A DNA stretch of 64,000 nt from Nitrosomonas sp. (lineage in GTDB: Bacteria > Pseudomonadota > Gammaproteobacteria > Burkholderiales > Nitrosomonadaceae): contig JAMWZY010000005.1 of assembly GCA_024281825.1 (NCBI GenBank), positions 146,723 to 210,722 on the forward strand. Reading direction: 5' to 3'. Numbering within the stretch: position 1 is the stretch's first letter; every line of letters starts with the position of its first letter. Position numbers and translations under genes: made by a program. Under the pieces are notes generated by a model that worked only from the letters and a program-made list of their open reading frames with translations, searched no databases and was not told where the DNA came from. This document shows positions 1 to 64,000 of this stretch, one piece after another.

Positions 1-1346
1 TTGATGATGATTCACGAAAATTTGGTGCGCGCCTTCAAGGTGTTCGCGTGCTTGGTAAGATTAAGGAATTACCCGAGTGGGTGCAAAAACTGAATGTGGG
101 GCATGTCATTATCGCTATACCCTCGGTTTCTCACCGCATTTATCGTCAAGCGCTGGAAATGTGTTCGGGAGCGGGGGTAAAAGTCATGACGGTACCATCG
201 TATTCAGATTTAATTAGTGGTAAGGCTGTCGTATCAAAAATTCGCGAAATTGAACTGGATGATTTGCTCGGTAGAGAGCCGGTGGTACTGGATAACGATG
301 GACTACACGAGTTATTGTCAGAGCAAGTCATTTTGGTTACAGGTGCAGGGGGATCGATTGGATCTGAGCTATGTCGGCAGCTAATGGTTTTTAATCCTGG
401 CCGAATTGTATTTGTAGAATTAAACGAGTTTGCGTTATATAACGTCCAGGAGGAATTTTCCACGCGTTTCTCAAAAGAACAATTAGCCTTCGTCATTGGT
501 GATATTAAGGATCAGGCGCGAATGACGGAATTATTTTCACGATTCCGACCTTCGGTTGTTTTTCATGCGGCAGCCTATAAACACGTACCGTTGATGGAAG
601 AGGGTAATGGCTGCCAAGCACTGCTGAATAATGTTTTGGGAACCTACATCGTAGCCAAAATTGCGCAGAATTTTGGGGTGAAAAAGTTTGTTTTTGTTTC
701 TACTGATAAGGCGGTGAATCCAGTCAGTATTATGGGGGCGAGCAAACGTCTTGCCGAAATGGTATGCCAAGCATTGCAGCAATCGAATGATCTTAGTAAA
801 GGTATTGGGAAAATCTGTTTCGTGATGGTTCGATTTGGCAATGTTTTAGGAAGTACCGGCAGTGTTATCCCAAAATTTCGTGAGCAAATTGCCAAGGGAG
901 GACCGATTACCGTGACTCATCCCGATATGACCCGTTATTTCATGTCTATTCCCGAAGCGACACAATTGGTACTACAAGCAGGGCTCATGGGGGGGACGGA
1001 AGGTGGTGGAGAGATATTTGTTCTAGATATGGGGAATCCGGTAAGAATCGTCGATTTGGCCAATGACCTGATTCGCCTTTCTGGATTGACCGAAGAAGAT
1101 ATTCATATTGAGTTCACCGGATTGCGTCCTGGTGAGAAAATTCATGAAGAACTGCTGTCGACGCATGAGAATACGTTACCCACTCCACATGAGAAATTGC
1201 GCATTGCGCAAGCCAGACAGGTTGACGAAAAATGGCTAGAAAATTTACTGGCTTGGTTGATAAATATAAAGGTTCTTGATGATGTTGAGGTTCAAGAGCA
1301 TTTGGCAAAATGGGTGCCTGAGTACACGTATCGAAAGCTTGGTTAG
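1..1346 (+). CDS. CapD/WbpM-like nucleotide-sugar 4,6-dehydratase, 5' end cut by window edge
   Basis: The reading frame is already open at base 3, so this is the C-terminal part of a larger polysaccharide biosynthesis protein; the GTG at 48 is not a credible start. It begins with the end of a CoA-binding-like domain. A Rossmann dinucleotide motif (VTGAGGSIGSELC) follows near residue 97 counted from the GTG, then FHAAAYKHVPLME and STDKAVNPVSIMGASK. In this family the usual YxxxK tyrosine is replaced by Met (MGASK), as in WbpM-type dehydratases. Such enzymes convert UDP-GlcNAc to a 4-keto-6-deoxy sugar for O-antigen, capsule or protein glycosylation, and full-length members carry N-terminal membrane segments. 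The substrate is inferred. The gene converges on lspA and its stop lies inside a long palindrome. Confidence 0.88.
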   Translation, partial: DDDSRKFGARLQGVRVLGKIKELPEWVQKLNVGHVIIAIPSVSHRIYRQALEMCSGAGVKVMTVPSYSDLISGKAVVSKIREIELDDLLGREPVVLDNDGLHELLSEQVILVTGAGGSIGSELCRQLMVFNPGRIVFVELNEFALYNVQEEFSTRFSKEQLAFVIGDIKDQARMTELFSRFRPSVVFHAAAYKHVPLMEEGNGCQALLNNVLGTYIVAKIAQNFGVKKFVFVSTDKAVNPVSIMGASKRLAEMVCQALQQSNDLSKGIGKICFVMVRFGNVLGSTGSVIPKFREQIAKGGPITVTHPDMTRYFMSIPEATQLVLQAGLMGGTEGGGEIFVLDMGNPVRIVDLANDLIRLSGLTEEDIHIEFTGLRPGEKIHEELLSTHENTLPTPHEKLRIAQARQVDEKWLENLLAWLINIKVLDDVEVQEHLAKWVPEYTYRKLG

Positions 1347-1370
1347 CTTGTAACGTACAAGCTAACCAAG
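1338..1370. terminator. Perfect 15-bp inverted repeat between convergent genes
   Basis: Arms 1338-1352 and 1356-1370 are exact reverse complements around a 3-base loop. The left arm contains the stop codon of the sugar dehydratase gene. It sits between the convergent dehydratase and lspA genes, so a shared bidirectional terminator is the simplest reading. No T-run follows on either strand, so Rho-independent function is not assured. Confidence 0.6.
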
Positions 1371-1401
1371 GGCAAGGAGGACAAGGCGCCGGTAGTATTT
1401 T

Positions 1402-1884
1402 TTATTCTGATTGTTTTTGTGATTCTTTCTTGGTTCTGAAACTATCATAAATCATTAGTGCCGTGCCGATAAAAATTGCAGAATCGGCTATATTAAAAGC
1501 TGGCCAGTGGTAAGTTCCGACATAGAAGTCGAGAAAATCTACGACATGACCTAACATGATGCGATCGTATAGATTGCCGATGGCTCCGCCCAGTATCAAG
1601 CTCAGCGCCCAACAGAACAGTTTCTCGCGTTGATATTTGTTGAGTAAAAAGATAATGACGATCGCTGCAATACTTGCAATACCTGATAAGAACCAGCGTT
1701 GCCAACCCGATTGTTCACTCAAAAAACTGAATGCAGCGCCTGGATTATAAGTCAGAACTAAGTTAAAAAAACTGGTTACTGGAACTTGTTCGCCAAATTG
1801 CAATATTGATTCGATCCAATATTTGCTCGCAAGATCGAGCGTTAGCACGAAAAAAGCAATTCCTAAGCTGATGTAAAGCTTCAT
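1402..1884 (-). CDS. lspA: Lipoprotein signal peptidase (signal peptidase II)
   Basis: This 160-residue inner-membrane aspartic protease removes signal peptides from diacylglyceryl-modified prolipoproteins. The conserved DLASKYW segment lies near residue 17 and TYNPGAAFSFL near 45. The two catalytic Asp blocks are GHVVDFLDFY (Asp116) and FNIADS (Asp134). Four hydrophobic segments and the length match the family. It is the last gene of the leftward ribF-ileS-lspA cluster, 83 bp behind ileS, an arrangement known from many Proteobacteria. Confidence 0.96.
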   Translation of the reverse strand: MKLYISLGIAFFVLTLDLASKYWIESILQFGEQVPVTSFFNLVLTYNPGAAFSFLSEQSGWQRWFLSGIASIAAIVIIFLLNKYQREKLFCWALSLILGGAIGNLYDRIMLGHVVDFLDFYVGTYHWPAFNIADSAIFIGTALMIYDSFRTKKESQKQSE

Positions 1885-1967
1885 GATTTAATTTTTTGTA
1901 AATAACAAAATTAGGAAAATTTCACTGAAAAATCACAGTGGAATTAATTACGTAAATAGCCCGTAAT

Positions 1968-4769
1968 TCAAGCATAGTGACGCTTCTCACCCGGACCATA
2001 TAGATTGGTGATGCAGCGTTTACAGATCGTGGCGTGTTCAGAATCGAGACCAACATCCTGGCGGTAATGCCAGCACCGTTCACATTTCTGATCACTGCTG
2101 GCGATCACCATGATTCTTTCGAGGGTTTTATCATCGACACACTGCAATTTAACTTCGGACACAATCAGTACAAAGCGTAAGTCGTCTTGCAAGGAATTCA
2201 AAAGTTCAAAATCTTCCTGGCAAGCATGAATTTCAATGGTGGCAGCGAGGGAAGAGCCAATTTCACCTTTTGTACGGACATCTTCCAATTTCTTAAGTAC
2301 CTTGGCACGTAACGTACGAATGCTTTGCCAGCGTTGTTGTAATGCACTGACGTCATGTTGCTGCGGGAAAATATGCCATAACTGAAGCAGTACGCTGCCT
2401 TCTGTGTCGCCTGTAAGGTGTTCCCAGGTTTCTTCAGCGGTAAAGCTCAAAATCGGAGCAAATAACCTAACTACGCTATGTGCAATATGATATAGCACGG
2501 TTTGTGCGGAACGGCGTGGCAAGCCATGGGTTGCTGACGTATATAAACGGTCTTTAAGTATATCCAAATAGAATCCACCCAAATCTTCCGAACAAAAGTT
2601 GTGGAGTTGGTGTGCTGTTTGATGAAACTCATAACGTTGATAGCTTTGTGTTAGATTTTCTTGTAGAGCTGCGGTTAATGCCAGCATATAGCGATCGATT
2701 TCAAGGCAATCATCAGTTGGAATTGAATCTTTTTCAGGATTAAAATCGGTGAGATTGGCCAATAAAAAGCGTAGCGTATTACGGATGCGTCGATAACTTT
2801 CCACTACGCGCTTCAGGGTTTCTTCAGAAATGGAGAGTTCTCCGGAATAATCCGTTGATGCCACCCATAAACGCAAAATATCCGCGCCGGAAGTATCTAT
2901 CACTTTTTGTGGTGCAATGACGTTTCCTTTGGCTTTACTCATTTTATGGCCCATGCCATCAACGACAAACCCGTGCGTCAACAAAGCATCGTAGGGTGCA
3001 CGACCATTCATCGCGCAACTGGTCAATAAAGAGGATTGAAACCAACCGCGGTGTTGATCGGAGCCTTCGAGATATAAATCAGCTGGAAATTGTAGTTGCG
3101 AGTTGGTAGCGATAACAGTCGAATGAGTGGTACCAGAATCAAACCAGACATCTAGTGTATCGGTCAGTTTTCTGTAGTGATCGGCATCACTGCCGAGTAA
3201 TTCGGATGGATTTAACGCAAACCATGCTTCAATACCGTGTTGTTCAACTTTTTGCGCAATTTGCTCCAGTAATTCCAGAGAACGAGGGTGCATTACATGG
3301 GTGTCTTTATGCACAAAGAAAGTCATTGGGACACCCCAATTGCGTTGGCGAGAAACACACCAATCAGGGCGATTCTTGATCATTGCTTCCAGGCGTGCGC
3401 GTCCCCATGCAGGATAGAAAGCCGTTTGGTCCACAGCTTGAATCGCCAATGTACGTAAATTTTGATCATTTTGGTGACTATGTTGATTCATACCAATAAA
3501 CCATTGCGGGGTAGCGCGAAAAATGATTGGTGTTTTGTGACGCCAGCAGTGTGGATAGCTGTGGTTGATTTTCTCCAAACAGAACAAGTTTCCATTAGTT
3601 TTCAACGCATCAATCACAACATCATTGGCTTTCCAAACGAATAATCCACCGACCAATGGCCAGAGATCGATGAATTTGCCACTGCCATCGACCGGGCTAT
3701 CACTTGGCAGGCCATAGGTTTGACCAACAAAATAATCGTCGAGACCATGAGCTGGAGCCGTATGCACGAGACCCGTGCCAGCTTCTAACGTAACATGCTT
3801 GCCACAAATGATTGGTACCGTTCGTGATTCAAAAGGATGATGGATGATAAGGTGTTCTAATTGTTGTCCTTTACATGTGGCTAATGTTTCACCGCTTAAT
3901 TCGTAGCGCTGCAAGCAGGCTTGTTTGAGTTCATCGGCGACGATTAGAAAACCGAGAGGTGTTTGTATCAATGCATACTCAAAATCAGGATGGACACTGA
4001 CAGCCTGATTGGCGGGAAGCGTCCATGGAGTAGTTGTCCAGATAATGATGTAGATTGGTGTTTCAGTGGCAAGCGAAACACCAAAAGCATCATTGAACAG
4101 GTTCAGGTTGGTATCTGCGTTGGATAAATGAACAGCAAATCCAACATCAATCGCAGGTGATACCTTGTCCTCATATTCAACTTCTGCTTCAGCGAGTGCC
4201 GAGCCGCAATCGATGCACCAGTTCACAGGCTTCTGGCCCTGGTAGAGGTAACCATTTTGATAAATTTGCCCCAGGCTACGGATAATGTCTGCCTCGGTTT
4301 TAAAATTCATGGTTAAGTAAGGATTATTCCAATCACCTAATACGCCAAGGCGGATAAAGTCAGCTTTTTGACGCTCGACTTGTTCTTTGGCGAAGGCTCG
4401 GCATAGCTCGCGAACTTTATCAGCTGGCAAATGTTTGCCATGTTTTTTTTCGATCTGGTGCTCGATCGGTAATCCATGACAATCCCATCCGGGAATATAC
4501 GGTGCATCAAACCCCGCGAGAGTTTTACTTTTTATGATAATGTCTTTGAGTATTTTATTGACGGCATGTCCGATATGAATATCGCCATTGGCATAAGGTG
4601 GGCCATCGTGTAAAACAAACTTGGGGCGACCTTGACTTGCGGTGCGAATTTTTTGGTAAAGGTTTTTTTTCTGCCATGTACGCAACATTTCCGGCTCGCG
4701 GTTTGCTAGATTGGCACGCATTGGAAAAGGGGTATCCAATAAATTGAGAGTTTGCTTATAATCAGTCAT
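1968..4769 (-). CDS. ileS: Isoleucyl-tRNA synthetase
   Basis: This 933-residue class I synthetase charges tRNA-Ile with isoleucine. The HIGH signature is at residues 65-68 and the KMSKS signature, here KMSKA, at 609-613. The CP1 editing domain lies between them, with the [12 protein letters not shown] block near 331-342. A C-terminal zinc knuckle (CERC...CKRC, about 896-919) is typical of bacterial enzymes that lack the eukaryote-type extension. Length is normal for the family. It sits between ribF (21 bp upstream) and lspA and is probably cotranscribed with both. Confidence 0.98.
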
Positions 4770-4790
4770 GAAAAGTTAACATTCGATAAT

Positions 4791-5771
4791 TTAAGAAGCA
4801 CTGCACAACCTATTGGCATCAATCGGTTGTGTGAGGAAGAATTTTTTGGCTTGATCGACATCTAGTTTAATTTTTTCGGTAAGCGTCGCAAGATCGGAGA
4901 ATTTTTCCTCGTCGCGTAGTTTATACAAAAAATCGACTTGCAACTGTTTTCCATAAATATTTTGCTTGAAATCGAACAAGTGAACTTCTAGTAACAACTG
5001 ACCATTCTCATGCACTGTGGGCCGTACACCTAAACTGGCGACGGCTGGCAAGACGGTCGTTGGTGATGTATCAACGGCACCATGCACTGCCACGGCAAAG
5101 ATGCCAGTTAACTTTGGTCGATGACGATGAATTGCGATGTTTGCAGTGGGAAATCCAATTTCTCGTCCTAATTGCTCGCCCTTGATGACACGACCAGTTA
5201 GGCTATAAGGTCTGCCAAGATATCTCTGGGCTGTTGTAAGGTCGCTATTAGTGAGCGCTTGACGAATCGAAGTGCTAGAAACACGCTTGCCGCTTATCAG
5301 TATGCTTGGCATAGCTTCAACTTCGAAACCATGCTGTATAGAGTGTGCTTGTAGCATTGAAAAATCACCTTTGCGCCCAGCGCCAAAGCGGAAATCATCT
5401 CCTACTAATAACCACTTAACAGCTAATTGTTGGACTAAAATTTGACTGATAAATTGTTCTGCGGTGATTTTTGCAAAGCTGTTTGTGAAGCGATATGTAT
5501 GTATGCAGTCCACGCCCAATTGATTCAGCATGAGTAATTTTTCACGTAAATAGGTCAAACGTACGGGCGCATGATCTGGGGTAAAAAATTCCCGTGGATG
5601 AGGTTCAAAAGTCATGACGCAAGCAGGAATATCGAAGTCTTTGGCAACTTGTTTTAGCCGACGTAAGATAGCTTGATGGCCCAAATGGATACCATCAAAA
5701 TTACCGATAGTCAATGCAATCGGTGTGTTACAGCGCGCAAAAGATCTTCGCCAGGTATGATACATAACCAA
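4791..5771 (-). CDS. ribF: Bifunctional riboflavin kinase / FAD synthetase
   Basis: RibF phosphorylates riboflavin to FMN and adenylylates FMN to FAD. The N-terminal nucleotidyltransferase signature GNFDGIHLGH is at residues 23-32. The flavokinase domain begins around residue 185, with the signature GREIGFPTANI near 203-213. Its 326 residues are slightly longer than the Escherichia coli protein. The ORF opens with two close ATG codons (MVMYH), so the true start may be six bases inside. It is the first visible gene of the ribF-ileS-lspA operon; no murJ or rpsT is seen upstream. Confidence 0.96.
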   Translation of the reverse strand: MVMYHTWRRSFARCNTPIALTIGNFDGIHLGHQAILRRLKQVAKDFDIPACVMTFEPHPREFFTPDHAPVRLTYLREKLLMLNQLGVDCIHTYRFTNSFAKITAEQFISQILVQQLAVKWLLVGDDFRFGAGRKGDFSMLQAHSIQHGFEVEAMPSILISGKRVSSTSIRQALTNSDLTTAQRYLGRPYSLTGRVIKGEQLGREIGFPTANIAIHRHRPKLTGIFAVAVHGAVDTSPTTVLPAVASLGVRPTVHENGQLLLEVHLFDFKQNIYGKQLQVDFLYKLRDEEKFSDLATLTEKIKLDVDQAKKFFLTQPIDANRLCSAS

Positions 5772-6003
5772 GGATTGATAAGAAATAAATGGCAGCTAAG
5801 TTAAAAGATGTTGATTTTAGCTTGTGCTTAGCCATATGGTCTAGGATCTCTCAGCGAGATTATATGAATTTTTAGCCGTTGTTGCCGCTTTATCGGAAGT
5901 ATTTTAAAGCACGACATTATGAATTAGAACCGAATCATAGGATCTATTTATGATAAAAATCTATTTTACTTTACCATAATCATATTTTGATATTACATCA
6001 CCT

Positions 6004-7536
6004 ATGCCAACTCCCCTGACTTCAAGTGCTGTAACTTCGGCGAATTTTGCCAATGTCAATACGATTGATTCATTACTAGCAGGTAAGCGTTGGGTCAATA
6101 CATCAATTTTATATAGTTTTCCGAATCGTGAAAGTTGGTGGTCGACTGATGAGAGTTTAGGCTATGGCGCACAATTTAGTACTGGTGAGCCATGGCAAAT
6201 TGAAACGGATTGGTTGACTAGTAGTGATCAGGTTAATTTTAAACATGCATTGCAACAATGGGCCAATGTTGCCAATATATCTTTTATTCAAATACTTGAA
6301 ACGGCAGACAACGTCGGCGATATTCGCGTTGCCTATGCCGAAGATTCAGATGAGTTGACTTTAGCTTGGTCTTATTTGCCGGGCAGCAGTGTTCGATCCG
6401 GAGATATTTGGGCGAATACTTTAGGACTATTGAATGCCCAGGATTGGAACCCTGGCACGATTTCTTTTGAAACGATACTGCATGAAATTGGCCACACACT
6501 GGGACTTAAACATCCTTTTTATAATTCGGATAAACCCGATGCTGCAATATTGCCAACATCGCTTGATAGCATTATCAACACGTTGATGAGCTATACCTAC
6601 AAAGACCTAGAAGGAGTGGAGGGCAATGAATTTTCGTTCCATCCGACCACGCCGATGGTATTAGACATCGCTGCAATTCAGCATATTTATGGTGCTAATA
6701 CCAGTTTTCACAGCGGTAACGACACGTATCATTACAGTGATACTGGCACTTACCATGAAGCGATCTGGGATGCAGGTGGCGCCGATACCATTTTATATTC
6801 CGGAGCGACGCCTACTTTCCTCAATCTTAATCCTATACATGGTTCTTTTATCGGTCAACCTGTGTTCGTGCAATCCAATGGCGTAAATGTAGGAAAGCCT
6901 GTTCCAAATATGTGGGTTGCGAAGGAGACAATAGTAGAAAATGCCATTACTGGTACGGGTAACGACATATTGATCGGAAATGGAATCGCTAATTTTTTGG
7001 ACGGTAATTTGGGGATTGATACCGTTTTAATATCTGCCAATCTAGCACAGTATGTTGTCAATAAAACCCCCAATCAAAGTTACGTCATTACCGAAAATAG
7101 CAATACGAGCAATCAAGATCAACTCAACAATATCGAGCGCCTAGTGTTTAATGACGCTAAGCTGGCACTAGATTTGGATGGTCATGCTGGTCGGGTAGCC
7201 AAATTGTTGGGTGCGGTATTCGGTGCTTCATTTGTTTTAAATCAAGAATATGTCGGTATCGGGTTGATTGAAGCTGATCGGCTTGAATATCAGCAGCTTG
7301 CTGATTATGCGCTCGATGCAAGGGGTTTTACGGATTATGAAAAATTAGTTACCGTGTTGTGGACAAATTTATTCGGGAATGTACCTTCTGAAGCAGAAAA
7401 ATTACCTTACATCAAAATGCTCGAGAATGGTGAAATATCAACGGGTAGCTTGGCAATCATAGCGGCGGAGAGCACCGCAAATTTGCAAAATATCAATTTG
7501 ATTGGATTGGCTGAGAATGGTATCGCATATATTTGA
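6004..7536 (+). CDS. Serralysin-like M10 metalloprotease with RTX-type and C-terminal DUF4214-like parts
   Basis: This is a 510-residue secreted zinc protease candidate. The astzincin motif HEIGHTLGLKH gives zinc ligands His160, His164 and His170, and a Met-turn (TLMSYT) follows near residue 198. A short RTX-like stretch (GTGNDILIGNGIANFLDG) lies near 317-334. The last 110 residues resemble DUF4214-type tails, with YEKLVTVLWTNLFGN near 446. There is no N-terminal signal peptide, as expected for type I secretion substrates, and the aspartate-poor repeat region is short for a serralysin. No type I exporter or inhibitor gene is adjacent. The start has no clear ribosome binding site; a leaderless or A/T-rich leader start is possible. 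Confidence 0.85.
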   Translation: MPTPLTSSAVTSANFANVNTIDSLLAGKRWVNTSILYSFPNRESWWSTDESLGYGAQFSTGEPWQIETDWLTSSDQVNFKHALQQWANVANISFIQILETADNVGDIRVAYAEDSDELTLAWSYLPGSSVRSGDIWANTLGLLNAQDWNPGTISFETILHEIGHTLGLKHPFYNSDKPDAAILPTSLDSIINTLMSYTYKDLEGVEGNEFSFHPTTPMVLDIAAIQHIYGANTSFHSGNDTYHYSDTGTYHEAIWDAGGADTILYSGATPTFLNLNPIHGSFIGQPVFVQSNGVNVGKPVPNMWVAKETIVENAITGTGNDILIGNGIANFLDGNLGIDTVLISANLAQYVVNKTPNQSYVITENSNTSNQDQLNNIERLVFNDAKLALDLDGHAGRVAKLLGAVFGASFVLNQEYVGIGLIEADRLEYQQLADYALDARGFTDYEKLVTVLWTNLFGNVPSEAEKLPYIKMLENGEISTGSLAIIAAESTANLQNINLIGLAENGIAYI

Positions 7537-7630
7537 AATATGATAAAAACGATCTCTGCTGACTGAAATATTTTGTCTTAAATTTTTCTTAATATTCATA
7601 AGTAGTCTCTTTGACTAAATCCTTTGAGAG

Positions 7631-8000
7631 CTAATAAAGATTCTCAGTCTGGTTGATGTGGTTTTGCTCGTCAGAAAATAATTCCGAGTACTTGTGATCT
7701 AGTATGTGATAAAAATCTAAGATATGCAGCGCGTTGTAAGGCCAGAAGGTGTCTATGTAAATACTGTCAGGTTTGATTTTTTCCTTAATAATTAGTGATA
7801 GAGTTTCGGTTTTTGCATTCGGAGTGATGGCGGCATAAACATCTTGACGTCGTGTTTTAGCAGCCGAAAAAAAAACGTGACTTTTCCCAGAAGATCCACG
7901 TCCGCATTTTTCCTTTCTTCTGCCACCAAAATAGCTTTCATCCGACTCAACTTTCCTGGACAGTTGAAAGCTAGATTATTTTGCTGGCAACCAGGCGGGG
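7631..8000 (-). pseudogene. IS1595-family (IS1016-like) transposase remnant
   Basis: Reading leftward, one frame gives KVESDESYFGGRRKEKCGRG, matching the DDE-region signature of IS1016-like transposases. A switch of frame gives FRLLKHDVKMF, and the first frame returns with VYAAITPNAKTETLSLIIK. It then continues through TFWPYN and HSELF-like sequence (KYSELFSDEQNHIN) to a stop at 7631-7633, just where the family's ENFW motif should continue. An in-frame stop also lies at 7976-7978. At least two frameshifts and truncation at both ends mean it cannot make transposase. It lies in an otherwise gene-free stretch between the protease and the tRNA cluster, where I see no other feature. Confidence 0.82.
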
Positions 8001-8218
8001 GGTGTGGACACATGTAAAAATTTATGGTCGTCTTGACGTTAACATCAAGCTTTGGGAATACCCTTAAAATTATTTACACTTCCGTGACCAGATCATCCGT
8101 AACTAAAAAACGAGGGAAAGCTCAGATATCAAATTTGTTAACGCTATCAATGATTTTTTTTTGTGAAAGATGAAGAAATTGACGTTTATAGCCCAAGAAG
8201 GTATAGTGACGCCTTTCT

Positions 8219-8295
8219 CGGGGTGTAGCGTAGTCTGGTAGCGCGCCTGGTTTGGGACCAGGATGTCGGGAGTTCGAATCTCTCCACCCCGACCA
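8219..8295 (+). tRNA. tRNA-Pro (UGG)
   Basis: Acceptor CGGGGTG pairs with CACCCCG. The anticodon stem CCTGG/CCAGG encloses the loop TTTGGGA with anticodon TGG. The T arm GGGAGTTCGAATCTCTC is intact and CCA is encoded. At 77 nt it is the first of three clustered tRNAs. Confidence 0.96.
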
Positions 8296-8333
8296 GTTTT
8301 TCAAAGCCTTAGTATTTAGGAAAGCTCGACTTA

Positions 8334-8410
8334 GTGCCCGTAGCTCAATCGGATAGAGCACCAGCCTTCTAAGCTGGGGGTTACAGGTTCGATTCCTGTC
8401 GGGCACGCCA
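8334..8410 (+). tRNA. tRNA-Arg (UCU)
   Basis: Acceptor GTGCCCG pairs with CGGGCAC. The anticodon stem CCAGC/GCTGG holds the loop CTTCTAA, anticodon TCT. The T arm is ACAGGTTCGATTCCTGT and CCA is encoded. It lies 38 bp behind tRNA-Pro. Confidence 0.96.
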
Positions 8411-8473
8411 TATAAAGGCAATATCGTAAATTATATTCAATTTGCCAATACAAGCGATTTTCTCGTTTCTTAT

Positions 8474-8550
8474 GGTGGCTGTAGCTCAGTTGGTAGAGTC
8501 CCGGATTGTGATTCCGGTTGTCGTGGGTTCGAGTCCCATCAGCCACCCCA
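8474..8550 (+). tRNA. tRNA-His (GUG)
   Basis: The acceptor GTGGCTG (8475-8481) pairs with CAGCCAC. The extra G at 8474 is the G(-1) characteristic of tRNA-His. The anticodon stem CCGGA/TCCGG encloses TTGTGAT, anticodon GTG. CCA is encoded. The Pro-Arg-His order suggests one transcript. Confidence 0.96.
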
Positions 8551-8812
8551 TATTGTAGAAACCAAGGTCTATAAAGACCCCTTATCCTTATAAAAAGGAG
8601 CAAATGTTACTTCATTTGTATTTCGAACCTCATATTCAATTTTCGTATAAGTTATAGCTATGGTGAAGTATAAAAATCTTTGTTTGTAAGATAGAATAGT
8701 CGGTCGAGTTTCTTCTTTAAAAATTTTCTAATCTATAACCTTAACAGCATTAAAAATCCATTTGAACATTGTTATCGAATTGTTAACGTTATATTAATTA
8801 AATGTATATGAA

Positions 8813-8839
8813 TTGAACAATAATAACTTGTTATATAAT
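8813..8839 (+). promoter_or_regulatory. Candidate dksA promoter in a 354-bp A+T-rich intergenic region
   Basis: The gene-free stretch 8551-8904 is strongly A+T-rich. TTGAAC (8813-8818) and TATAAT (8834-8839) resemble sigma-70 boxes, but the 15-bp spacer is shorter than ideal. The site lies 66 bp upstream of the dksA start. Nothing else was recognised in the stretch. Confidence 0.35.
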
Positions 8840-8904
8840 GGAAATTGTTTTGTTACTATTAAATTCTTTTTCAATATCGGATCAAAATTAGGAGTCTAAA
8901 AATT

Positions 8905-9330
8905 ATGTCGCAAGAGTTGCAGATAAAGCATATAACTTCCTATGAACCAGAAGCGAATGAAGAGTACATGAGTGCTCGGCAATTGATGTATTTTCGCAAA
9001 ATGCTGGAAGAGATGAAGACTGAGCTCAGTAATGATATTGATCGCGCTGTGCATACGATGCAAGATGAAGCAACCGTATTTGCCGATCCGAATGATCGGG
9101 CTAGTCAAGAATCAGATATGACACTTGAATTGCGCAGTCGCGACCGAGAAAGAAAACTTATTAAAAAGATTGATGAAATTATCGGTAAGATAGAATCAGG
9201 TGATTATGGCTATTGTGAAAGTTGTGGAATTGAAATTGGTCTTAGAAGGCTTGAGGCAAGGCCGACTGCCACCTTATGCATCGATTGTAAAACACTCGAT
9301 GAAATAAGAGAGAGGCAGATCGCAAAATAA
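8905..9330 (+). CDS. dksA: RNA polymerase-binding transcription factor DksA
   Basis: This 141-residue protein enters the RNA polymerase secondary channel and works with ppGpp in the stringent response. The coiled-coil tip region DPNDRASQES lies at 61-70. The C4 zinc finger has Cys104, Cys107, Cys125 and Cys128, so it is the zinc-binding rather than the cysteine-free paralogue. A good ribosome binding site (AGGAG) lies about 10 bp before the ATG. It converges with pnp, only 24 bp apart. Confidence 0.96.
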   Translation: MSQELQIKHITSYEPEANEEYMSARQLMYFRKMLEEMKTELSNDIDRAVHTMQDEATVFADPNDRASQESDMTLELRSRDRERKLIKKIDEIIGKIESGDYGYCESCGIEIGLRRLEARPTATLCIDCKTLDEIRERQIAK

Positions 9331-9354
9331 TTATAATTTTTCTAGCCTTTATGA

Positions 9355-11478
9355 TTACGATTCTTTGATTTCAGATTCTAAATTTACAGCAGTTTCCGGT
9401 GGGATTACTTTCATACTTAAACGCAATCTTCCTTTATCATCTGCTTCCAATACCTTAACGCGAATTTGCTGTCCTTCACTCAAGTGATCAGAAACATTGT
9501 TAACGTGTTCACTTGCGATTTGGGAAATGTGTAAAAGCCCATCTTTTCCAGGTAGGATGCTAACAATGGCGCCGAAATCGAGCAATTTTAGAACAGTTCC
9601 ATCATAAATCTTTCCAACTTCAACCTCTGCAGTAATGTCTTGAATTTTCTTTTTAGCAAGCTCTCCACCTTCTGCATTTACGCAGGCGATCGTGACTTCT
9701 CCGTTATCACTGATATCGATTGTAGTATTGGTTTCTTCAGTCAGTGCACGAATAACCGCGCCGCCCTTACCAATAACATCGCGAATTTTTTCTGGGTTGA
9801 TTTTAATTTTAATAATACGTGGTGCATGGACTGAAATATCTTCACGTGTCGATGGTAAAGCTTGCTTCATGATTTGTAATATATGCATACGACCTTCCTG
9901 CGCTTGTATCAGGGCAGCATGCATGATTTCTTTGGTAATGCCTTGTATTTTGATATCCATTTGTAGTGCGGTAATACCTTTTTCCGTACCAGCAACTTTA
10001 AAATCCATATCACCTAAATGATCTTCGTCACCTAAGATATCTGTGAGCACTGCAAAACGATTACCTTCTTTAATGAGTCCCATTGCAATGCCTGCGACAT
10101 GCGCTTTAAGCGGTACACCGGCATCCATTAATGCAAGGCATCCGCCACAAACTGAAGCCATTGAACTAGAACCATTCGATTCGGTAATTTCTGATACAAC
10201 GCGCAACGAATAACCAAATTCCTCGGGTGAGGGTAAAACTGCTACAAGTGCACGTTTTGCAAGGCGACCGTGGCCAATTTCTCGACGTTTTGGGGTTCCA
10301 ACTCGACCTATTTCACCGGTAGCAAACGGTGGCATATTGTAGTGCAGCATAAAGCGATCATTATAATCACCTTGTAAGGAGTCAATTTTTTGTTCATCGC
10401 GAGCTGTTCCTAATGTAGCTACTGCAAGTGCTTGTGTTTCTCCTCGGGTGAATAATGCTGAGCCGTGTGTGCGTGGTAATACTCCATTGCGGATTGTTAT
10501 GGTTCTAACATTGCGGGTACCGCGCCCATCAATACGAGGCTCACCATCTAAAATTTGATTGCGGACAATTTTTGATTCGAGTGCAAAAAAGGCTTCTTTG
10601 AAAACTTGTATACTAGGCTGATTTTCAGTGCCAATTGCTAATTCTTCTGCTATACGTTGACTAATTGCTTCAATGGCTTCCGAGCGAGTTTGTTTTTGTT
10701 TTATTTTAAAAGCTTGCCGTAAATCATTTTCAACCATAGCTGCTAATTTCTCTTGAAAAACAGTGTCTTTTTCTGGTGGAGTCCAATCCCAAGCAGTTAC
10801 TCCCGCTTCATCTGCAAATTCATTGATGGCATTAATGACACTCTGCATTTGTTCGTGCCCAAAAGTTACTGCGCCAAGCATGACTTCTTCAGACAATTCC
10901 ATGGCTTCAGATTCAACCATTAAAACTGCTTGCTGAGTACCGGCTACAACAAGGTTTAGTTGTGTATCTTTGAGTTCAGAGGTTGTCGGATTAAGTACAT
11001 ATTGATTATTAATGTAGCCTACGCGCGCTGCTCCTAACGGGCCATCAAACGGTATGCCAGAGAGTATCAGTGCGGCGGAAGTTCCGATAATGGACGGGAT
11101 GTCTGAGTCAACTTCAGTATCGGATGATAAGACTGTAGCGACAATTTGTACTTCGTTATAGAAACCTTCAGGAAAAAGAGGACGAATAGGGCGATCAATC
11201 AACCGGGAAGTCAGGGTTTCCTTTTCTGATGGACGGCCTTCGCGTTTAAAGAAACTTCCAGGTATTCTGCCCGCTGCATAGAATTTTTCTTGATAATCAA
11301 CAGTTAGTGGAAAAAAATCTTGTTCTGGTTTTGTATTCTTTGCACCGACTACGGTTACGAGTACAACGGTATCATCCATCGTAACAACAACGGCACCGTG
11401 TGCTTGTCTCGCAATTTCTCCTGTTTCTAATGTAAGTTGATGACGTCCGTAGGTAATACTCTTTTTGATAGATTTCAA
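9355..11478 (-). CDS. pnp: Polynucleotide phosphorylase
   Basis: PNPase is the phosphorolytic 3'-5' exoribonuclease of the RNA degradosome. The 707 residues hold two RNase PH-like cores separated by a helical domain. The second core carries the [16 protein letters not shown] and [13 protein letters not shown] blocks. A KH domain with [11 protein letters not shown] lies near 565-577 and an S1 domain ([20 protein letters not shown]) near 630-650. Length is normal. It lies 147 bp downstream of rpsO in the same direction, the classic rpsO-pnp pair in which PNPase autoregulates through RNase III processing in Escherichia coli. No processing site was verified here. Confidence 0.98.
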
Positions 11479-11625
11479 TTAACAATCCCTTTTTATTGAA
11501 TGCTCTGAGTGATGGCGCATTAAGCCATTGAATAGCAAAACCGTTTTACCGGAAAGAGCAAATCTTTTAATTCGTCGTTTGCTTGGTTAAATAGGTTGAT
11601 TCATATAAAAACTCAAGTAATAACA

Positions 11626-11895
11626 TTACTTACGCAGACCAAGGCGCTCAATCAAAGTTTGATAGGTACCGGCATTGCTTTGCTTTAGGTAATCCAGTAA
11701 TTTTCGGCGTTTGCCAACCATACGTAATAGACCGCGGCGAGAATGATGGTCTTTAGCATGAACTTTAAAATGCTCAATGAGATCATTGATTCGATTCGTT
11801 AAAAGTGCAACCTGAACCTCAGGGGATCCGGTATCACCATTAGCTCTTTGAAAATCTCGTACGATCTGGGCTTTTTGTTCAATTGTGATTGACAT
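11626..11895 (-). CDS. rpsO: 30S ribosomal protein S15
   Basis: S15 is a primary 16S rRNA-binding protein of the small-subunit platform. The start at 11895 gives the standard 89-residue protein beginning [10 protein letters not shown] and is preceded by GGAG. An upstream in-frame start would add nine residues that the family lacks. Conserved blocks include [13 protein letters not shown] and [16 protein letters not shown]. It is transcribed with pnp. Confidence 0.97.
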
Positions 11896-12051
11896 AATCA
11901 GTTGTTTCTCCAACATTACCAATATAAAGAAAAAACGGAATTTTACTCCTTAAAGTTACGCTTGTCCAAATCAGATCTAGTCAGGAATCAAACATCATCC
12001 GGTTTTAATGCAAATTATCACGACGAATCGATGTTATTAAACATAAATTTT

Positions 12052-13503
12052 TTATTTATGACCTGATGGATTGGTAAATTGATCATTTAGGGTTTGAATA
12101 TAATCATTAGCTTTGTCAATAACCTCATCGATCGTATTTTGGGTGGCTCCATTCCAACCTGCTGGGTCGCGCAAAAACATCAAACGATAAGCGGCTGTGC
12201 TTTTATTAAATGCGTGTACATATTGCTTATATGTTTCATCATCGTTGCCCAGTTCAAGTGACAATTTCTTAAGCATGCTATTGGCTACGAAACGACGGAT
12301 GGAGAAATGAATAATGATGATTACAGTGAATAAAATTGCTGCAATTACCAGTGCAGAAGAATCACCTTGTATAATTTTGTCGCAAAACGTTTTAGTGGAT
12401 TCCCATGATTCATTGATCGTAAGACCAACAGCAGCCAGAATCGCTAGCGTGCCAAAAGTAATACTGTCGAGCAAAATGACCTTGCTTTTCCATTTTTTGA
12501 GCATGTCGGAAAGTTTAGGTACGATTTGATTCTTAATTCCTTTGGCTGTTTGCTCCAATTTTGCAACGATACGGTAAGAGCGTTCGACTTCGATCTGCTG
12601 GATACGTGTATCAATATCAGCCATATCTTCCGCACGCTTTTTCTCAAAACGCTCTTTAACACCTGGATTTGTGATAGGGACAGCGGCATCTAAATTATAG
12701 ATGCGATAAAAGCGTCCGGCTACCAAGCCAACTTCGGCCAAAGAACGTTGCCATGCTGAAACAACTTCTTCTGGATTGTCTTCTTTTGCAGTAACATCGA
12801 TTTGATTTAGAATATAAAGAAATTTATTAGCGTCGGCTCGATTAACACTAGCTGAAACGAGATAAGCAAGTGTGTCTTGCATTGCTTTAGGTTCAGGATG
12901 TCGAGCATCAAAGAAAACTAGCACTAAGTCAGATAAATTAATGATATGTTGCGTTAAGCGTAATGTAGATGCACGTTGATTATCCGCATCAAAGCCTGGG
13001 GAGTCGATCAATATTTTTCCGCGAATATTTTCTGATGGACAGGTTTTGAGTTGTAAATATGCATCAATACGTTCTTGGCCTGCTTCGGAAATTTCATCAA
13101 TGCTTTTACTGATCTGAAAGAATGGAAAGCGTGGATCAGCATCAAGGGCTATGCCAGGAAGGGTTTTGACTTCTTTATGATGGCTATAGCAAATAACTGT
13201 AAACTTGTCATCAACAGCCTGGTTGCCAGTTCGCTGCAAGGGTAAATTCAGGTAAGAATTTATATAAGTCGATTTGCCAGCAGAAAACGTTCCCAATACT
13301 GCTATCATTGGCCACCAAGTCACATAGGTTGCATATGACTGATCTTTTTCGAGTAATCCCATGCTATGGCCGACTTCATCAATCTTTCTAAAGCTTTTGA
13401 CCGCATTGGCTAAAGTTGGGTTGTGAGAATATTCGTCTGCTAAGTGCTTTTGTAAGTTTTCCAAATGCTTGTTAATTTGCTCCGAGTTATATGACATGAC
13501 CAT
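12052..13503 (-). CDS. Dynamin-like membrane GTPase
   Basis: This is a 483-residue protein of the bacterial dynamin/fusion GTPase type. The P-loop GTFSAGKST is at 71-79, the G3 motif DSPG at 167-170 and the G4 motif NQID at 233-236. Two hydrophobic segments near 338-360 and 380-400 form a hairpin-like membrane anchor. Helical sequence flanks the anchor. Bacterial relatives remodel or tether membranes, but the role of this subfamily is not established. The ORF offers ATG codons at 13503 and 13497. It stands alone between rpsO and the DUF502 gene. Confidence 0.85.
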   Translation of the reverse strand: MVMSYNSEQINKHLENLQKHLADEYSHNPTLANAVKSFRKIDEVGHSMGLLEKDQSYATYVTWWPMIAVLGTFSAGKSTYINSYLNLPLQRTGNQAVDDKFTVICYSHHKEVKTLPGIALDADPRFPFFQISKSIDEISEAGQERIDAYLQLKTCPSENIRGKILIDSPGFDADNQRASTLRLTQHIINLSDLVLVFFDARHPEPKAMQDTLAYLVSASVNRADANKFLYILNQIDVTAKEDNPEEVVSAWQRSLAEVGLVAGRFYRIYNLDAAVPITNPGVKERFEKKRAEDMADIDTRIQQIEVERSYRIVAKLEQTAKGIKNQIVPKLSDMLKKWKSKVILLDSITFGTLAILAAVGLTINESWESTKTFCDKIIQGDSSALVIAAILFTVIIIIHFSIRRFVANSMLKKLSLELGNDDETYKQYVHAFNKSTAAYRLMFLRDPAGWNGATQNTIDEVIDKANDYIQTLNDQFTNPSGHK

Positions 13504-13824
13504 CCCTTTTCATTTTTATAAGAAACAATTTGAAAAATATAAAGATATAGATATGATTTCTATAAGTTCTAAGTAACGAATTTTGATTTTTGTAGAAAAC
13601 TTTATTTCTGTGATTAGCACCGATCCAGCATGAAATAATATTATCATATCGTGCATGATGTCTAATGAATCTTAAATTTTGAGATTTTCTATTCTGAAAG
13701 TGTATTTGAGGGAAGTTGATTCCAAATTGATGATAGCTGCGAAGCAAGACAAGTTTATAGGAAAAAAAATAACGATCGCTAATCTGTGGTTGAATTTTTC
13801 TGTATATAGAAGAAGAGGCTACTA
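13504..13824. other. Gene-free A+T-rich spacer between divergent genes
   Basis: About 320 bp separate the divergent dynamin-like and DUF502 genes. The stretch must contain both promoters. No convincing spaced -35/-10 pair, hairpin or repeat was found by eye. Confidence 0.5.
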
Positions 13825-14469
13825 ATGGGTCGTTATATTGTGATTGGTTTCCTAACGGTTGCGCCCTTATGGGTGACATGGCTCGTATTTGATTTTCTAT
13901 TGAAATTACTGGCACGTATTGGAGATCCCTTGCTTAAAGGGATGGCGAGGGTAGTGCGACCTTTCTCAGATTTGACTGCAACTTGGTTACTCGATTCAAA
14001 TTTTCAACATGCCGTGGCTGCCTTGCTAACAATAATCAGCTTCTATGGGATCGGTGTGCTGGCATCTTTTGTCATTGGTAAAAAAGTCATTAGCATTTAT
14101 GAAAATATCTTGGCCCGACTGCCATTGGTTCAAACGATTTATGGGGCTACAAAACGATTTTTGAATACCATTAGCCAACCACCTGTTACAGGGCAGCGTG
14201 TTGTTTTAATCAGCTTTCCATCTTCTGAAATGAAAGCAGTTGGATTCATCACCAAGGTAATGGAGGATAAAGAAACCGGTAGAAAACTAGCAGCTGTCTA
14301 TGTGCCGACATCTCCAAATCCAACCTCTGGCTACATTGAAATTTTGCCAATGGAAGATCTCGTTTTAACGGATTGGACTACTGAAGAGGCCATGACATTT
14401 GTTGTCACAGGTGGTACCAATGCGCCAGAGAGTGTGCACTACACTAAAAACAAACCCACACAACAATAA
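13825..14469 (+). CDS. DUF502 family membrane protein
   Basis: The 214-residue protein starts with a hydrophobic segment (GFLTVAPLWVTWLVFDFLL, about 8-26). A second lies near 65-90 (LLTIISFYGIGVLASFVIG). The soluble part contains LPLVQTIYGATKRFL and a P-rich YVPTSPNPTSGYIEILP block near 163-179, both typical of DUF502 proteins. The function of the family is unknown. The ATG is preceded by AGAAGAGG, a plausible ribosome binding site. Confidence 0.85.
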   Translation: MGRYIVIGFLTVAPLWVTWLVFDFLLKLLARIGDPLLKGMARVVRPFSDLTATWLLDSNFQHAVAALLTIISFYGIGVLASFVIGKKVISIYENILARLPLVQTIYGATKRFLNTISQPPVTGQRVVLISFPSSEMKAVGFITKVMEDKETGRKLAAVYVPTSPNPTSGYIEILPMEDLVLTDWTTEEAMTFVVTGGTNAPESVHYTKNKPTQQ

Positions 14470-14502
14470 GCAAGTAGTATTGCAATAGTAATCTTTGGAT
14501 TT

Positions 14503-15501
14503 TTAAGGCAATGGATACGGGAGTGTTTTGATTTGAATCATCGGGCCTCGCAGCGAGTTCCAATGAATCTCGCTTGCCTCAACACTGCTTTGTTGAATGA
14601 CTGCTAACACATCGTAACCATCATGTAATTGTGATGCGACTGCATTGACAATGCAGCCACAGGATTGGTCAGTGCTGTCAGCATAGTATAGTAAGTCGCC
14701 TGGATTGACAGTATCTGTGGTAGTAATGTGGCATAAATACATACGTCGTTTAAGTTTTCCTAAATATTGTGTGCGAGCAATGATTTCCTGCCCTGGATAG
14801 CAACCTTTTTTGAAACTCAAAGCATCAATGGCATCTAAGTTAATCATTTGAGGCAAAAATTTTTCTTGTGTTTCCAGCAGTACTGTCGGAATTCCAGCTT
14901 GAATAGTTAAGCGATTCCAGTATGCGATGTCGACAAGCTGTGCTTGTTGATGTAAGTATTCCCAGAGTGCGACTGTATTGGTCAAGGGTGAAATGAGTTG
15001 TATCCGGTCATTTGCCAAACAGAGAAAAGCGTGATCATGAAGATCTACAAATCGTAATGGTTGATTAAGAGCGGGGGGTGATGCAAATAACCTCCTTAGA
15101 GCTTGTGAAAGATGAGATCCGACTAGACCGATACACGCATATTTGTGGCTAACATTTTCAATAGTTACTTTTGCCCGTAGTTTATAGAGTGAAAGTCTTT
15201 TTTGTAACGATTCACAAAGATTTATAGGTAATTGGAGAATATAATTGTTGTTGTATTGGAAAAGTAGAAAATTGGCTAAAACGCGCCCTTTAGGTGTGCA
15301 ATAACTACCATATGAGGCTTGATGTTCAGAGATTTTACGCATGTCGCATGTCAGTTGGTTTTGCAAAAATGTACTGGCATCTTCACCTGAAAATTGAATC
15401 AACCCGTAATACTGTGAAAGGTCGATCATGACCGGTTTTTCAGTGTTTTGTGAGGATGTTGCGTCAAGTGTATTTAAATGAATGGTGGCGTTATTTGTCA
15501 T
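14503..15501 (-). CDS. ygfZ: Folate-binding YgfZ-like protein (Fe-S/tRNA modification factor)
   Basis: YgfZ uses tetrahydrofolate and supports Fe-S enzymes such as MiaB. The family signature KGCYPGQEIIARTQYLGK, with its conserved Cys, lies near residue 243. The N-terminal half has the aminomethyltransferase-like fold with FSGEDASTFLQNQLTCD near 33. Its 332 residues are normal. It precedes the RlmD-like gene with an 83-bp gap and the same orientation. Confidence 0.9.
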   Translation of the reverse strand: MTNNATIHLNTLDATSSQNTEKPVMIDLSQYYGLIQFSGEDASTFLQNQLTCDMRKISEHQASYGSYCTPKGRVLANFLLFQYNNNYILQLPINLCESLQKRLSLYKLRAKVTIENVSHKYACIGLVGSHLSQALRRLFASPPALNQPLRFVDLHDHAFLCLANDRIQLISPLTNTVALWEYLHQQAQLVDIAYWNRLTIQAGIPTVLLETQEKFLPQMINLDAIDALSFKKGCYPGQEIIARTQYLGKLKRRMYLCHITTTDTVNPGDLLYYADSTDQSCGCIVNAVASQLHDGYDVLAVIQQSSVEASEIHWNSLRGPMIQIKTLPYPLP

Positions 15502-15584
15502 TTTGTTAAATCATTCCAATAATGCATAGAATTAGTACCTTAGCTTGCAAGCATCGACAGCTATCAAAAATTGTGTACAGAAGA

Positions 15585-16742
15585 CTAGCTTTTTCTGAAT
15601 TCTGCCAGTATTTCAATGTGAGGCGTATGCGGAAATAAGTCGATCAATCCAATATCATTGATGATCCATCCATTTTGTTTGAAAAACCATGCATCTCGCG
15701 CAAAGCTTTCTGGGCTACAGGAAATATAATAAATCGTTTTTAACGAGGAGAAAGCAGTAAAAAAACTGTGATGTGTCTTTAGTCCGCAGCGCGGTGGATC
15801 CAAAATAAGCGTATCAGCATCCGTGACAGTTTTCTGTAGCTCTTTCCAAATAAAAGATTTAAAAAGATTGCTGAGCCGGACTGTTACTTTAGGTAGTTGT
15901 TTTTGTTGCAAAGCTTGTATCGCATGTTCTTCGCACTCATAGGCAATAATAGACGTGCAGGTTGATTCGGCGATAATTTCAGTGAAATTTCCTGAGCCGC
16001 AGAAAAGTTCAATGACTTTTCCCAACCCAGTATGCGTAGCAAGTTTATCTCGCAACCAATTCCTCATGTGCGTATTTTGTAATGTATTGCCTTGCTTAAA
16101 AGGCCTCTTTTGATTGATGGCTACCTCAGCAGATTGCGTGTCGTCATCGAACTCGATAAAGTGCCAGTTTTGCTGTGTATTTGTAGAACCTTGCCAAGCT
16201 GGATGGGGTAATTGGCTGAGAGTGCTTCTTAACAGTTTTCTACAGCTATTATTAAGCACAATACAGTCTTGAATCGGTGCAATATTCTGAGAATTTTCTG
16301 AGATAAAACCGAGAATTGCTCCATCTGTTTTAACTTGGCAGCGATTGCGATAACCATATACTTGCTCAGAAGGTAGGATGGATTCAATATTGAAGTGTTG
16401 ATCTTCAAAACCAATCCTTTTCATAGCGTATAGGAAGCGATTCTTTTTCTGTTCCAATTGGCTTGTATAATCCGCAATCATCCAAGGACAGCCAGTACAA
16501 GATGTTTCTGCCAAGCTGACATAGGGGCATGCCGGTTGCTGTCTGTGCACTGAAGGTTGAATAAGTTGGGTCAATTTTGCATAAGCAAATTTTTTATTAT
16601 TGAGTATTTTATCTATGACTTCAAACTCGCCGATATCTCCAGGCCATGTGCCATAGACAAAATAGGATAGATTGTTTTCAGTGTTTTTGACAACACCTAA
16701 TCCTTTCTGTGATAAATGTGTAACCGTACCTTTAAATTTCAT
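15585..16742 (-). CDS. 23S rRNA (uracil-C5)-methyltransferase, RlmD/RumA-like
   Basis: This 385-residue class I methyltransferase of the TrmA/RumA family starts with a TRAM domain (residues 1-60). The Fe-S ligands Cys72, Cys82 and Cys85 follow; the fourth is probably in the QDCIVLNNSC region. The SAM motif VIELFCGSGNF is near 243 and LILDPPRCG near 313. The catalytic nucleophile lies in YISCSPESFARD (Cys342). The TRAM domain and Fe-S cluster argue for an RlmD (m5U1939) rather than a TrmA role. It is about 50 residues shorter than the Escherichia coli enzyme, so the exact target is uncertain. Confidence 0.85.
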   Translation of the reverse strand: MKFKGTVTHLSQKGLGVVKNTENNLSYFVYGTWPGDIGEFEVIDKILNNKKFAYAKLTQLIQPSVHRQQPACPYVSLAETSCTGCPWMIADYTSQLEQKKNRFLYAMKRIGFEDQHFNIESILPSEQVYGYRNRCQVKTDGAILGFISENSQNIAPIQDCIVLNNSCRKLLRSTLSQLPHPAWQGSTNTQQNWHFIEFDDDTQSAEVAINQKRPFKQGNTLQNTHMRNWLRDKLATHTGLGKVIELFCGSGNFTEIIAESTCTSIIAYECEEHAIQALQQKQLPKVTVRLSNLFKSFIWKELQKTVTDADTLILDPPRCGLKTHHSFFTAFSSLKTIYYISCSPESFARDAWFFKQNGWIINDIGLIDLFPHTPHIEILAEFRKS

Positions 16743-17111
16743 CTGAGTGATATTTTTTAAATGAGAAAAAGTGATGTTAAAGCCTTACCAATTTTGTCAA
16801 AATATTAAGAAAAATTTGCATACCTAGACGGCTGGATTAAGTCCGCTGCAATTCCAAGTCATGCAGGAATTGAGTGCTGAATTTTTTCTCAAATGAGTTC
16901 TGGGATCATAAAAAGGTATCTGTGTGGATATTGTATCAGGAGTGTCCTGTTTGCTTCGATTCATAAGTTTGATTCGAGTACGAGTTAACTCAGTTTTGTC
17001 GGTTGATTGATGAGAAGCATATTCATTAATTTGAATAAGAAAGAAGGTTTCTAGGCAACCGGTTATGATGAACTAATGAAACTATTTCCATAAATGAAAA
17101 AATAATCATCA
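16743..17111. other. Gene-free spacer with a short inverted repeat
   Basis: The 369-bp region lies between divergent genes. An inverted repeat CAATTCC (16849-16855) / GGAATTG (16866-16872) has a 10-base loop and a T-run some 10 bases later. Its orientation suits neither flanking gene as a terminator. No clear promoter pair could be assigned. Confidence 0.4.
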
Positions 17112-18530
17112 ATGCTTGACAGCCCATTGTCGATGGAAAATAAACCAACTCCCAAACAAAAGCTTCCACTGATAGGTCATGCATTCATGTGCATGGTCGG
17201 AGTATTTCTATTAATTTTTTTGGGCTTGTTTGTCTATGATATTAACCTCCATATCACCATTTTTCTAGCAATTATTTGGGCATGCGGGCAAGCGCGCTGG
17301 ATTGGTTATTCATTTGATGAAATTCGGTTAATGATGAATGACGGTATCGCGAAAGCGCTGCCGGCTATTTATATTTTTCTGCTAATTGGTATGGTTATTG
17401 CCAGTTTTATGCAAAGTGGCACGATCGCTAGTTTGTTATACCACGGCATCGATTTGTTGAGGCCATCTTGGTTTTTGGCTACAGGGTTAATCCTTTGTAG
17501 CTTTATGTCGGTTGCAACAGGCACATCTTGGGGGACTGTTGGTACGATAGGGGTTGTGTTGGTCGGTATCGGTGAAGCAATGGCGATTCCTTTGCCACTG
17601 GTGGTAGGAATGATTGTCTCGGGTGCGACTTTTGGCGATAAACTATCGCCTATTTCAGATACTACTAATCTTGCTGCGATGAGTGCTGGAACTAATCTAT
17701 ATCGCCATATAGGCGCAATGCTCTATACCACGATTCCAACTTTTATCATCGTGCTCACGATCTTCACTGTTTGGGGGATACAATATGAAAATCACGCGTT
17801 ACCGGCTGATCAAATCGACGTCATTCGTAGCGCTTTGCTAAGTGCTTATCGCTTGGATTTATGGATCACGATCTTACCGTTGCTGCTAATGTTTGCTTTA
17901 AGTATCAAACGTTATAGCGCTGAGGCGAGTATGCTATGTGGTGTGGCAGCTGCGGTTCTAATTGCGGTCAGTTATCAAGAAAAAAATCCGATTGATGCGA
18001 TGAATGCATTGTGGTTGAATTCACCTGGACAAACCGGTATTGAAAGCATTGATGCGTTATTGGGGCGTGGCGGTATTTATAGCATGGCTTGGACGCTATT
18101 GCTATCGATGATGGCATTAGCTTTGGGGGGGATTTTGCATCATGCGGGTTTTTTGGAAGTATTAGTCAAGGCCGTTATAAAACATATCCAAAGAACTAGC
18201 ACATTGGTTGTTACGACCATTTTATCCGGGCTACTTGGCAATATGGCGATGGGTGAAGCCTATATTTCTATCATCCTAAACTGTCAGCTATTCAAACCCA
18301 TTTATCAGCAACAGAAGATTGACCGAGCGATATTGTCTAGATCAGTAGAAGAAGGAAGCACACTAACGGCTGCACTTATTCCGTGGACCACAACGGGAAC
18401 TTTCTATGCTGCAACACTGGGAGTTTCTCCGCTGGATTATGCTGCCTATGCATTCCTCAATGTACTCAATCCATTGATGTCAATCATTATGGTTACATTA
18501 GGGATCGGGTTGCTGCAGCACAGGAAATGA
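17112..18530 (+). CDS. nhaC: Na+/H+ antiporter, NhaC family
   Basis: This 472-residue polytopic protein exchanges sodium for protons at the inner membrane. The family core lies near residues 135-195, with ATGTSWGTVGTIGVVLVG and SGATFGDKLSPISDTTNLA. The later LGNMAMGEAYISIIL and EEGSTLTAALIPWTTTGTF blocks fit NhaC. About 11 hydrophobic segments are visible. The start is uncertain: an ATG at 17133 (MENKPT) would remove seven residues, and neither start has a strong ribosome binding site. A sodium-proton exchanger would suit pH and sodium homeostasis. Confidence 0.9.
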   Translation: MLDSPLSMENKPTPKQKLPLIGHAFMCMVGVFLLIFLGLFVYDINLHITIFLAIIWACGQARWIGYSFDEIRLMMNDGIAKALPAIYIFLLIGMVIASFMQSGTIASLLYHGIDLLRPSWFLATGLILCSFMSVATGTSWGTVGTIGVVLVGIGEAMAIPLPLVVGMIVSGATFGDKLSPISDTTNLAAMSAGTNLYRHIGAMLYTTIPTFIIVLTIFTVWGIQYENHALPADQIDVIRSALLSAYRLDLWITILPLLLMFALSIKRYSAEASMLCGVAAAVLIAVSYQEKNPIDAMNALWLNSPGQTGIESIDALLGRGGIYSMAWTLLLSMMALALGGILHHAGFLEVLVKAVIKHIQRTSTLVVTTILSGLLGNMAMGEAYISIILNCQLFKPIYQQQKIDRAILSRSVEEGSTLTAALIPWTTTGTFYAATLGVSPLDYAAYAFLNVLNPLMSIIMVTLGIGLLQHRK

Positions 18531-18849
18531 ATGATCTTGGGTGCGATACTGTTAAACGGTTACTGAAATGAGACAATACCGAATTAGTCCCTCGTCATCC
18601 TTCTAAGCACTCTCTTTTAAATGGTTACGGCTGACTGTGAAAACCTTACAACACGAAGTATTTCAACAGTTATAGCCATCATTTTAAAGAAACATTAAAT
18701 ACACTTCTAACATAAAAAATCAGTGTTATATTATGTAATCTCATGCATTTTGTTGGATTATTGCAAGAGCTAAACGCAATTCTTTATCAACAGAACAATA
18801 TAGTCTTTTTAGAAAGAATAGAGTTCCTGAAATTCCGTGGATTTATATT
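18531..18849. other. Gene-free spacer upstream of glycosyltransferase
   Basis: The 319 bp hold no recognised gene, repeat or strong hairpin. TATATT-like sequence near 18727-18732 could be part of a promoter, but no good -35 box is correctly spaced. The downstream frame is open from 18739 without any ATG. Confidence 0.4.
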
Positions 18850-20118
18850 TTGGAAACGAACGTAACAAAAAGTAAAAATAACTTAACTCTTCCAACATTT
18901 ATTGTAGATCCAAGTCGTAGTGTGCCTTGGATATTTGCATTCATTATTTGGTTAACGGTCTCAGTATTTTTTTTAATACCATTGTGGTTTGAACCAACGC
19001 TTGCAATTCAAAATGATAATTACTGGCGTATGAGTGAATATTTCCATTCATTGGGGCCTTATCCATTTTCACATTTCGGTCCAGGTTTTCCATTCTTGAT
19101 TTATTTGCTGCGGTTGATTGGTATCGATATACTGGGTGTCGTTATTATCCAGAAAATAGCAGTAGCACTTACTGGGATTGCTTTGTATCATCTCGGTCGA
19201 ACTATTGGACTTAAACCGATTATCTCACTCTGTGCTGCAACAGCCTTTACGGTCTTTCCTGTTGTTCAAGCCTATTCCTCTATATTCGTTACGGAAACAT
19301 TTTATTTGCTACTTTCTAGTATTGGAGTAGCCATTATTTTTCATCAAATTAAAAAGCACTCTGATCCTTCGTTATTTTGGTTAATTTTAGGTTATAGCAC
19401 GCTAGGTATCGCAGCGCTCGTCCGTGGTAATGCCTTGGTGTTACTGATTGGGTGCCTAGTCATTGGATTGTTTACTACATTACCCAGGCATAAGATTCTC
19501 ATAGCAGGAATTATTGCCATAATCCCTATATTGAGTTGGTCTGCACTGAATTGGCATTGGTACGGTCATTTTAAATTATCCAGTTCGGGTGATGCAGCCG
19601 TTGCAACATCAATAATTGGCCCTGTCATGATTGAAAGAACAGGCATGGTGCAAAGAGCCGAACCAGAAATATGGTTTAGTTCTGATGAATTGGAACGATA
19701 TGATAATCTTTTCGAGTTATCCAACGATGCCCGAAAAATAGCTATTGACTATGCCATTAAGCATCCGTTGCCGGTGATTATTGGCAACGTCAAAGGGTGG
19801 TTTCATGGCTTACTTGGCCCGGGTGAAGCTAATTTTCGGTATCTTTTTGGTTCTTCATCATCCAATACATATACTGTTTTATCCTTGATGGTACGTGGCG
19901 CACTTTTAATCGGCCTTATTGGTTTCTTTGTCATTGGAGGGCATCGACAGCAAACAGCACTTGCAGTTTTTTTGTGTGTCATGTTGGCTAGCCATTTACT
20001 TACGGCAGGGGCAGCGGGCCATTCCCGATTTGGCTATCCAGTTGATGCTTTTTCAGTCTTAGCGCTTGCTTTTTTCCTGCAACATTTATTTTATCGAAAA
20101 AGCCAGAGTCGGATCTGA
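18850..20118 (+). CDS. GT39/ArnT-like membrane glycosyltransferase
   Basis: The 422-residue protein has about ten hydrophobic segments. After the first membrane segment comes an acidic loop with QNDNYWRMSEYF and FGPGFPFLIYLLRLIG, the layout of dolichyl-phosphate-mannose/ArnT-type transferases. These move a sugar from an undecaprenyl carrier to lipid A, protein or another acceptor in the periplasm. The donor and acceptor cannot be told. The start is a TTG; the frame is open further upstream to 18739 but has no ATG, so the N-terminus is uncertain. The gene is monocistronic. Confidence 0.68.
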   Translation: METNVTKSKNNLTLPTFIVDPSRSVPWIFAFIIWLTVSVFFLIPLWFEPTLAIQNDNYWRMSEYFHSLGPYPFSHFGPGFPFLIYLLRLIGIDILGVVIIQKIAVALTGIALYHLGRTIGLKPIISLCAATAFTVFPVVQAYSSIFVTETFYLLLSSIGVAIIFHQIKKHSDPSLFWLILGYSTLGIAALVRGNALVLLIGCLVIGLFTTLPRHKILIAGIIAIIPILSWSALNWHWYGHFKLSSSGDAAVATSIIGPVMIERTGMVQRAEPEIWFSSDELERYDNLFELSNDARKIAIDYAIKHPLPVIIGNVKGWFHGLLGPGEANFRYLFGSSSSNTYTVLSLMVRGALLIGLIGFFVIGGHRQQTALAVFLCVMLASHLLTAGAAGHSRFGYPVDAFSVLALAFFLQHLFYRKSQSRI

Positions 20119-20331
20119 TTTGGTTTACTAACTAGTCATGATGAAGTCAATTAATAGGGTTCTGAATAGAGTATGTTTTTAGTTTATGTTTACACGTACT
20201 CCTAGAATCAACAAGATTTCGCGCTTTTGCGTTATCACTCACCAAGTCCAGAAAAGCATATTTCAGGTGACTTGAAATCAAATACAAATAATCCGGATAT
20301 TTTCGAAGTTTTATCATTCAGTAAACTTAAG

Positions 20332-21132
20332 TCATTTGGATTCTGTACAGCTTATTTTTATCTTCCATAAATAGAGTGTCGAATTGGAGAAATCATTTAG
20401 CTCTATGATTTCATCAGGGGCTACACCAGGAATTTGAAATGTATTACTAATCAATAGGCTACCTGGGCGCATTTCCTTGCATACTTTGTACCAGAGTGTT
20501 TCCATGGGTACAGGTGATAAATAGGCATATACCACATCATACTGAGAGAAATCTTGTTGCCAGAAATCACCCCAGGAAATTTTGCAGGACGATGACGTAA
20601 AAATATTCCGTAGTTTACTAATCAAGAACGGTATAGGAGCGGTTTCAATGCCGTAAAATAAGCCATTTTTGTGAGCTTTTGCTAATCGACTGATCAATCC
20701 ACCGCAACCACTACCTAAATCAAGAAACGAAAAGTGCTTGCGTTTGGGCAACCTTGATTTCAAGGCTTTGTTGACTTGTTGGCTGGAGAGATACAACGGC
20801 ACACGAGTTTTATAGGTTTTACCATAAACTAGTATGAGGCAAATAAAAAGAAACAGGTGCCAAAGCGGCGAGATGTTGAGTGCTAACGTGATAATAACCA
20901 GTGGCATAAAGATTAGATGAATGAGTATCCACCATTTCGGCATACGTAGATGATATGCCAAGAAACCGGCTAAAAGGCTTTGTGTTATGCTCCATTCGAA
21001 TACACTTAACTCAATGAAAGATTGCGTGATCACTAGAAAGCCTATCGCCATTAGAGAAATGATTTGAATCAATAAGGCTACGACTAAAAAGTGCGGACGT
21101 TTACAAATGATTGCTGAAATCATTTTATTCAT
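20332..21132 (-). CDS. Membrane-anchored class I SAM-dependent methyltransferase
   Basis: Residues 1-110 form three or four hydrophobic segments. A Rossmann methyltransferase domain follows, with motif I FLDLGSGCGGLISRLAK near 137-153 and an acidic GIET motif II near 161. The 266-residue length and architecture resemble uncharacterised class I methyltransferases. The substrate is unknown. It follows motB with only 16 bp between them and may be read through from motAB. Confidence 0.75.
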   Translation of the reverse strand: MNKMISAIICKRPHFLVVALLIQIISLMAIGFLVITQSFIELSVFEWSITQSLLAGFLAYHLRMPKWWILIHLIFMPLVIITLALNISPLWHLFLFICLILVYGKTYKTRVPLYLSSQQVNKALKSRLPKRKHFSFLDLGSGCGGLISRLAKAHKNGLFYGIETAPIPFLISKLRNIFTSSSCKISWGDFWQQDFSQYDVVYAYLSPVPMETLWYKVCKEMRPGSLLISNTFQIPGVAPDEIIELNDFSNSTLYLWKIKISCTESK

Positions 21133-21148
21133 GGTAAGTCAGATTGAA

Positions 21149-22081
21149 TTAAGGCGTTTTTAACAATTCGATATTCGGATGCTCTTCCATATCAACTTCA
21201 ACAGCATCACCATCACCATCACCATCCATCGTGACGGCATTTACTGCTTTTTCGTTCATGACAACGATACTGATACGACGATTGATGGGATTGAATGCAT
21301 CATTTTTATCAAACAATACTGCTGACGACAAGCCAACTACCTTGAGTACCTTGTCGGCATCCATGCCACCAGCGACAAGCTCACGCCGTGAGGTGTTAGC
21401 TCGATCCGCTGATAACTCCCAATTGCTAAAGCCTTTGTCACCAGAAGGAAAAGGTTTCGCGTCAGTGTGTCCGGAAAGACTGATTTTGTTAGGAACATCA
21501 TTTAGCATTTTGCCGATCTCGCGTAAAATGGTTTTGGTATAAGACTGGAGCTCAGCTTTGCCGAGTGCAAACATCGGTCGATTTTGCTCATCGACAATCT
21601 GAATTCTTAAACCATCGGTTGTGATATCGAGTAGCAATTGGTTTTCAAATTTTTTTAATGAAGGATTGGCTTCTATAGCTTGTTCAATTTTCTTTTTTAA
21701 CCCTTCCAGTCGAATACGCTCTGCGCGCTCTCGAAGTACTTTTTTGGTTTTCTCATCAACTTTTTCTTCTTTAACAACACCTTTTAAAACTTGACCTTCC
21801 TGGCGAGTAAAGTCTTCACCGCCTCCTACAAGTATGCTGTCAGTATTGGCAACAGACGATCCTCCTGATAAAGCAACTTTAAGGGGAGTTTTAAAATATT
21901 CCGAGATACCTTCTAGCTTTGCTTTGGTGCTTGATCCTAATAGCCACATGAGTAGAAAGAACGCCATCATTGCAGTTACGAAATCGGCATAAGCAATTTT
22001 CCAGGCACCTCCGTGGTGCCCACCCGCAACTTTCTTAATTCGTTTTATGACAATAGGTCGTTGCGCTAGATCCTCACCCAT
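21149..22081 (-). CDS. motB: Flagellar motor stator protein MotB
   Basis: MotB anchors the stator to peptidoglycan and carries the proton path. The single membrane helix contains WKIAYADFVTAMMAFFLLMW, with the proton-accepting Asp near residue 33. The C-terminal OmpA-like domain has ISLSGHTDAKPF near 200. The last 25 residues include a GDGDGD run encoded by a 6-bp repeat (CATCAC on the + strand, 21205-21226, 3.7 copies). Such a tandem could vary in length without shifting frame. The gene lies directly downstream of motA. Confidence 0.96.
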   Translation of the reverse strand: MGEDLAQRPIVIKRIKKVAGGHHGGAWKIAYADFVTAMMAFFLLMWLLGSSTKAKLEGISEYFKTPLKVALSGGSSVANTDSILVGGGEDFTRQEGQVLKGVVKEEKVDEKTKKVLRERAERIRLEGLKKKIEQAIEANPSLKKFENQLLLDITTDGLRIQIVDEQNRPMFALGKAELQSYTKTILREIGKMLNDVPNKISLSGHTDAKPFPSGDKGFSNWELSADRANTSRRELVAGGMDADKVLKVVGLSSAVLFDKNDAFNPINRRISIVVMNEKAVNAVTMDGDGDGDAVEVDMEEHPNIELLKTP

Positions 22082-22120
22082 ATTGCGTTCTCTTAAGTTA
22101 GGTAATTATTTAATGTAGGC

Positions 22121-22981
22121 TTATTTTGCTTTGCTTTGTTTAACATGTTCTTCGAGTTCGGCGAAAGAAGGTCTTTCCGTGGTAAATAGTACCTTCCGAC
22201 CAAATTCCACGGCTAGAACGGGAGAATAGCCATTTAAATTAGCAAGCAGGGTAATTTTGATGCACTCAAACATTTTGCTGGATTCGTGTAAATTATGCTC
22301 AAGCTTGCCTGATAACGGGGATACAAACCCATAAGCGAGCAGAATTCCTAAGAATGTTCCAACCAGTGCTGCTGCAATCAGAATCCCTAATTCGGCAGGT
22401 GGTAAATGAACAGATTCCATGGTATGTACCACCCCCATTACTGCTGCAACAATGCCAAATGCGGGTAACCCGTCACCAAGTTTTGCGATGGTGTGTATGG
22501 GAACTTCTCCTTCCTGATGATGTGTTTCTAATTCACTATCCATGAGGCTTTCAATTTCTAATGAGTTAAGGTTGCCACCAACCATTAAGCGAAGGTAGTC
22601 AGTAATGAATTCTGTGATGTGATGATCAGCCAAAATACCCGGGTATTTTGTAAAGATGGGGCTATTGTTAGGATCGTCAACATCGCCTTCAATGGACATT
22701 AACCCTTCCTTACGAATTTTGCCAAGGATTTCATAGAGTAATGTCATTAATTCCATATACAGCGATTTGGTAAATTTGGAACCTTTAAAAACAGTGGGAA
22801 GAGCTTTTAACGTTGCCTTAAGCGCTTTGCTAGAATTGCCAACCACAAATGCACCAACTGCCCCCCCGCCAATCATTAAAACTTCAACGGGTTGCCATAA
22901 TGAAGCCAGATGGCCACCTGCCAAAGCAAAGCCACCGAATACAGAAATGATAATGATGATGTATCCAACAATAACAAGCAT
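22121..22981 (-). CDS. motA: Flagellar motor stator protein MotA
   Basis: This 286-residue inner-membrane protein forms the proton channel with MotB. Four hydrophobic segments are visible, the first at residues 1-22. The cytoplasmic loop between segments 2 and 3 carries YPGILADHHITEFITDYLRL. The later AKLGDGLPAFGIVAAVMGVV and AALVGTFLGILLAYGF segments are typical. It is first in the motA-motB pair, 39 bp apart. No other flagellar genes are nearby, consistent with dispersed motility loci. Confidence 0.96.
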   Translation of the reverse strand: MLVIVGYIIIIISVFGGFALAGGHLASLWQPVEVLMIGGGAVGAFVVGNSSKALKATLKALPTVFKGSKFTKSLYMELMTLLYEILGKIRKEGLMSIEGDVDDPNNSPIFTKYPGILADHHITEFITDYLRLMVGGNLNSLEIESLMDSELETHHQEGEVPIHTIAKLGDGLPAFGIVAAVMGVVHTMESVHLPPAELGILIAAALVGTFLGILLAYGFVSPLSGKLEHNLHESSKMFECIKITLLANLNGYSPVLAVEFGRKVLFTTERPSFAELEEHVKQSKAK

Positions 22982-23277
22982 TGTGCTGACTCCCTGAAAG
23001 GTAACGGTGTAATCTTTGATGACCGACTCTGGATTGAGAAGGTAGCATATCGTTATGTTATTTATTTTTAGAGATAAGGCTAATTTATACCGTGATTTTC
23101 GAATTTTATGTTTCTAGGTAGCGTAGATTCGAGATGAAACAGAGGTGGTACAAGAAGAAATTGATACTTTTAATTTTTCTATGTGGTATTCATTATTCAG
23201 TTTTTATTCATGTTGACTAGCGTAAATTGGCGTTATCAGAAATTATTCTGAATTTTTTAACTGAAAGGAGACATGCA

Positions 23278-23589
23278 ATGAAAACCACAAAAACAACGTT
23301 TGCTCGTGTCTTTGCTATGCTACTACTTGCTTTTGTTTTAGCAGCACCTGCATTAGCGCAAGCGGGTAGAGGACACCACCATCACGGTCATCATCGTCAC
23401 CATGGCCATCATCATGGGCACCATCATAATCATCATTTAAATGGATATATGATGTATAACCAACCGCGTATTCAATATCGTTCTTACTACCCACAACCGA
23501 GCTATAATTACTATCCAGCCCCGATTTATATTCAACCTTCAATGTTGGGTATTAGTACCGGAGGTGCGACCTTTATGATAGGTTTCTGA
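23278..23589 (+). CDS. Exported histidine-rich small protein
   Basis: The start at 23278 follows the ribosome binding site AAAGGAG and opens a Sec signal peptide (MKTTKTTFARVFAMLLLAFV, cut near ALAQA at 25-29). The mature part begins with about 20 His alternating with Gly, Arg and Asn, then a Tyr/Pro/Gln-rich stretch. His runs of this kind usually bind zinc, nickel or copper; that is inference. An upstream in-frame start at 23227 would add 17 residues ahead of a good signal peptide and is unlikely. It heads a cluster with a PepSY protein and a PhoPQ-like pair. Confidence 0.75.
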   Translation: MKTTKTTFARVFAMLLLAFVLAAPALAQAGRGHHHHGHHRHHGHHHGHHHNHHLNGYMMYNQPRIQYRSYYPQPSYNYYPAPIYIQPSMLGISTGGATFMIGF

Positions 23590-23672
23590 GTTAATTAGAC
23601 AAGCTGGTAGCAAGCATTCATGCTACTTTCGTTACCAGCTTGGTTTCTATAATTCATATGGAATAATGTGAC

Positions 23673-23969
23673 ATGAATAGATGGCAAAAAATAGTGACTA
23701 TACTGATTATCTTGATAATGCCAGCTATACAAACAATAGCCCAGTCCAATCAAATACATTATTATCAGGCCGGAAGCGATCATACTATCGCTACAGCAGG
23801 GATTACCGAGCAAAAAGCGATTGCAATTGCCCAGCAAAATTTTAATGGACGTGTATTGGCAATCAATTATTCCAAAAATGCTTATCGGATAAAAATGCTT
23901 AGCCGAAATGGTACTGTGCATATAATTCTGATTAATGCTGTCGATGGTGCGATTATGTCGACTCATTAA
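23673..23969 (+). CDS. Exported PepSY-domain protein
   Basis: This is a 98-residue protein with a signal peptide (MNRWQKIVTILIILIMPAI, cut after about residue 23). It is followed by one PepSY-like unit: ITEQKAIAIAQQNFNGRVLA, then YRIKMLSRNGTVHIILINAV. PepSY domains are thought to be inhibitory or sensory modules in the envelope. Its place 74 bp ahead of a response regulator/kinase pair suggests a sensor accessory role, as in many proteobacterial PepSY-two-component loci. Confidence 0.78.
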   Translation: MNRWQKIVTILIILIMPAIQTIAQSNQIHYYQAGSDHTIATAGITEQKAIAIAQQNFNGRVLAINYSKNAYRIKMLSRNGTVHIILINAVDGAIMSTH

Positions 23970-24043
23970 CTGAGTAATGAATAACGTTTCTCATATGTAA
24001 TTCAACGATCATTTCAATTGATATTAATTTTACGGATTAGGTT

Positions 24044-24730
24044 ATGCGTATTCTAGTCATTGAAGATGAAATCAAACTACAACAGCAGATTCGTCAACAG
24101 CTGGAGTCTGCTGGTTATATGGTGGATACCTGCAGTGATGGCAGCGAAGGATTATTTTTTGCCAAAGAATATCCCTTGGATGTTGCGATTATTGATATTG
24201 GTTTACCCGGTAAATCAGGATTGGAAATCATTAAGGCATTACGCGAACAAGGCAGCTTATTACCCATTCTCATTTTAACCGCGCGTAGTAGTTGGCAAGA
24301 TAAAGTACAGGGATTGGAAGTGGGCGCTGACGATTATTTGACTAAACCGTTCCAAATGGAAGAGTTGCAAGCACGAGTAAAGGCCTTGTTGCGACGCTCG
24401 ACCGGTATTCCGCATACTCAGTTGAATTGTGGTCCAATTGTTATCGATGTCACATCACAGTCAGTGACTGTGAATGACAAACCGATTGAACTTACATCAT
24501 TTGAATATCGTATGTTAGAAGAATTGGCGCGTCATCATGGTGAAGTGCTTTCTAAGCAATTACTCACAGATTATCTTTATCCGCACGATGAAGACTGTGA
24601 CAGCAATGTATTAGAAGTTATGGTTGGACGCTTGCGTCGCAAACTGGATCCGGATGGTTCGTTAAATCCAATTGAAACACTACGTGGTCGTGGCTATCGT
24701 TTTACTTTCGATTGTAATAAATTACGATGA
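24044..24730 (+). CDS. PhoP/OmpR-family response regulator
   Basis: The 228-residue protein has a receiver domain (1-118) with Asp51 as phosphoacceptor (IIDIGLPG), Glu8/Asp9 (EDE motif 8-10) and Lys101 (TKPF). An OmpR-type winged-helix domain covers about 127-223, with ELTSFEYRMLEELARH near 151-166. It overlaps its kinase gene by four bases (ATGA), implying coupled translation. The target genes are unknown; the preceding exported genes are natural candidates. Confidence 0.93.
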   Translation: MRILVIEDEIKLQQQIRQQLESAGYMVDTCSDGSEGLFFAKEYPLDVAIIDIGLPGKSGLEIIKALREQGSLLPILILTARSSWQDKVQGLEVGADDYLTKPFQMEELQARVKALLRRSTGIPHTQLNCGPIVIDVTSQSVTVNDKPIELTSFEYRMLEELARHHGEVLSKQLLTDYLYPHDEDCDSNVLEVMVGRLRRKLDPDGSLNPIETLRGRGYRFTFDCNKLR

Positions 24731-26067
24731 TGTCTTTAAGCCAGCGTGTTTTGTTTAGTGCTACTCTGGTATTACTGGCATTTATGATTGGAATTGCATT
24801 GACATTGGATCGTGCATTTTATGATAGTGCGCGTTTAGGTGTGCAAGATCGTTTGTTTGCAAAATTATTGATGTTGATGGGCGATGCAGAAGTCGATGAT
24901 GTGGGTGTATTAGATTTAGAAACCAACTTGATTGACGCAGAACTAGGGCATGTGAATTCTGATACCTACGGATTTGTGATTGATCAAACGGGAGCAATAT
25001 TATGGCGTTCCACTTCGTCACTGAATGAAAATATTCCGGCTATCCCTCTTCTAGACAAAGGAACAAAAGTATTTGAACAAGTTATGCTCGGCGACCAAAC
25101 CTATTTTACCTATCGCTACGCAGTGGCTTGGGAAACTCCTACTGGAGAGTATCCGCTAACGTTTGTCGTCGTTACCAATACGACATTATTTGATGCACAG
25201 ATTACGCAATATCGTGAGGATTTATGGGGATGGCTGGTTGCCTTGATTGCCTTATTGTTGTTCATGCAAATGCTGGTGTTACGTTGGGGGTTGAAGCCAT
25301 TGCGACACGTTTCAATGGAGCTTGCTGCGATAGAGTCGGGCATGCAAGAAAGCTTGAAAGGGAATTACCCGAGTGAATTAAAATTGCTAACAGATAATAT
25401 TAATTCTTTAATTAATCATGAGCACAAGCAGCAAAAACGTTACCGTAATAGTTTGGCTGATTTAGCGCATAGCCTTAAAACGCCACTTGCTGTACTACAG
25501 GGCGCTGTAAATTGTGAAGAAGATGAAGTGTCTCGGCACAAAATTATCAATGAGCAGATTGATCGCATGGACAACATTATCCAATACCAGTTGCGTCGCG
25601 CAGTTACGGCAGGAAGTTCCACAGGGATGGCGTTGGTACTACTAAAGCCCATGGCGGATAGAATTGTTAATACAGTACAAAAAGCATATCGCACAAAGCA
25701 ACCGAAAATAGCTATTCAAATAGATGATGTTGTTGGTGTACGCATCGACGAAGGAGATTTAATGGAATTACTTGGGAATTTAATTGACAATGCTTTTAAA
25801 TGGTGTCGCAACAGTATTCAAATTTGCGCAGAATACCGAGGCAATCAGCTGGCAATCCAAGTAAAGGATGACGGTCCGGGCATTCCATCTCAGGAAGCCG
25901 ACAGAATTCTGGAGCGCTGTGTTCGTGCAGATCAATCTATTCCTGGACATGGTATCGGATTGGCTATTGTGCACGACATTATTCAGGCTTATGATGGAGA
26001 AATGGCCATAGCAAATAACCCAGAAGGCGGCGCTTGCGTTACATTGTATTTAAAGAAGAATAAATAA
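24727..26067 (+). CDS. PhoQ-like sensor histidine kinase
   Basis: This 446-residue kinase has an N-terminal membrane helix (8-25), a periplasmic domain of about 135 residues, and a second helix near 166-185. A HAMP-like linker follows. The H-box LADLAHSLKTPLAVL has the phosphorylated His248 and is of the PhoQ type. The N-box is ELLGNLIDNAFKWC (about 345-358) and the G-box DDGPGIP and GHGIGLAIVHD. It partners the overlapping response regulator. The signal could be cations or envelope stress; this is not shown by the sequence. Confidence 0.92.
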   Translation: MMSLSQRVLFSATLVLLAFMIGIALTLDRAFYDSARLGVQDRLFAKLLMLMGDAEVDDVGVLDLETNLIDAELGHVNSDTYGFVIDQTGAILWRSTSSLNENIPAIPLLDKGTKVFEQVMLGDQTYFTYRYAVAWETPTGEYPLTFVVVTNTTLFDAQITQYREDLWGWLVALIALLLFMQMLVLRWGLKPLRHVSMELAAIESGMQESLKGNYPSELKLLTDNINSLINHEHKQQKRYRNSLADLAHSLKTPLAVLQGAVNCEEDEVSRHKIINEQIDRMDNIIQYQLRRAVTAGSSTGMALVLLKPMADRIVNTVQKAYRTKQPKIAIQIDDVVGVRIDEGDLMELLGNLIDNAFKWCRNSIQICAEYRGNQLAIQVKDDGPGIPSQEADRILERCVRADQSIPGHGIGLAIVHDIIQAYDGEMAIANNPEGGACVTLYLKKNK

Positions 26068-26209
26068 TTAGCCCCGAAAAACCTTCGTCAATTGCTATCT
26101 TAAGTCAGTAACTTCAAAAGATGGTGTATTAATAAAGATAATTGCCTATGAACTATTCTCAGTGTTTTTCATCTTATTCAGCAAGATCAATAGGATAATG
26201 AGGTAGGCG

Positions 26210-27104
26210 ATGAAAGGCAAAGGAATGACTTTGATGGATTGGCAGAAGCAGTATGGAACAGAAGAAGGCTGTATCGAAGCGCTGATAAAGCAACGCTGGC
26301 CGGAAGGCTTTCGCTGCCCATGCTGTGGCTACGATAATGGTTATGCTATTAAGACACGTGGTTATTGGGAATGCAGCCAATGTCATAAACAAACCTCGAT
26401 AACGGCTGGTACCTTATTTCATTCAACCAATCTGCCATTAACCAAGTGGTTCTGGGCGATTTACTTAGTTGCATCTGATAAAGGCGGTGTTTCTGCCTTA
26501 CGATTATCCAAACAAATTAACGTGTCTTGGATTACTGCCAGCAGAATGCTACGCAAGATTCGTATTGCTATGGGACACCGAGATAGCCTATATCGGTTAC
26601 AAGATTTGATTGAAATAGACGACGCATTGATTGGAGGGCGTCATACTGGGGGAAAGCGCGGTCGGGGCGCTGAAAGAAAAACATCAGTGCTCGTCGCGAT
26701 TGAGAGTCGAGAAAAGCGTGCTGGTTTTATTGCCATGCAGCAAGTCTCTTAGCGTTAACCGAGAAACGGTGTCACAGTTTGTAAAGCGGCATCTGTCACC
26801 TGATCAATATGTACGAAGTGATGCACTGCCAGCCTTAGCTGAAATCAGTAAAACACAGAACCATACTCCTCGTGTGACTCCACCAAACAAAGCTGGCGAA
26901 TGGCTTCCATGGGTTCATGTCGCAATTGGCAATCTCAAGACATTTTTATTGGGAACATATCATGGTGTGTCATCAGGTTACTTGCAAGAATACCTCAATG
27001 AATTTTGCTATCGCTTTAATCGACGAGTGCGGGAAGCAGAACTGCCTTCTCGACTCCTCAATGCATGTTTGAGTCACACCCAGATTAAACTGAGAATAGT
27101 TTAG
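26210..27104 (+). pseudogene. IS1595-family transposase gene, split by a frameshift
   Basis: The first frame (26210-26752) has an N-terminal zinc-ribbon (CPCCGYDNGY ... CSQCHK), then IEIDDALIGGRHTGGKRGRG and SVLVAIESREKRAGFIAMQQV. It stops at a TAG. A second frame (open to 27104) continues the protein from SVNRETVSQFVKRHLSPDQY through PWVHVAIGNLKTFLLGTYHG to FNRRVREAELPSRLLNACL. A one-base shift near 26745 joins them. The family normally uses a single ORF, so this is more probably an inactivating mutation than programmed frameshifting. Terminal inverted repeats could not be placed. Confidence 0.85.
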
Positions 27105-27119
27105 AGGCATATAAAGATA

Positions 27120-27142
27120 AGATCAAGCGATTTGATCTTTTT
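27120..27142 (+). terminator. Rho-independent terminator candidate
   Basis: The stem AGATCAA (27120-27126) / TTGATCT (27132-27138) has a 5-base loop and is followed by TTTT. It lies 16 bp after the IS1595 transposase frame ends and could end that transcript. Confidence 0.6.
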
Positions 27143-27341
27143 CATTAAAGAATTTGCAAAGCCTATAGCTTTTTTGCCATGTGAACTGAGGTTATTTTTG
27201 GTGCCATAAGTTGAGAAAGGTAGAAGTGGCAAGGTAATCCCTATTCCTACTTATTAGTAGACATTTTGCGGCATGAAAGAATTTCAGCGGAAGTTGTTTT
27301 CATCACACTTAAATTCATTTGTGCATATCTGATATCTTTTA

Positions 27342-28285
27342 GGGAAACGCTGATTAATTCACCGCGCCCCAAGGACAAAGCGAGCGGTTCAGGGATATTG
27401 GGTTAAAATTTGCCATATTCTGGCTTGAATTGCGCTATTTCTTGCCTTATTCCGCTCATATCTTGTCTTTAAGACGCAATCTGGCTGTCAGAGCTACCTA
27501 ACCACCGGCGAGCCAGTAGCAAGTTGGCAAGGCCAAACAGCGAAAACATCTGAGCATTATTTTTGGCCATTCCTTTGTAGCGGGTTTTGCGATGCATGAA
27601 CAGATTCTTTACGACATGAAAGGGATGCTCAACCTTGGCGCGAATGCTGGCTTTTGCATGTTCAAGCTTCTCCATCAGTTCACCAGCTGTTGTTTTGGGC
27701 AATGCCTTGCGCTTGGAAGGGCGCATCGCAATATGCCAGGTTAAGGGCAATGCAAGATTCTCTTCTCGTTTTTCAACACCCAGATAGCCCGCATCACCAA
27801 ACACATCGGTTTCATCACCATGCAACAGCGCCTGTGCCTGAGTAACATCATGAACATTAGCTGCCGTTCCGATCAGGGTATGAACGAGCCCTGATTGCGC
27901 ATCGGCACCGATGTGCACCTTCATGCCGAAGTGCCACTGCTTGCCTTTCTTGGTTTGATGCATTTCGCTATCGCGTTTTCCTCCTCTATTCTTGGTCGAA
28001 GGCGGTGCTGAAATCAGCGTGGCATCAACAATCGTACCTTCGCGAAGAAATAGCCCGCGTTCAGCCAGGTGCCCGTTGATTGCAGCGAAGATCGATTCCG
28101 TCAGATGATGCGCTTCCAGCAAATGGCGGAATTTCAGCAGAGTCGTTGCATCCGGTACCCCTTCCCGATTCAAATCAATACCAACAAAGCGGCGAATTGC
28201 TTGACTATCGTATACAGCATCTTCCGTGCCTTCATCCGAAAAACCAAAGCACTGTTGCACAATATCCTTAGCATACCTAGTTGTG
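27342..28285 (-). mobile_element. IS5-family element, truncated at its 5' (right) end
   Basis: The left end is placed at about 27342 because AGGGAAACGCTGATTAATTC there looks like an IS terminal repeat. No matching inverted copy was found near 28285. The transposase gene lacks its N-terminal part, so the right end is missing and the exact right boundary is a guess. The rest of the gene-free stretch 27143-27341 shows nothing recognisable. The element abuts the 3' end of yraN without breaking it. Confidence 0.6.
27469..28262 (-). pseudogene. IS5-family transposase, N-terminally truncated
   Basis: About 263 residues of an IS5-type DDE transposase remain. They include RREGVP-like NREGVPDATTLLKFRHLLE, GTIVDATLISAPPSTKNR, KGKQWHFGMKVHIGADA, DVFGDAGYLGVEKRE and the C-terminal AKASIRAKVEHPFHVVKNLF. 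Full-length relatives have roughly 60 more residues at the N-terminus. Just before the intact part the frame shifts (MLRI is read in another frame from VQQCFGFSDEG). The only start for the visible frame is a GTG at 28260. It is therefore probably inactive. Confidence 0.82.
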
Positions 28286-28338
28286 TTTTAGAATTAGGAT
28301 TTGTCTAGCCGAAGAGTGAAGCTCGCAACTTGAGTAAT

Positions 28339-28677
28339 TTACTCGCCAAATGCATTTTGAATCCAGTCAATCGTTTTCCCATTAATACCGCTGAGTAAGA
28401 TGACATCAAAACGGCAGGATGGATGGCTATCGATCTCTGCCAAGTAGTGACGGGCAGTGCGGAGTAGTCTGGCTTGTTTTGCCGGTGTGATGCTGAAGGC
28501 TGCGCCACCGAAAGTATCGTGGGTGCGCATACGGACTTCAACAAAAACCAGGGTGTCGTTTTCTTGCATGATCAAATCAATTTCACCAAAGCGAGAACGA
28601 TAATTCCGCTCAATCAGCGTCAATGAGAATTGCTGCAGGTAGGTTGCCGCGATTTTTTCAGCTTCATGACCTTTCAT
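28339..28677 (-). CDS. yraN: YraN (UPF0102) nuclease-like protein
   Basis: The 112-residue protein has the restriction-endonuclease-like core: NYRSRFGEIDLIMQENDTLV (about 25-44) followed by FVEVRMR, giving the D/ExK pattern. The C-terminus CRFDVILLSGINGKTIDWIQ is complete. YraN family members are predicted Holliday-junction-type nucleases; the function is unproven. It lies eight bases downstream of lppC, the usual order beside rsmI. The genes that normally follow (diaA/BON protein) are absent because an IS5 remnant takes their place. Confidence 0.92.
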   Translation of the reverse strand: MKGHEAEKIAATYLQQFSLTLIERNYRSRFGEIDLIMQENDTLVFVEVRMRTHDTFGGAAFSITPAKQARLLRTARHYLAEIDSHPSCRFDVILLSGINGKTIDWIQNAFGE

Positions 28678-28685
28678 GGTTCTGA

Positions 28686-29807
28686 TTATGGTGCTATTGA
28701 AACTGGGGTTGTTTGTTGTATATCCAGTCGTTGTACCTGGCCTTGTATAAATTGCGCTGAGACGGGTTCGCGAATGAACTGGTTGGCCGGTGCGGCATGC
28801 ACAAACCCCGTGACGCCGTCAAAGCTGATTTCATTGATAAACAACGGGTCGAGTAAATGCGTCATTAAGCGAAATGCATCAATTCCTAACGCATACAAAC
28901 GTTCCATATCCATATTTTTAATAGTGCGGTTCTGGCGATAGGCCATTACGGCTGGATGATCGGGCTGCAATAACCACGGCATATCAACAAAGCGAATCTC
29001 ATTCAGATCATTGTTGAGTAGGGTATTATCATTGCCAGTATAAACTTGAGATGTGGCGAAAATTGGTACATTTGTTGCAATATAAGGTCGCACGATACGT
29101 GCTTTATCTGCACCTAAAGCAAGAAAAACCAATTGATTTTCGTTGCTGCTCAATCTCTTTAGTTGCGGTAATTGCTGCTGGTCATCGACATGACGAAAAA
29201 ATGCTAAAGCGCCGCCTTCACGTTGCCAGCGCTCACTAAAGGCTGCTTGCAGACGTTTCGACAAGCCACTGTTGTCGCCAATTATTAAAGCTTGTGTTTT
29301 TCCACTGTCGCGCGCCAATTGCGCAACTTGGTTCGCTTCAGCTTCCATTTGTAAACCAAACAAAAACAGTTGGGCGGGTATTGCAGCAGTGCTATCGACC
29401 GTATTCAGGGCCAAGGTTGGTACCGTTACACGTTGACTCGATGCAATCGCAGCAACGCCGTCCCGAGTCAATGGACCCACCACAAATTCAGCACCTGCAT
29501 CCAATGCTTCGTGATAGGTCAGAAGAATATCCAGCGGATCATCACCGGTTGAATAAATACGGATAACGAGTTGTAACGGCTCTTCTCGCATCGTGGCGGC
29601 AATAAAGCCTGCTTTGACTTGATCTGCAGCTTCACTAAAGGCGGGTGATTGCAACGGTAAAATGAGTGCAATGTGCGGTGTTTTTACTGATTCAGAGGCA
29701 TCTTCTTGATGAGAAGGCTGGTTAAAATAAGTATCGGTAGTCGCTGATGCGAGATTGCCGGATAATGCCAGTGTTATGATTAAAACAAGCGTGAATATAC
29801 GCGGCAC
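28686..29807 (-). CDS. LppC/LpoA-like penicillin-binding protein activator
   Basis: This protein has a periplasmic type-1-binding-protein fold, with HIALILPLQSPAFSEAADQV at its start and FVVGPLTRDGVAAIASS later. Escherichia coli LpoA uses such a domain to stimulate PBP1a; here the N-terminal TPR half is absent, as in many betaproteobacteria. A hydrophobic signal segment (RIFTLVLIITLALSGNLASA) precedes it, without a lipobox cysteine. I chose a GTG start at 29807 (373 residues), because an ATG at 29894 would overlap the divergent rsmI coding region by 80 bp. That start choice is uncertain. Confidence 0.82.
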   Translation of the reverse strand: MPRIFTLVLIITLALSGNLASATTDTYFNQPSHQEDASESVKTPHIALILPLQSPAFSEAADQVKAGFIAATMREEPLQLVIRIYSTGDDPLDILLTYHEALDAGAEFVVGPLTRDGVAAIASSQRVTVPTLALNTVDSTAAIPAQLFLFGLQMEAEANQVAQLARDSGKTQALIIGDNSGLSKRLQAAFSERWQREGGALAFFRHVDDQQQLPQLKRLSSNENQLVFLALGADKARIVRPYIATNVPIFATSQVYTGNDNTLLNNDLNEIRFVDMPWLLQPDHPAVMAYRQNRTIKNMDMERLYALGIDAFRLMTHLLDPLFINEISFDGVTGFVHAAPANQFIREPVSAQFIQGQVQRLDIQQTTPVSIAP

Positions 29808-29814
29808 CCAAAGT

Positions 29815-30663
29815 ATGCTAGGAAAAAGTACACTATATGTAGTGGCCACGCCAATTGGGAATCTGGATGATATCAGTTTACGTGCATTGGACATATTGAA
29901 AACAGTCGATGTGGTTGCAGTTGAACATATACAAAATTCTAAATATTTATTAGTGACACATGGTATTTCAGTACCATTGATCAGTTTGCATCAACATAAT
30001 GAGGTTGAGGTAACAAATAAGATATTAACACTATTAGCAGAAGGCAAGAATGTAGCATTGATAACCGATGCTGGAACGCCAGCGATTTCTGATCCAGGTG
30101 CAATTTTGGTCCAGCAAATTCGTGCGAAAGGCTATCTGGTCATTCCCATTCCCGGTGCGAATGCTGCAATTTGTGCGTTATCGGCGGCGGGTATCACGAA
30201 TCCACATTTTTTCTTTTATGGTTTTTTGCCAACAAAATCGATGGCGCGCCAGCGCGAATTGATCAAATTCAAGTCACAGTCATATCCTGCAATATTTTAT
30301 GAGGCGCCGCACCGGATTATCGAATGTGTTGAAGACATGATCGAGGTCTTCGGCGCAAACCGCATGCTGACGCTTGCGCGTGAGTTGACCAAGGTATTTG
30401 AGACGATCCATGTGAGTTCATTGGTAGAAACCCTAAGTTGGCTCAAATCGGATATCTATCAACAAAAAGGTGAATTCGTGCTTATAGTATCTGGTGCTGA
30501 AAAAACCGATAAATCGCAAGTAAGCGAACAAGCGCACAATACCTTGAAATACTTATTGGCTGAGTTACCGCTGAAACAAGCCGTAAAACTTGCAGCAGTG
30601 ATTACTGGCGAGAATAAGAATACGCTGTATCAACTTGCATTACGTTTGAAGCAACCAGATTAA
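29815..30663 (+). CDS. rsmI: 16S rRNA (cytidine-1402-2'-O)-methyltransferase RsmI
   Basis: RsmI methylates C1402 of 16S rRNA in the decoding centre. The ATG at 29815 starts MLGKSTLYVVATPIGNLDDI, the standard family N-terminus, and gives 282 residues. An upstream in-frame ATG at 29755 would overlap lppC more deeply. The tetrapyrrole-methylase-fold motifs are ALITDAGTPAISDPG (about 80-94) and VIPIPGANAAICALSAAGI. It is divergent from lppC-yraN, a conserved neighbourhood, with only a few bases between the chosen starts. Confidence 0.95.
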   Translation: MLGKSTLYVVATPIGNLDDISLRALDILKTVDVVAVEHIQNSKYLLVTHGISVPLISLHQHNEVEVTNKILTLLAEGKNVALITDAGTPAISDPGAILVQQIRAKGYLVIPIPGANAAICALSAAGITNPHFFFYGFLPTKSMARQRELIKFKSQSYPAIFYEAPHRIIECVEDMIEVFGANRMLTLARELTKVFETIHVSSLVETLSWLKSDIYQQKGEFVLIVSGAEKTDKSQVSEQAHNTLKYLLAELPLKQAVKLAAVITGENKNTLYQLALRLKQPD

Positions 30664-30742
30664 TCAGAATGAATCAGGAATAAAGTGGGAAGTCCACGCG
30701 CTAAGTTATAATTGATCCTTTCGATTATTCGAGGGATTTCCT

Positions 30743-31792
30743 TTGTCATCCTTTTTAACGCATCTTACGATTACTCGTCCGGATGATTGGCATTTGCATT
30801 TGCGTGATGGCGAGCAACTAAAAGACGTATTGCCATACACCGCAAGGCAGTTTGCGCGTGCTGTCATCATGCCGAACCTTCGTGTTCCGGTGATTACTAC
30901 CGAGATGGCGCAAGCGTACTACACTCGTATCGTATCGGCGCTACCTGAAGAGTTGCGAAGCCAGTTCCAGCCTCTGATGACCTTGTATTTGACAGATAAC
31001 ACACAGCCATCAGAAATTGTGCGCGCAAAAAACAGTGGCATTGTGCGGGCGGTGAAATTGTATCCAGCCGGAGCGACAACTCATTCTGACGCTGGAGTCA
31101 CTGATATTTCTAAATGTTTTCAGACCTTAGCTGAAATGGAAAAACAGGATATACCGCTATTGGTTCATGGGGAAGTAACTGATCCGGATATTGATGTATT
31201 TGATCGAGAAAAAATTTTCATTGAGCGTGTGCTGATTGCACTGATGCAACGTTTTCCACAGTTACGGATAGTATTTGAGCATGTCACGACTCGGGATGCG
31301 GTTGAGTTTGTCAAACAATCCTCGGAAAAAATCGCAGCAACTATTACGGCACACCATCTTTTATTGAATCGAAATGCATTGTTTCAAGGTGGCATTCGAC
31401 CGCATCATTATTGTTTGCCCATTCTTAAGCGAGAAACGCACCGGCAAGCGTTGCTACAAGCTGCTACGAGTGGTAATGCCAAATTTTTCCTGGGTACGGA
31501 CAGCGCGCCGCATGCAGTGATGAATAAAGAACATTCGTGCGGTTGTGCTGGCATTTTTACTGCACATGCTGCAATGGAGTTATATGCTGTTGCTTTTGAA
31601 CAGGCCGATGCGCTGGATAAATTGGAAGGCTTTGCCAGTTTTTTCGGTGCAGATTTTTATCGATTACCGCGCAATGCCGATACGATCACGCTGCAGCGGA
31701 AAATTTGGATGATTCCCAAACAGTATGCTTTTGCCGGGGAGGTATTGGTACCTTTGTACGCGAATGCAGAATTGTCCTGGAAAATGGGGTAG
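30743..31792 (+). CDS. pyrC: Dihydroorotase
   Basis: PyrC closes carbamoyl-aspartate to dihydroorotate in pyrimidine synthesis. The metal-binding [10 protein letters not shown] is at about residues 13-22. The carboxylated lysine sits in [17 protein letters not shown] near 102-118, followed by the His ligands in LLVHGEVTD and IVFEHVTT, and FLGTDSAPH near 250. It starts with TTG at 30743 behind GAGGGA. The 349 residues match class II dihydroorotases. Confidence 0.96.
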
Positions 31793-31859
31793 CGCTTTGT
31801 TGATAGCGGAAATGATACAATTCCAATCTATTTATTCAGTTTCACGCCGGAGATAATGC

Positions 31860-33830
31860 ATGTCCACGATTGAATCAATGCTTAATGAAACGCGAGTCTT
31901 TCCCCCTGCGAAAGCATTTTCCATTCAAGCTAATGTGTCAAGTTTTGCGGCTTATACTGCCTTGTGCCAAGAGGCAGAGAATGATTATGAAGGCTTTTGG
32001 GGTAATCAGGCGTGCGAGCACATTATCTGGCAACAATCTTTTGATCAAGTGTTGGATGATCAGAATTTTCCTTTTTGCCAATGGTTCAAGGGTGGTCTGT
32101 TGAATGTTTCCTACAACTGCCTTGATCGGCATTTGGTAACGCAAGCTGAAAAGGTCGCAATTATTTTTGAATCGGATGAAGGTGACGTGTCTCAAGTGAC
32201 GTATCGTGATCTGCACCAGTCTGTGTGCCAATTTGCCAATGCTTTGAAAAGGCAAGGTGTTAATAAAGGCGATCGCGTTATTATTTATATGCCGATGGGA
32301 ATTGAAGCCGTCGTAGCGATGCAAGCGTGTGCGCGCATTGGTGCTATTCATTCGGTTGTGTTTGGGGGATTTTCCGCGAAAAGCTTGCATGAGCGTATCG
32401 TGGATGCTGGTGCTGTTGCCGTGATTACTGCCGATGAACAAGTGCGTGGCGGCAAGAGAAACTCGCTTAAACTGACTGTTGATGAGGCCATGAATATGGA
32501 TGGTACGGCTTCAGTTAAGCGTGTCATCGTATATCGTCGCACGGGTGCCGCAGTACCCTTCGATCCGGTGCGAGATGTCTGGTGGGATGAAATCATTCAG
32601 TATGTCGATTTTTCGTGTGAACCTGAATGGGTCGATGCGGAACATCCCTTGTTTACGCTTTATACCTCTGGTTCTACCGGTAAACCCAAAGGTGTGCAAC
32701 ATTCGAGTGCAGGCTATTTGCTAGGGGCAAAATTGTCCATGCAGTGGGTGTTTGACTACAAACCGACCGATATTTTTTGGTGTACAGCCGATGTCGGTTG
32801 GATTACCGGGCATAGCTATGTTGCCTATGGGCCACTTGCCATGGGTGCTACGCAGGTGATTTTTGAGGGAGTACCCACTTTTCCACATCCCGGGCGTTTC
32901 TGGGAAATTATTCAAAAGCATCGAGTGACAACTTTTTATACTGCGCCTACCGCGATTCGTTCATTGATAAAATTAGGGGCTGATTTACCGGCGCAATATA
33001 ATTTATCCTCATTGAGGTTGCTTGGATCCGTGGGGGAACCTATTAATCCTGAAGCATGGGTGTGGTTTTATGAGAAAGTAGGCCAAACCCGCTGTCCGAT
33101 CGTCGATACTTGGTGGCAAACCGAGACCGGTAGTCATATGATTGCTCCATTGCCGGGTGCCATGACACTTAAACCAGGTTCCTGTACTTTTCCGGTACCT
33201 GGTATTGCCGCCGCGATTGTGGATGAGGAAGGACATGAAATGGGTAACGGAAAAGGGGGATTGTTAGTCATTAAGAAACCGTTTCCGTCTCAAGTGCAAA
33301 CATTGTGGGGCGATCCTGAACGTTTCAAGAAAACGTATTTTCCGGCAGGGATTGCAAATGGCCAATATTACCTTGCTGGTGATTCGGCCTACCGCGATCA
33401 AGACGGATATTTTTGGATTATGGGGCGAATTGATGATGTTTTGAATGTTTCCGGTCATCGCCTGGGAACCATGGAAATTGAATCGGCGCTAGTTGCACAT
33501 CCCTTGGTAGCAGAAGCTGCGGTGGTCGGTAAACCCCATGAAGTAAAGGGTGAGGCCATTGTCGCTTTTGTGACGCTCAAAGGATTATATCCCGAGGGTA
33601 ATGCAGTTATCGAGATTACCAATACCTTGCGTGATTGGGTAGCCAAGCAAATAGGCCCGATTGCCAAGCCAGATGAAATTCGTTTTGGTGAGAATTTGCC
33701 TAAAACCCGCTCTGGTAAAATCATGCGCCGTTTATTGCGCGCTTTGGCCAAAGGCGAGGAAATTACACAGGATGTTTCTACCTTGGAGAATCCTGCTATT
33801 CTTGAACAATTAAAATCAATTCCCAAGTAA
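31860..33830 (+). CDS. acs: Acetyl-CoA synthetase
   Basis: This 656-residue AMP-forming acetate-CoA ligase activates acetate for central metabolism. The ATP motif [20 protein letters not shown] lies near 266-285 and the WWQTETG block near 417-423. The C-terminal catalytic lysine is in [14 protein letters not shown] near 612-625, the site that is acetylated in relatives. It is preceded by CGGAGA. Length fits the Escherichia coli enzyme (652). A likely role is scavenging acetate. Confidence 0.96.
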
Positions 33831-33871
33831 ATGCTGACAGATTTTTTTCATAGGATCGTTGAATAACCGCT

Positions 33872-34840
33872 ATGGTATTACCATTGGTAACTGAGTTTGG
33901 TCATGGCATCAGTGCCATTGATGCACAATATCATCGGCCTGGTCGTGCTGCCATTCATTTGCTCGTTGAACAAGGTATGGCGGCATTGATCGATACCGGA
34001 ACGAATTTTTCCATACCGGGTGTAGTTGATGTCCTCAAGTCAAAGCGCATTCCACTTGAGAATATTGCTTATGTTATCTTGACGCATATTCACCTGGATC
34101 ATGCGGGCGGCGCGAGCGAATGTATGCGACTTTTTCCCAATGCGAGACTGGTGGTGCATCCGCGCGGGGCTAGCCATATGATTAACCCAACCCGATTAGT
34201 GGCAGGTGCTTCTAGCGTGTATGGTGCAGAAGAGTTTAAGCGTGTGTATGGCGAAATTCGATGTATTGATGAGTATAGGATTATCGAGGCACCCGATAAT
34301 CATTGTATTGATCTGAATGGCCGGTTACTACGCTTCCTGGATACACCGGGACATGCGCGCCATCATGTTTGTATTTATGACGAGCGTAGCCAGAGTATGT
34401 TTACCGGTGATACATTTGGCGTGTCATATCGAGAGTTTGATGTGAGTGGAATGGAATTTGTTTTTCCTACTACTTCGCCGGTGCAATTTGATCCAGATGC
34501 AGCCCATGCTTCAGTCGATCGAATCATGAGTTTTAAACCCCAATTTGCTTATCTAACACACTACAGCCGTATTACGCATTTGGAGCAGCATGCGAATGCG
34601 ATGCACCGTTTGATCGATGCGCATGTCGCCATCGCACAAAACGTCAACACGCCGCAATCAGATCGGCAATCGGTTATTTCAGAAGGACTAAGAGCATTAT
34701 TCAAACAATGTCTGTCGGCCCACGATTGTCGTTTATCTGAAGTGGAGATTAACCAATTATTACGATCGGATATCAAACTTAATGCTCAAGGTTTAGTTTA
34801 CTGGTTGGATCACCCGACAGAACGGTTTAAAAGTATTTAA
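33872..34840 (+). CDS. Metallo-beta-lactamase-fold hydrolase
   Basis: The 322-residue protein has the dinuclear metal motif LTHIHLDHAGGA (about 69-80), a further His in FLDTPGHARHHV near 157-168, and the Asp of MFTGDTFGVSYREF. A C-terminal His is in FAYLTHYSR near 228. About 80 C-terminal residues lie beyond the core. The substrate is unknown; relatives include thioesterase/lactonase-like enzymes. It follows acs by 41 bp and may be cotranscribed with it. Confidence 0.85.
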   Translation: MVLPLVTEFGHGISAIDAQYHRPGRAAIHLLVEQGMAALIDTGTNFSIPGVVDVLKSKRIPLENIAYVILTHIHLDHAGGASECMRLFPNARLVVHPRGASHMINPTRLVAGASSVYGAEEFKRVYGEIRCIDEYRIIEAPDNHCIDLNGRLLRFLDTPGHARHHVCIYDERSQSMFTGDTFGVSYREFDVSGMEFVFPTTSPVQFDPDAAHASVDRIMSFKPQFAYLTHYSRITHLEQHANAMHRLIDAHVAIAQNVNTPQSDRQSVISEGLRALFKQCLSAHDCRLSEVEINQLLRSDIKLNAQGLVYWLDHPTERFKSI

Positions 34841-35016
34841 GTGTATGGTTTTTCAAAGTGTCTGAGAGAAATCACTAACAATTGCTTTCGTTACTCAACT
34901 TTCTGAAGGAGAAATTGCGGACGATAGAGCAGATAGACTGGATTAGAATACTAGAATAAGCGTTCCCCTCTCTCCAGATTTGCTTGGTAATCAAAAAGCA
35001 CGTGGGATTCACTTTG

Positions 35017-36069
35017 CTAGAGTTTTAAGGTTGGATGATGGTCAATTGTAGAAAGTGCTGTCAAATTCCAGCGCGGGTGGATGGTAAAGCTACGCGCTGA
35101 TTGCGGCATGATATGGTTTTCTTGTGCGGTTAATCGCAAAGCGCCTGCTAAGGCAATCATTGCGCCATTATCGGTGCAGAATTCTAATTCGGGATAGAAG
35201 ACAGTCGCTCCAGCGAGCGTTGCTTTAGTGCTGAGGTTGTGACGCAATTGATCATTGGCACCTACGCCACCTGCTACAACTAATTGTTTTAGGCCGGTTT
35301 GTGATAGGGCAGTTAAGGATTTTTCTACTAAGACTTCGACAATCGCATCTTGAAAGGCCAAAGCAATGTCTGCGCGCGTTTGTGGGGTTAGTTCGTGCTT
35401 ATTGATTAACGTCAGGACGGCTGTTTTTAAACCGCTGAAGCTAAAATTGAGATCTTTACTATTCAGCATCGGTCTCGGTAGCTTGAAACGTCCAGATTGT
35501 CCTTGATGTGCAAGTTTTGATAAGGCTGCACCACCGGGATATCCTAGGCCGAGTAGCTTGGCAGTTTTGTCAAACGCTTCACCGGCTGCGTCATCGACAG
35601 TTTCACCCAATAACACATATTGACCGACTGCACTGACTTGCATCAGTTGTGTGTGCCCTCCCGATACTAGCAATGCAATGAAAGGAAAGTCTGGAGCGGG
35701 TTTCGATAATAAGGGAGATAGCAGATGTCCTTCCAAATGGTGTATACCGATGGCTGGGATATTCAGTGCAAAGCTCAGTGCAGCACCGACGCTGGCACCA
35801 ACTAATAACGCACCTGCTAAGCCAGGGCCCTGCGTATACGCGATAGCGTTGATTTGATTTAATGTGCGATTGGCAGAAAGCAACGTTTGTTGAATGAGTG
35901 GCAGAATGTGTCGGATATGATCACGCGATGCTAATTCTGGTACAACACCGCCATATTCACTATGCATTGCGATCTGTGAGTGCAGTGCGTGACTAAGTAA
36001 GCAGTGTTGCGTGTCAAAAAGTGCTATTCCCGTTTCATCACAGGAAGTTTCGATACCTAAAACAAGCAT
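35017..36069 (-). CDS. tsaD: tRNA t6A threonylcarbamoyltransferase TsaD
   Basis: TsaD, with TsaB and TsaE, transfers the threonylcarbamoyl group to A37 of ANN-decoding tRNAs. The ATG at 36069 opens [17 protein letters not shown], the canonical N-terminus, giving 350 residues; the upstream extension to 36126 adds non-conserved sequence. Metal ligands lie in [14 protein letters not shown] near 108-121, with VSGGHTQLM near 133. It is divergent from rpsU, the arrangement found in most Gammaproteobacteria and Betaproteobacteria. Confidence 0.97.
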
Positions 36070-36090
36070 GGGAAAAATAAGTTGTTTTTC

Positions 36091-36120
36091 TTGGAGAGGC
36101 AATATTGTTGATGTTATAAT
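36091..36120 (+). promoter_or_regulatory. Candidate rpsU operon promoter
   Basis: TTGGAG (36091-36096) and TATAAT (36115-36120) are separated by 18 bp and point to rpsU, whose ATG is at 36194. The sequence between tsaD and rpsU is A+T-rich and a second, weaker TTGTTT...TTATAT pair lies closer to the gene. Confidence 0.45.
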
Positions 36121-36193
36121 TCGCAACTTTTCGTTTCATCAGTTGTTTTTGCTTATTATTTATATTATATAGTAATTAATCTAAAGGAGATTT

Positions 36194-36406
36194 ATGACGT
36201 CCATTAAAGTTAAGGAAAATGAACCATTTGAAGTTGCAATGCGACGATTTAAACGGTCTATTGAAAAAACAGGTATTTTGACAGAATTGCGTGCCCGTGA
36301 GTTTTACGAAAAACCCACCACCGAGCGTAAGCGTAAATTAGCTGCCGCTGTCAAACGTAATTACAAACGTTTGCGTAGTCAGTTGTTACCTCCTAAACTT
36401 TATTGA
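36194..36406 (+). CDS. rpsU: 30S ribosomal protein S21
   Basis: The 70-residue basic protein starts [20 protein letters not shown] and ends with a Lys/Arg-rich tail ([20 protein letters not shown]). S21 helps translation initiation on the 30S platform. A strong AAAGGAGA lies six bases before the ATG. It is the first gene of the macromolecular synthesis cluster rpsU-yqeY-dnaG-rpoD. Confidence 0.97.
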
Positions 36407-36443
36407 CATTCATATTAGGTAATAAGCGAAACGAATAAAATTT

Positions 36444-36466
36444 CCATGCTTGATTGCATAGCATGG
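36444..36466 (+). terminator. Hairpin between rpsU and yqeY
   Basis: CCATGCT (36444-36450) pairs with AGCATGG (36460-36466) around a 9-base loop. There is no T-run. In Escherichia coli an attenuating terminator separates rpsU from dnaG, so this may be a partial terminator or processing site; that is an analogy only. Confidence 0.35.
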
Positions 36467-36500
36467 ATTCCTCTTCATTTGTTGCTTCACGGTATTTCTA

Positions 36501-36947
36501 ATGAGTTTAAAACAAAAGATTACTGACGATATGAAAGCGGCCATGCGCTCGGGTGACATTAAGCGGCGCGATACGATCCGTTTACTGCAAGCCGCAATCA
36601 AGCAGCGCGAGGTTGATGAGCGCATTGTGCTCGATGATGCTGCTATCATTATTGTGATCGAGAAAATGCTTAAGCAGCGCAAAGATTCTATCACGCAATA
36701 TGAAGCGGCACAGCGAATGGATTTGGCCGATATTGAAAAAGGGGAAGTGTCGATTTTAATGGACTACATGCCTCAACCGCTGAGTGATGCAGAAATAATC
36801 GCATTGATTACAGAAACGATTGCTGCATCAGGTGCCCAGGGTGTAAGAGACATGGGGAAAGTAATGTCGATATTGAAGCCCGAGCTTGCCGGACGTGCTG
36901 ATATGGCCAAGGTGTCGGTCTTAATCAAAGAAAGATTATCGGGCTGA
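36501..36947 (+). CDS. yqeY: YqeY (GatB/YqeY-domain) protein
   Basis: The 148-residue helical protein resembles the tRNA-binding tail of GatB. Typical blocks are KITDDMKAAMRSGDIKRRDT (5-24), YEAAQRMDLADIEKGEVSIL and GVRDMGKVMSILKPELAGRA near 114-133. Its exact function is unproven. It lies between rpsU and dnaG, a conserved position, so it probably belongs to the same transcript. Confidence 0.92.
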   Translation: MSLKQKITDDMKAAMRSGDIKRRDTIRLLQAAIKQREVDERIVLDDAAIIIVIEKMLKQRKDSITQYEAAQRMDLADIEKGEVSILMDYMPQPLSDAEIIALITETIAASGAQGVRDMGKVMSILKPELAGRADMAKVSVLIKERLSG

Positions 36948-37035
36948 AGTTCGTATTGAAAAGCACAGTTGGACAGTTTTGTGAAATTTGTCCGTGTGTC
37001 TTTATAATTTTGCTGAGTGTTATTGGATTCGCTAA

Positions 37036-38817
37036 ATGATTCCTCAGTCTTTCATTCTTGATCTTCTGAATCGTATCGATATTGTTGATGCAATTGATCG
37101 GTACATTCCACTGAGAAAAGCAGGTGCCAACTTTATCGCTTGCTGCCCCTTTCACAATGAAAAAACGCCTTCCTTTACAGTCAGTCAGTCCAAGCAATTT
37201 TATCATTGCTTTGGTTGTGGGGTACACGGGAACGCGATTAGTTTTTTAATGGAATACAATGGCTTAAGCTTTACTGATGCAGTAAGTCAATTGGCCGAAT
37301 ATGCTGGGATGCAAATGCCTGTGCCGATGAATTTACCAGATCCCAATGGAAGCTCTGGATCTTCAGAAGAATTTGAGCAAAACCGAGCTAGTATTTCGAC
37401 ACAGGATTTGCATCAAGCTTTGCAAGTTGCAGCCCAGTTCTACAAGTCGCAGCTTAAATTATCGGAAAAAGCGATTTTTTATCTAAAAAAGCGTGGATTA
37501 TCTGGTAAAACTGCAGCTCGATTTGGTATCGGATATGCACCCGCAGGTTGGCAGGGTTTGAGTGCTGTATTTCCTGACTACAAATCGGAACAAACGCGAA
37601 GTATACTGCAGCAGGTAGGGTTAGTGATCGTCGATGAAGATAAGCAGTATGACCGTTTTAGAGATCGAATTATGTTTCCGATCGTTAATTTAAAGGGTTA
37701 CATCATTGGTTTTGGTGGTCGGGTAATTGAGCAAGGTGAGCCTAAGTATTTAAATTCTCCGGAAACAGTACTTTTTGGTAAAGGACGAGAACTTTACCAT
37801 CTCTTCTTAGCCCGCCGTGCTATTCGTGAAGTCGATCGTGTTATCGTTGTCGAAGGTTATATGGATGTTATTGCATTGTCGCAACATGGCATTGATTATG
37901 TGGTTGCTACTCTTGGTACAGCCATCACGAGTTTTCAAATACAACGATTGATGCGTCAAACCGATAACATTATTTTTTGCTTTGATGGCGACAATGCTGG
38001 ACGTAAGGCTGCATGGCGTGCTTTAGAAAATAGTTTGGAGTTTTTATCGGATAATAAGTATTTAAGTTTTCTTTTTTTGCCTGAAGGGGAAGACCCAGAT
38101 AGTTATGTGAGCCGCAATGGTAAAGAATTATTTGAGCAACAACTAAAGCTTGCTACGCCTTTGTCTGAGTTTATGTTCAAAGAACTATGCTTGGATATCG
38201 ATCTGCAAACCAGTGAGGGTAGGGCAAGATTAATTCATCAAACAAAACCATTATTACAGCAAATTAAAGCGCCTGCATTGGTTTCGATACTTTTGAAGAA
38301 GCTAGAGGAACTCAGTGGGATTAGCCAAAATCAAGTGGTAGGCTTGATGCAATTAAAGCCCCTATTAAAAAAAGCGAACACCCAACAGGACCATGTTGCG
38401 AGGCAGTTGATTACGCCCTATCGGCGTATCATTATGATGTTATTGTGCAGACCGAGCTATCTCGAGAAACTCGATCGAGAATTATTGGTCGAATGTGATG
38501 AAACCAAGCAGGAACAGGGTGCATTGAAAGCGCTGGTTGATTTGTTGGATAAAAACTTGCATCTAACTGAAAATCCATTGACACATTCTATTTTGACTTA
38601 TTTTAATGATACTCCATATAAAACTCTGCTGGAGAGTATTGAAAGTGAGGTATTAAAATGGGATGATATGATTGATTTAGAAGTGGAATTTATGGGAGCA
38701 CAACAATTGCTGCAACAAGTGCAACGAAATAAGCGTATGACCGAATTGCATAGTAAATCGTTAGCGCAATTGACAGATGAAGAAAAACGAGAATTACAAC
38801 AACTGACTTCGTTTTAA
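37036..38817 (+). CDS. dnaG: DNA primase DnaG
   Basis: This 593-residue primase makes RNA primers for replication. The N-terminal CHC2 zinc ribbon has CCPFHNEKTPSF and YHCFGCG (about 36-63). The Toprim catalytic core carries VVEGYMDVIALSQHG near 271-285 and FCFDGDNAGRKAAWRALE near 315-332. The C-terminal DnaB-interaction domain is present. Size is typical. It lies 88 bp after yqeY and about 110 bp before rpoD. Confidence 0.97.
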   Translation: MIPQSFILDLLNRIDIVDAIDRYIPLRKAGANFIACCPFHNEKTPSFTVSQSKQFYHCFGCGVHGNAISFLMEYNGLSFTDAVSQLAEYAGMQMPVPMNLPDPNGSSGSSEEFEQNRASISTQDLHQALQVAAQFYKSQLKLSEKAIFYLKKRGLSGKTAARFGIGYAPAGWQGLSAVFPDYKSEQTRSILQQVGLVIVDEDKQYDRFRDRIMFPIVNLKGYIIGFGGRVIEQGEPKYLNSPETVLFGKGRELYHLFLARRAIREVDRVIVVEGYMDVIALSQHGIDYVVATLGTAITSFQIQRLMRQTDNIIFCFDGDNAGRKAAWRALENSLEFLSDNKYLSFLFLPEGEDPDSYVSRNGKELFEQQLKLATPLSEFMFKELCLDIDLQTSEGRARLIHQTKPLLQQIKAPALVSILLKKLEELSGISQNQVVGLMQLKPLLKKANTQQDHVARQLITPYRRIIMMLLCRPSYLEKLDRELLVECDETKQEQGALKALVDLLDKNLHLTENPLTHSILTYFNDTPYKTLLESIESEVLKWDDMIDLEVEFMGAQQLLQQVQRNKRMTELHSKSLAQLTDEEKRELQQLTSF

Positions 38818-38929
38818 ATCTATAGAGTAATTTTTAAGTAATTGCTTAATGTCAGCATTACCAGCTTTTGTTATAATCAACGGCTTTTAATTTTTTTAAA
38901 ATCCATATTAATAAAGTTTGGAATTCAAT

Positions 38930-41266
38930 ATGCCAAGAAAAAAGGAACTCAAAGCTAAAAGTGATGGGGTTGATGTTGCTACAAAAATAATAATTAAAAA
39001 GGCAAAAGATATTGATAAGAAAATGATTAAAAAAGAAAAAGAAAAAGAAAAAGAAAAAGAAAAAGAAAAAGATAACGTAACCAGTACGGCCGAAGATAAA
39101 ATAAGTAAAAGCTCTAAAGTGGTTTCCAAAATAGAAAAAGCAACAAAAACGAAAACGGTAAAGAACGAAATAACATTTATTCATGACGATGCTTTAGATT
39201 TGGAGAGTACCTCTATAGAAACCGATAGTAGCTTGGATAAAATTGCCGAGGTTGCTTTTGACGAAAGTGTCGATACAGCGGTTAACAATAAAAAGGGCAG
39301 AGGAAGGACCGCTAAGAAAGCAAAATCTGCTTCGGATAGAGATTTAACTAATGAATTAGAACCTTCTTTATCTGTTGGGCAAAGCGCAGCTTTACTACAA
39401 GATATCGAAGCGCGCCGGATGCGCCTGAAGATCTTAATTGGATTGGGTAAAGAGCGGGGTTATTTGACTTATGCAGAGATCAATGATCATCTGCCTGACG
39501 ACATGCTGGATGCCGAGCAAATTGAAGGCATTATCAGCATGATCAACGATATGGGGATTTCCGTACATGATGAAGCACCCGATACGGAGGCGTTACTCAT
39601 GTCAGATGCTGCTACAACGGTAGCAGATGAAGATGTGGCAGAAGAAGCGGAAGCTGCGCTCTCAACAGTGGATTCCGAGTTTGGACGAACCACTGATCCT
39701 GTGCGAATGTATATGCGAGAAATGGGGTCGGTAGGATTATTGACGCGTGAGAGTGAGATCGAGATCGCTAAACGTATCGAAGGTGGATTACGTCATATGA
39801 TTCAAGCGATATCGGCTTGCCCACCTATCATTGCTGGCATTGTTGCTTTAGCGAAAGACATTGAAAAGGATGTGTTGCGTATTGATGAGGTTGTTGACGG
39901 TTTACTGGATGTCAATGCGCAAGATATTATGAATGAAGAGTTCTCAGAAGATTCATTAGTACAAGAATTAGAAGCTAGTGATCTGGATAGCGGCGATGAA
40001 GACGAAGAAGGTGGCGATGCTGCTTCAATTGCAAGCGCTAATCTTTTGAAATTAAAGTCTGATGCGTTAGAACGGTTCTCTGTCATTTGTGATATTTATG
40101 ATGAAATGCAGGTGCTACTTGAGAAAAAAGGACCTCATCATGCTGGATATATCGAATTACAGGAAAAAATTTCCGCAGAATTAATGGCAATCCGGTTTTC
40201 TGCAAAAATGGTTGAGAAACTTTGTGACACGCAACGCGATTTGGTCAATAACGTTCGTAGTTATGAACGTAAGATCATGGACTTATGTGTAACAAAAACC
40301 AAGATGCCGCGTAACTATTTTATCAAATGCTTCCCTGGAAACGAAACGAATCTCGAGTGGATTGACCAGGAAATAAAGATGAATAAGCCCTATAGTCAAG
40401 CGCTTGAGCACTATAAGCCTGCTATTATGGAAGAACAACAAAACTTGTTGACGTTGAAGGGCGCTATTGGTATACCTATCAAGGATTTAAAAGAAATCAA
40501 CCGCAAGATGTCAACTGGGGAGGCAAAAGCACGCCGCGCTAAACGCGAAATGACAGAAGCTAATTTACGGTTGGTGATTTCTATAGCTAAAAAATATACC
40601 AATCGTGGATTACAGTTTCTTGATCTGATTCAAGAAGGTAATATTGGTTTGATGAAGGCGGTCGATAAGTTTGAATATCGACGTGGTTATAAATTTTCGA
40701 CTTATGCAACATGGTGGATACGTCAAGCCATTACGCGATCGATTGCTGACCAGGCGCGTACCATACGCATTCCGGTGCATATGATCGAAACAATTAATAA
40801 GATGAATCGTATCTCACGTCAAATTTTACAAGAAACAGGGCAAGAGCCAGAACCCGCGGTATTGGCTGAAAAAATGGAAATGCCGGAAGAGAAAATCCGT
40901 AAAATACTCAAAATTTCCAAAGAACCTATTTCAATGGAAACCCCGATTGGGGATGATGAAGATTCGCATTTGGGTGATTTTATTGAAGATGCAGCAACGA
41001 TGGCACCATCAGATGCGGCAGTTTATGCGAGTTTGCGAGGTGTAACAAAAGATATTCTGGATTCTTTAACACCGCGTGAAGCCAAGGTTTTGCGTATGCG
41101 CTTTGGCATAGAGATGAACACAGATCATACGTTAGAAGAAGTTGGTAGGCAATTTGACGTTACGCGAGAACGTATTCGCCAAATTGAAGCCAAAGCGTTG
41201 AGAAAGCTTCGGCATCCAGCACGTTCTGAACGTTTACGAAGTTTCTTAGATACAGGTAACACTTAA
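38930..41266 (+). CDS. rpoD: RNA polymerase primary sigma factor RpoD (sigma-70)
   Basis: The start at 38930 ([10 protein letters not shown]) is preferred over an in-frame TTG twelve bases upstream; it gives 778 residues, longer than the 613 of Escherichia coli. The extra length is mostly a Lys/Glu-rich N-terminal extension, including the (GAAAAA)n tract. Region 1.1 ([19 protein letters not shown]) begins near 173 and region 1.2 is [19 protein letters not shown]. Region 2.4 with [19 protein letters not shown] is near 587, and region 4.2 has [20 protein letters not shown] near 735. A large acidic non-conserved region lies before region 2. It closes the rpsU-dnaG-rpoD cluster. Confidence 0.97.
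39035..39070 (+). repeat. Hexanucleotide tandem repeat (GAAAAA)6 inside rpoD
   Basis: Six perfect copies of GAAAAA run without interruption and encode alternating Lys-Glu in the N-terminal extension of sigma-70. The period of six keeps the frame, so copy-number change would lengthen or shorten the charged segment by two residues per unit. Confidence 0.95.
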
Positions 41267-41279
41267 TAAGTAATCCTGA

Positions 41280-41356
<77 letters not shown>

Positions 41357-41363
41357 ATAAATC

Positions 41364-41396
41364 AAGAGGTTAGAGTGTTTCTCTAACCTCTTTTTT
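41364..41396 (+). terminator. Strong hairpin terminator at the tRNA/integrase junction
   Basis: AAGAGGTTAGAG (41364-41375) pairs perfectly with CTCTAACCTCTT (41381-41392) around TGTTT, followed by TTTT. It is oriented to end the rpoD-tRNA transcript. The left arm also contains the stop codon of the leftward integrase gene (41370-41372), so the last codon and the terminator belong to the junction region. Confidence 0.85.
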
Positions 41397-42407
41397 CTTA
41401 GGGTGTGTCAAATTTGTGCCAATAAAGACATTTGAAACCAGTTCGGCATGCTGTAAAAGTTGGGGTTTTGATAGGTGAGCATACCGCCTGACCATCTCTT
41501 CCGATTCCCAGCCTCCAAGCTCCTGTAACACATTCATGGGCGCACCTTGTTGGGCTAACCAACTTGCCCATGTATGGCGCAGGTCATGCCATCTGAAATT
41601 ATCTATTCCGGCCCGTTTCAAAGCATTTCTCCATGCGCTGGTATTTGCCCAAGAAATTGAGCGACCTTTATAAGTAAATACTCTGCTTGGATGCTTGCCA
41701 CTTTGCCGAAATAGAACAGCCAAAGCTATTGAATTTAGCGGCACATGGATTGCCTTTCTTGCTTTTGCCTGATCAGGATGAACCCATGCAGCCTTGCGTT
41801 CCAGATCAATTTGGCTCCATTCCAAGTTAATTACGTTTGATTGTCTTAATCCAGTTGATAAAGCAAAAATCACCATATCCTGTTGATGAGCGGGTAATTC
41901 CTTAAGAAGCATTTTCACCTGCTCAGGAGTTAACCAACGTACTCGGTGTTTAGGTTCCGGAAATAATCTAATTTTCGGAACCTTGTCAGTCCACTCCCAG
42001 TCATAGCATGCCTTGCGCAAAATTGCCCGTATCAGCGCTAAATGCCGATTAGCAGTTGATGGGCTAGTTTCTTTGGCCTTGGTATGTGCAATATGATCTA
42101 TCAGCATCCGATCAATCTCATTCAATAGCTTTTTACGTAAAAACTGCTGTAGCCATCGTAATTTCTCCTTGTCACGTTCATGCGTCGCTTTGTGCTGTGT
42201 TTCTAACAAAAACTTGCATGCCGCCTCATCCCAAGTCCGCTTTGGCTTATTCCCCAGTCTTGCAACTCGCCAGGATTCCGCTTTCAACTTATCGTGGAAT
42301 TCTTGCGCCTGGGTTTTATCTTCAGTTGCAGCAGAGCATCTAACTCGCTCGCCGCTTGGTGTGGTGAAACTAATCCACCACGTCTTACCACGTTTACAGA
42401 GTGACAT
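41370..42407 (-). CDS. int: Tyrosine recombinase/integrase
   Basis: This 345-residue site-specific recombinase has an N-terminal arm/core-binding part with a SAM-like region, and a catalytic domain from about 165. The catalytic residues lie in ALSTGLRQSNVINLEW (first Arg), HDLRHTWASW (His-x-x-Arg, near 274) and GGWESEEMVRRYAHLS (Tyr nucleophile near 306). Its stop codon is only 14 bases from the tRNA-Ile2 gene, the usual layout of tRNA-targeting elements. The start lies inside the excisionase-like gene. Confidence 0.94.
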   Translation of the reverse strand: MSLCKRGKTWWISFTTPSGERVRCSAATEDKTQAQEFHDKLKAESWRVARLGNKPKRTWDEAACKFLLETQHKATHERDKEKLRWLQQFLRKKLLNEIDRMLIDHIAHTKAKETSPSTANRHLALIRAILRKACYDWEWTDKVPKIRLFPEPKHRVRWLTPEQVKMLLKELPAHQQDMVIFALSTGLRQSNVINLEWSQIDLERKAAWVHPDQAKARKAIHVPLNSIALAVLFRQSGKHPSRVFTYKGRSISWANTSAWRNALKRAGIDNFRWHDLRHTWASWLAQQGAPMNVLQELGGWESEEMVRRYAHLSKPQLLQHAELVSNVFIGTNLTHPKKKEVRETL

Positions 42408-42613
42408 AATTGTTTCTCCTCATGTCCCACTTGCAACGCTTGCCGAGTGCAAGCATATAACGAGCGAATGTGATCAGCAAGATCATCTTCAATAAATGCC
42501 CACCGTTTCCCTAGTTTTGCACCAGGTATAATCCCCGCTTTAGCGCGACGGCGCACTTCTTCAGGGTGCAATTTCAAGAATTGGGCAGCTTCACTTAAAT
42601 TTAATGTTCTCAT
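42284..42613 (-). CDS. Excisionase-like helix-turn-helix protein overlapping the integrase gene
   Basis: The 109-residue protein opens with a MerR/HTH_17-type domain: LNLSEAAQFLKLHPEEVRRR and GKRWAFIEDDLADHI (about 4-51). The last third is encoded in an alternative frame over the first 124 bp of int. The tail (QALQVGHEEKQLCHS) resembles that of related element-borne proteins where the same overlap occurs, so the overlap is probably genuine. It may direct excision or repress int; this is inferred from position and domain. Confidence 0.75.
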   Translation of the reverse strand: MRTLNLSEAAQFLKLHPEEVRRRAKAGIIPGAKLGKRWAFIEDDLADHIRSLYACTRQALQVGHEEKQLCHSVNVVRRGGLVSPHQAASELDALLQLKIKPRRKNSTIS

Positions 42614-42644
42614 GTACTATCCAACTTATTTTTAGAAAACCTTG

Positions 42645-43073
42645 CTATAACAAAATCAAAAATATGATTACAACTGAAACCAAGATTAAGGTTGATGCCA
42701 GCAAATTGATGATGGCCGCTTGTCTGGAAATTCTGGCTAGATCATAAATTTCCTGATCCACTCCACTTTTTATCTTTTCATCGATCAGCTGAATACAGCT
42801 TTCCAGAAATTGGTCTCGTGTTAATTGCGCGTTACTCATGGATGCGCTGATGATGGCATTGGATTTTTTGGTCGAATATTCACACCACCGATTAAAGTTT
42901 TCTTCCAATATCGCCTGGTAATCGCTTAGCAGCTCAGCATGGGCTTTTTCGTTTTGTTCCAGCAATACTTCGTTGAGCGTGTGCATCATGAGTACCGGAT
43001 CATCTTGTGATAGAACAATCCCATGTTCCGACGCTACTCTTTCAATGAGCGCATCTAATTTGTTATTATTCAT
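42645..43073 (-). CDS. traM: TraM-like conjugal transfer protein with C-terminal membrane anchor
   Basis: This 142-residue protein is mostly helical with a single C-terminal hydrophobic segment (AAIINLLASTLILVSVVIIF, near 117-138). Its length, tail anchor and position after traL correspond to RP4 TraM, whose role in transfer is poorly defined. Its start overlaps the traL stop by four bases (ATGA), so the two are translationally coupled. Confidence 0.72.
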   Translation of the reverse strand: MNNNKLDALIERVASEHGIVLSQDDPVLMMHTLNEVLLEQNEKAHAELLSDYQAILEENFNRWCEYSTKKSNAIISASMSNAQLTRDQFLESCIQLIDEKIKSGVDQEIYDLARISRQAAIINLLASTLILVSVVIIFLILL

Positions 43074-43801
43074 GTTAAAACCGCAGCTACATTTTCAATG
43101 CTGGTGAAGAGCTGCCTGCGGATAATCGTTAATCGTTGGCGTACCATCACCGGTAAAGTGCTATTCTTTAATGCTTCATCAAACGTGAATTTTGATTGCA
43201 GAATCTCACTTAAATCTTTGCCGAAAGTCTCAGGCTTGTAGTACGGGATTCGGATGATGGCGGATACTCGCGCTTTGTTATCCACATAAGCTTTCATTTC
43301 TTCAAACTGCTTGCCATTCATGGTGATTTCTCCCCAATAGGGATTTAACCAGACAACAAACAGCGCTTCTTTCGGAAACTGTTTAATCAAATGCACAAAG
43401 CCATTGAGTGTATCCAGTAAAGCCTGACTACCGGTGATGACAGTATGCACAACCAATTCATGCCCCATATCCAGAAGTAAGGCGGGTATCTGATTGCTGA
43501 TGAGGTAATGTGACATCGATACAAAGGTGCTGGCACCATTATCAATAATGACGTCATTTTCAGCTTTGGCGATCAATTCAATTAAGTCATCAAACTTTCT
43601 CGGATCAATCTCATCATTGTTCATCACATTAATCTGCTTAACATTGAGTTTTTTAAATCCATAAAAAGTGGCATTCACTGGATCTGTATCAATGCATAAT
43701 GGATTGCCCCCTTTGGCAAACTTATGTTGTGCTAGCGTGGATGATATGAACGACTTCCCTACTCCGCCCTTCCCTTGCAAAATCATATGTATTTTAGCCA
43801 T
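43070..43801 (-). CDS. traL: TraL-like ParA/MinD-family ATPase
   Basis: The 243-residue protein starts MAKIHMILQGKGGVGKSFIS, with a deviant Walker A (GKGGVGKS, 10-17). A Walker A' / Asp follows in LCIDTDPVNATFYGF near 36-50 and VIIDNGAST near 84. Size and N-terminus match RP4 TraL, encoded beside oriT in the Tra1 region. It probably assists relaxosome positioning; this is not proven for the family. Confidence 0.82.
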   Translation of the reverse strand: MAKIHMILQGKGGVGKSFISSTLAQHKFAKGGNPLCIDTDPVNATFYGFKKLNVKQINVMNNDEIDPRKFDDLIELIAKAENDVIIDNGASTFVSMSHYLISNQIPALLLDMGHELVVHTVITGSQALLDTLNGFVHLIKQFPKEALFVVWLNPYWGEITMNGKQFEEMKAYVDNKARVSAIIRIPYYKPETFGKDLSEILQSKFTFDEALKNSTLPVMVRQRLTIIRRQLFTSIENVAAVLT

Positions 43802-43876
43802 CAGACCAACTCCTCTTTTTCAGTTGCAGAATTAAAACGAAATCCTTCATGAGCATTCCCAGCTGACTTTCCTTGA

Positions 43877-44125
43877 TCAATGCGCGGATGCTGCTTTCTG
43901 TATTTGCAATACGCTCCTATCTACCAAAGTCCTGAACCATTGATAAGAACATGTGATTTTTTCTTCCTGGTGCAAAATGTTCCAGATCTGGCGAATCGTC
44001 CATCCATCCTTTAATGCTTGTTCAATTTCCGGTTTCAACGCAATGAATGCCGGTAAAAATTGCTTACCGGTACTTTTGTTTTTATCCGCATAAAGTGCGA
44101 TTCGATCTGATAAGGATTTAGTCAT
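43877..44125 (-). CDS. traK: TraK-like oriT-binding protein
   Basis: This small basic protein (82 residues from the ATG at 44125; an upstream start at 44161 would give 94) starts MTKSLSDRIALYADKNKS. It has LKDGWTIRQIWNILHQEEKI and SYQWFRTLVDRSVLQ, the two-part helical pattern of RP4 TraK/TraK-like proteins. RP4 TraK wraps the oriT DNA next to nic. It is the first leftward gene from oriT, divergent from traJ, exactly as in RP4. Confidence 0.75.
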   Translation of the reverse strand: MTKSLSDRIALYADKNKSTGKQFLPAFIALKPEIEQALKDGWTIRQIWNILHQEEKITCSYQWFRTLVDRSVLQIQKAASAH

Positions 44126-44379
44126 CACAATTTTTACAAAAATATTTATCTTGGCGTCCAAACAGTTCTTGAATTTCTTTTGAATTATTTTTTGTTTCTT
44201 TTTGTTGCTTTCAGTTTCTCTTAATTGCTTATCCTTTTTTTTGTTTCCAAGTGACTGTTATTTAGTTGAATGAAGCTTCTTTCAAGCGTTTTTGTATTGT
44301 TTGAAATTATGATATAACGAAAATAAACTATTTGCAAACATCGATTATAGTGTTAGTATATTTCTTGAAACTCACAGAA

Positions 44380-44412
44380 CCGGGCAAGATATGTGGAGAT
44401 GGCCATCTCCAC
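44380..44412. other. oriT: oriT core: RP4-like nic sequence plus 20-bp palindrome
   Basis: On the minus strand 44391-44380 reads TATCTTGCCCGG, close to the RP4 nic region TATCCTG/CCCGG. By analogy the nick falls between the bases opposite 44385 and 44384. A perfect 20-bp palindrome (GTGGAGATGG/CCATCTCCAC, 44393-44412) follows, the kind of inverted repeat to which TraJ binds in RP4. The whole divergent gap 44126-44469 is A+T-rich upstream of nic, as in RP4 where TraK binds. TTGCAA (44332) with TAGTAT (44354) is a weak candidate promoter for traJ. Confidence 0.85.
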
Positions 44413-44469
44413 CCCAACTTATTCGCACTTTGTGCTCAACGTTGATCTTGCTCTTCGAGGAAAACTGAA

Positions 44470-44838
44470 ATGATTGACAAAAAGAACCCCAAGACAATCA
44501 AAAAAGAAAGAAGAGATAAGAAGCTCAGGGTTCCTGTCTTGCCAATCGAGGAAGCTGAAATAAAGAGTAAAGCAATGGATGCCGGATTGCCCGTTGCCGA
44601 GTACCTGCGCAATCTGGGCCTGGGTTATCAGGTGCCCAGTGTTATAGATAACCGGAAAGTGGATGCTTTGTTAAAAATAAACGCGGATCTTGGCAGGCTG
44701 GGTGGATTAATCAAGCTCTGGCTTACCAACGACAAGCGTACAAAATTGATTGGCAAGTCACAATTGCATTTAACCTTGGACAGTATCCGGAATACCCAGA
44801 GCACGATGCTGGATGTCATTATTAAGCTTAAAAAATAA
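44470..44838 (+). CDS. traJ: TraJ-like relaxosome protein
   Basis: The 122-residue protein has a ribbon-helix-helix-like part: LRVPVLPIEEAEIKSKAMDA and LPVAEYLRNLGLG (about 17-52). A later GRLGGLIKLWL (about 76-86) is shared by MobC/TraJ accessory proteins. RP4 TraJ (123 residues) binds the inverted repeat beside nic and recruits the relaxase. It is the first rightward gene from oriT, 41 bp ahead of traI. Confidence 0.85.
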   Translation: MIDKKNPKTIKKERRDKKLRVPVLPIEEAEIKSKAMDAGLPVAEYLRNLGLGYQVPSVIDNRKVDALLKINADLGRLGGLIKLWLTNDKRTKLIGKSQLHLTLDSIRNTQSTMLDVIIKLKK

Positions 44839-44878
44839 CTTCCGGAATAGTCATATTTACTTAAGCAGCTTAAATACG

Positions 44879-46513
44879 ATGATCGCTAAAATCATACCCA
44901 TCAAATCCGCGCGCAAAAGCAATTTCTCTGCGCTGATACAGTATCTGACCGATCCTCAGGACAAGAGTGAACGTGTCAGCCAGATCAAGGTATCAAACTG
45001 TTATTCAGACGATCAGATAGCTGCATTGATAGAGATACAAAACACACAGGAAATGAACACTCGCGCCAGATCAGACAAAACCTGTCATTTGGTGCTGAGC
45101 TTCCCTGAAGGAGAACGTTTATCCTTTTCTGACCTGAATGCCATTGAAGAACGGTTCTGCGAAACTCTGGGTCTTGACGGTCATCAACGCATCAGCGTAG
45201 TTCACGATGATACCAACAACCTCCACATGCATATTGCAATCAATAAGATTCACCCTAAGAACCTCACCATTCACAATTCCTACTATGACTACATTAAAGT
45301 AGCCAAGCTTTGTGAGCAGATTGAGCAAGAATATGGCTTAACAACAGTTAATCATGAAACCGTGAGTGATAAAGCCTCCAGAGTGGCTCAGGAAATCGAA
45401 ACCAGAACCGGTGTTGAGAGCTTGCTGGGCTGGATTAAGCGCGAGTGCTTGGATGAATTGAAGCAGTCGGACAACTGGCAGGACTTGCATCAGGTTTTAG
45501 CTAAGCATGGCCTTGCAATTAAAGAGCGTGGCAACGGGTTTGTATTGGTTGCCAACAATGGGGTGGCTGTCAAAGCCAGCTCTGTTGATCGGTCGTTATC
45601 CAAAGGCAATTTAACTCAAAGACTGGGTGCATTTATACCTGGCGAGCATTCTGCACAATCTTCACGTTCAGACGCCAAACAATACCAGCCAAGACCATTG
45701 CAAAACCGGATGGATACTTCAAAGCTTTATGCAAGATACCAGCAAGAGCAGGCGAATAGCGCCAGACAGCGCACAAACCACTGGGTCATGCTGCGCCAAA
45801 GCAGAGATCAATTAATAGACCGCGCCAAACGGGAAGCAAAACTTAAGCGCAACCTCATTAAAAGCATCAAAGCTGGGAGATTGGCCAAAAAAGTGCTATA
45901 TGCAACCGCACATCAGCAGTTCAAAACAACTATTCAAGTCATTAAAAGCGATTACCAAAAAGCCTATCAAAGTTCTAAAACCCGTCATTCCAGGATGGGA
46001 TGGCTGGATTGGTTAGCAAAAGAAGCCAAAAATGGCAATGCTGAAGCATTGACTGTTTTACGATCCAGAAGATCCTGTCAATTTAAGGGTAACCAGATAT
46101 CGGCCAAGCAAAGCCATGATAAACCTAATGGCTACTCCAAGGATGGCTTTATTAAAGACAGTTCTATTGAATCGATCACAAAAATTGGCACAGTCACTTA
46201 TAAAGCAGGATCAACAACCATCCGCGATGACGGTAATCGACTCATCGTCCTGCCAGATACCTCACGCGAAGCCTTGGTGAATATTTTGCAAGTGGCCGTG
46301 AAGAAGTACGGCAGCCACCTGGCAATCAATGGAACAGAATCGTTTCGCCTTGAGATAGCACAGGCTGCAGCACAAAACCAAATGCGCATCACTTTTGATG
46401 ACAAGCGGCTTGAACAATATCGACAGCAGTTAATGAAACAGCATGCTTTAAGTAGGGCGCAATCGGTAGGTCAAAAACGATCCGCTACCTCAACTCCCAG
46501 AAGGAGCCTCTGA
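44879..46513 (+). CDS. traI: MOB-P relaxase TraI
   Basis: The 544-residue relaxase starts at the ATG at 44879 (MIAKIIPIKS). Using that start, the active residues fall exactly where RP4 TraI has them: Tyr22 (nucleophile, ALIQYLTD), Ser74 (LVLSFPEGE) and His116/His118 (NNLHMHIAINKIHP). The start codon is supported by this match. The C-terminal part (about 440-525) resembles an LPD7-like domain (LPDTSREALVNIL). It is shorter than RP4 TraI (732). Its stop overlaps the traG start. Confidence 0.93.
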   Translation: MIAKIIPIKSARKSNFSALIQYLTDPQDKSERVSQIKVSNCYSDDQIAALIEIQNTQEMNTRARSDKTCHLVLSFPEGERLSFSDLNAIEERFCETLGLDGHQRISVVHDDTNNLHMHIAINKIHPKNLTIHNSYYDYIKVAKLCEQIEQEYGLTTVNHETVSDKASRVAQEIETRTGVESLLGWIKRECLDELKQSDNWQDLHQVLAKHGLAIKERGNGFVLVANNGVAVKASSVDRSLSKGNLTQRLGAFIPGEHSAQSSRSDAKQYQPRPLQNRMDTSKLYARYQQEQANSARQRTNHWVMLRQSRDQLIDRAKREAKLKRNLIKSIKAGRLAKKVLYATAHQQFKTTIQVIKSDYQKAYQSSKTRHSRMGWLDWLAKEAKNGNAEALTVLRSRRSCQFKGNQISAKQSHDKPNGYSKDGFIKDSSIESITKIGTVTYKAGSTTIRDDGNRLIVLPDTSREALVNILQVAVKKYGSHLAINGTESFRLEIAQAAAQNQMRITFDDKRLEQYRQQLMKQHALSRAQSVGQKRSATSTPRRSL

Positions 46514-48357
46514 TGAATAACAACAATCTGAGTTCTAAATACAGTAGAAATATTACAAAAGACACACTTATCGTCCGGCTATTGTCCTTTGTGTGTCTTG
46601 TTGGCGGATTCCAAGTGGCCACCCAGTATTTTGCGCAACAGTTCAATTATCAGCCGCAATTAGGCGCACACCTTTTTCATATTTATGAACCCTGGGCAAT
46701 TCTGCTATGGGCAAATAAATGGTATCCCCAATATTCAGGCATCATTGATCTGGCGGCAGGTTTCGGCATTTTATTTTCCAGTATCGGTTTGATTCTGGTA
46801 CTGGTCATTAAAATGGTGTTGGCCAATTCATCCCGAACCAATCAGGGATTGCATGGCTCAGCCAGATGGGCAGATAAGCAGGACATTGTGGCCGCAGGAC
46901 TACTGGCAACAGGAAAGAATAACAAGAATAACCAGAGCGACGCCGTTTATGTCGGCGGCTGGCGGGATAATTCCGGCAAAACCCACTATCTGAAACACAA
47001 CGGCCCGGAACATGTGCTGTGTTACGCCCCAACTCGCTCAGGCAAGGGTGTGAGTCTCGTCATCCCTACTCTGCTTTCCTGGACTCAGAGTGCAGTCATA
47101 ACTGATCTCAAAGGTGAGTTATGGGCACTCACTTCCGGTTGGAGAAAGCATCATGCCAAAAACAAGGTGCTGCGTTTTGATCCGGCATCAACAAACAGCG
47201 CACATTGGAATCCGCTGGATGAAATCCAGATTGGCAGCGGTACGGAAGTGGCCGATGTTCAAAACCTGACCACCTTAATCGTTGACCCGGATGGCAAGGG
47301 ATTACAAACCCATTGGCAGAAAACCAGCCAGGCACTGCTGGTGGGTGTCATTTTGCATGTTCTGTACAAATCGCAGCGCGAAGGAACCCCCGCCACCCTA
47401 TCGACAGTCGACTCAATGCTATCTGACCCTGATCGTGATATCAGGGAGCTTTGGATGGAAATGGCCATGCAGGATTATCTGGATGGCAAAAGTCACCCAG
47501 TGATTGCAGCGAGTGCGCGCGACATGCTGGATCGCCCGGAGGAAGAGGCAGGTTCCGTGTTGTCGACGGCCAAATCGTATTTGTCCTTGTATCGCGATCC
47601 GATAGTTGCCAACAATATCAGCACATCGGATTTTACAATCCGCGACCTCATGCACCATGAGAGTCCAGTCAGTTTGTATATTGTGTCGCATCCCAATGAC
47701 AAATCCCGGTTGCGTCCTTTAATCCGTATTCTGATCAATATGATCGTCAGAAAGCTGGCCGATAGAATCACGTTTAAAGGCGGCCAACCCAGCGCGCATT
47801 ACAAACACAAGCTGCTATTAATGCTGGATGAATTTCCAAGCTTAGGAAAACTGGAAATCTTTCAGGAATCCCTCGCGTTTATCGCAGGCTACGGCATGAA
47901 AGCCTATTTGATCTGTCAGGACTTGAATCAGCTCAAAAGCCGTGAGACCGGCTACGGACATGATGAAGCGATTACTTCCAATTGTCATATCCAGACCGCA
48001 TTTGCACCCAACCGGATTGAAACAGCGGAACACTTATCCAAACTGACCGGACAGACAACAGTCATCAAGGAGCAGATTACCACCAGTGGCCGCCGGTCAT
48101 CGATGATGCATGGACATGTCACCCGTACCCTCCAGGAGACGCAGCGGGCGTTATTAACGCCGGATGAGTGTATGCGATTGCCCGGCCCCATGAAAGATGC
48201 TGAAGGCAGGATCACCAAACCAGGCGACATGATTATTTATGTAGCCGGTTTCCCCGCGATCTATGGCACGCAACCTTTGTACTTTCAGGATGAAACCTTT
48301 ACCGCACGGGCACAAGTAAATCCTCCGAGCTTTAGCGATAAATTAACCGGACTGTGA
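46513..48357 (+). CDS. traG: TraG/VirD4-type coupling protein
   Basis: This 614-residue inner-membrane ATPase delivers the relaxosome to the secretion channel. Two N-terminal membrane segments lie near 20-40 and 77-103. The Walker A motif is YAPTRSGKGVSLVIPTLLS (171-189) and the Walker B LLLMLDEFPSLGKLE with Asp439/Glu440. It follows traI with overlapping termini. A coupling protein in the element means only the mating channel needs to be supplied from elsewhere. Confidence 0.95.
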   Translation: MNNNNLSSKYSRNITKDTLIVRLLSFVCLVGGFQVATQYFAQQFNYQPQLGAHLFHIYEPWAILLWANKWYPQYSGIIDLAAGFGILFSSIGLILVLVIKMVLANSSRTNQGLHGSARWADKQDIVAAGLLATGKNNKNNQSDAVYVGGWRDNSGKTHYLKHNGPEHVLCYAPTRSGKGVSLVIPTLLSWTQSAVITDLKGELWALTSGWRKHHAKNKVLRFDPASTNSAHWNPLDEIQIGSGTEVADVQNLTTLIVDPDGKGLQTHWQKTSQALLVGVILHVLYKSQREGTPATLSTVDSMLSDPDRDIRELWMEMAMQDYLDGKSHPVIAASARDMLDRPEEEAGSVLSTAKSYLSLYRDPIVANNISTSDFTIRDLMHHESPVSLYIVSHPNDKSRLRPLIRILINMIVRKLADRITFKGGQPSAHYKHKLLLMLDEFPSLGKLEIFQESLAFIAGYGMKAYLICQDLNQLKSRETGYGHDEAITSNCHIQTAFAPNRIETAEHLSKLTGQTTVIKEQITTSGRRSSMMHGHVTRTLQETQRALLTPDECMRLPGPMKDAEGRITKPGDMIIYVAGFPAIYGTQPLYFQDETFTARAQVNPPSFSDKLTGL

Positions 48358-48926
48358 GATACCCCGAACACATGAAAGCCAACTTCATGAAAAAACCAAT
48401 CAAAATCCTAACTGTTTCTGTTCTGGCAGTGAGCGTTAGCCTATTTTTGCTGAGTATCGGTGCAAAAATCAGCGGGATTTATATCAATACCACACCAAGT
48501 TTGCCAGTGGGTTTCTACAAAGTGGTTGATGAACCGATTGCAAGCGGCGCTTATGTTGCTTTCTGCCCACCGAAAAATGAGGTTTTTGATATGGCTATGG
48601 ATAGATTCTACATCAATCAAGGCAATTGCCCTGGCGGTTATGGCTTGCTGCTGAAACGGGTGTTTGCACAATCCGGAGATACAGTTTCCATCGATCAGGC
48701 TGGCATCTTTGTGAATGGCGAACATTTACCCAACAGCGCTCAATTAACAGCCGATGCTGAAGGTCATGCATTGCCGCAATACCGGCTTCAAGCGGTACTA
48801 GATGATTCTGAATACCTACTGCTATCCGATTTAAACCCCCAATCCTTCGATGCGCGCTATTTCGGACTGATTGCGCGTGATCAGATTAAACAGGTTGTCC
48901 GTCCAGTTTTTACCTGGAGTCATTAA
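48354..48926 (+). CDS. traF: TraF-like S26 signal peptidase (conjugal transfer)
   Basis: RP4 TraF cyclises and trims the pilin TrbC. This 190-residue protein has an N-terminal membrane helix, the catalytic Ser in TTPSLPVGFYKV (near 44) and Lys in LLLKRVFAQSGD (near 101). An extra Cys-containing loop CPPKNEVF...NCPGGYG is typical. The GTG at 48354 overlaps the traG stop; ATG codons at 48372 and 48387 are alternatives. Retention of a pilin maturase without visible trb genes suggests either trb genes beyond the window or partial loss. Confidence 0.86.
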   Translation: MRYPEHMKANFMKKPIKILTVSVLAVSVSLFLLSIGAKISGIYINTTPSLPVGFYKVVDEPIASGAYVAFCPPKNEVFDMAMDRFYINQGNCPGGYGLLLKRVFAQSGDTVSIDQAGIFVNGEHLPNSAQLTADAEGHALPQYRLQAVLDDSEYLLLSDLNPQSFDARYFGLIARDQIKQVVRPVFTWSH

Positions 48927-48951
48927 TTAAAAATTAACAGGAGTCAAAGCC

Positions 48952-49170
48952 ATGCATAGACCACCGATTGATGCTGAAACCGATAATCCTGACATAACAG
49001 AAATCATTCAGGAAAAGCTACTCGATGCAGAAATACCGGGTTTCCAAGCTGAATTTGATCCCTTAGAAGCTGAAAGGTTGGGTGCATTCAAAGAAGATGC
49101 TTTGAGTGAGGAAGATGCACTGGATAGCACGATTGATTATGTAGTGGAGGTTGTCGATGAAAGAGGCTAA
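48952..49170 (+). CDS. Small acidic protein of unknown function
   Basis: This 72-residue protein is strikingly acidic: about 22 Asp/Glu against 5 Lys/Arg. It has no signal peptide, no cysteine and no recognised motif. A good AGGAG precedes its ATG and its end overlaps the next gene by 14 bp, so it appears to be genuinely translated. It could be a transfer accessory (TraD position in RP4) or a DNA-mimic-like protein beside an antirestriction gene. I do not recognise it. Confidence 0.6.
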
Positions 49171-51997
49171 GAAGGCTTTTCATGAACAAGTCGCCGAGAA
49201 TCTGATTGAGCAACTCAAAAAAGGTGTTGCGCCCTGGCAAAAGCCGTGGGAACCCGGTGATCTGCTTGCCGTATTACCGGTCAATCCCACAACGGGTAAG
49301 CGCTATCGGGGAATTAACAGTCTGAATCTGATGAGCCGCGCGTATACGGATCCGCGTTGGTTGACGTACAAGCAAGCGATAAGCCTGGGCGCACAGGTGC
49401 GTAAAGGTGAAAAAAGCACTCTGGTGCAATACTGGAAATTTACCGAGGAGCAGATCAAAAAAGACGATAGCGGGAATCCAGTAATCAATGGGGAAGGACA
49501 GCCCATTAAAGAACAGATAAGACTTGAGCGTCCCAGAGTGTTTTATGCCTCCGTATTTAATGCTGAGCAGATGGATAATCTGCCAAAACTCAGCATTAAA
49601 GCTCCCGACTGGGACCCGCTGGAGCGGGCAGAACGCATATTACAAGCATCCCATGCCGTAATCCATCATGGCGAGGCTGATCGCGCATTTTATCGGCCAT
49701 CAACCGACAGTATCCACTTGCCACACAAACACCAGTTTCCAACCCCCGATCGTTACTACGCAACCGCACTGCATGAACTGGGCCACTGGACAGGTCATGA
49801 ATTGCGCTTAAACCGTGATCTCGCGCATCCATTCGGCAGCGAGGGTTATGGCCGCGAAGAACTACGCGCCGAGATTGCCAGCATGCTGCTCAGCGGTGAG
49901 CTGGGGATTGGTCATGATCCGGGGCAGCATGTGGCTTATGTGAGTTCATGGATCAAAGCGCTGCAGGAAGACCCAACAGAAATATTTCGTGCTGCTGCTG
50001 ATGCGGAAAAAATCCAGGATTATGTGCTGGCATTGTCACAACAACACGAAATGGCACAGGAAGTTGACGCAGAGGAGGCAATCAAGATGGATCAAATCAA
50101 GCAAAACAACGCCAGCTATTTACACAATATCTCACCTGATCTGGCCACCATCGCATCTCGCAATATCAAACGGTTTCATGATCTGACACAAGCTATGCCA
50201 AAAAAGGATCAGGATGCCATCATTTTGGTTGCCGAAGCACTCAAATTTTTAAGAAATGGTGGCATTGATAATCTGGAATTTGAAGAAGTATCTTCAGACA
50301 AACTAGGCTTTAGCATTCCGGCTGACTGGAATGGTCAGTTACAAATTCAGGCTAACGTAATTCAAATCGATGAAAATGGTAATGAGTCTATAGTATCCGC
50401 TAATCTACTGAATCGTGAGCCGCAATTCTGGGGCGTGACTATGCAGCGTGATGATCAGACTTTCCAATGGGTGAAAGACTGTGAATCCAAGCAAGAAGCG
50501 CAAGATTTAACGGATCTGCTCGCACTCATCGATGTCGCTGCAGAAAAGAATGAACATGAAAAGGCCGTCAAGCTTGCCAACATCCATCAAAACCGCATTC
50601 GAAATGATCCAATTAGCACTGGAGTATCGATATCAAGAGCCAAGACCGAGCAACACGATGACAATGCTCGTCAATATTTGATTGTTCCTTATACGGAAAA
50701 AGATTTGGCAAAGGCTGCAGGAGCTCGTTGGGACAAAAAGGCCCGTGCCTGGTATGTAGGGTCAGAAGCGGATATTCAAACATTGCAGCGTTGGCTGCCG
50801 GAGAATGTTTCCAGGCAGCAGGAACCGGCTATCGATCCTCACGTGGAATTTGCTGATTTGCTGCGCGCTCAAGGTTGCCGGGTTGATGGCAATCATCCGG
50901 TGATGGATGGCAGCAAACATAGAATTAAAGTGGAAGGTGACAAATCCGGTGAGAAATCTGGTTTTTATGTGGCGCATCTGGATGGTCATTCTGCCGGATA
51001 TTTTAAGAATAATCGAACCGGTATAGAGACTCGCTGGAAGGCTAAGGGGTATTCGTTAACGGATGCACAAAAAGCAGAACTGGTAACGCAGGCTGCTATC
51101 AAGCAGCAAAACAGAAAAGCCGAACAACAGGCACAGCAAAATAAGGTTGCTGATGCAATTCAACAATTGCTGACTATTGCACCTGCTGCCGACTCCGAAC
51201 ATCCTTATCTGAAAGACAAGCATGCCCGGCCAGGTGATCTGAGAATTGTGCCGCAGAATGCGGGTGAATTATCCAATGATTCAATCATCAAAATTGGTCA
51301 GAACTGGCAGGAAGTGAAGCGACTGCGTGAAGAAAATCCAGACTGCATTGTACTGACAGCCGGTGATTTATTGCTGGCCGCACAAGATATTCATGGACAA
51401 ATCTGGAGTGTGCAAACGATACAGGCTGGTGGAGCAAAGCTTTTTGCAGCGGGGAGCAGAAAGGAGAATAACTTTCATGTGGCGGGTAATGCAGGTCAGG
51501 GATTGGATGCAGCAATTAACAAATTACCTGCCATTGTAATTGCTGAAGGTTATGCCACCGCAGATACATTATCCCAGGCGCTGAATTATCCTGTCATCGC
51601 CGCATTTGATTCGGGCAATTTGCCCAAAGTCACGCAGGATTTACATCATAAATACCCGCACAAGCCAATCGTTATCGCAGGCGACGATGATCATCACCTG
51701 GAATCCACCCTTGGCAAAAACCCCGGCAAGGAAAAAGCGCTGGAAGCAGCGGCATTGGTAAATGGTGTAGCGGTATTTCCGGTTTTTGCACCGGGTGAGC
51801 AGGACTCAAAGAAATTAAATGATTTTAATGATCTGGCCAATAAAAGCGTGCTGGGTATTGAGGCCATAAAACGTCAGGTCGGATCGGTTGTTGAAAAAAT
51901 ATCTCAGCAGGCTAAACAGGGCAGCTTATTGAAGTTACAAGGCCCTGTTGAGCCCAAGCAGCAGGAAATCAGGCAAAAACGGGCATTGGTCAGGTAA
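49157..51997 (+). CDS. ArdC antirestriction / TraC-primase-like polydomain protein
   Basis: The ATG at 49157 gives 946 residues. Residues 1-130 form an ArdC N-terminal ssDNA-binding domain ([21 protein letters not shown]). A zincin-like peptidase follows with [12 protein letters not shown] (His206, Glu207, His210). A DUF5710-like block ([20 protein letters not shown]) lies near 510. The C-terminal third is Toprim-like ([17 protein letters not shown] near 795; DSGNLPKV) as in plasmid TraC primases. ArdC protects incoming single-stranded DNA from restriction; the primase part would start second-strand synthesis. The fusion couples both jobs for arrival in a new host. Confidence 0.85.
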
Positions 51998-52017
51998 TCT
52001 TTTAAGGAGACTACAAG

Positions 52018-53133
52018 ATGCGCGATAATATGCTGAAGATTCCAGGAACCCCATCCAATTCTGATGAAGGTGATCTTTATGAAAAAATTGAGACTCGTCC
52101 CGGTACTACCGAAAAGCAAAAAGAAGCAGGAAGAGGTGCCTATACAGAACTGCTCGAATCTTATGCTCGATGGGCAGGTGGTACCTTATTGGGTTGTGAT
52201 TTCCCGAAAGACTTCCGAGAAAAAGGAGGAACCGCCTTCCTGAATCAGCGCATCAAGTCAGGCCATGATCTGGCAGTGATGGCGCAAATACTGCGCGATC
52301 CGCGTTATGAGACGCTGAGAATCTTCTATACCCGTATGAATCGCATTATTCATCATACGGCTGTGAGTTCCAGATTGCCGGGTGCAGTCTATCTGGAAAA
52401 GATTGGACATACTAAACATGATCTGGGTGTTTTGGTAGAAAAGACTAGGCGACATGTTAAAGCCGATGGGTACTGGTTATTGCATAATCATCCATCGGGT
52501 AATGCTACGCCATCGAGTCAGGATATCAGGCTCACAGAAATACTTGCATCAACTGTTCCGAGTTTCAAAGGCCATGTCGTTATCAATACCAGTCAATACA
52601 GTGTCATTGATAAAGACGGTCATGTCGATTTTGTGGATTGGATGGGCGATCAGGCAGGAGGTTATCAGAATAACCATTACAAAAGTCATGAGCTGCTTTT
52701 GGAGAAAATAGCCTCACCGGAGGATCTGGCAAAGATAGGCCATGCTTTAAAAAAGCGAGATCAGTTTTTTAACTTGATAGGACTTAGCGCAACAGGTTTT
52801 GTATTATCGTTAAGTGAATTACCCTTATCGGTACTTGATCGTCCTCAAAATCTGCTACTGGTACGACTACAAAATTTTGCACGTAATTCTGGCGTCAATA
52901 CCGTATTTGCCATCACGAATGCCAATGATTACAGACACCCGGTATTATCCAAAGGCTGTGAAGTTGGCATACTAAAAGATGTGCTAACCGTAGAGGACTC
53001 TGATTATCGTTCATTGCGAGAAGAAGGGTTATTTGCATCAATGCCCGGTGAAATAAGCGCCATTTTTAGGAAGCCAAGAGCCTTTGTGAAGGAAGATGGC
53101 GGATTGGGCAAACGCAAAAGTCGTACACGCTGA
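52018..53133 (+). CDS. RadC-like JAB-domain protein
   Basis: The 371-residue protein has two parts. A central JAB/MPN metalloprotease-like domain carries the RadC motif HNHPSGNATPSSQDIRLTEI (about 159-178). The C-terminal 150 residues have no recognised domain. RadC-like genes are frequent on mobile elements and have been linked to DNA repair or antirestriction without firm proof. It lies 20 bp behind the ArdC-like gene and is likely cotranscribed. Confidence 0.8.
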   Translation: MRDNMLKIPGTPSNSDEGDLYEKIETRPGTTEKQKEAGRGAYTELLESYARWAGGTLLGCDFPKDFREKGGTAFLNQRIKSGHDLAVMAQILRDPRYETLRIFYTRMNRIIHHTAVSSRLPGAVYLEKIGHTKHDLGVLVEKTRRHVKADGYWLLHNHPSGNATPSSQDIRLTEILASTVPSFKGHVVINTSQYSVIDKDGHVDFVDWMGDQAGGYQNNHYKSHELLLEKIASPEDLAKIGHALKKRDQFFNLIGLSATGFVLSLSELPLSVLDRPQNLLLVRLQNFARNSGVNTVFAITNANDYRHPVLSKGCEVGILKDVLTVEDSDYRSLREEGLFASMPGEISAIFRKPRAFVKEDGGLGKRKSRTR

Positions 53134-53163
53134 TAGTTATTCGGTATTTAATCTGTATATGGT

Positions 53164-53192
53164 ATGTTATAGTGATCTTTATATAATAACAT
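53164..53192. promoter_or_regulatory. Operator-like inverted repeat before hipBA
   Basis: ATGTTAT (53164-53170) and ATAACAT (53186-53192) are exact inverted copies 15 bp apart. TATAAT (53182-53187) sits inside. Position directly before the hipB-like gene suggests autoregulation, as known for HipB. Confidence 0.6.
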
Positions 53193-53211
53193 GTGTACTG
53201 CAGTATTCATT

Positions 53212-53514
53212 ATGTCTGTCAGATCATTTCGTGTTGAACAAGTCCTGAAGAAACTCGGTGGTGACATCCGTGACGCAAGAAAGCGTCGGGGAATTACTGT
53301 GCAATTGATGGCCGAGCGCATGGGCGTGACACGGGTAACAGTTGCAAAAATTGAACGTGGTGAGCCTAATACCAGTATGGGCAATTACGCGATGGCGTTA
53401 TACATCCTTGGTAAAGCCGATGAACTCGAAATGCTGATGGATCGTACCCACGATTCTCTGGGTCTGGATCTGATGGATGAGAAACTACCCAAACGGGTCA
53501 GGGTTTCTAAATGA
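53212..53514 (+). CDS. hipB: HipB-like antitoxin, Xre-family regulator
   Basis: The ATG at 53212 gives 100 residues (an earlier in-frame ATG at 53191 lies within the operator). The HTH_3 domain covers about 17-70: IRDARKRRGITVQLMAERMG then VTRVTVAKIERGEPNTSMG. Its stop overlaps the hipA start by four bases (ATGA). HipB neutralises HipA and represses the operon; the inverted repeat upstream fits that. Confidence 0.85.
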   Translation: MSVRSFRVEQVLKKLGGDIRDARKRRGITVQLMAERMGVTRVTVAKIERGEPNTSMGNYAMALYILGKADELEMLMDRTHDSLGLDLMDEKLPKRVRVSK

Positions 53515-54761
53515 GTGATACGCACCTGCTTGTCTCATTGGATTGGCAAGGGCAGTTACATCGCATTGGTCACCTGGAGATTCATAAAAGCCGTGGCAGG
53601 GAAAATTACCGCTTTATCTATGAACGCTCCTGGATCAAACACCCCAATCGCTTTGCCATTGACCCGGAACTCCCCTTACTGATTGATATGCCGTATTTGA
53701 GCAACCGCTTATGGGGTGCTTTCCAAGATATTTCACCGGATCGTTGGGGCAGATTGGTTCAGACACGCGCAACAGGTATTTTTTTAAGTGACAGTGACTA
53801 TATGTTGGGTGTTAGTGATTACATGCGCATGGGTGGACTTCGCTTAAGTCATAGTCATGCGCCAGACGTGTTTCTTGCAGAACATACAAATATCCCCAAG
53901 TTGATTCATATGCGACAACTTGAAACCGCAGCCAGACATTTTGAGAGCGGTACTGAGACCGCCGCTGATCTTGCCATGCTTGCGCAGCCTGGTTCATCGC
54001 TTGGCGGAGCGCGACCTAAAGCGGCGATTGAAGATGCCGGTGAACTCTGGATTGCCAAGTTTTCTTCACAGAACGATACCGAACGAGTCAGTTTGTGGGA
54101 AGCCGTTATGCTTGATCTTGCACAACAAGCCGGAATTGAGATAGCAGCATTCAGGGTTTTAAATGCAAAGAGTGATTCGCCGGTTCTGCTGGTCAAGCGA
54201 TTTGATCGTGAGAAAACACTGCGTACCCCTTTTATGTCTGCCATGACACTATTAGGACGCAATGAAGATACCAAGGAGGGCGCGAGTTACCTGGAAATTG
54301 CCGATGCCATTAATCGTGAATCTGCGCAGCCTGCACAAGATCGCCTGGAATTATGGCGGCGCATGACATTCAACGCCATGACCGGCAATATTGATGATCA
54401 TCTACGCAATCATGGTTTTTTGCGCGCACTCCAAGGATGGCGGCTGGCACCTGCCTATGATTTAAACCCGACAACACAGCCTTTTAACCAACGAGTGCAT
54501 CAACTGGCATTTAACCAAAGCGTTAAGCCATCATTAGATACTTGTCTGGAGCTGGCAGACTATTTTGCATTAAATCAGTCAGTAACCGATCTTGCATTAC
54601 AAAAGATCGGGAAAAGTCTGGGTAATTGGCAACTGACCGCAAAACGTCATCAATTGCGCAACGATGAAATCAAACGTATGGCACCATCCTTTGAGCATGA
54701 AGATAGTCAACGGCTAATTGCAATAGCCACAAAAACAATTTCACGTTCACGTAGTAGCTAA
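53511..54761 (+). CDS. hipA: HipA-family serine/threonine kinase toxin
   Basis: The 416-residue kinase has the HipA N-terminal domain and the Gly/Ser-rich loop GSSLGGARPKA (161-171), comparable to the loop that carries Ser150 in Escherichia coli HipA. The ATP-anchoring Lys is in LWIAKF (Lys183) and the catalytic motif is NIDDHLRNHG (about 293-302), followed by PAYDLNP. Escherichia coli HipA phosphorylates GltX and induces persistence. Here it probably serves element maintenance; the target is unknown. Confidence 0.9.
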   Translation: MSDTHLLVSLDWQGQLHRIGHLEIHKSRGRENYRFIYERSWIKHPNRFAIDPELPLLIDMPYLSNRLWGAFQDISPDRWGRLVQTRATGIFLSDSDYMLGVSDYMRMGGLRLSHSHAPDVFLAEHTNIPKLIHMRQLETAARHFESGTETAADLAMLAQPGSSLGGARPKAAIEDAGELWIAKFSSQNDTERVSLWEAVMLDLAQQAGIEIAAFRVLNAKSDSPVLLVKRFDREKTLRTPFMSAMTLLGRNEDTKEGASYLEIADAINRESAQPAQDRLELWRRMTFNAMTGNIDDHLRNHGFLRALQGWRLAPAYDLNPTTQPFNQRVHQLAFNQSVKPSLDTCLELADYFALNQSVTDLALQKIGKSLGNWQLTAKRHQLRNDEIKRMAPSFEHEDSQRLIAIATKTISRSRSS

Positions 54762-54774
54762 TGGCCGGGTTATT

Positions 54775-55212
54775 ATGTGCGGCGGTATTGAATACCAAGA
54801 TCAGAAGATTTACTTTCCGCAACCTGATGCCAGGCTTCCTGTAATGCTGCGACATGGCGGTGTTACCTGGATCATCTGGGGTAGACGAAAGGAAGAGGCG
54901 ATAGGTAAATTTCCAAACGGCGGATGGGCACGACTTGATTCCATCAAAGCAGGAAAATGGAAGCCGTGGCATCCAAGACCGGTATTAATTCCTGTTGAAA
55001 GCTTTATGGAAAAAGACCATGACAAACAATCCCATTGGATCACTCTGGCACCCGACATCGCTATACAGGCATTACCTGCTGAAAGGGATGGTGAACAAAG
55101 AATCTACGTAGTTACTGAAGAAACGCCACCTGAATACCACGGGATTCATGGTCGTTGGCCAAGATTGCGCAGATTCTCGGAGCCAGAATCGGTACTATCA
55201 TCCAATACTTGA
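54775..55212 (+). CDS. Short SRAP/YedK-like protein (abasic-site crosslinker candidate)
   Basis: This 145-residue protein starts MCGG, so after Met removal Cys2 is the N-terminal nucleophile, as in SRAP/HMCES proteins. Other elements of the fold are WIIWGRRKEE (about 32), GGWARLDSIKAGKW (49-62), a PVESFMEKDH block with Glu, and IHGRWPRL, which may replace the family's His-Arg-Met-Pro motif. It is shorter than YedK (222). SRAP proteins form covalent crosslinks with abasic sites in ssDNA. It lies 13 bp after hipA and 85 bp before umuD. A second copy begins at 63912. Confidence 0.62.
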   Translation: MCGGIEYQDQKIYFPQPDARLPVMLRHGGVTWIIWGRRKEEAIGKFPNGGWARLDSIKAGKWKPWHPRPVLIPVESFMEKDHDKQSHWITLAPDIAIQALPAERDGEQRIYVVTEETPPEYHGIHGRWPRLRRFSEPESVLSSNT

Positions 55213-55253
55213 TATAGACTCTTTTAGCATATTTGACATCGGTGTGGTCGGTG

Positions 55254-55282
55254 TGTTTGAATGCTGTTTCATATATCAAACA
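55254..55282. promoter_or_regulatory. Operator-like inverted repeat before umuD
   Basis: TGTTTGA (55254-55260) and TCAAACA (55276-55282) are exact inverted copies separated by 15 bp. A partial LexA-like match (CTG, ten bases, CAA; 55264-55279) lies inside. The start of umuD follows at 55298. SOS control is plausible but not demonstrated. Confidence 0.55.
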
Positions 55283-55297
55283 TGGAGTGATTCAGAC

Positions 55298-55903
55298 ATG
55301 TCAAATCGTGGCGGGAAAAGAGAGAATGCAGGCAGACCGCGCGGTCAGGGTAAATATGGCGAACCGACAACCACAATGCGTATACCCGAGAGTCAGGGAG
55401 CTACCATCAAAAACTTTCTGGATGCCTACCAGCGTAAAAGAACAGACTCCGATAGTGAAGCAACCAACGTGGATGAGTTTTTTATTCCCGTAATTAGCGA
55501 TCAACCGACCTTGTTACCGCTTTTTTCCACCAAAGTAGCGGCAGGTTTCCCCAGTCCGGCAGATGATCATGTCGAGAAAAGCCTCGATGTCAGTGAATTT
55601 CTGATCGATCATGCCGCATCGACGTTCTTCGTTACGATCAAGGGAGATTCGATGATTGATGTCGGTTTGCTGCCGGGTGATAAAGTGGTGGTGGATCGCT
55701 CCAAAACGCCCGGTATCGGCGACATTGTGCTGGCGGTGGTGGATCGGGAATTTACCATCAAAATCCTGGATCACGGCGCGAACAAAATGCCACGGCTGCT
55801 GCCTGCCAATTCAACAGGCGCTTACAAACCTATTTATATCCGCCCTGATACGCAGTTTGAGATATTTGGCGTTGTGATAGGATCGTTCCGCCGGTTTAAA
55901 TGA
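55298..55903 (+). CDS. umuD: UmuD-like S24 autoprotease with N-terminal extension
   Basis: The ATG at 55298 gives 201 residues, about 60 more than Escherichia coli UmuD. The extension starts with the basic MSNRGGKRENAGRPRGQGKY. The self-cleavage site is Ala82-Gly83 (KVAAGFPSPA), with catalytic Ser118 (KGDSMID) and Lys155 (EFTIK). Spacing cleavage-Ser (36) and Ser-Lys (37) equals that of Escherichia coli UmuD, so it should be RecA-activated. An upstream in-frame start at 55148 would overlap the SRAP gene and is unlikely. It overlaps the next gene by four bases. Confidence 0.9.
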   Translation: MSNRGGKRENAGRPRGQGKYGEPTTTMRIPESQGATIKNFLDAYQRKRTDSDSEATNVDEFFIPVISDQPTLLPLFSTKVAAGFPSPADDHVEKSLDVSEFLIDHAASTFFVTIKGDSMIDVGLLPGDKVVVDRSKTPGIGDIVLAVVDREFTIKILDHGANKMPRLLPANSTGAYKPIYIRPDTQFEIFGVVIGSFRRFK

Positions 55904-57297
55904 GCACGCTGTTACCGTGTTATGTGCTGCTGGATCTGGAAACAACGGGAGCCACGCCAACTCAGGATCGCATCACTGAAATCGGCTTGATTCGCTATGA
56001 AAACGGTATCGAAGTTGGCCGCTGGAATACGCTCATCAATCCGGAAGTCAGCATCTCACCTTTCATTCAGCGACTGACGGGAATCACTCAGGACATGGTC
56101 GACCATGCGCCTACTTTCGCGCAAGTGTGTGAAACACTGCTGCAATGGCTCGATCAAGCGGTATTGTGCGCGCACAATGTACGTTTCGATTATGGTTTTC
56201 TCAAAAACGAATTCAAGCGCATCGGCATTACCTTCCAAAAGAAACTGCTCTGCACGGTCAAACTTTCCCGAAAACTCTATCCGCAGCATCATTCACATAG
56301 CCTCAACGCCATCATCGAAAGATTTCAGCTGATCTGTACCCAGCGCCACCGCGCCATGGGCGATACCGAAATGATGGCGGCATTCATTGATGTCGCAATC
56401 CGTGAATTCGGAGAATCAACCGTCCAGGAAACCGTAAAAACACTGTTGAAGCAGCAAGCGACCCCAACGGGGCTTGATCACCTGGATATCCATACCATCC
56501 CGGAAACCTGCGGTGTTTATTTATTCCATGGCGATAGCGCATTGCTGTATGTCGGTAAAAGCATTTCATTGCGCTCCCGGGTATTCAACCACTTCCAGGG
56601 CGATCATCGTTCCGCCAAAGAAATGCGCATTGCCCAGGAAATCAAACGAGTCGAATACCGCATCACCAGCGGGGAACTGGGCGCACTGTTACTGGAATCG
56701 CGCCTGATCAAGGAATACCAGCCCATCCATAACCGGCAACTCAGACGCGAGCGGCAACTCTGTGCCTGGCAAGTATCGAATGACCCCAATGCCAAACCGT
56801 TGGTGACTTTGATCAATGATAGCGACATTGATTGGCGTACCGCAGACAATGTCTATGGCACTTTCAAAACCAAACGGCAGGCTGTCGAGGTTTTAAACAA
56901 GCTGGCCGACGAATACGGGTTGTGCGATAAGGCATTGGGATTGGAAAAGGGCGCTGGTGTGTGTTTCGCACATCAATTAAAAAACTGCCAAGGTTTGTGC
57001 GCTGGTTTGGAATCCGCAGAGTCACACTGGCTGCGCCTGCTCACAGCTTTGAGTCATTACAAACTACTGGCATGGCCGTATGCTGGTCGTATTGGCATCA
57101 GGGAACACAACCCGGACTATGACATCACGGAAATACACGTCTTTGACCAATGGTGCCATCTGGGAAGTGTCAAGGATCATCAGGAATTGGCGGAATTATC
57201 AACACACTCGTGTTTTGACCGGGATACCTACCGCTATCTGCTTAAATTCCTGAACCGCAAAGAGGTCGAAGTGATCGTATTGCATGGATCAGCATAA
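55900..57297 (+). CDS. Fused DEDDh exonuclease (DnaQ-like) and GIY-YIG nuclease with UvrC-like cysteines
   Basis: Residues 1-180 form a 3'-5' exonuclease domain: Asp12/Glu14 (LLDLETTG), Asp97 (HNVRFDYGF), His150 and Asp155 ([10 protein letters not shown]). Residues about 200-285 are a GIY-YIG domain: GVYLF (205-209), YVGK (217-220), Arg225 and Glu266 (LESRLIKEY). A tail carries Cys342, Cys355, Cys363 and Cys367, spaced C-x12-C-x7-C-x3-C; UvrC has C-x11-C-x7-C-x3-C for its Fe-S cluster. Mycobacterial relatives share the exonuclease-GIY-YIG fusion. It overlaps both umuD and umuC, so the three are translated together. Confidence 0.9.
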
Positions 57298-58576
57298 CCG
57301 TTCCATCGCGTTAATTGACGTCAACAACTTCTATGTCAGTTGTGAACGGGTATTCAATCCCAAACTGGAAGACAGGCCGGTTGTCGTATTATCCAATAAT
57401 GACGGCTGTGCAGTCGCGAGAAGTAACGAAGTGAAAGCGCTGGGCGTCAAAATGGGGCAACCGTGGTTTCAGCTGCAAGACTTGGCCAGAAAGCACGGAA
57501 TCATTGCTTATTCATCCAACTATGCGCTTTATGCCGACATGAGCAATCGCGTCATGAGCATTTTAGGTATGTTCAGCCCAGAGCAGGAAATCTACTCGAT
57601 TGATGAATGCTTTCTTGATTTCACCGGATTCAAAAGACACAGTCATACCGGTTATGGGCAGAAAATCCGAAAACGCATCAAAAAGTGGACGGGATTACCG
57701 GTGTGTGTTGGCATAGGCCCGACCAAGACACTAGCTAAACTCGCTAACCATATGGCCAAGAAGAATCCGGAATTCGAGGGTGTGTGTGATATCAATAGCC
57801 TATCACTCGAACAGCAAGCGGAGTGGTTCAGAAAAATAGAAGTAGGGGAGATCTGGGGTATCGGCAGGCGGCTAGCACCCAAGCTGCACGAAATCGGCAT
57901 CAGAACCGTGCTGGATCTCCAAACAGCATCGCCATCGCAACTGCGCGCCCGTTTCTCGGTTGTGATGGAAAAGATCATTCGTGAAATTAATGGCACGGCC
58001 TGTATCGAACTGGAAGAAATCAATCCACCCAAAAAACAGATCGTCAGTTCCCGATCCTTTGGTATCCCGGTATCCGATCTAGCCAGTCTGGAAGAATCGG
58101 TTTCTCTCTATATCAGTCGCGCCGCTGAAAAACTGCGACGACAACAATCGTATGCCGGATCGGTGCACGTTAGCATCCGCACCAGTCCGTTCAATCAAAA
58201 AGAACCGTATTATGCCAACGGCATGACGATTGCACTGCCAAGACAAACGGACGATACGAGATTGCTGACCAAGGTCGCATTGTGGGGATTACGCAGAATT
58301 TACCGCCGCGGCTACCAATATCAGAAAGCAGGCGTGATGCTGTCTGAACTGGTACCTAGGCAATACCGGCAACTGGATCTCTTCGGTTCGGTATCAGCAG
58401 CAGATAATCAATCCAGCAAGTTGATGAGTGTCATGGATCAAATCAATGCTCGTATGGGTCGAGGCACTTTAAAACTTGCATCCGAGGGATTCAAGCAACC
58501 TTGGAAGATGAAACAGGGAAATAAAAGTCCAAACTACACCACAAATTGGGATGAATTGATTTGTGTTACGAAATGA
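57284..58576 (+). CDS. umuC: Y-family DNA polymerase V catalytic subunit UmuC
   Basis: The 430-residue polymerase starts with the palm signature [18 protein letters not shown] (about 9-26). The catalytic Asp-Glu lies in [13 protein letters not shown] near 105-117, and [20 protein letters not shown] near 139-158. The C-terminal part has the UmuC-specific little finger and tail (QLDLFGSV, a candidate beta-clamp motif). UmuC with cleaved UmuD makes polymerase V for translesion synthesis. It overlaps the exonuclease-GIY-YIG gene by 14 bp. Confidence 0.95.
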
Positions 58577-58704
58577 TCGACAGATTGGCTCACAATTTAC
58601 CATTCAATACTTTGCTTCATTCAATGCGCTGAAAATCTCTTCGTAGTGCACGCCTGGATGCTTGATCAACCAAACTAAATAGTTTATCAATCTCATACTT
58701 CTTA

Positions 58705-59052
58705 CTAGATGGCTGATGTCTTGATCTCCAGCTGGCGCAGGAGATAGGGATAGACCTTGTGGGCGGGGTGTCGCTGGCTGGTGTGGGGTTTGCGGTACAG
58801 CGCTTCGATGCCCATGCGGGCCATCATGGTGCGCACCCGCTTGCGCCCGATCTTGTGGCCTTATCCCCGCAAGAGATCGCGCAACATGCGGGCTCCGGCA
58901 AACGGAGCGGCCAGATGGAGCTTGTCGATCCGGCGCATCAGCGCAAGATCCGCTGACGATACCGACGTTGGTTGGTAGTACGCGGTCGAACGCGATAGCG
59001 CTAGGAGTTGGCATTGTCGCACCATCGGCAGTGAGTGGGTTCGGTCGATCAT
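58705..59052 (-). pseudogene. IS3-family orfB fragment, frameshifted and truncated
   Basis: The first part reads MIDRTHSLPMVRQCQLLALS and FAGARMLRDLLRG, ending at a stop near 58861. In another frame it continues GHKIGRKRVRTMMARMGIEA, LYRKPHTSQRHPAHKVYPYL and LRQLEIKTSAI, then a stop. The DDE catalytic region is absent, so no active transposase can be made. Confidence 0.85.
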
Positions 59053-59432
59053 CGCTTTGCGCTCAGCAAGCCCGCTTTGATGAGCGCCCCTTCTAAAAAA
59101 TCATTCTCCAGCGCCAGTTGTCCGATCTTGGCGTGGAGGACCTTGAGATCGGGCGCATCCGACGTGGCTTTCGTCCCGCCAAACACATCGATGGCTCGTG
59201 TCAGCAACTGCTGCTTCCATTCCGTGATTTGGGTGGGATGCACGCTAAATTGTGTCGCCAGCTCCGCCAGCGTCTTGTCGGCTTTGACTGCGGCGAATGC
59301 CACCTGTGTCTTGAACGCCGCCCCATGATTGCGTCTCGTTCGCTTCATCGCCTCGCTCCTTGGTTCGCCCCTTGGGGCGTCGGTTAAGCAAGGCTACCAC
59401 TTACCACACTGTCCGAATTTCTGGGACCCCCT
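58708..59432 (-). mobile_element. IS3-family element, 3' part deleted
   Basis: The right end is placed near 59432 where GTCCGAATTTCTGGGACCCC reads like an IS3-type terminal repeat. orfA is complete and orfB stops at 58705 with its catalytic domain missing. The left end is gone. The sequence 58577-58704 between umuC and the remnant shows no recognised gene. The remnant lies between umuC and the RTX lipase locus. Confidence 0.75.
59049..59348 (-). CDS. IS3-family transposase OrfA
   Basis: The 99-residue protein has the IS3 OrfA helix-turn-helix: MKRTRRNHGAAFKTQVAFAA, ELATQFSVHPTQITEWKQQL, and a C-terminal leucine-zipper stretch (LHAKIGQLALENDFLEGAL). It overlaps the orfB remnant by four bases, as for elements that make OrfAB by frameshifting. 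Because orfB is dead, the protein would be at most a DNA-binding leftover. Confidence 0.88.
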   Translation of the reverse strand: MKRTRRNHGAAFKTQVAFAAVKADKTLAELATQFSVHPTQITEWKQQLLTRAIDVFGGTKATSDAPDLKVLHAKIGQLALENDFLEGALIKAGLLSAKR

Positions 59433-59528
59433 CTCAAGGCACGAATAAAGCTATGACTAAATGGCGGCGTTTTTTGAGCTAATCAGTAGCTTCTTCCGCT
59501 AATGGTAGTACGGGATGGCTGGACGGCA

Positions 59529-59554
59529 TCCGCCGCAAGAGTTCTTGCGGCGGA
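59529..59554 (-). terminator. GC-rich hairpin downstream of the RTX lipase
   Basis: TCCGCCGCAAG (59529-59539) pairs with CTTGCGGCGGA (59544-59554) around AGTT. It lies 10 bp after the end of the leftward lipase gene. There is no T-run on the lipase strand, but the stem is strong. Confidence 0.55.
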
Positions 59555-59564
59555 GCACTAAAAA

Positions 59565-62285
59565 CTAAAACAGAAAATCACTAGCGGTCATGGTGTGGAG
59601 ACCGACTAGTTCGATTTGAATGTTGGGAACACCGTTGCCGTCAGTATCAAGACCGATGATGGTGTTGCCGGCGACTTGTGCATAGTTCACTTGATTGGCC
59701 GCAGTGAATGCAGATTTCCCTATGAAGGTGAAGGTTCCGGCAAAATCAGCGAGGTCAATTTTATCTGTGCCATTCACAAAATCTGTTATTAAGTCACGGG
59801 TAGCGGCGGTAATTCCAGAATCCCACCCGGTACTAGTAGGGCCGCTATATTTAAATACATCCTCACCCGCTCCACCAGTCAGCTTATCGGCACCGTGCCT
59901 GCCATATAAAGTGTTATTTTCTGAATTGCCGACAATGGTATCTGCCCAATTGGTGGCCATAACACCCTCAATGCCGGAAAGTATATCGCCATAGGCGTAG
60001 CTGTAAGTTCCGCCCTCTTGCCAGGTGGTGAGTGCTAAATTAACCTCTACACCAGACATAGAAGAGGAGTAATCAACGATATCAAATCCAGCGTCCCCAA
60101 ATATTTTCTGAGCACCGCGGCCACTATAGATGCGGTCATTGCCACTGCCGCCATGCACTATATCTAAACCTCCATTTGTCACTATGACATCATCACCCAG
60201 CCCGCCATTCAATGAGTCCGTATTGCTACTGCCACTGATATAATCGTTGCCAGCACCACCATCGATCGTGCTTGAATAGTAATAGACATAGATTTTGTCA
60301 TTGCCACCCAGTCCGGAAATAATATTCGGCCCACCAGCTATATTGAGAAAATCATCCTTTTCCGTGCCGGTATAAGTTTTAGCTACACCGCTGGAGTGAA
60401 GAATTCCGGGAACGGTGATGCCGATATTGGTGGTGTCAAACCAAACACCGTTGGAGGTCGTGAAAAATTCTTTGACCCCCATACTTGTTTTGCCATCAGG
60501 CGAAGTAATTTCTAAGTAATAACCGCTTTGCCACAGCTTGAAACCGAGGAGGGAATATTCGCCGTTCCCCTTGTAGGTTGCCGTACCTTGCAATGTCGTG
60601 CCGTTAAAGACGATGCGGTCGCCCTGCTGGCGGTCATATATCGTATCCCAGTCATCACCATTGTTGATGATGAACCTGTCAATATCCGTACCACCTCTGA
60701 GAGCGTCATTGCCTTTGCCGCCCAACAATATGTCTTTGCCAGCATTACCAGTCAGGCTGTCATTGCTATCGTAGCCCAGCATCAAATCCTTTCCGCTTGA
60801 GCCAGTAATACCATCAGCACCAAGGCTGCCCACAAATAAATTAGCTTTGCCGGTTGATGGTGTCTCGGTAAAGGAAACAGTGCTGCCACGGCTGGCAGTT
60901 GCCAGAATCACATCCTCAAATATACTTTTAGAGCTGCTTCCCCATAGTTCCTGCATGACAGAATTAACCGTGATTCCAGAAGAGTGTCTGCCAGCAAATA
61001 TGTTATTGAACAGTTCAGTACGCCCAGAAATATCAGAGATTGTTCCCCATAATTTATTGCCAAAGTCGATATCCAGAGCGTTGCCAGAAAGTTTCAGTAC
61101 GCCGTCAACAGCTGTTGGCGAAGCACTTTGCAAAACCTTATCAATCGCCAGCTTGCCCGCGAACTGCACAAAAATATTTGATACGGAAGCGGCTAAGTCA
61201 TTTATAAGGGATGGAGCTGGATTTGCCTTTAAAACCTTTCCCCACTCATTGGCATCATTGAACAGCGCACGGATGCCAGTATCGCCGAATACTCTTGTTC
61301 CCTCATCAATGGCTGAGTAGGCAATAGCTGTCTGCATGATGCCCGCATAGTCTTTGTCGGTAAGCATTGTTCCAGTAACTTTGCCTGCGCCGGCTTTTAA
61401 GCCAACATTGTTGTCATAGAGGGATGGAATGAAATATTTAGCTGCATCTCTCCAATCTTGCGTAGGTAAAGGATTGGCGAACATTCTTATAACCAAAGTA
61501 GCCATGCTGTGCAGCTTATAGGCATCGATGGCTAGCGGAAGGTCAACATTATTACCCAAATCATAACCAACCTGCAGCGTGGTTTGAGCATCACGGTTAT
61601 GAAGCACAGACTCCATAAACTCACCTTTAAGATAAACAGTATTCAAACCGGTTCTCTTTATTGCCCAAGGTATAGCTGTTCCGTAAATATCGGCTTTCAG
61701 AGCATTGGCATCAGCCAAGGCAGAGCTATAGCCAAATCCCAATATAGATTGATTGGCAGCATATAGTGTCGGGTTGGACGCGGCAAATGCTGCTGTGGAG
61801 GAGGCATTTTCAAAAGCCATGTTGTCAAATAATGTACCGGACTTGCCATACAGTGAACCTACATACCCTGCCAGCCCGCCACCTAGTGAATGACCTGTCA
61901 GAGAAATATTTGCTTTTCCGGGGTCAATACCATCGCCAGCTACTGCTTTGTAGAATGCAATCGCAAGCTTGGCTTGTGGATTATTTGGGTCACCACCACC
62001 AGTTGCATACCCACGCAATAAATCACTGCCCGTATCTCCCCACGGATTAACAAAATTAGCATCAGTTCCACGGTATGAAATTATGGTTGAACCATTATAT
62101 TTGTAGGCGATGGCATAGAAGCCTTGGGCTTTTGCTTCTGCAACATCTTCTATTGTGTAAGAAATGGTGGCATTTCCGATTTTAGTCTCGATGGCATCAG
62201 AAAGTTCAACAATACCTCTATCATAGCCGCGATTATAAGAATCCATCGCCAATATGGCTTTAAATAACTCGACATTAATTGCCAT
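59565..62285 (-). CDS. RTX lipase (class 3 lipase with calcium-binding repeats)
   Basis: The 906-residue protein has an alpha/beta-hydrolase lipase domain in the first 300 residues. Its nucleophile motif is SLTGHSLGGGLAG (Ser133), with ISYRGTD as oxyanion strand near 69-75. From about 490 to 830 there are several GGxGxDxLx-type repeats (GKGNDALRGGTD, GGAGNDYISG, GSGNDRIYSG, GGAGEDVFKYSG). The C-terminal 75 residues have the DLITDFVNGTDKIDLADF block of type I secretion tails. No signal peptide is present. No exporter is nearby. A broken gene lies directly upstream. Confidence 0.92.
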   Translation of the reverse strand: MAINVELFKAILAMDSYNRGYDRGIVELSDAIETKIGNATISYTIEDVAEAKAQGFYAIAYKYNGSTIISYRGTDANFVNPWGDTGSDLLRGYATGGGDPNNPQAKLAIAFYKAVAGDGIDPGKANISLTGHSLGGGLAGYVGSLYGKSGTLFDNMAFENASSTAAFAASNPTLYAANQSILGFGYSSALADANALKADIYGTAIPWAIKRTGLNTVYLKGEFMESVLHNRDAQTTLQVGYDLGNNVDLPLAIDAYKLHSMATLVIRMFANPLPTQDWRDAAKYFIPSLYDNNVGLKAGAGKVTGTMLTDKDYAGIMQTAIAYSAIDEGTRVFGDTGIRALFNDANEWGKVLKANPAPSLINDLAASVSNIFVQFAGKLAIDKVLQSASPTAVDGVLKLSGNALDIDFGNKLWGTISDISGRTELFNNIFAGRHSSGITVNSVMQELWGSSSKSIFEDVILATASRGSTVSFTETPSTGKANLFVGSLGADGITGSSGKDLMLGYDSNDSLTGNAGKDILLGGKGNDALRGGTDIDRFIINNGDDWDTIYDRQQGDRIVFNGTTLQGTATYKGNGEYSLLGFKLWQSGYYLEITSPDGKTSMGVKEFFTTSNGVWFDTTNIGITVPGILHSSGVAKTYTGTEKDDFLNIAGGPNIISGLGGNDKIYVYYYSSTIDGGAGNDYISGSSNTDSLNGGLGDDVIVTNGGLDIVHGGSGNDRIYSGRGAQKIFGDAGFDIVDYSSSMSGVEVNLALTTWQEGGTYSYAYGDILSGIEGVMATNWADTIVGNSENNTLYGRHGADKLTGGAGEDVFKYSGPTSTGWDSGITAATRDLITDFVNGTDKIDLADFAGTFTFIGKSAFTAANQVNYAQVAGNTIIGLDTDGNGVPNIQIELVGLHTMTASDFLF

Positions 62286-62288
62286 AAT

Positions 62289-62990
62289 TTATTTCCTTTC
62301 AAAATCACCGCCATTTAATTCGCTAGACAATTTATTGCCAAAGCTTGCAAACTGTCCATCCCCAAAAATCCACCCTTTAGTTTTTTCCAACCACCCCAAC
62401 CACTTGTCCACCCCAGTCGTAACCTCTTCATCCGTCATTTGCAGAGTAGCGGAAACTAGCTTGATACCTTTTCCGAAGCTGGCTTCCAAATTGTTGGGAT
62501 CAACTTCCTCAACTGTCTTGGGGGTCGTTAATATCACGGAAGCGAACGAGCAGCGGTAGCTTGTCAAAGGCTAGCTCCTTTTTGGCTTTAAGGGTTCGGT
62601 AATAGCGTATGCCGCCAAAAGTTGTACCTCCATCGTGCGGGAATTCATTGAATATAATTCTGTAACCATAGTCAACGCTATGTCTGCTTCTTAGCAACGC
62701 GAATATACTCCTTTCTGACCTAAATCAACAACAACCACTTCGCCTTTAACGCCAGCGTGACCCTATGTGAGGGAGGGTAAGAACTGGAGAATAATCGGGT
62801 CTCTTTGTGTAGAAACCTTGCGTACCGCACTACCAACCGCCTGACCTTCGGGAGTTTCCACCACCAGAGTTAATTTGTATTTCCATGAACCATGGTTAAA
62901 AAACGCCTCATAGCCAAAATATACGGCGATGATAATTATAATGGTTGGAAAACTTCTCATTATTAATTCTATGTTAAATTTTAATTGCAC
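62289..62990 (-). pseudogene. Multiply frameshifted gene upstream of the lipase, possibly its partner
   Basis: Three frames read in order give one protein. The N-terminal part (62990 to about 62770) has a membrane helix (FPTIIIIIAVYFGYEAFF) and LTLVVETPEGQAVGSAVRKV. A second frame reads VKGEVVVVDLGQKGVYSR near 62700. A third gives DYGYRIIFNEFPHDGGTTFG and KLPLLVRFRDINDP. The first-type frame then resumes as KTVEEVDPNNLEASFGKGIK to a stop at 62289. An intact relative would have about 230 residues. The function is unknown to me; the tight spacing (3 bp) to the lipase suggests a cognate partner. Confidence 0.72.
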
Positions 62991-63146
62991 AACCTTAACT
63001 TTTAGTGCTTACATGCGGATTCAATCAATCTTGAATTAATCAATCCACACACCTATTTCTTTAGTGACATCTCCATCCGTTTAAACGAAGGCACTTAAAA
63101 TGATTTATATTATATATTTAGGGCTTGCCAGATATGTCACTAAGTG

Positions 63147-63166
63147 CTACCTTTTACTTAAGGTAG
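63147..63166. promoter_or_regulatory. Operator-like inverted repeat before the toxin-antitoxin pair
   Basis: CTACCTT (63147-63153) and AAGGTAG (63160-63166) are exact inverted copies six bases apart, eight bases before the toxin start. A run TTTATATTATATAT upstream could hold the -10 box. This suits autoregulation by the antitoxin. Confidence 0.55.
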
Positions 63167-63173
63167 GTACAGA

Positions 63174-63554
63174 ATGATCGTTTACAAGACACGATGGTTT
63201 GATCGTTGGGCAAACAAACAAGGATTAACCTCGCCCAATCTTTGTGCCGCTGTGCGTGAGATGACTGAGGGGCTGTATGACGCCGACCTCGGCAATGGGC
63301 TGCTGAAAAAACGAATTGCGCGACCAGGCCAAGGAAAGAGAGGCGGCTTTCGCACATTGGTCGCCACCAATAAAGGAAACCGTTGGATATTCTTATTTGG
63401 CTTCCCAAAGAACGAGCGTAGCAACATTGACAAAGATGAAGAGGTGGCCCTAAAGCTGTTGGCTGTTCACCTACTGTCACTGACAGCACAGGCGCTCGAT
63501 CAAGCACAACATGCGGGAGAATTAATGGAGGTTAATTGCGATGCGCAAGACTAA
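63174..63554 (+). CDS. RelE/HigB-like type II toxin
   Basis: The 126-residue basic protein starts MIVYKTRWFDRWANKQGLTS. It has the pattern of RelE/HigB-like mRNA interferases: IARPGQGKRGGFRTLVATN and WIFLFGFPKNERSNI (about 46-87). This resembles the HigB/RelE-like toxins with the toxin gene first. It overlaps the downstream antitoxin gene by 14 bp. Confidence 0.82.
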   Translation: MIVYKTRWFDRWANKQGLTSPNLCAAVREMTEGLYDADLGNGLLKKRIARPGQGKRGGFRTLVATNKGNRWIFLFGFPKNERSNIDKDEEVALKLLAVHLLSLTAQALDQAQHAGELMEVNCDAQD

Positions 63555-63855
63555 ATCAACCATTCTTGAGGCTGTACATGACACGGCCAAGAGTTTACAC
63601 AAGGCCGGCGTGTTGGATCAGGTTACGCTGCGCGAATTCGATCGATTGTGTTTGCCGCCTATTGAACCGTTGGGACCAGAGCAGATAAAACAAATTCGCG
63701 AAGCTACACGAGTTAGTCAGGCGGTGTTTGCTGCCATACTAAATACAAGTGTTTCGACAGTACAAAAATGGGAGATCGGACAGAAACGGCCAACAGGTGC
63801 TGCTCTTAAGTTGCTACATCTTGTGCAAAAGCGCGGTCTGGAAGCTGTCATCTGA
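63541..63855 (+). CDS. HigA-like antitoxin (Xre family)
   Basis: The 104-residue protein has a helix-turn-helix in its second half: EQIKQIREATRVSQAVFAAI and LNTSVSTVQKWEIGQKRPTG (about 45-85). The N-terminal half presumably binds the toxin. The toxin-first order and 14-bp overlap are typical of HigBA. It stabilises the element or resists deletion of this region. Confidence 0.85.
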   Translation: MRKTKSTILEAVHDTAKSLHKAGVLDQVTLREFDRLCLPPIEPLGPEQIKQIREATRVSQAVFAAILNTSVSTVQKWEIGQKRPTGAALKLLHLVQKRGLEAVI

Positions 63856-63911
63856 ATGGGTTAATTTCCTTCTCTTGCAGCAATCTATGTACTTACGCAG
63901 CAGGGGCACCT

Positions 63912-64000
63912 ATGTGTGGTGATATTGAATATCAGGGTGAAAAGATATATTTCCCGCAACCGGGTGCGCGGTTGCCGGTGCGTTTGCGAGATGGCAGAGT
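63912..64000 (+). CDS. Second SRAP/YedK-like gene, cut by window edge
   Basis: The visible 29 codons begin MCGDIEYQGEKIYFPQPGAR and continue LPVRLRDGRV. They align with the start of the protein at 54775 (MCGGIEYQDQKIYFPQPDAR) with only a few differences, and the Cys2 nucleophile is kept. The gene starts 56 bp after the HigA-like gene. The rest is outside the window. Confidence 0.65.
   Translation, partial: MCGDIEYQGEKIYFPQPGARLPVRLRDGR

Follow-up and report, generated by a model that had tools for sequence, protein, structure and literature searches.

Polymerase V (UmuD'2C) is encoded by the umuDC operon, and UmuD of E. coli is not known to act as a repressor. For Acinetobacter, in which LexA is absent, the accessible text of one report describes a UmuD-type repressor, UmuDAb, with the operator TTGA(N4)GTWAC(N4)TCAA (PMC11332147). 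The occurrence of SRAP genes beside umuDC is already in print (accessible part of PMC3765255), and the accessible part of a 2026 survey in NAR links an SRAP-like group with UmuC-like polymerases (PMC12926913). A COG0847 GIY-YIG exonuclease has been predicted under SOS-type motifs in Bacteroidetes, where the accessible part of the paper does not place it in umuDC (PMC8565304). The literature searched, which covered few subscription papers, gave no report of a gene for an exonuclease/GIY-YIG protein placed between umuD and umuC. The searches likewise gave no work joining Rv2191 with UvrC and none that brings UmuD, a repressor and LexA together in Nitrosomonadales. Of the papers that combine Nitrosomonas with LexA and SOS, PMC3108266 names N. 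europaea only in legends and a reference in its accessible part.

The DNA analyzed here was a 64,000-nucleotide stretch of a Nitrosomonas contig, referred to as the window. It carried umuD (55298..55903), a gene designated FUS (55900..57297) and umuC (57284..58576), all on the + strand, with overlaps of 4 bp between umuD and FUS and 14 bp between FUS and umuC. An SRAP-like gene (54775..55212, +) lay upstream. These four ORFs, with the same overlaps, had been described in an earlier note made from the sequence alone, and its placement on an RP4-type element was also borne out. The ARAGORN program detected a tRNA-Met (CAT) gene (41280..41356, +), the probable integration site of the element, followed by a tyrosine integrase gene (41370..42407, - strand; Phage_integrase PF00589) whose ORF ended 14 bp beyond the tRNA. 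Pfam identified an RP4-type transfer block (44813..48926, +) consisting of the genes for a TraI-like relaxase (44813-46513), the coupling protein TraG (46513-48357) and a TraF-like S26 peptidase (48354-48926), so that the window held both the integrase and the transfer genes of an RP4-type integrative element. Further downstream on the + strand were genes for an ArdC-like protein (49151..51997; ArdcN and MPTase-PolyVal) and a RadC-like JAB-domain protein (52018..53133; PF04002), and a HipB-HipA type gene pair (53191..54761), separated by 13 bp from the SRAP-like gene that follows it. The right end of the element was not visible because the contig stops at the window end. Unrelated genes and transposase-like remnants were also seen aboard the element by eye.

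The product of umuD, with a long N-terminal region, matched Peptidase_S24 and exceeded the cut-off of PRK10276. The start codon was set at 55298 rather than at an ATG further upstream in the long ORF, as the relatives align from 55298. The cleavage site A82-G83 and the dyad S118/K155 were invariant in 15 aligned UmuD sequences. UmuC, the Y-family subunit of polymerase V, scored 495.9 bits against NF002955 (cut-off 431) and possessed a DUF4113 C-terminus.

FUS is a protein of 465 aa in which Pfam detected RNase_T and GIY-YIG domains, corresponding to a DEDDh exonuclease (aa 9-161) and, at aa 197-462, a Cho-like GIY-YIG nuclease that contains four conserved Cys. The pattern of these Cys resembles that of UvrC, whose C-terminal half has no counterpart in FUS. 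The DEDDh residues D12, E14, D97 and H150 were present in all of 104 sequences and D155 in 103; the GIY-YIG residues were also retained almost throughout (G205 and G219 in 104, Y207 and E266 in 103, N278 in 102, R227 in 101 and Y217 in 100). Together with dN/dS values of 0.04-0.09 in six pairs, these data demonstrated that FUS is under purifying selection with both active sites retained. As the score against the Cho equivalog NF007833 (239.6 bits) was below its cut-off of 367, FUS is referred to as Cho-like and was not filed as Cho.

The conservation of the gene order was investigated in further loci. In the loci with the close form of FUS, window included, umuD was directly upstream in 21 of 21, with the 4-bp overlap in 19, and umuC was directly downstream in 15; FUS itself was broken in two of them (L025 and L030). 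By these 21 loci, the order is more than a chance arrangement. In the FUS tree, umu-linked genes appeared in four separate places, namely the form of the window and three further ones, and one of the linked arrangements was reversed, as umuC-FUS-umuD (L209/L274). At E<=1e-60, 170 of 399 genomes in the order had a relative of FUS, and 25 loci outside the family and 20 hand-picked ones were taken from these. Among the 66 inspected loci outside the family, five of which were shortened by contig ends, umuC adjoined FUS in only two and 64 had neither umuD nor umuC as a neighbour; neighbours were sought here by tblastn with the umuD and umuC of the window (E<=1e-3) in about 1.5 kb on each side, and the count omits Cho-only and exonuclease-type partial matches (L212-L219) and one locus of the family (L237). 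The proposal of the earlier note was thus partly supported: FUS is a conserved neighbour of umuD and umuC in this genus, and the linkage recurs in separate FUS lineages. By the note's own condition for refutation, it counts against the proposal that FUS is usually apart from umuDC outside the family. As a close umuDC relative (L080) also lacked FUS, polymerase V does not need FUS, and the link is real but optional.

These distributions also bear on what FUS does. It could be an independent SOS-regulated repair nuclease, merely co-induced from the umuD promoter and working neither physically nor stepwise with polymerase V. The 64 unlinked loci, the persistence of umuDC operons without FUS, and the Bacteroidetes exonuclease predicted under SOS-type motifs, which the accessible part of PMC8565304 does not place in umuDC, all agree with such a role, and we regard it as a serious possibility, only a little short of even. 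What speaks for cooperation instead is the middle position and 4-bp overlap kept in 19 of 21 loci, and the recurrence of the linkage in four places of the tree, once with the flanking genes exchanged. It is far harder to suppose that repair genes were simply gathered by chance on a mobile element and never selected to cooperate. Such an origin would suit the mixed cargo of the element and the umuC genes found interrupted or displaced in some relatives, but the order and overlap kept across genomes, the low dN/dS and the independent re-assembly make it very improbable.

The regulation of the operon was examined next to that of its relatives. No LexA exceeded the cut-off in the window genome or in any of the 125 genomes of its family; 6 of 14 controls and, across the order, 86 of 150 genomes had one. 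Judged by these searches, the window genome appears to lack a canonical LexA. No LexA box of the form CTGT-N8-ACAG was present anywhere in the window. Upstream of umuD, a TTGACA element resembling a -35 element (55233..55238, +) was followed by the palindrome TTGA-N5-GTTTC-N5-TCAA (55257..55279, +), a putative operator according to the pattern search and its likeness to the UmuDAb operator. The strict pattern TTGA-N5-GTNWC-N5-TCAA occurred 56 times in 2,195,014 bases of partly redundant loci, always no more than 60 bp ahead of the start of a umuD gene. Among 47 non-redundant umuD promoters (75-base stretches unique in exact sequence, UmuD identity >=65%), 24 had a strict site when both strands were read (19 on one strand only) and 10 more had one with a single mismatch, compared with 18 of 4,700 pieces of 75 bases drawn at random from the loci. 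TTGACA was located within 75 bp upstream of the start in 42 of the 47 and TTGAAT was present in 45, a conservation that may partly reflect its use as a -10 element. Thirteen promoters had four or five differences from the pattern; 11 of these retained TTGAAT, seemingly in shifted or shortened sites as judged by eye, and two bore another palindrome. The exact UmuDAb operator was not detected in the window or the other loci searched, and the strict sites are close to it in design.

In the window genome just two perfect sites were present, each at a umuD gene, and its only two S24 matches were likewise UmuD. Sites with one mismatch numbered 34 + 31, compared with 12 + 14 for a reversed control pattern (symmetric sites being counted on both strands). 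Because 20 of the 21 such loci inspected (L291-L311) fell inside ORFs, and the match in L291 was out of register, no wider regulon was found among them. Intact umuD genes often stood without their partner. Among 20 umuD loci hand-picked from the family list, mostly at places not already met with FUS and including the second umuD of the window genome, 16 had no complete umuC beside them; six of the 20 genomes had no UmuC match at E<=1e-40 and nevertheless kept an intact umuD. The dN/dS between umuD genes without complete umuC was 0.05-0.12 in six pairs. From these promoter patterns and gene contents, the operon looks to be switched by its own UmuD rather than by LexA, which is the strongest new point of the analysis.

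UmuD might alternatively serve solely as a polymerase subunit, with a regulator outside the S24 family binding the palindrome and the solo umuD genes kept for another reason. The property of E. coli UmuD mentioned at the outset agrees with this, and no DNA-binding fold could be shown for UmuD, whose structure model had a mean pLDDT of 39.4. We nevertheless consider it unlikely, since intact umuD remains under purifying selection even in genomes without a UmuC match, the perfect sites occur solely at umuD promoters, and the UmuD of the window aligned over nearly its full length with UmuD of Acinetobacter plasmids at about 40-42% identity.

The SRAP-like ORF of the window had no Pfam or NCBIfam match at E<=0.1. 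The label was upheld by structure prediction: the model of the compact 145-aa protein (mean pLDDT 88.9) retrieved YedK/HMCES at PDB ranks 1-15, with a probability of 1.00, a best E of 7.1e-4 and TM-scores of 0.46-0.59 normalized by query length. It was named SRAP-like and not filed as a member of PF02586 because the gathering score was missed; the window protein gave no match and a relative (L187) reached 18.6 bits, compared with a cut-off of 27.1. A profile of the SRAP-like family also had no match at E<=1 among the sequences of solved structures, and a second search returned only unrelated ones at E>=1.1. The catalytic residues of SRAP proteins are C2, an Asn, a Glu and a His. In the alignment of 55 sequences, E79 was invariant, C2 and H125 were present in at least 90%, and an invariant W51 occupied the place of the catalytic Asn when aligned by eye; we take Asn75 of YedK to be the counterpart of this Trp. 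The alignment comprised 54 relatives and the window protein out of 60 starts; L124 was removed as a duplicate and L111 and L148 for an early stop, and L153, L155 and L190 were also omitted.

The earlier note had further proposed that all four proteins act together on lesions in single-stranded DNA, for example during conjugative entry. This four-gene unit was not supported as such by the census of 62 Nitrosomonas copies of the SRAP-like gene, window included, taken among the matches listed, many of which are fragments. The gene preceded umuD directly in 15 copies and a dinB-like gene (identified by eye) in two, and was placed elsewhere in 45; 29 copies, some of them also before umuD, followed hipA, radC-like, relE-HTH or other small gene pairs. 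Moreover, separate promoter-like and operator-like sites for umuD lie downstream of the SRAP-like gene. A fixed membership in a four-gene operon was thus rejected, and the gene is better regarded as an optional, looser neighbour in the upstream transcription unit, whose product may cap abasic sites. Its recurrence near Y-family polymerase genes, also outside the genus, where umuD, umuC or a dinB-like gene lay at most one gene away in 7 of 17 loci, and the link reported in the accessible part of PMC12926913 would fit joint action of the four proteins. Given in addition that nothing ties the gene set to DNA entry, we judge such joint action quite improbable. The 17 loci omit L120, L129, L137, L153 and L186 (Nitrosomonas-like copies under other or general bin names, or partial) and the viral contig L190; of two scans of viral contigs for the SRAP-like gene, one gave none and the other a single locus. 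The start of the gene was considered separately as a conserved site of DNA recombination; this was rejected because, by eye, third codon positions vary in the start region and the DNA ahead of it changes with the context.

Taken together, the best explanation, which we hold to be moderately probable as a whole, is that umuD-FUS-umuC, on an RP4-type integrative element, is a self-repressed operon for SOS-type mutagenesis that includes a lesion-processing nuclease and has an optional SRAP-like neighbour. Its observed basis is the gene order and its conservation, the intact active-site residues, the operator-like palindrome, the lack of a LexA over the cut-off and the persistence of umuD without umuC. 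Without damage, UmuD would keep the operon repressed by means of the palindrome that covers the -10 region. Once damage occurs, self-cleavage of UmuD at A82-G83, on RecA filaments, would free the promoter and supply UmuD' for polymerase V. The Cho-like half of FUS could then nick beside the lesion and the DEDDh half trim 3'-5' from the nick, before polymerase V refills or bypasses in cooperation with FUS. The SRAP-like protein, encoded in the upstream transcription unit, may cap abasic sites.

A broader joint reading is offered tentatively: that Nitrosomonas, without canonical LexA, has its SOS-type mutagenesis run by UmuD; that UmuD-type repressors arose there in many copies, parallel to Acinetobacter; that their source was decaying umuD-FUS-umuC operons, which left umuD and its operator intact; and that polymerase V, through the exonuclease-Cho protein built into the operon, belongs to a machine that excises and refills. 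Since the mobile operon would carry its own switch, it would obey, and could interfere with, resident solo UmuD. If true, this would be a second lineage with UmuD as the SOS repressor, with the stages of its origin visible as operons decaying to solo umuD. Mobile mutagenesis operons would bring their own damage switch, so that mutability could be acquired without a host LexA, and polymerase V would have a dedicated nuclease partner, giving a concrete model, open to test, in which excision is coupled to error-prone refilling.

Compared with the polymerase V operon umuDC, the operon of the window shares the A-G cleavage site, the Ser-Lys dyad, a umuC over the cut-off and the neighbouring of the genes, and differs in the 465-aa exonuclease-endonuclease gene in its middle and in lacking a CTGT-N8-ACAG LexA box. 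FUS has the same domain order as the PRK07883-type DEDD exonuclease-GIY-YIG proteins, and NF005906 was its best NCBIfam match (275.9 bits, below the cut-off of 495); relatives of this kind are widespread, whereas the placement between umuD and umuC is not. The GIY-YIG catalytic residues of excinuclease Cho and the N-terminal half of UvrC are kept in FUS, but its Cho-like half sits behind a DEDDh exonuclease. The SRAP-like protein is akin to YedK/HMCES (PF02586) in the fold that the structure search matched and in having C2, a Glu and a His, the last within an IH.RWP motif, and is distinguished by a Trp instead of the Asn of YedK, the lack of a Pfam match and a length of 145 aa, compared with about 220-260 aa for SRAP proteins in the accessible part of PMC3765255. 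With UmuDAb of Acinetobacter, as far as the accessible text of PMC11332147 describes it, the system has in common the TTGA/TCAA arms and the GT..C core over the promoter, the lack of a LexA over the cut-off and the solo umuD genes; the spacers of the window palindrome are one base longer, its core is GTTTC instead of GTWAC, and here a umuD within a complete polymerase operon, borne by a mobile element, has the site as well.

The window reached the end of its contig, in a genome of 2.57 Mb. Next to tRNA-Met (41280-41356) were genes for an integrase, a ParA-like protein, RP4-type TraI, TraG and TraF-like proteins, and the gene order onward was ArdC-like, RadC-like, HipB-HipA, the SRAP-like gene, umuD, the DEDDh exonuclease/Cho-like GIY-YIG fusion gene (FUS) and umuC. 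Beyond umuC were transposase-like remnants, recognized by eye, and then a 906-aa protein on the minus strand (59565-62285) with RTX-type calcium-binding repeats, which resembled serralysin and esterase models with every score below the cut-off. Rechecking of the open reading frames confirmed the coordinates (54775-58576) and the overlaps of 4 and 14 bp within umuD-FUS-umuC described in the earlier note. As umuD starts at 55298, 85 bp separate it from the stop codon of the SRAP-like gene, and a putative umuD promoter lies within this gap.

In the non-redundant set of 47 umuD promoters, TTGACA was present in 42 and TTGAAT in 45, and the palindrome TTGA-N5-GTNWC-N5-TCAA overlay the -10 region. 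The strict palindrome occurred at 56 sites in the 2,195,014 bases of the fetched, partly redundant loci, and in each of the 56 cases a umuD start followed within 60 bp. When both strands of the 47 promoters were considered, 24 had the strict form, 10 had one mismatch and 13 had four or five mismatches; among 4,700 segments of 75 bases drawn at random from these loci, 18 had one mismatch or fewer. Two of the 13 deviating promoters had another palindrome, and eleven kept TTGAAT with the remainder shifted or shortened, as judged by eye. A different palindrome, TTATTGTNACAA with a GTNAC core, was observed in the umuD promoters of two Nitrosomonas genomes (L028, L029). It was also seen in the Methylotenera loci L166-L168, where it stood between umuD or umuC and the SRAP-like gene diverging from it, and L168 had another palindrome of this type right at the umuC start.

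The genome of the window (99.9% complete) contained exactly two perfect sites, one at the window umuD and the other at a chromosomal umuD without umuC beside it (solo umuD), lying between genes named by eye as hflX- and yebC-like. No LexA above the cut-off was detected in this genome, its two S24 matches were the two UmuD proteins, and CTGT-N8-ACAG was absent from the window. LexA above the cut-off was found in none of the 125 genomes of the family Nitrosomonadaceae, compared with 86 of 150 genomes in the order Burkholderiales. Some family members possessed weaker LexA-like proteins, below the cut-off with nearly full coverage, so a diverged LexA may be present in these.

Twenty umuD loci, including the second umuD of the window's genome, were hand-picked from the family list, and a complete umuC was absent beside umuD in 16 of them. 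Remnants behind umuD were derived from FUS in L320, L327 and L328 (by eye also in L317) and from umuC in L312 and L329. All 15 solo umuD genes checked were open and encoded the catalytic serine motif, the cleavage motif being AG(F/L)PSP in 14 and AGIPSP in one, and dN/dS was 0.05-0.12 in six pairs. A UmuC match at E<=1e-40 was absent from six of the 20 genomes, four of which were 99-100% complete and two 83-88%. As solo umuD stayed intact under low dN/dS, including in genomes without a UmuC match, UmuD apparently serves some purpose that does not require UmuC, with repression as the obvious candidate. The umuDAb gene of A. baylyi is held in PMC11332147 to derive from a damaged umuDC operon.

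The earlier note had suggested that FUS is a working partner of polymerase V, given its translationally coupled position between umuD and umuC. FUS matches were detected in 44 of the 125 family genomes (E<=1e-20), and in 31 of 369 and 170 of 399 genomes in the class (E<=1e-30) and order (E<=1e-60) samples, both of which contain some family members. The close form (76-100% identity) was found in 21 Nitrosomonas genomes; with one locus counted per genome, all 21 had umuD immediately upstream of FUS and 15 had umuC immediately downstream. Of the remaining six, L012/L281 had an interrupted umuC and L014/L282 a displaced one, L025 had lost part of the gene, and in L015, L026 and L028 no umuC was found within the fetched stretch. 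The interruption in L281 was 2.4 kb of DNA after approximately 16 codons of umuC, and the displacement in L282 was 0.7 kb, umuD and FUS being intact in both; FUS itself was broken in L025 and L030. Five further Nitrosomonas genomes had only a distant FUS (43-45%) with no adjoining umuDC, and one had only a Cho-like gene. In the other FUS-bearing genus of the family, perhaps Nitrosospira, nine loci of first-listed copies lacked umuDC beside FUS, one of which (L032/L279) had a LexA-like gene directly behind FUS (approximately 104-106 bits, below the cut-off), and a second FUS copy in L277 was divergent from umuDC. By coordinates, contig G107:C41 of this genus also had such a LexA-like gene directly behind FUS, here broken into two pieces.

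Outside the family, umuC adjoined FUS in 2 of 66 inspected loci (21 + 45), in the order umuC-FUS-umuD in L209/L274 and umuC-FUS, with no umuD found nearby, in L250/L273; a rough estimate from about two umuC-like genes per 3,500 gave a chance expectation below 0.1 of 66. In Methylotenera L168, the SRAP-like gene was divergent from umuD, followed by FUS and, approximately 0.4 kb beyond, umuC, and on a second Methylotenera contig (L167) other genes separated umuD from FUS. The umu-linked forms fell in four separate places of the FUS tree: one was an 18-member Nitrosomonas clade (support 1.0), and the other three were Methylotenera L168, L209 and L273. By the refuting condition of the earlier note, the outcome was thus divided: FUS is mostly separate from umuDC, yet the linkage is not due to chance. 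A close umuDC relative without FUS was present in L080 (UmuD 91%, UmuC 93%). The window FUS was 97% identical to that of L011 and 82% to that of L022, and UmuD 87% and 95%, respectively; these opposite trends suggest that FUS was swapped between operons of the umuDC kind.

Residues 9-161 of FUS matched DEDDh exonucleases and residues 197-462 resembled Cho, although the scores were below the curated cut-offs of both Cho and the PRK07883-type families. In an alignment of 104 proteins including that of the window, the exonuclease residues D12, E14, D97 and H150 were kept in all and D155 in 103, the nuclease residues G205, Y207, Y217, G219, R227, E266 and N278 each in 100 to 104, and four cysteines in 103 or 104. 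Such cysteines in UvrC are tied to an iron-sulphur cluster. The dN/dS of FUS was 0.04-0.09 against six relatives, and two more pairs gave no value. A FUS relative (46% identity) at the edge of L070, a contig from a viral collection, adjoined phage-like genes by eye and could stem from the host, next to a prophage.

The SRAP-like protein had no Pfam or NCBIfam match, and its family had none among sequences of solved structures. The structure model (mean pLDDT 88.9) retrieved YedK/HMCES at ranks 1-15 in the PDB with moderate TM-scores of 0.46-0.59 by query length, one match being at E<=0.001, and a distant relative showed weak SRAP similarity below the cut-off. E79 never varied, and C2 and H125 were conserved almost throughout. 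Among the matches listed, 50 of the 125 family genomes carried the gene; these were all Nitrosomonas and often had multiple copies, many of them fragments. Of 62 inspected Nitrosomonas copies among these matches, 15 preceded umuD and two a dinB-like gene, and 29 followed an upstream partner, which was a radC-like gene in 10, hipA in 9, the HTH member of a relE-HTH pair (named from a database record) in 6 and another small gene pair in 4; the spacing was 13-66 bp with a single exception of 128 bp. The SRAP-like gene is a recurring third gene of modules with hipA, radC-like, relE-HTH or other small gene pairs. The start of a second copy lies at 63912-63995 (L071), right behind a RelE-HTH pair (63174-63855), and the contig breaks off within this copy, which is expected when a gene is repeated. 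In copies without a tight upstream partner (L081, L061, L088, L086, L099), a TATAAT box was seen by eye only a few bases before the ATG, which suggests leaderless transcripts. Outside the genus, umuD, umuC or a dinB-like gene lay within one gene of the SRAP-like copy in 7 of 17 inspected loci, in several orientations. Classical SRAP genes (Pfam SRAP) were divergent beside FUS in L268 and beside Cho in L272, and one lay approximately 2 kb from FUS in L277, by eye. SRAP adjoining umuDC is already known (PMC3765255), and linkage of an SRAP-like group to UmuC-like polymerases was described in 2026 (PMC12926913).

The window most likely carries a mobile SOS mutagenesis operon that represses itself and includes a lesion-processing nuclease. 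Structure prediction gave no usable fold for UmuD, and its predicted DNA binding is therefore argued from the conserved operator, from the gene content of the genomes and by analogy. From the general properties of these protein families we infer an excision model in which the Cho-like half of FUS would nick, the exonuclease half would trim after the nick, and Pol V would refill. The UmuDAb operator as given in PMC11332147, TTGA(N4)GTWAC(N4)TCAA, was not found in this exact form in the window or in the subset of fetched loci scanned for it. On the curated scores and key tests, membership as Cho, SRAP or UmuDAb was not assigned; the operon was classed as a variant of the Pol V operon.
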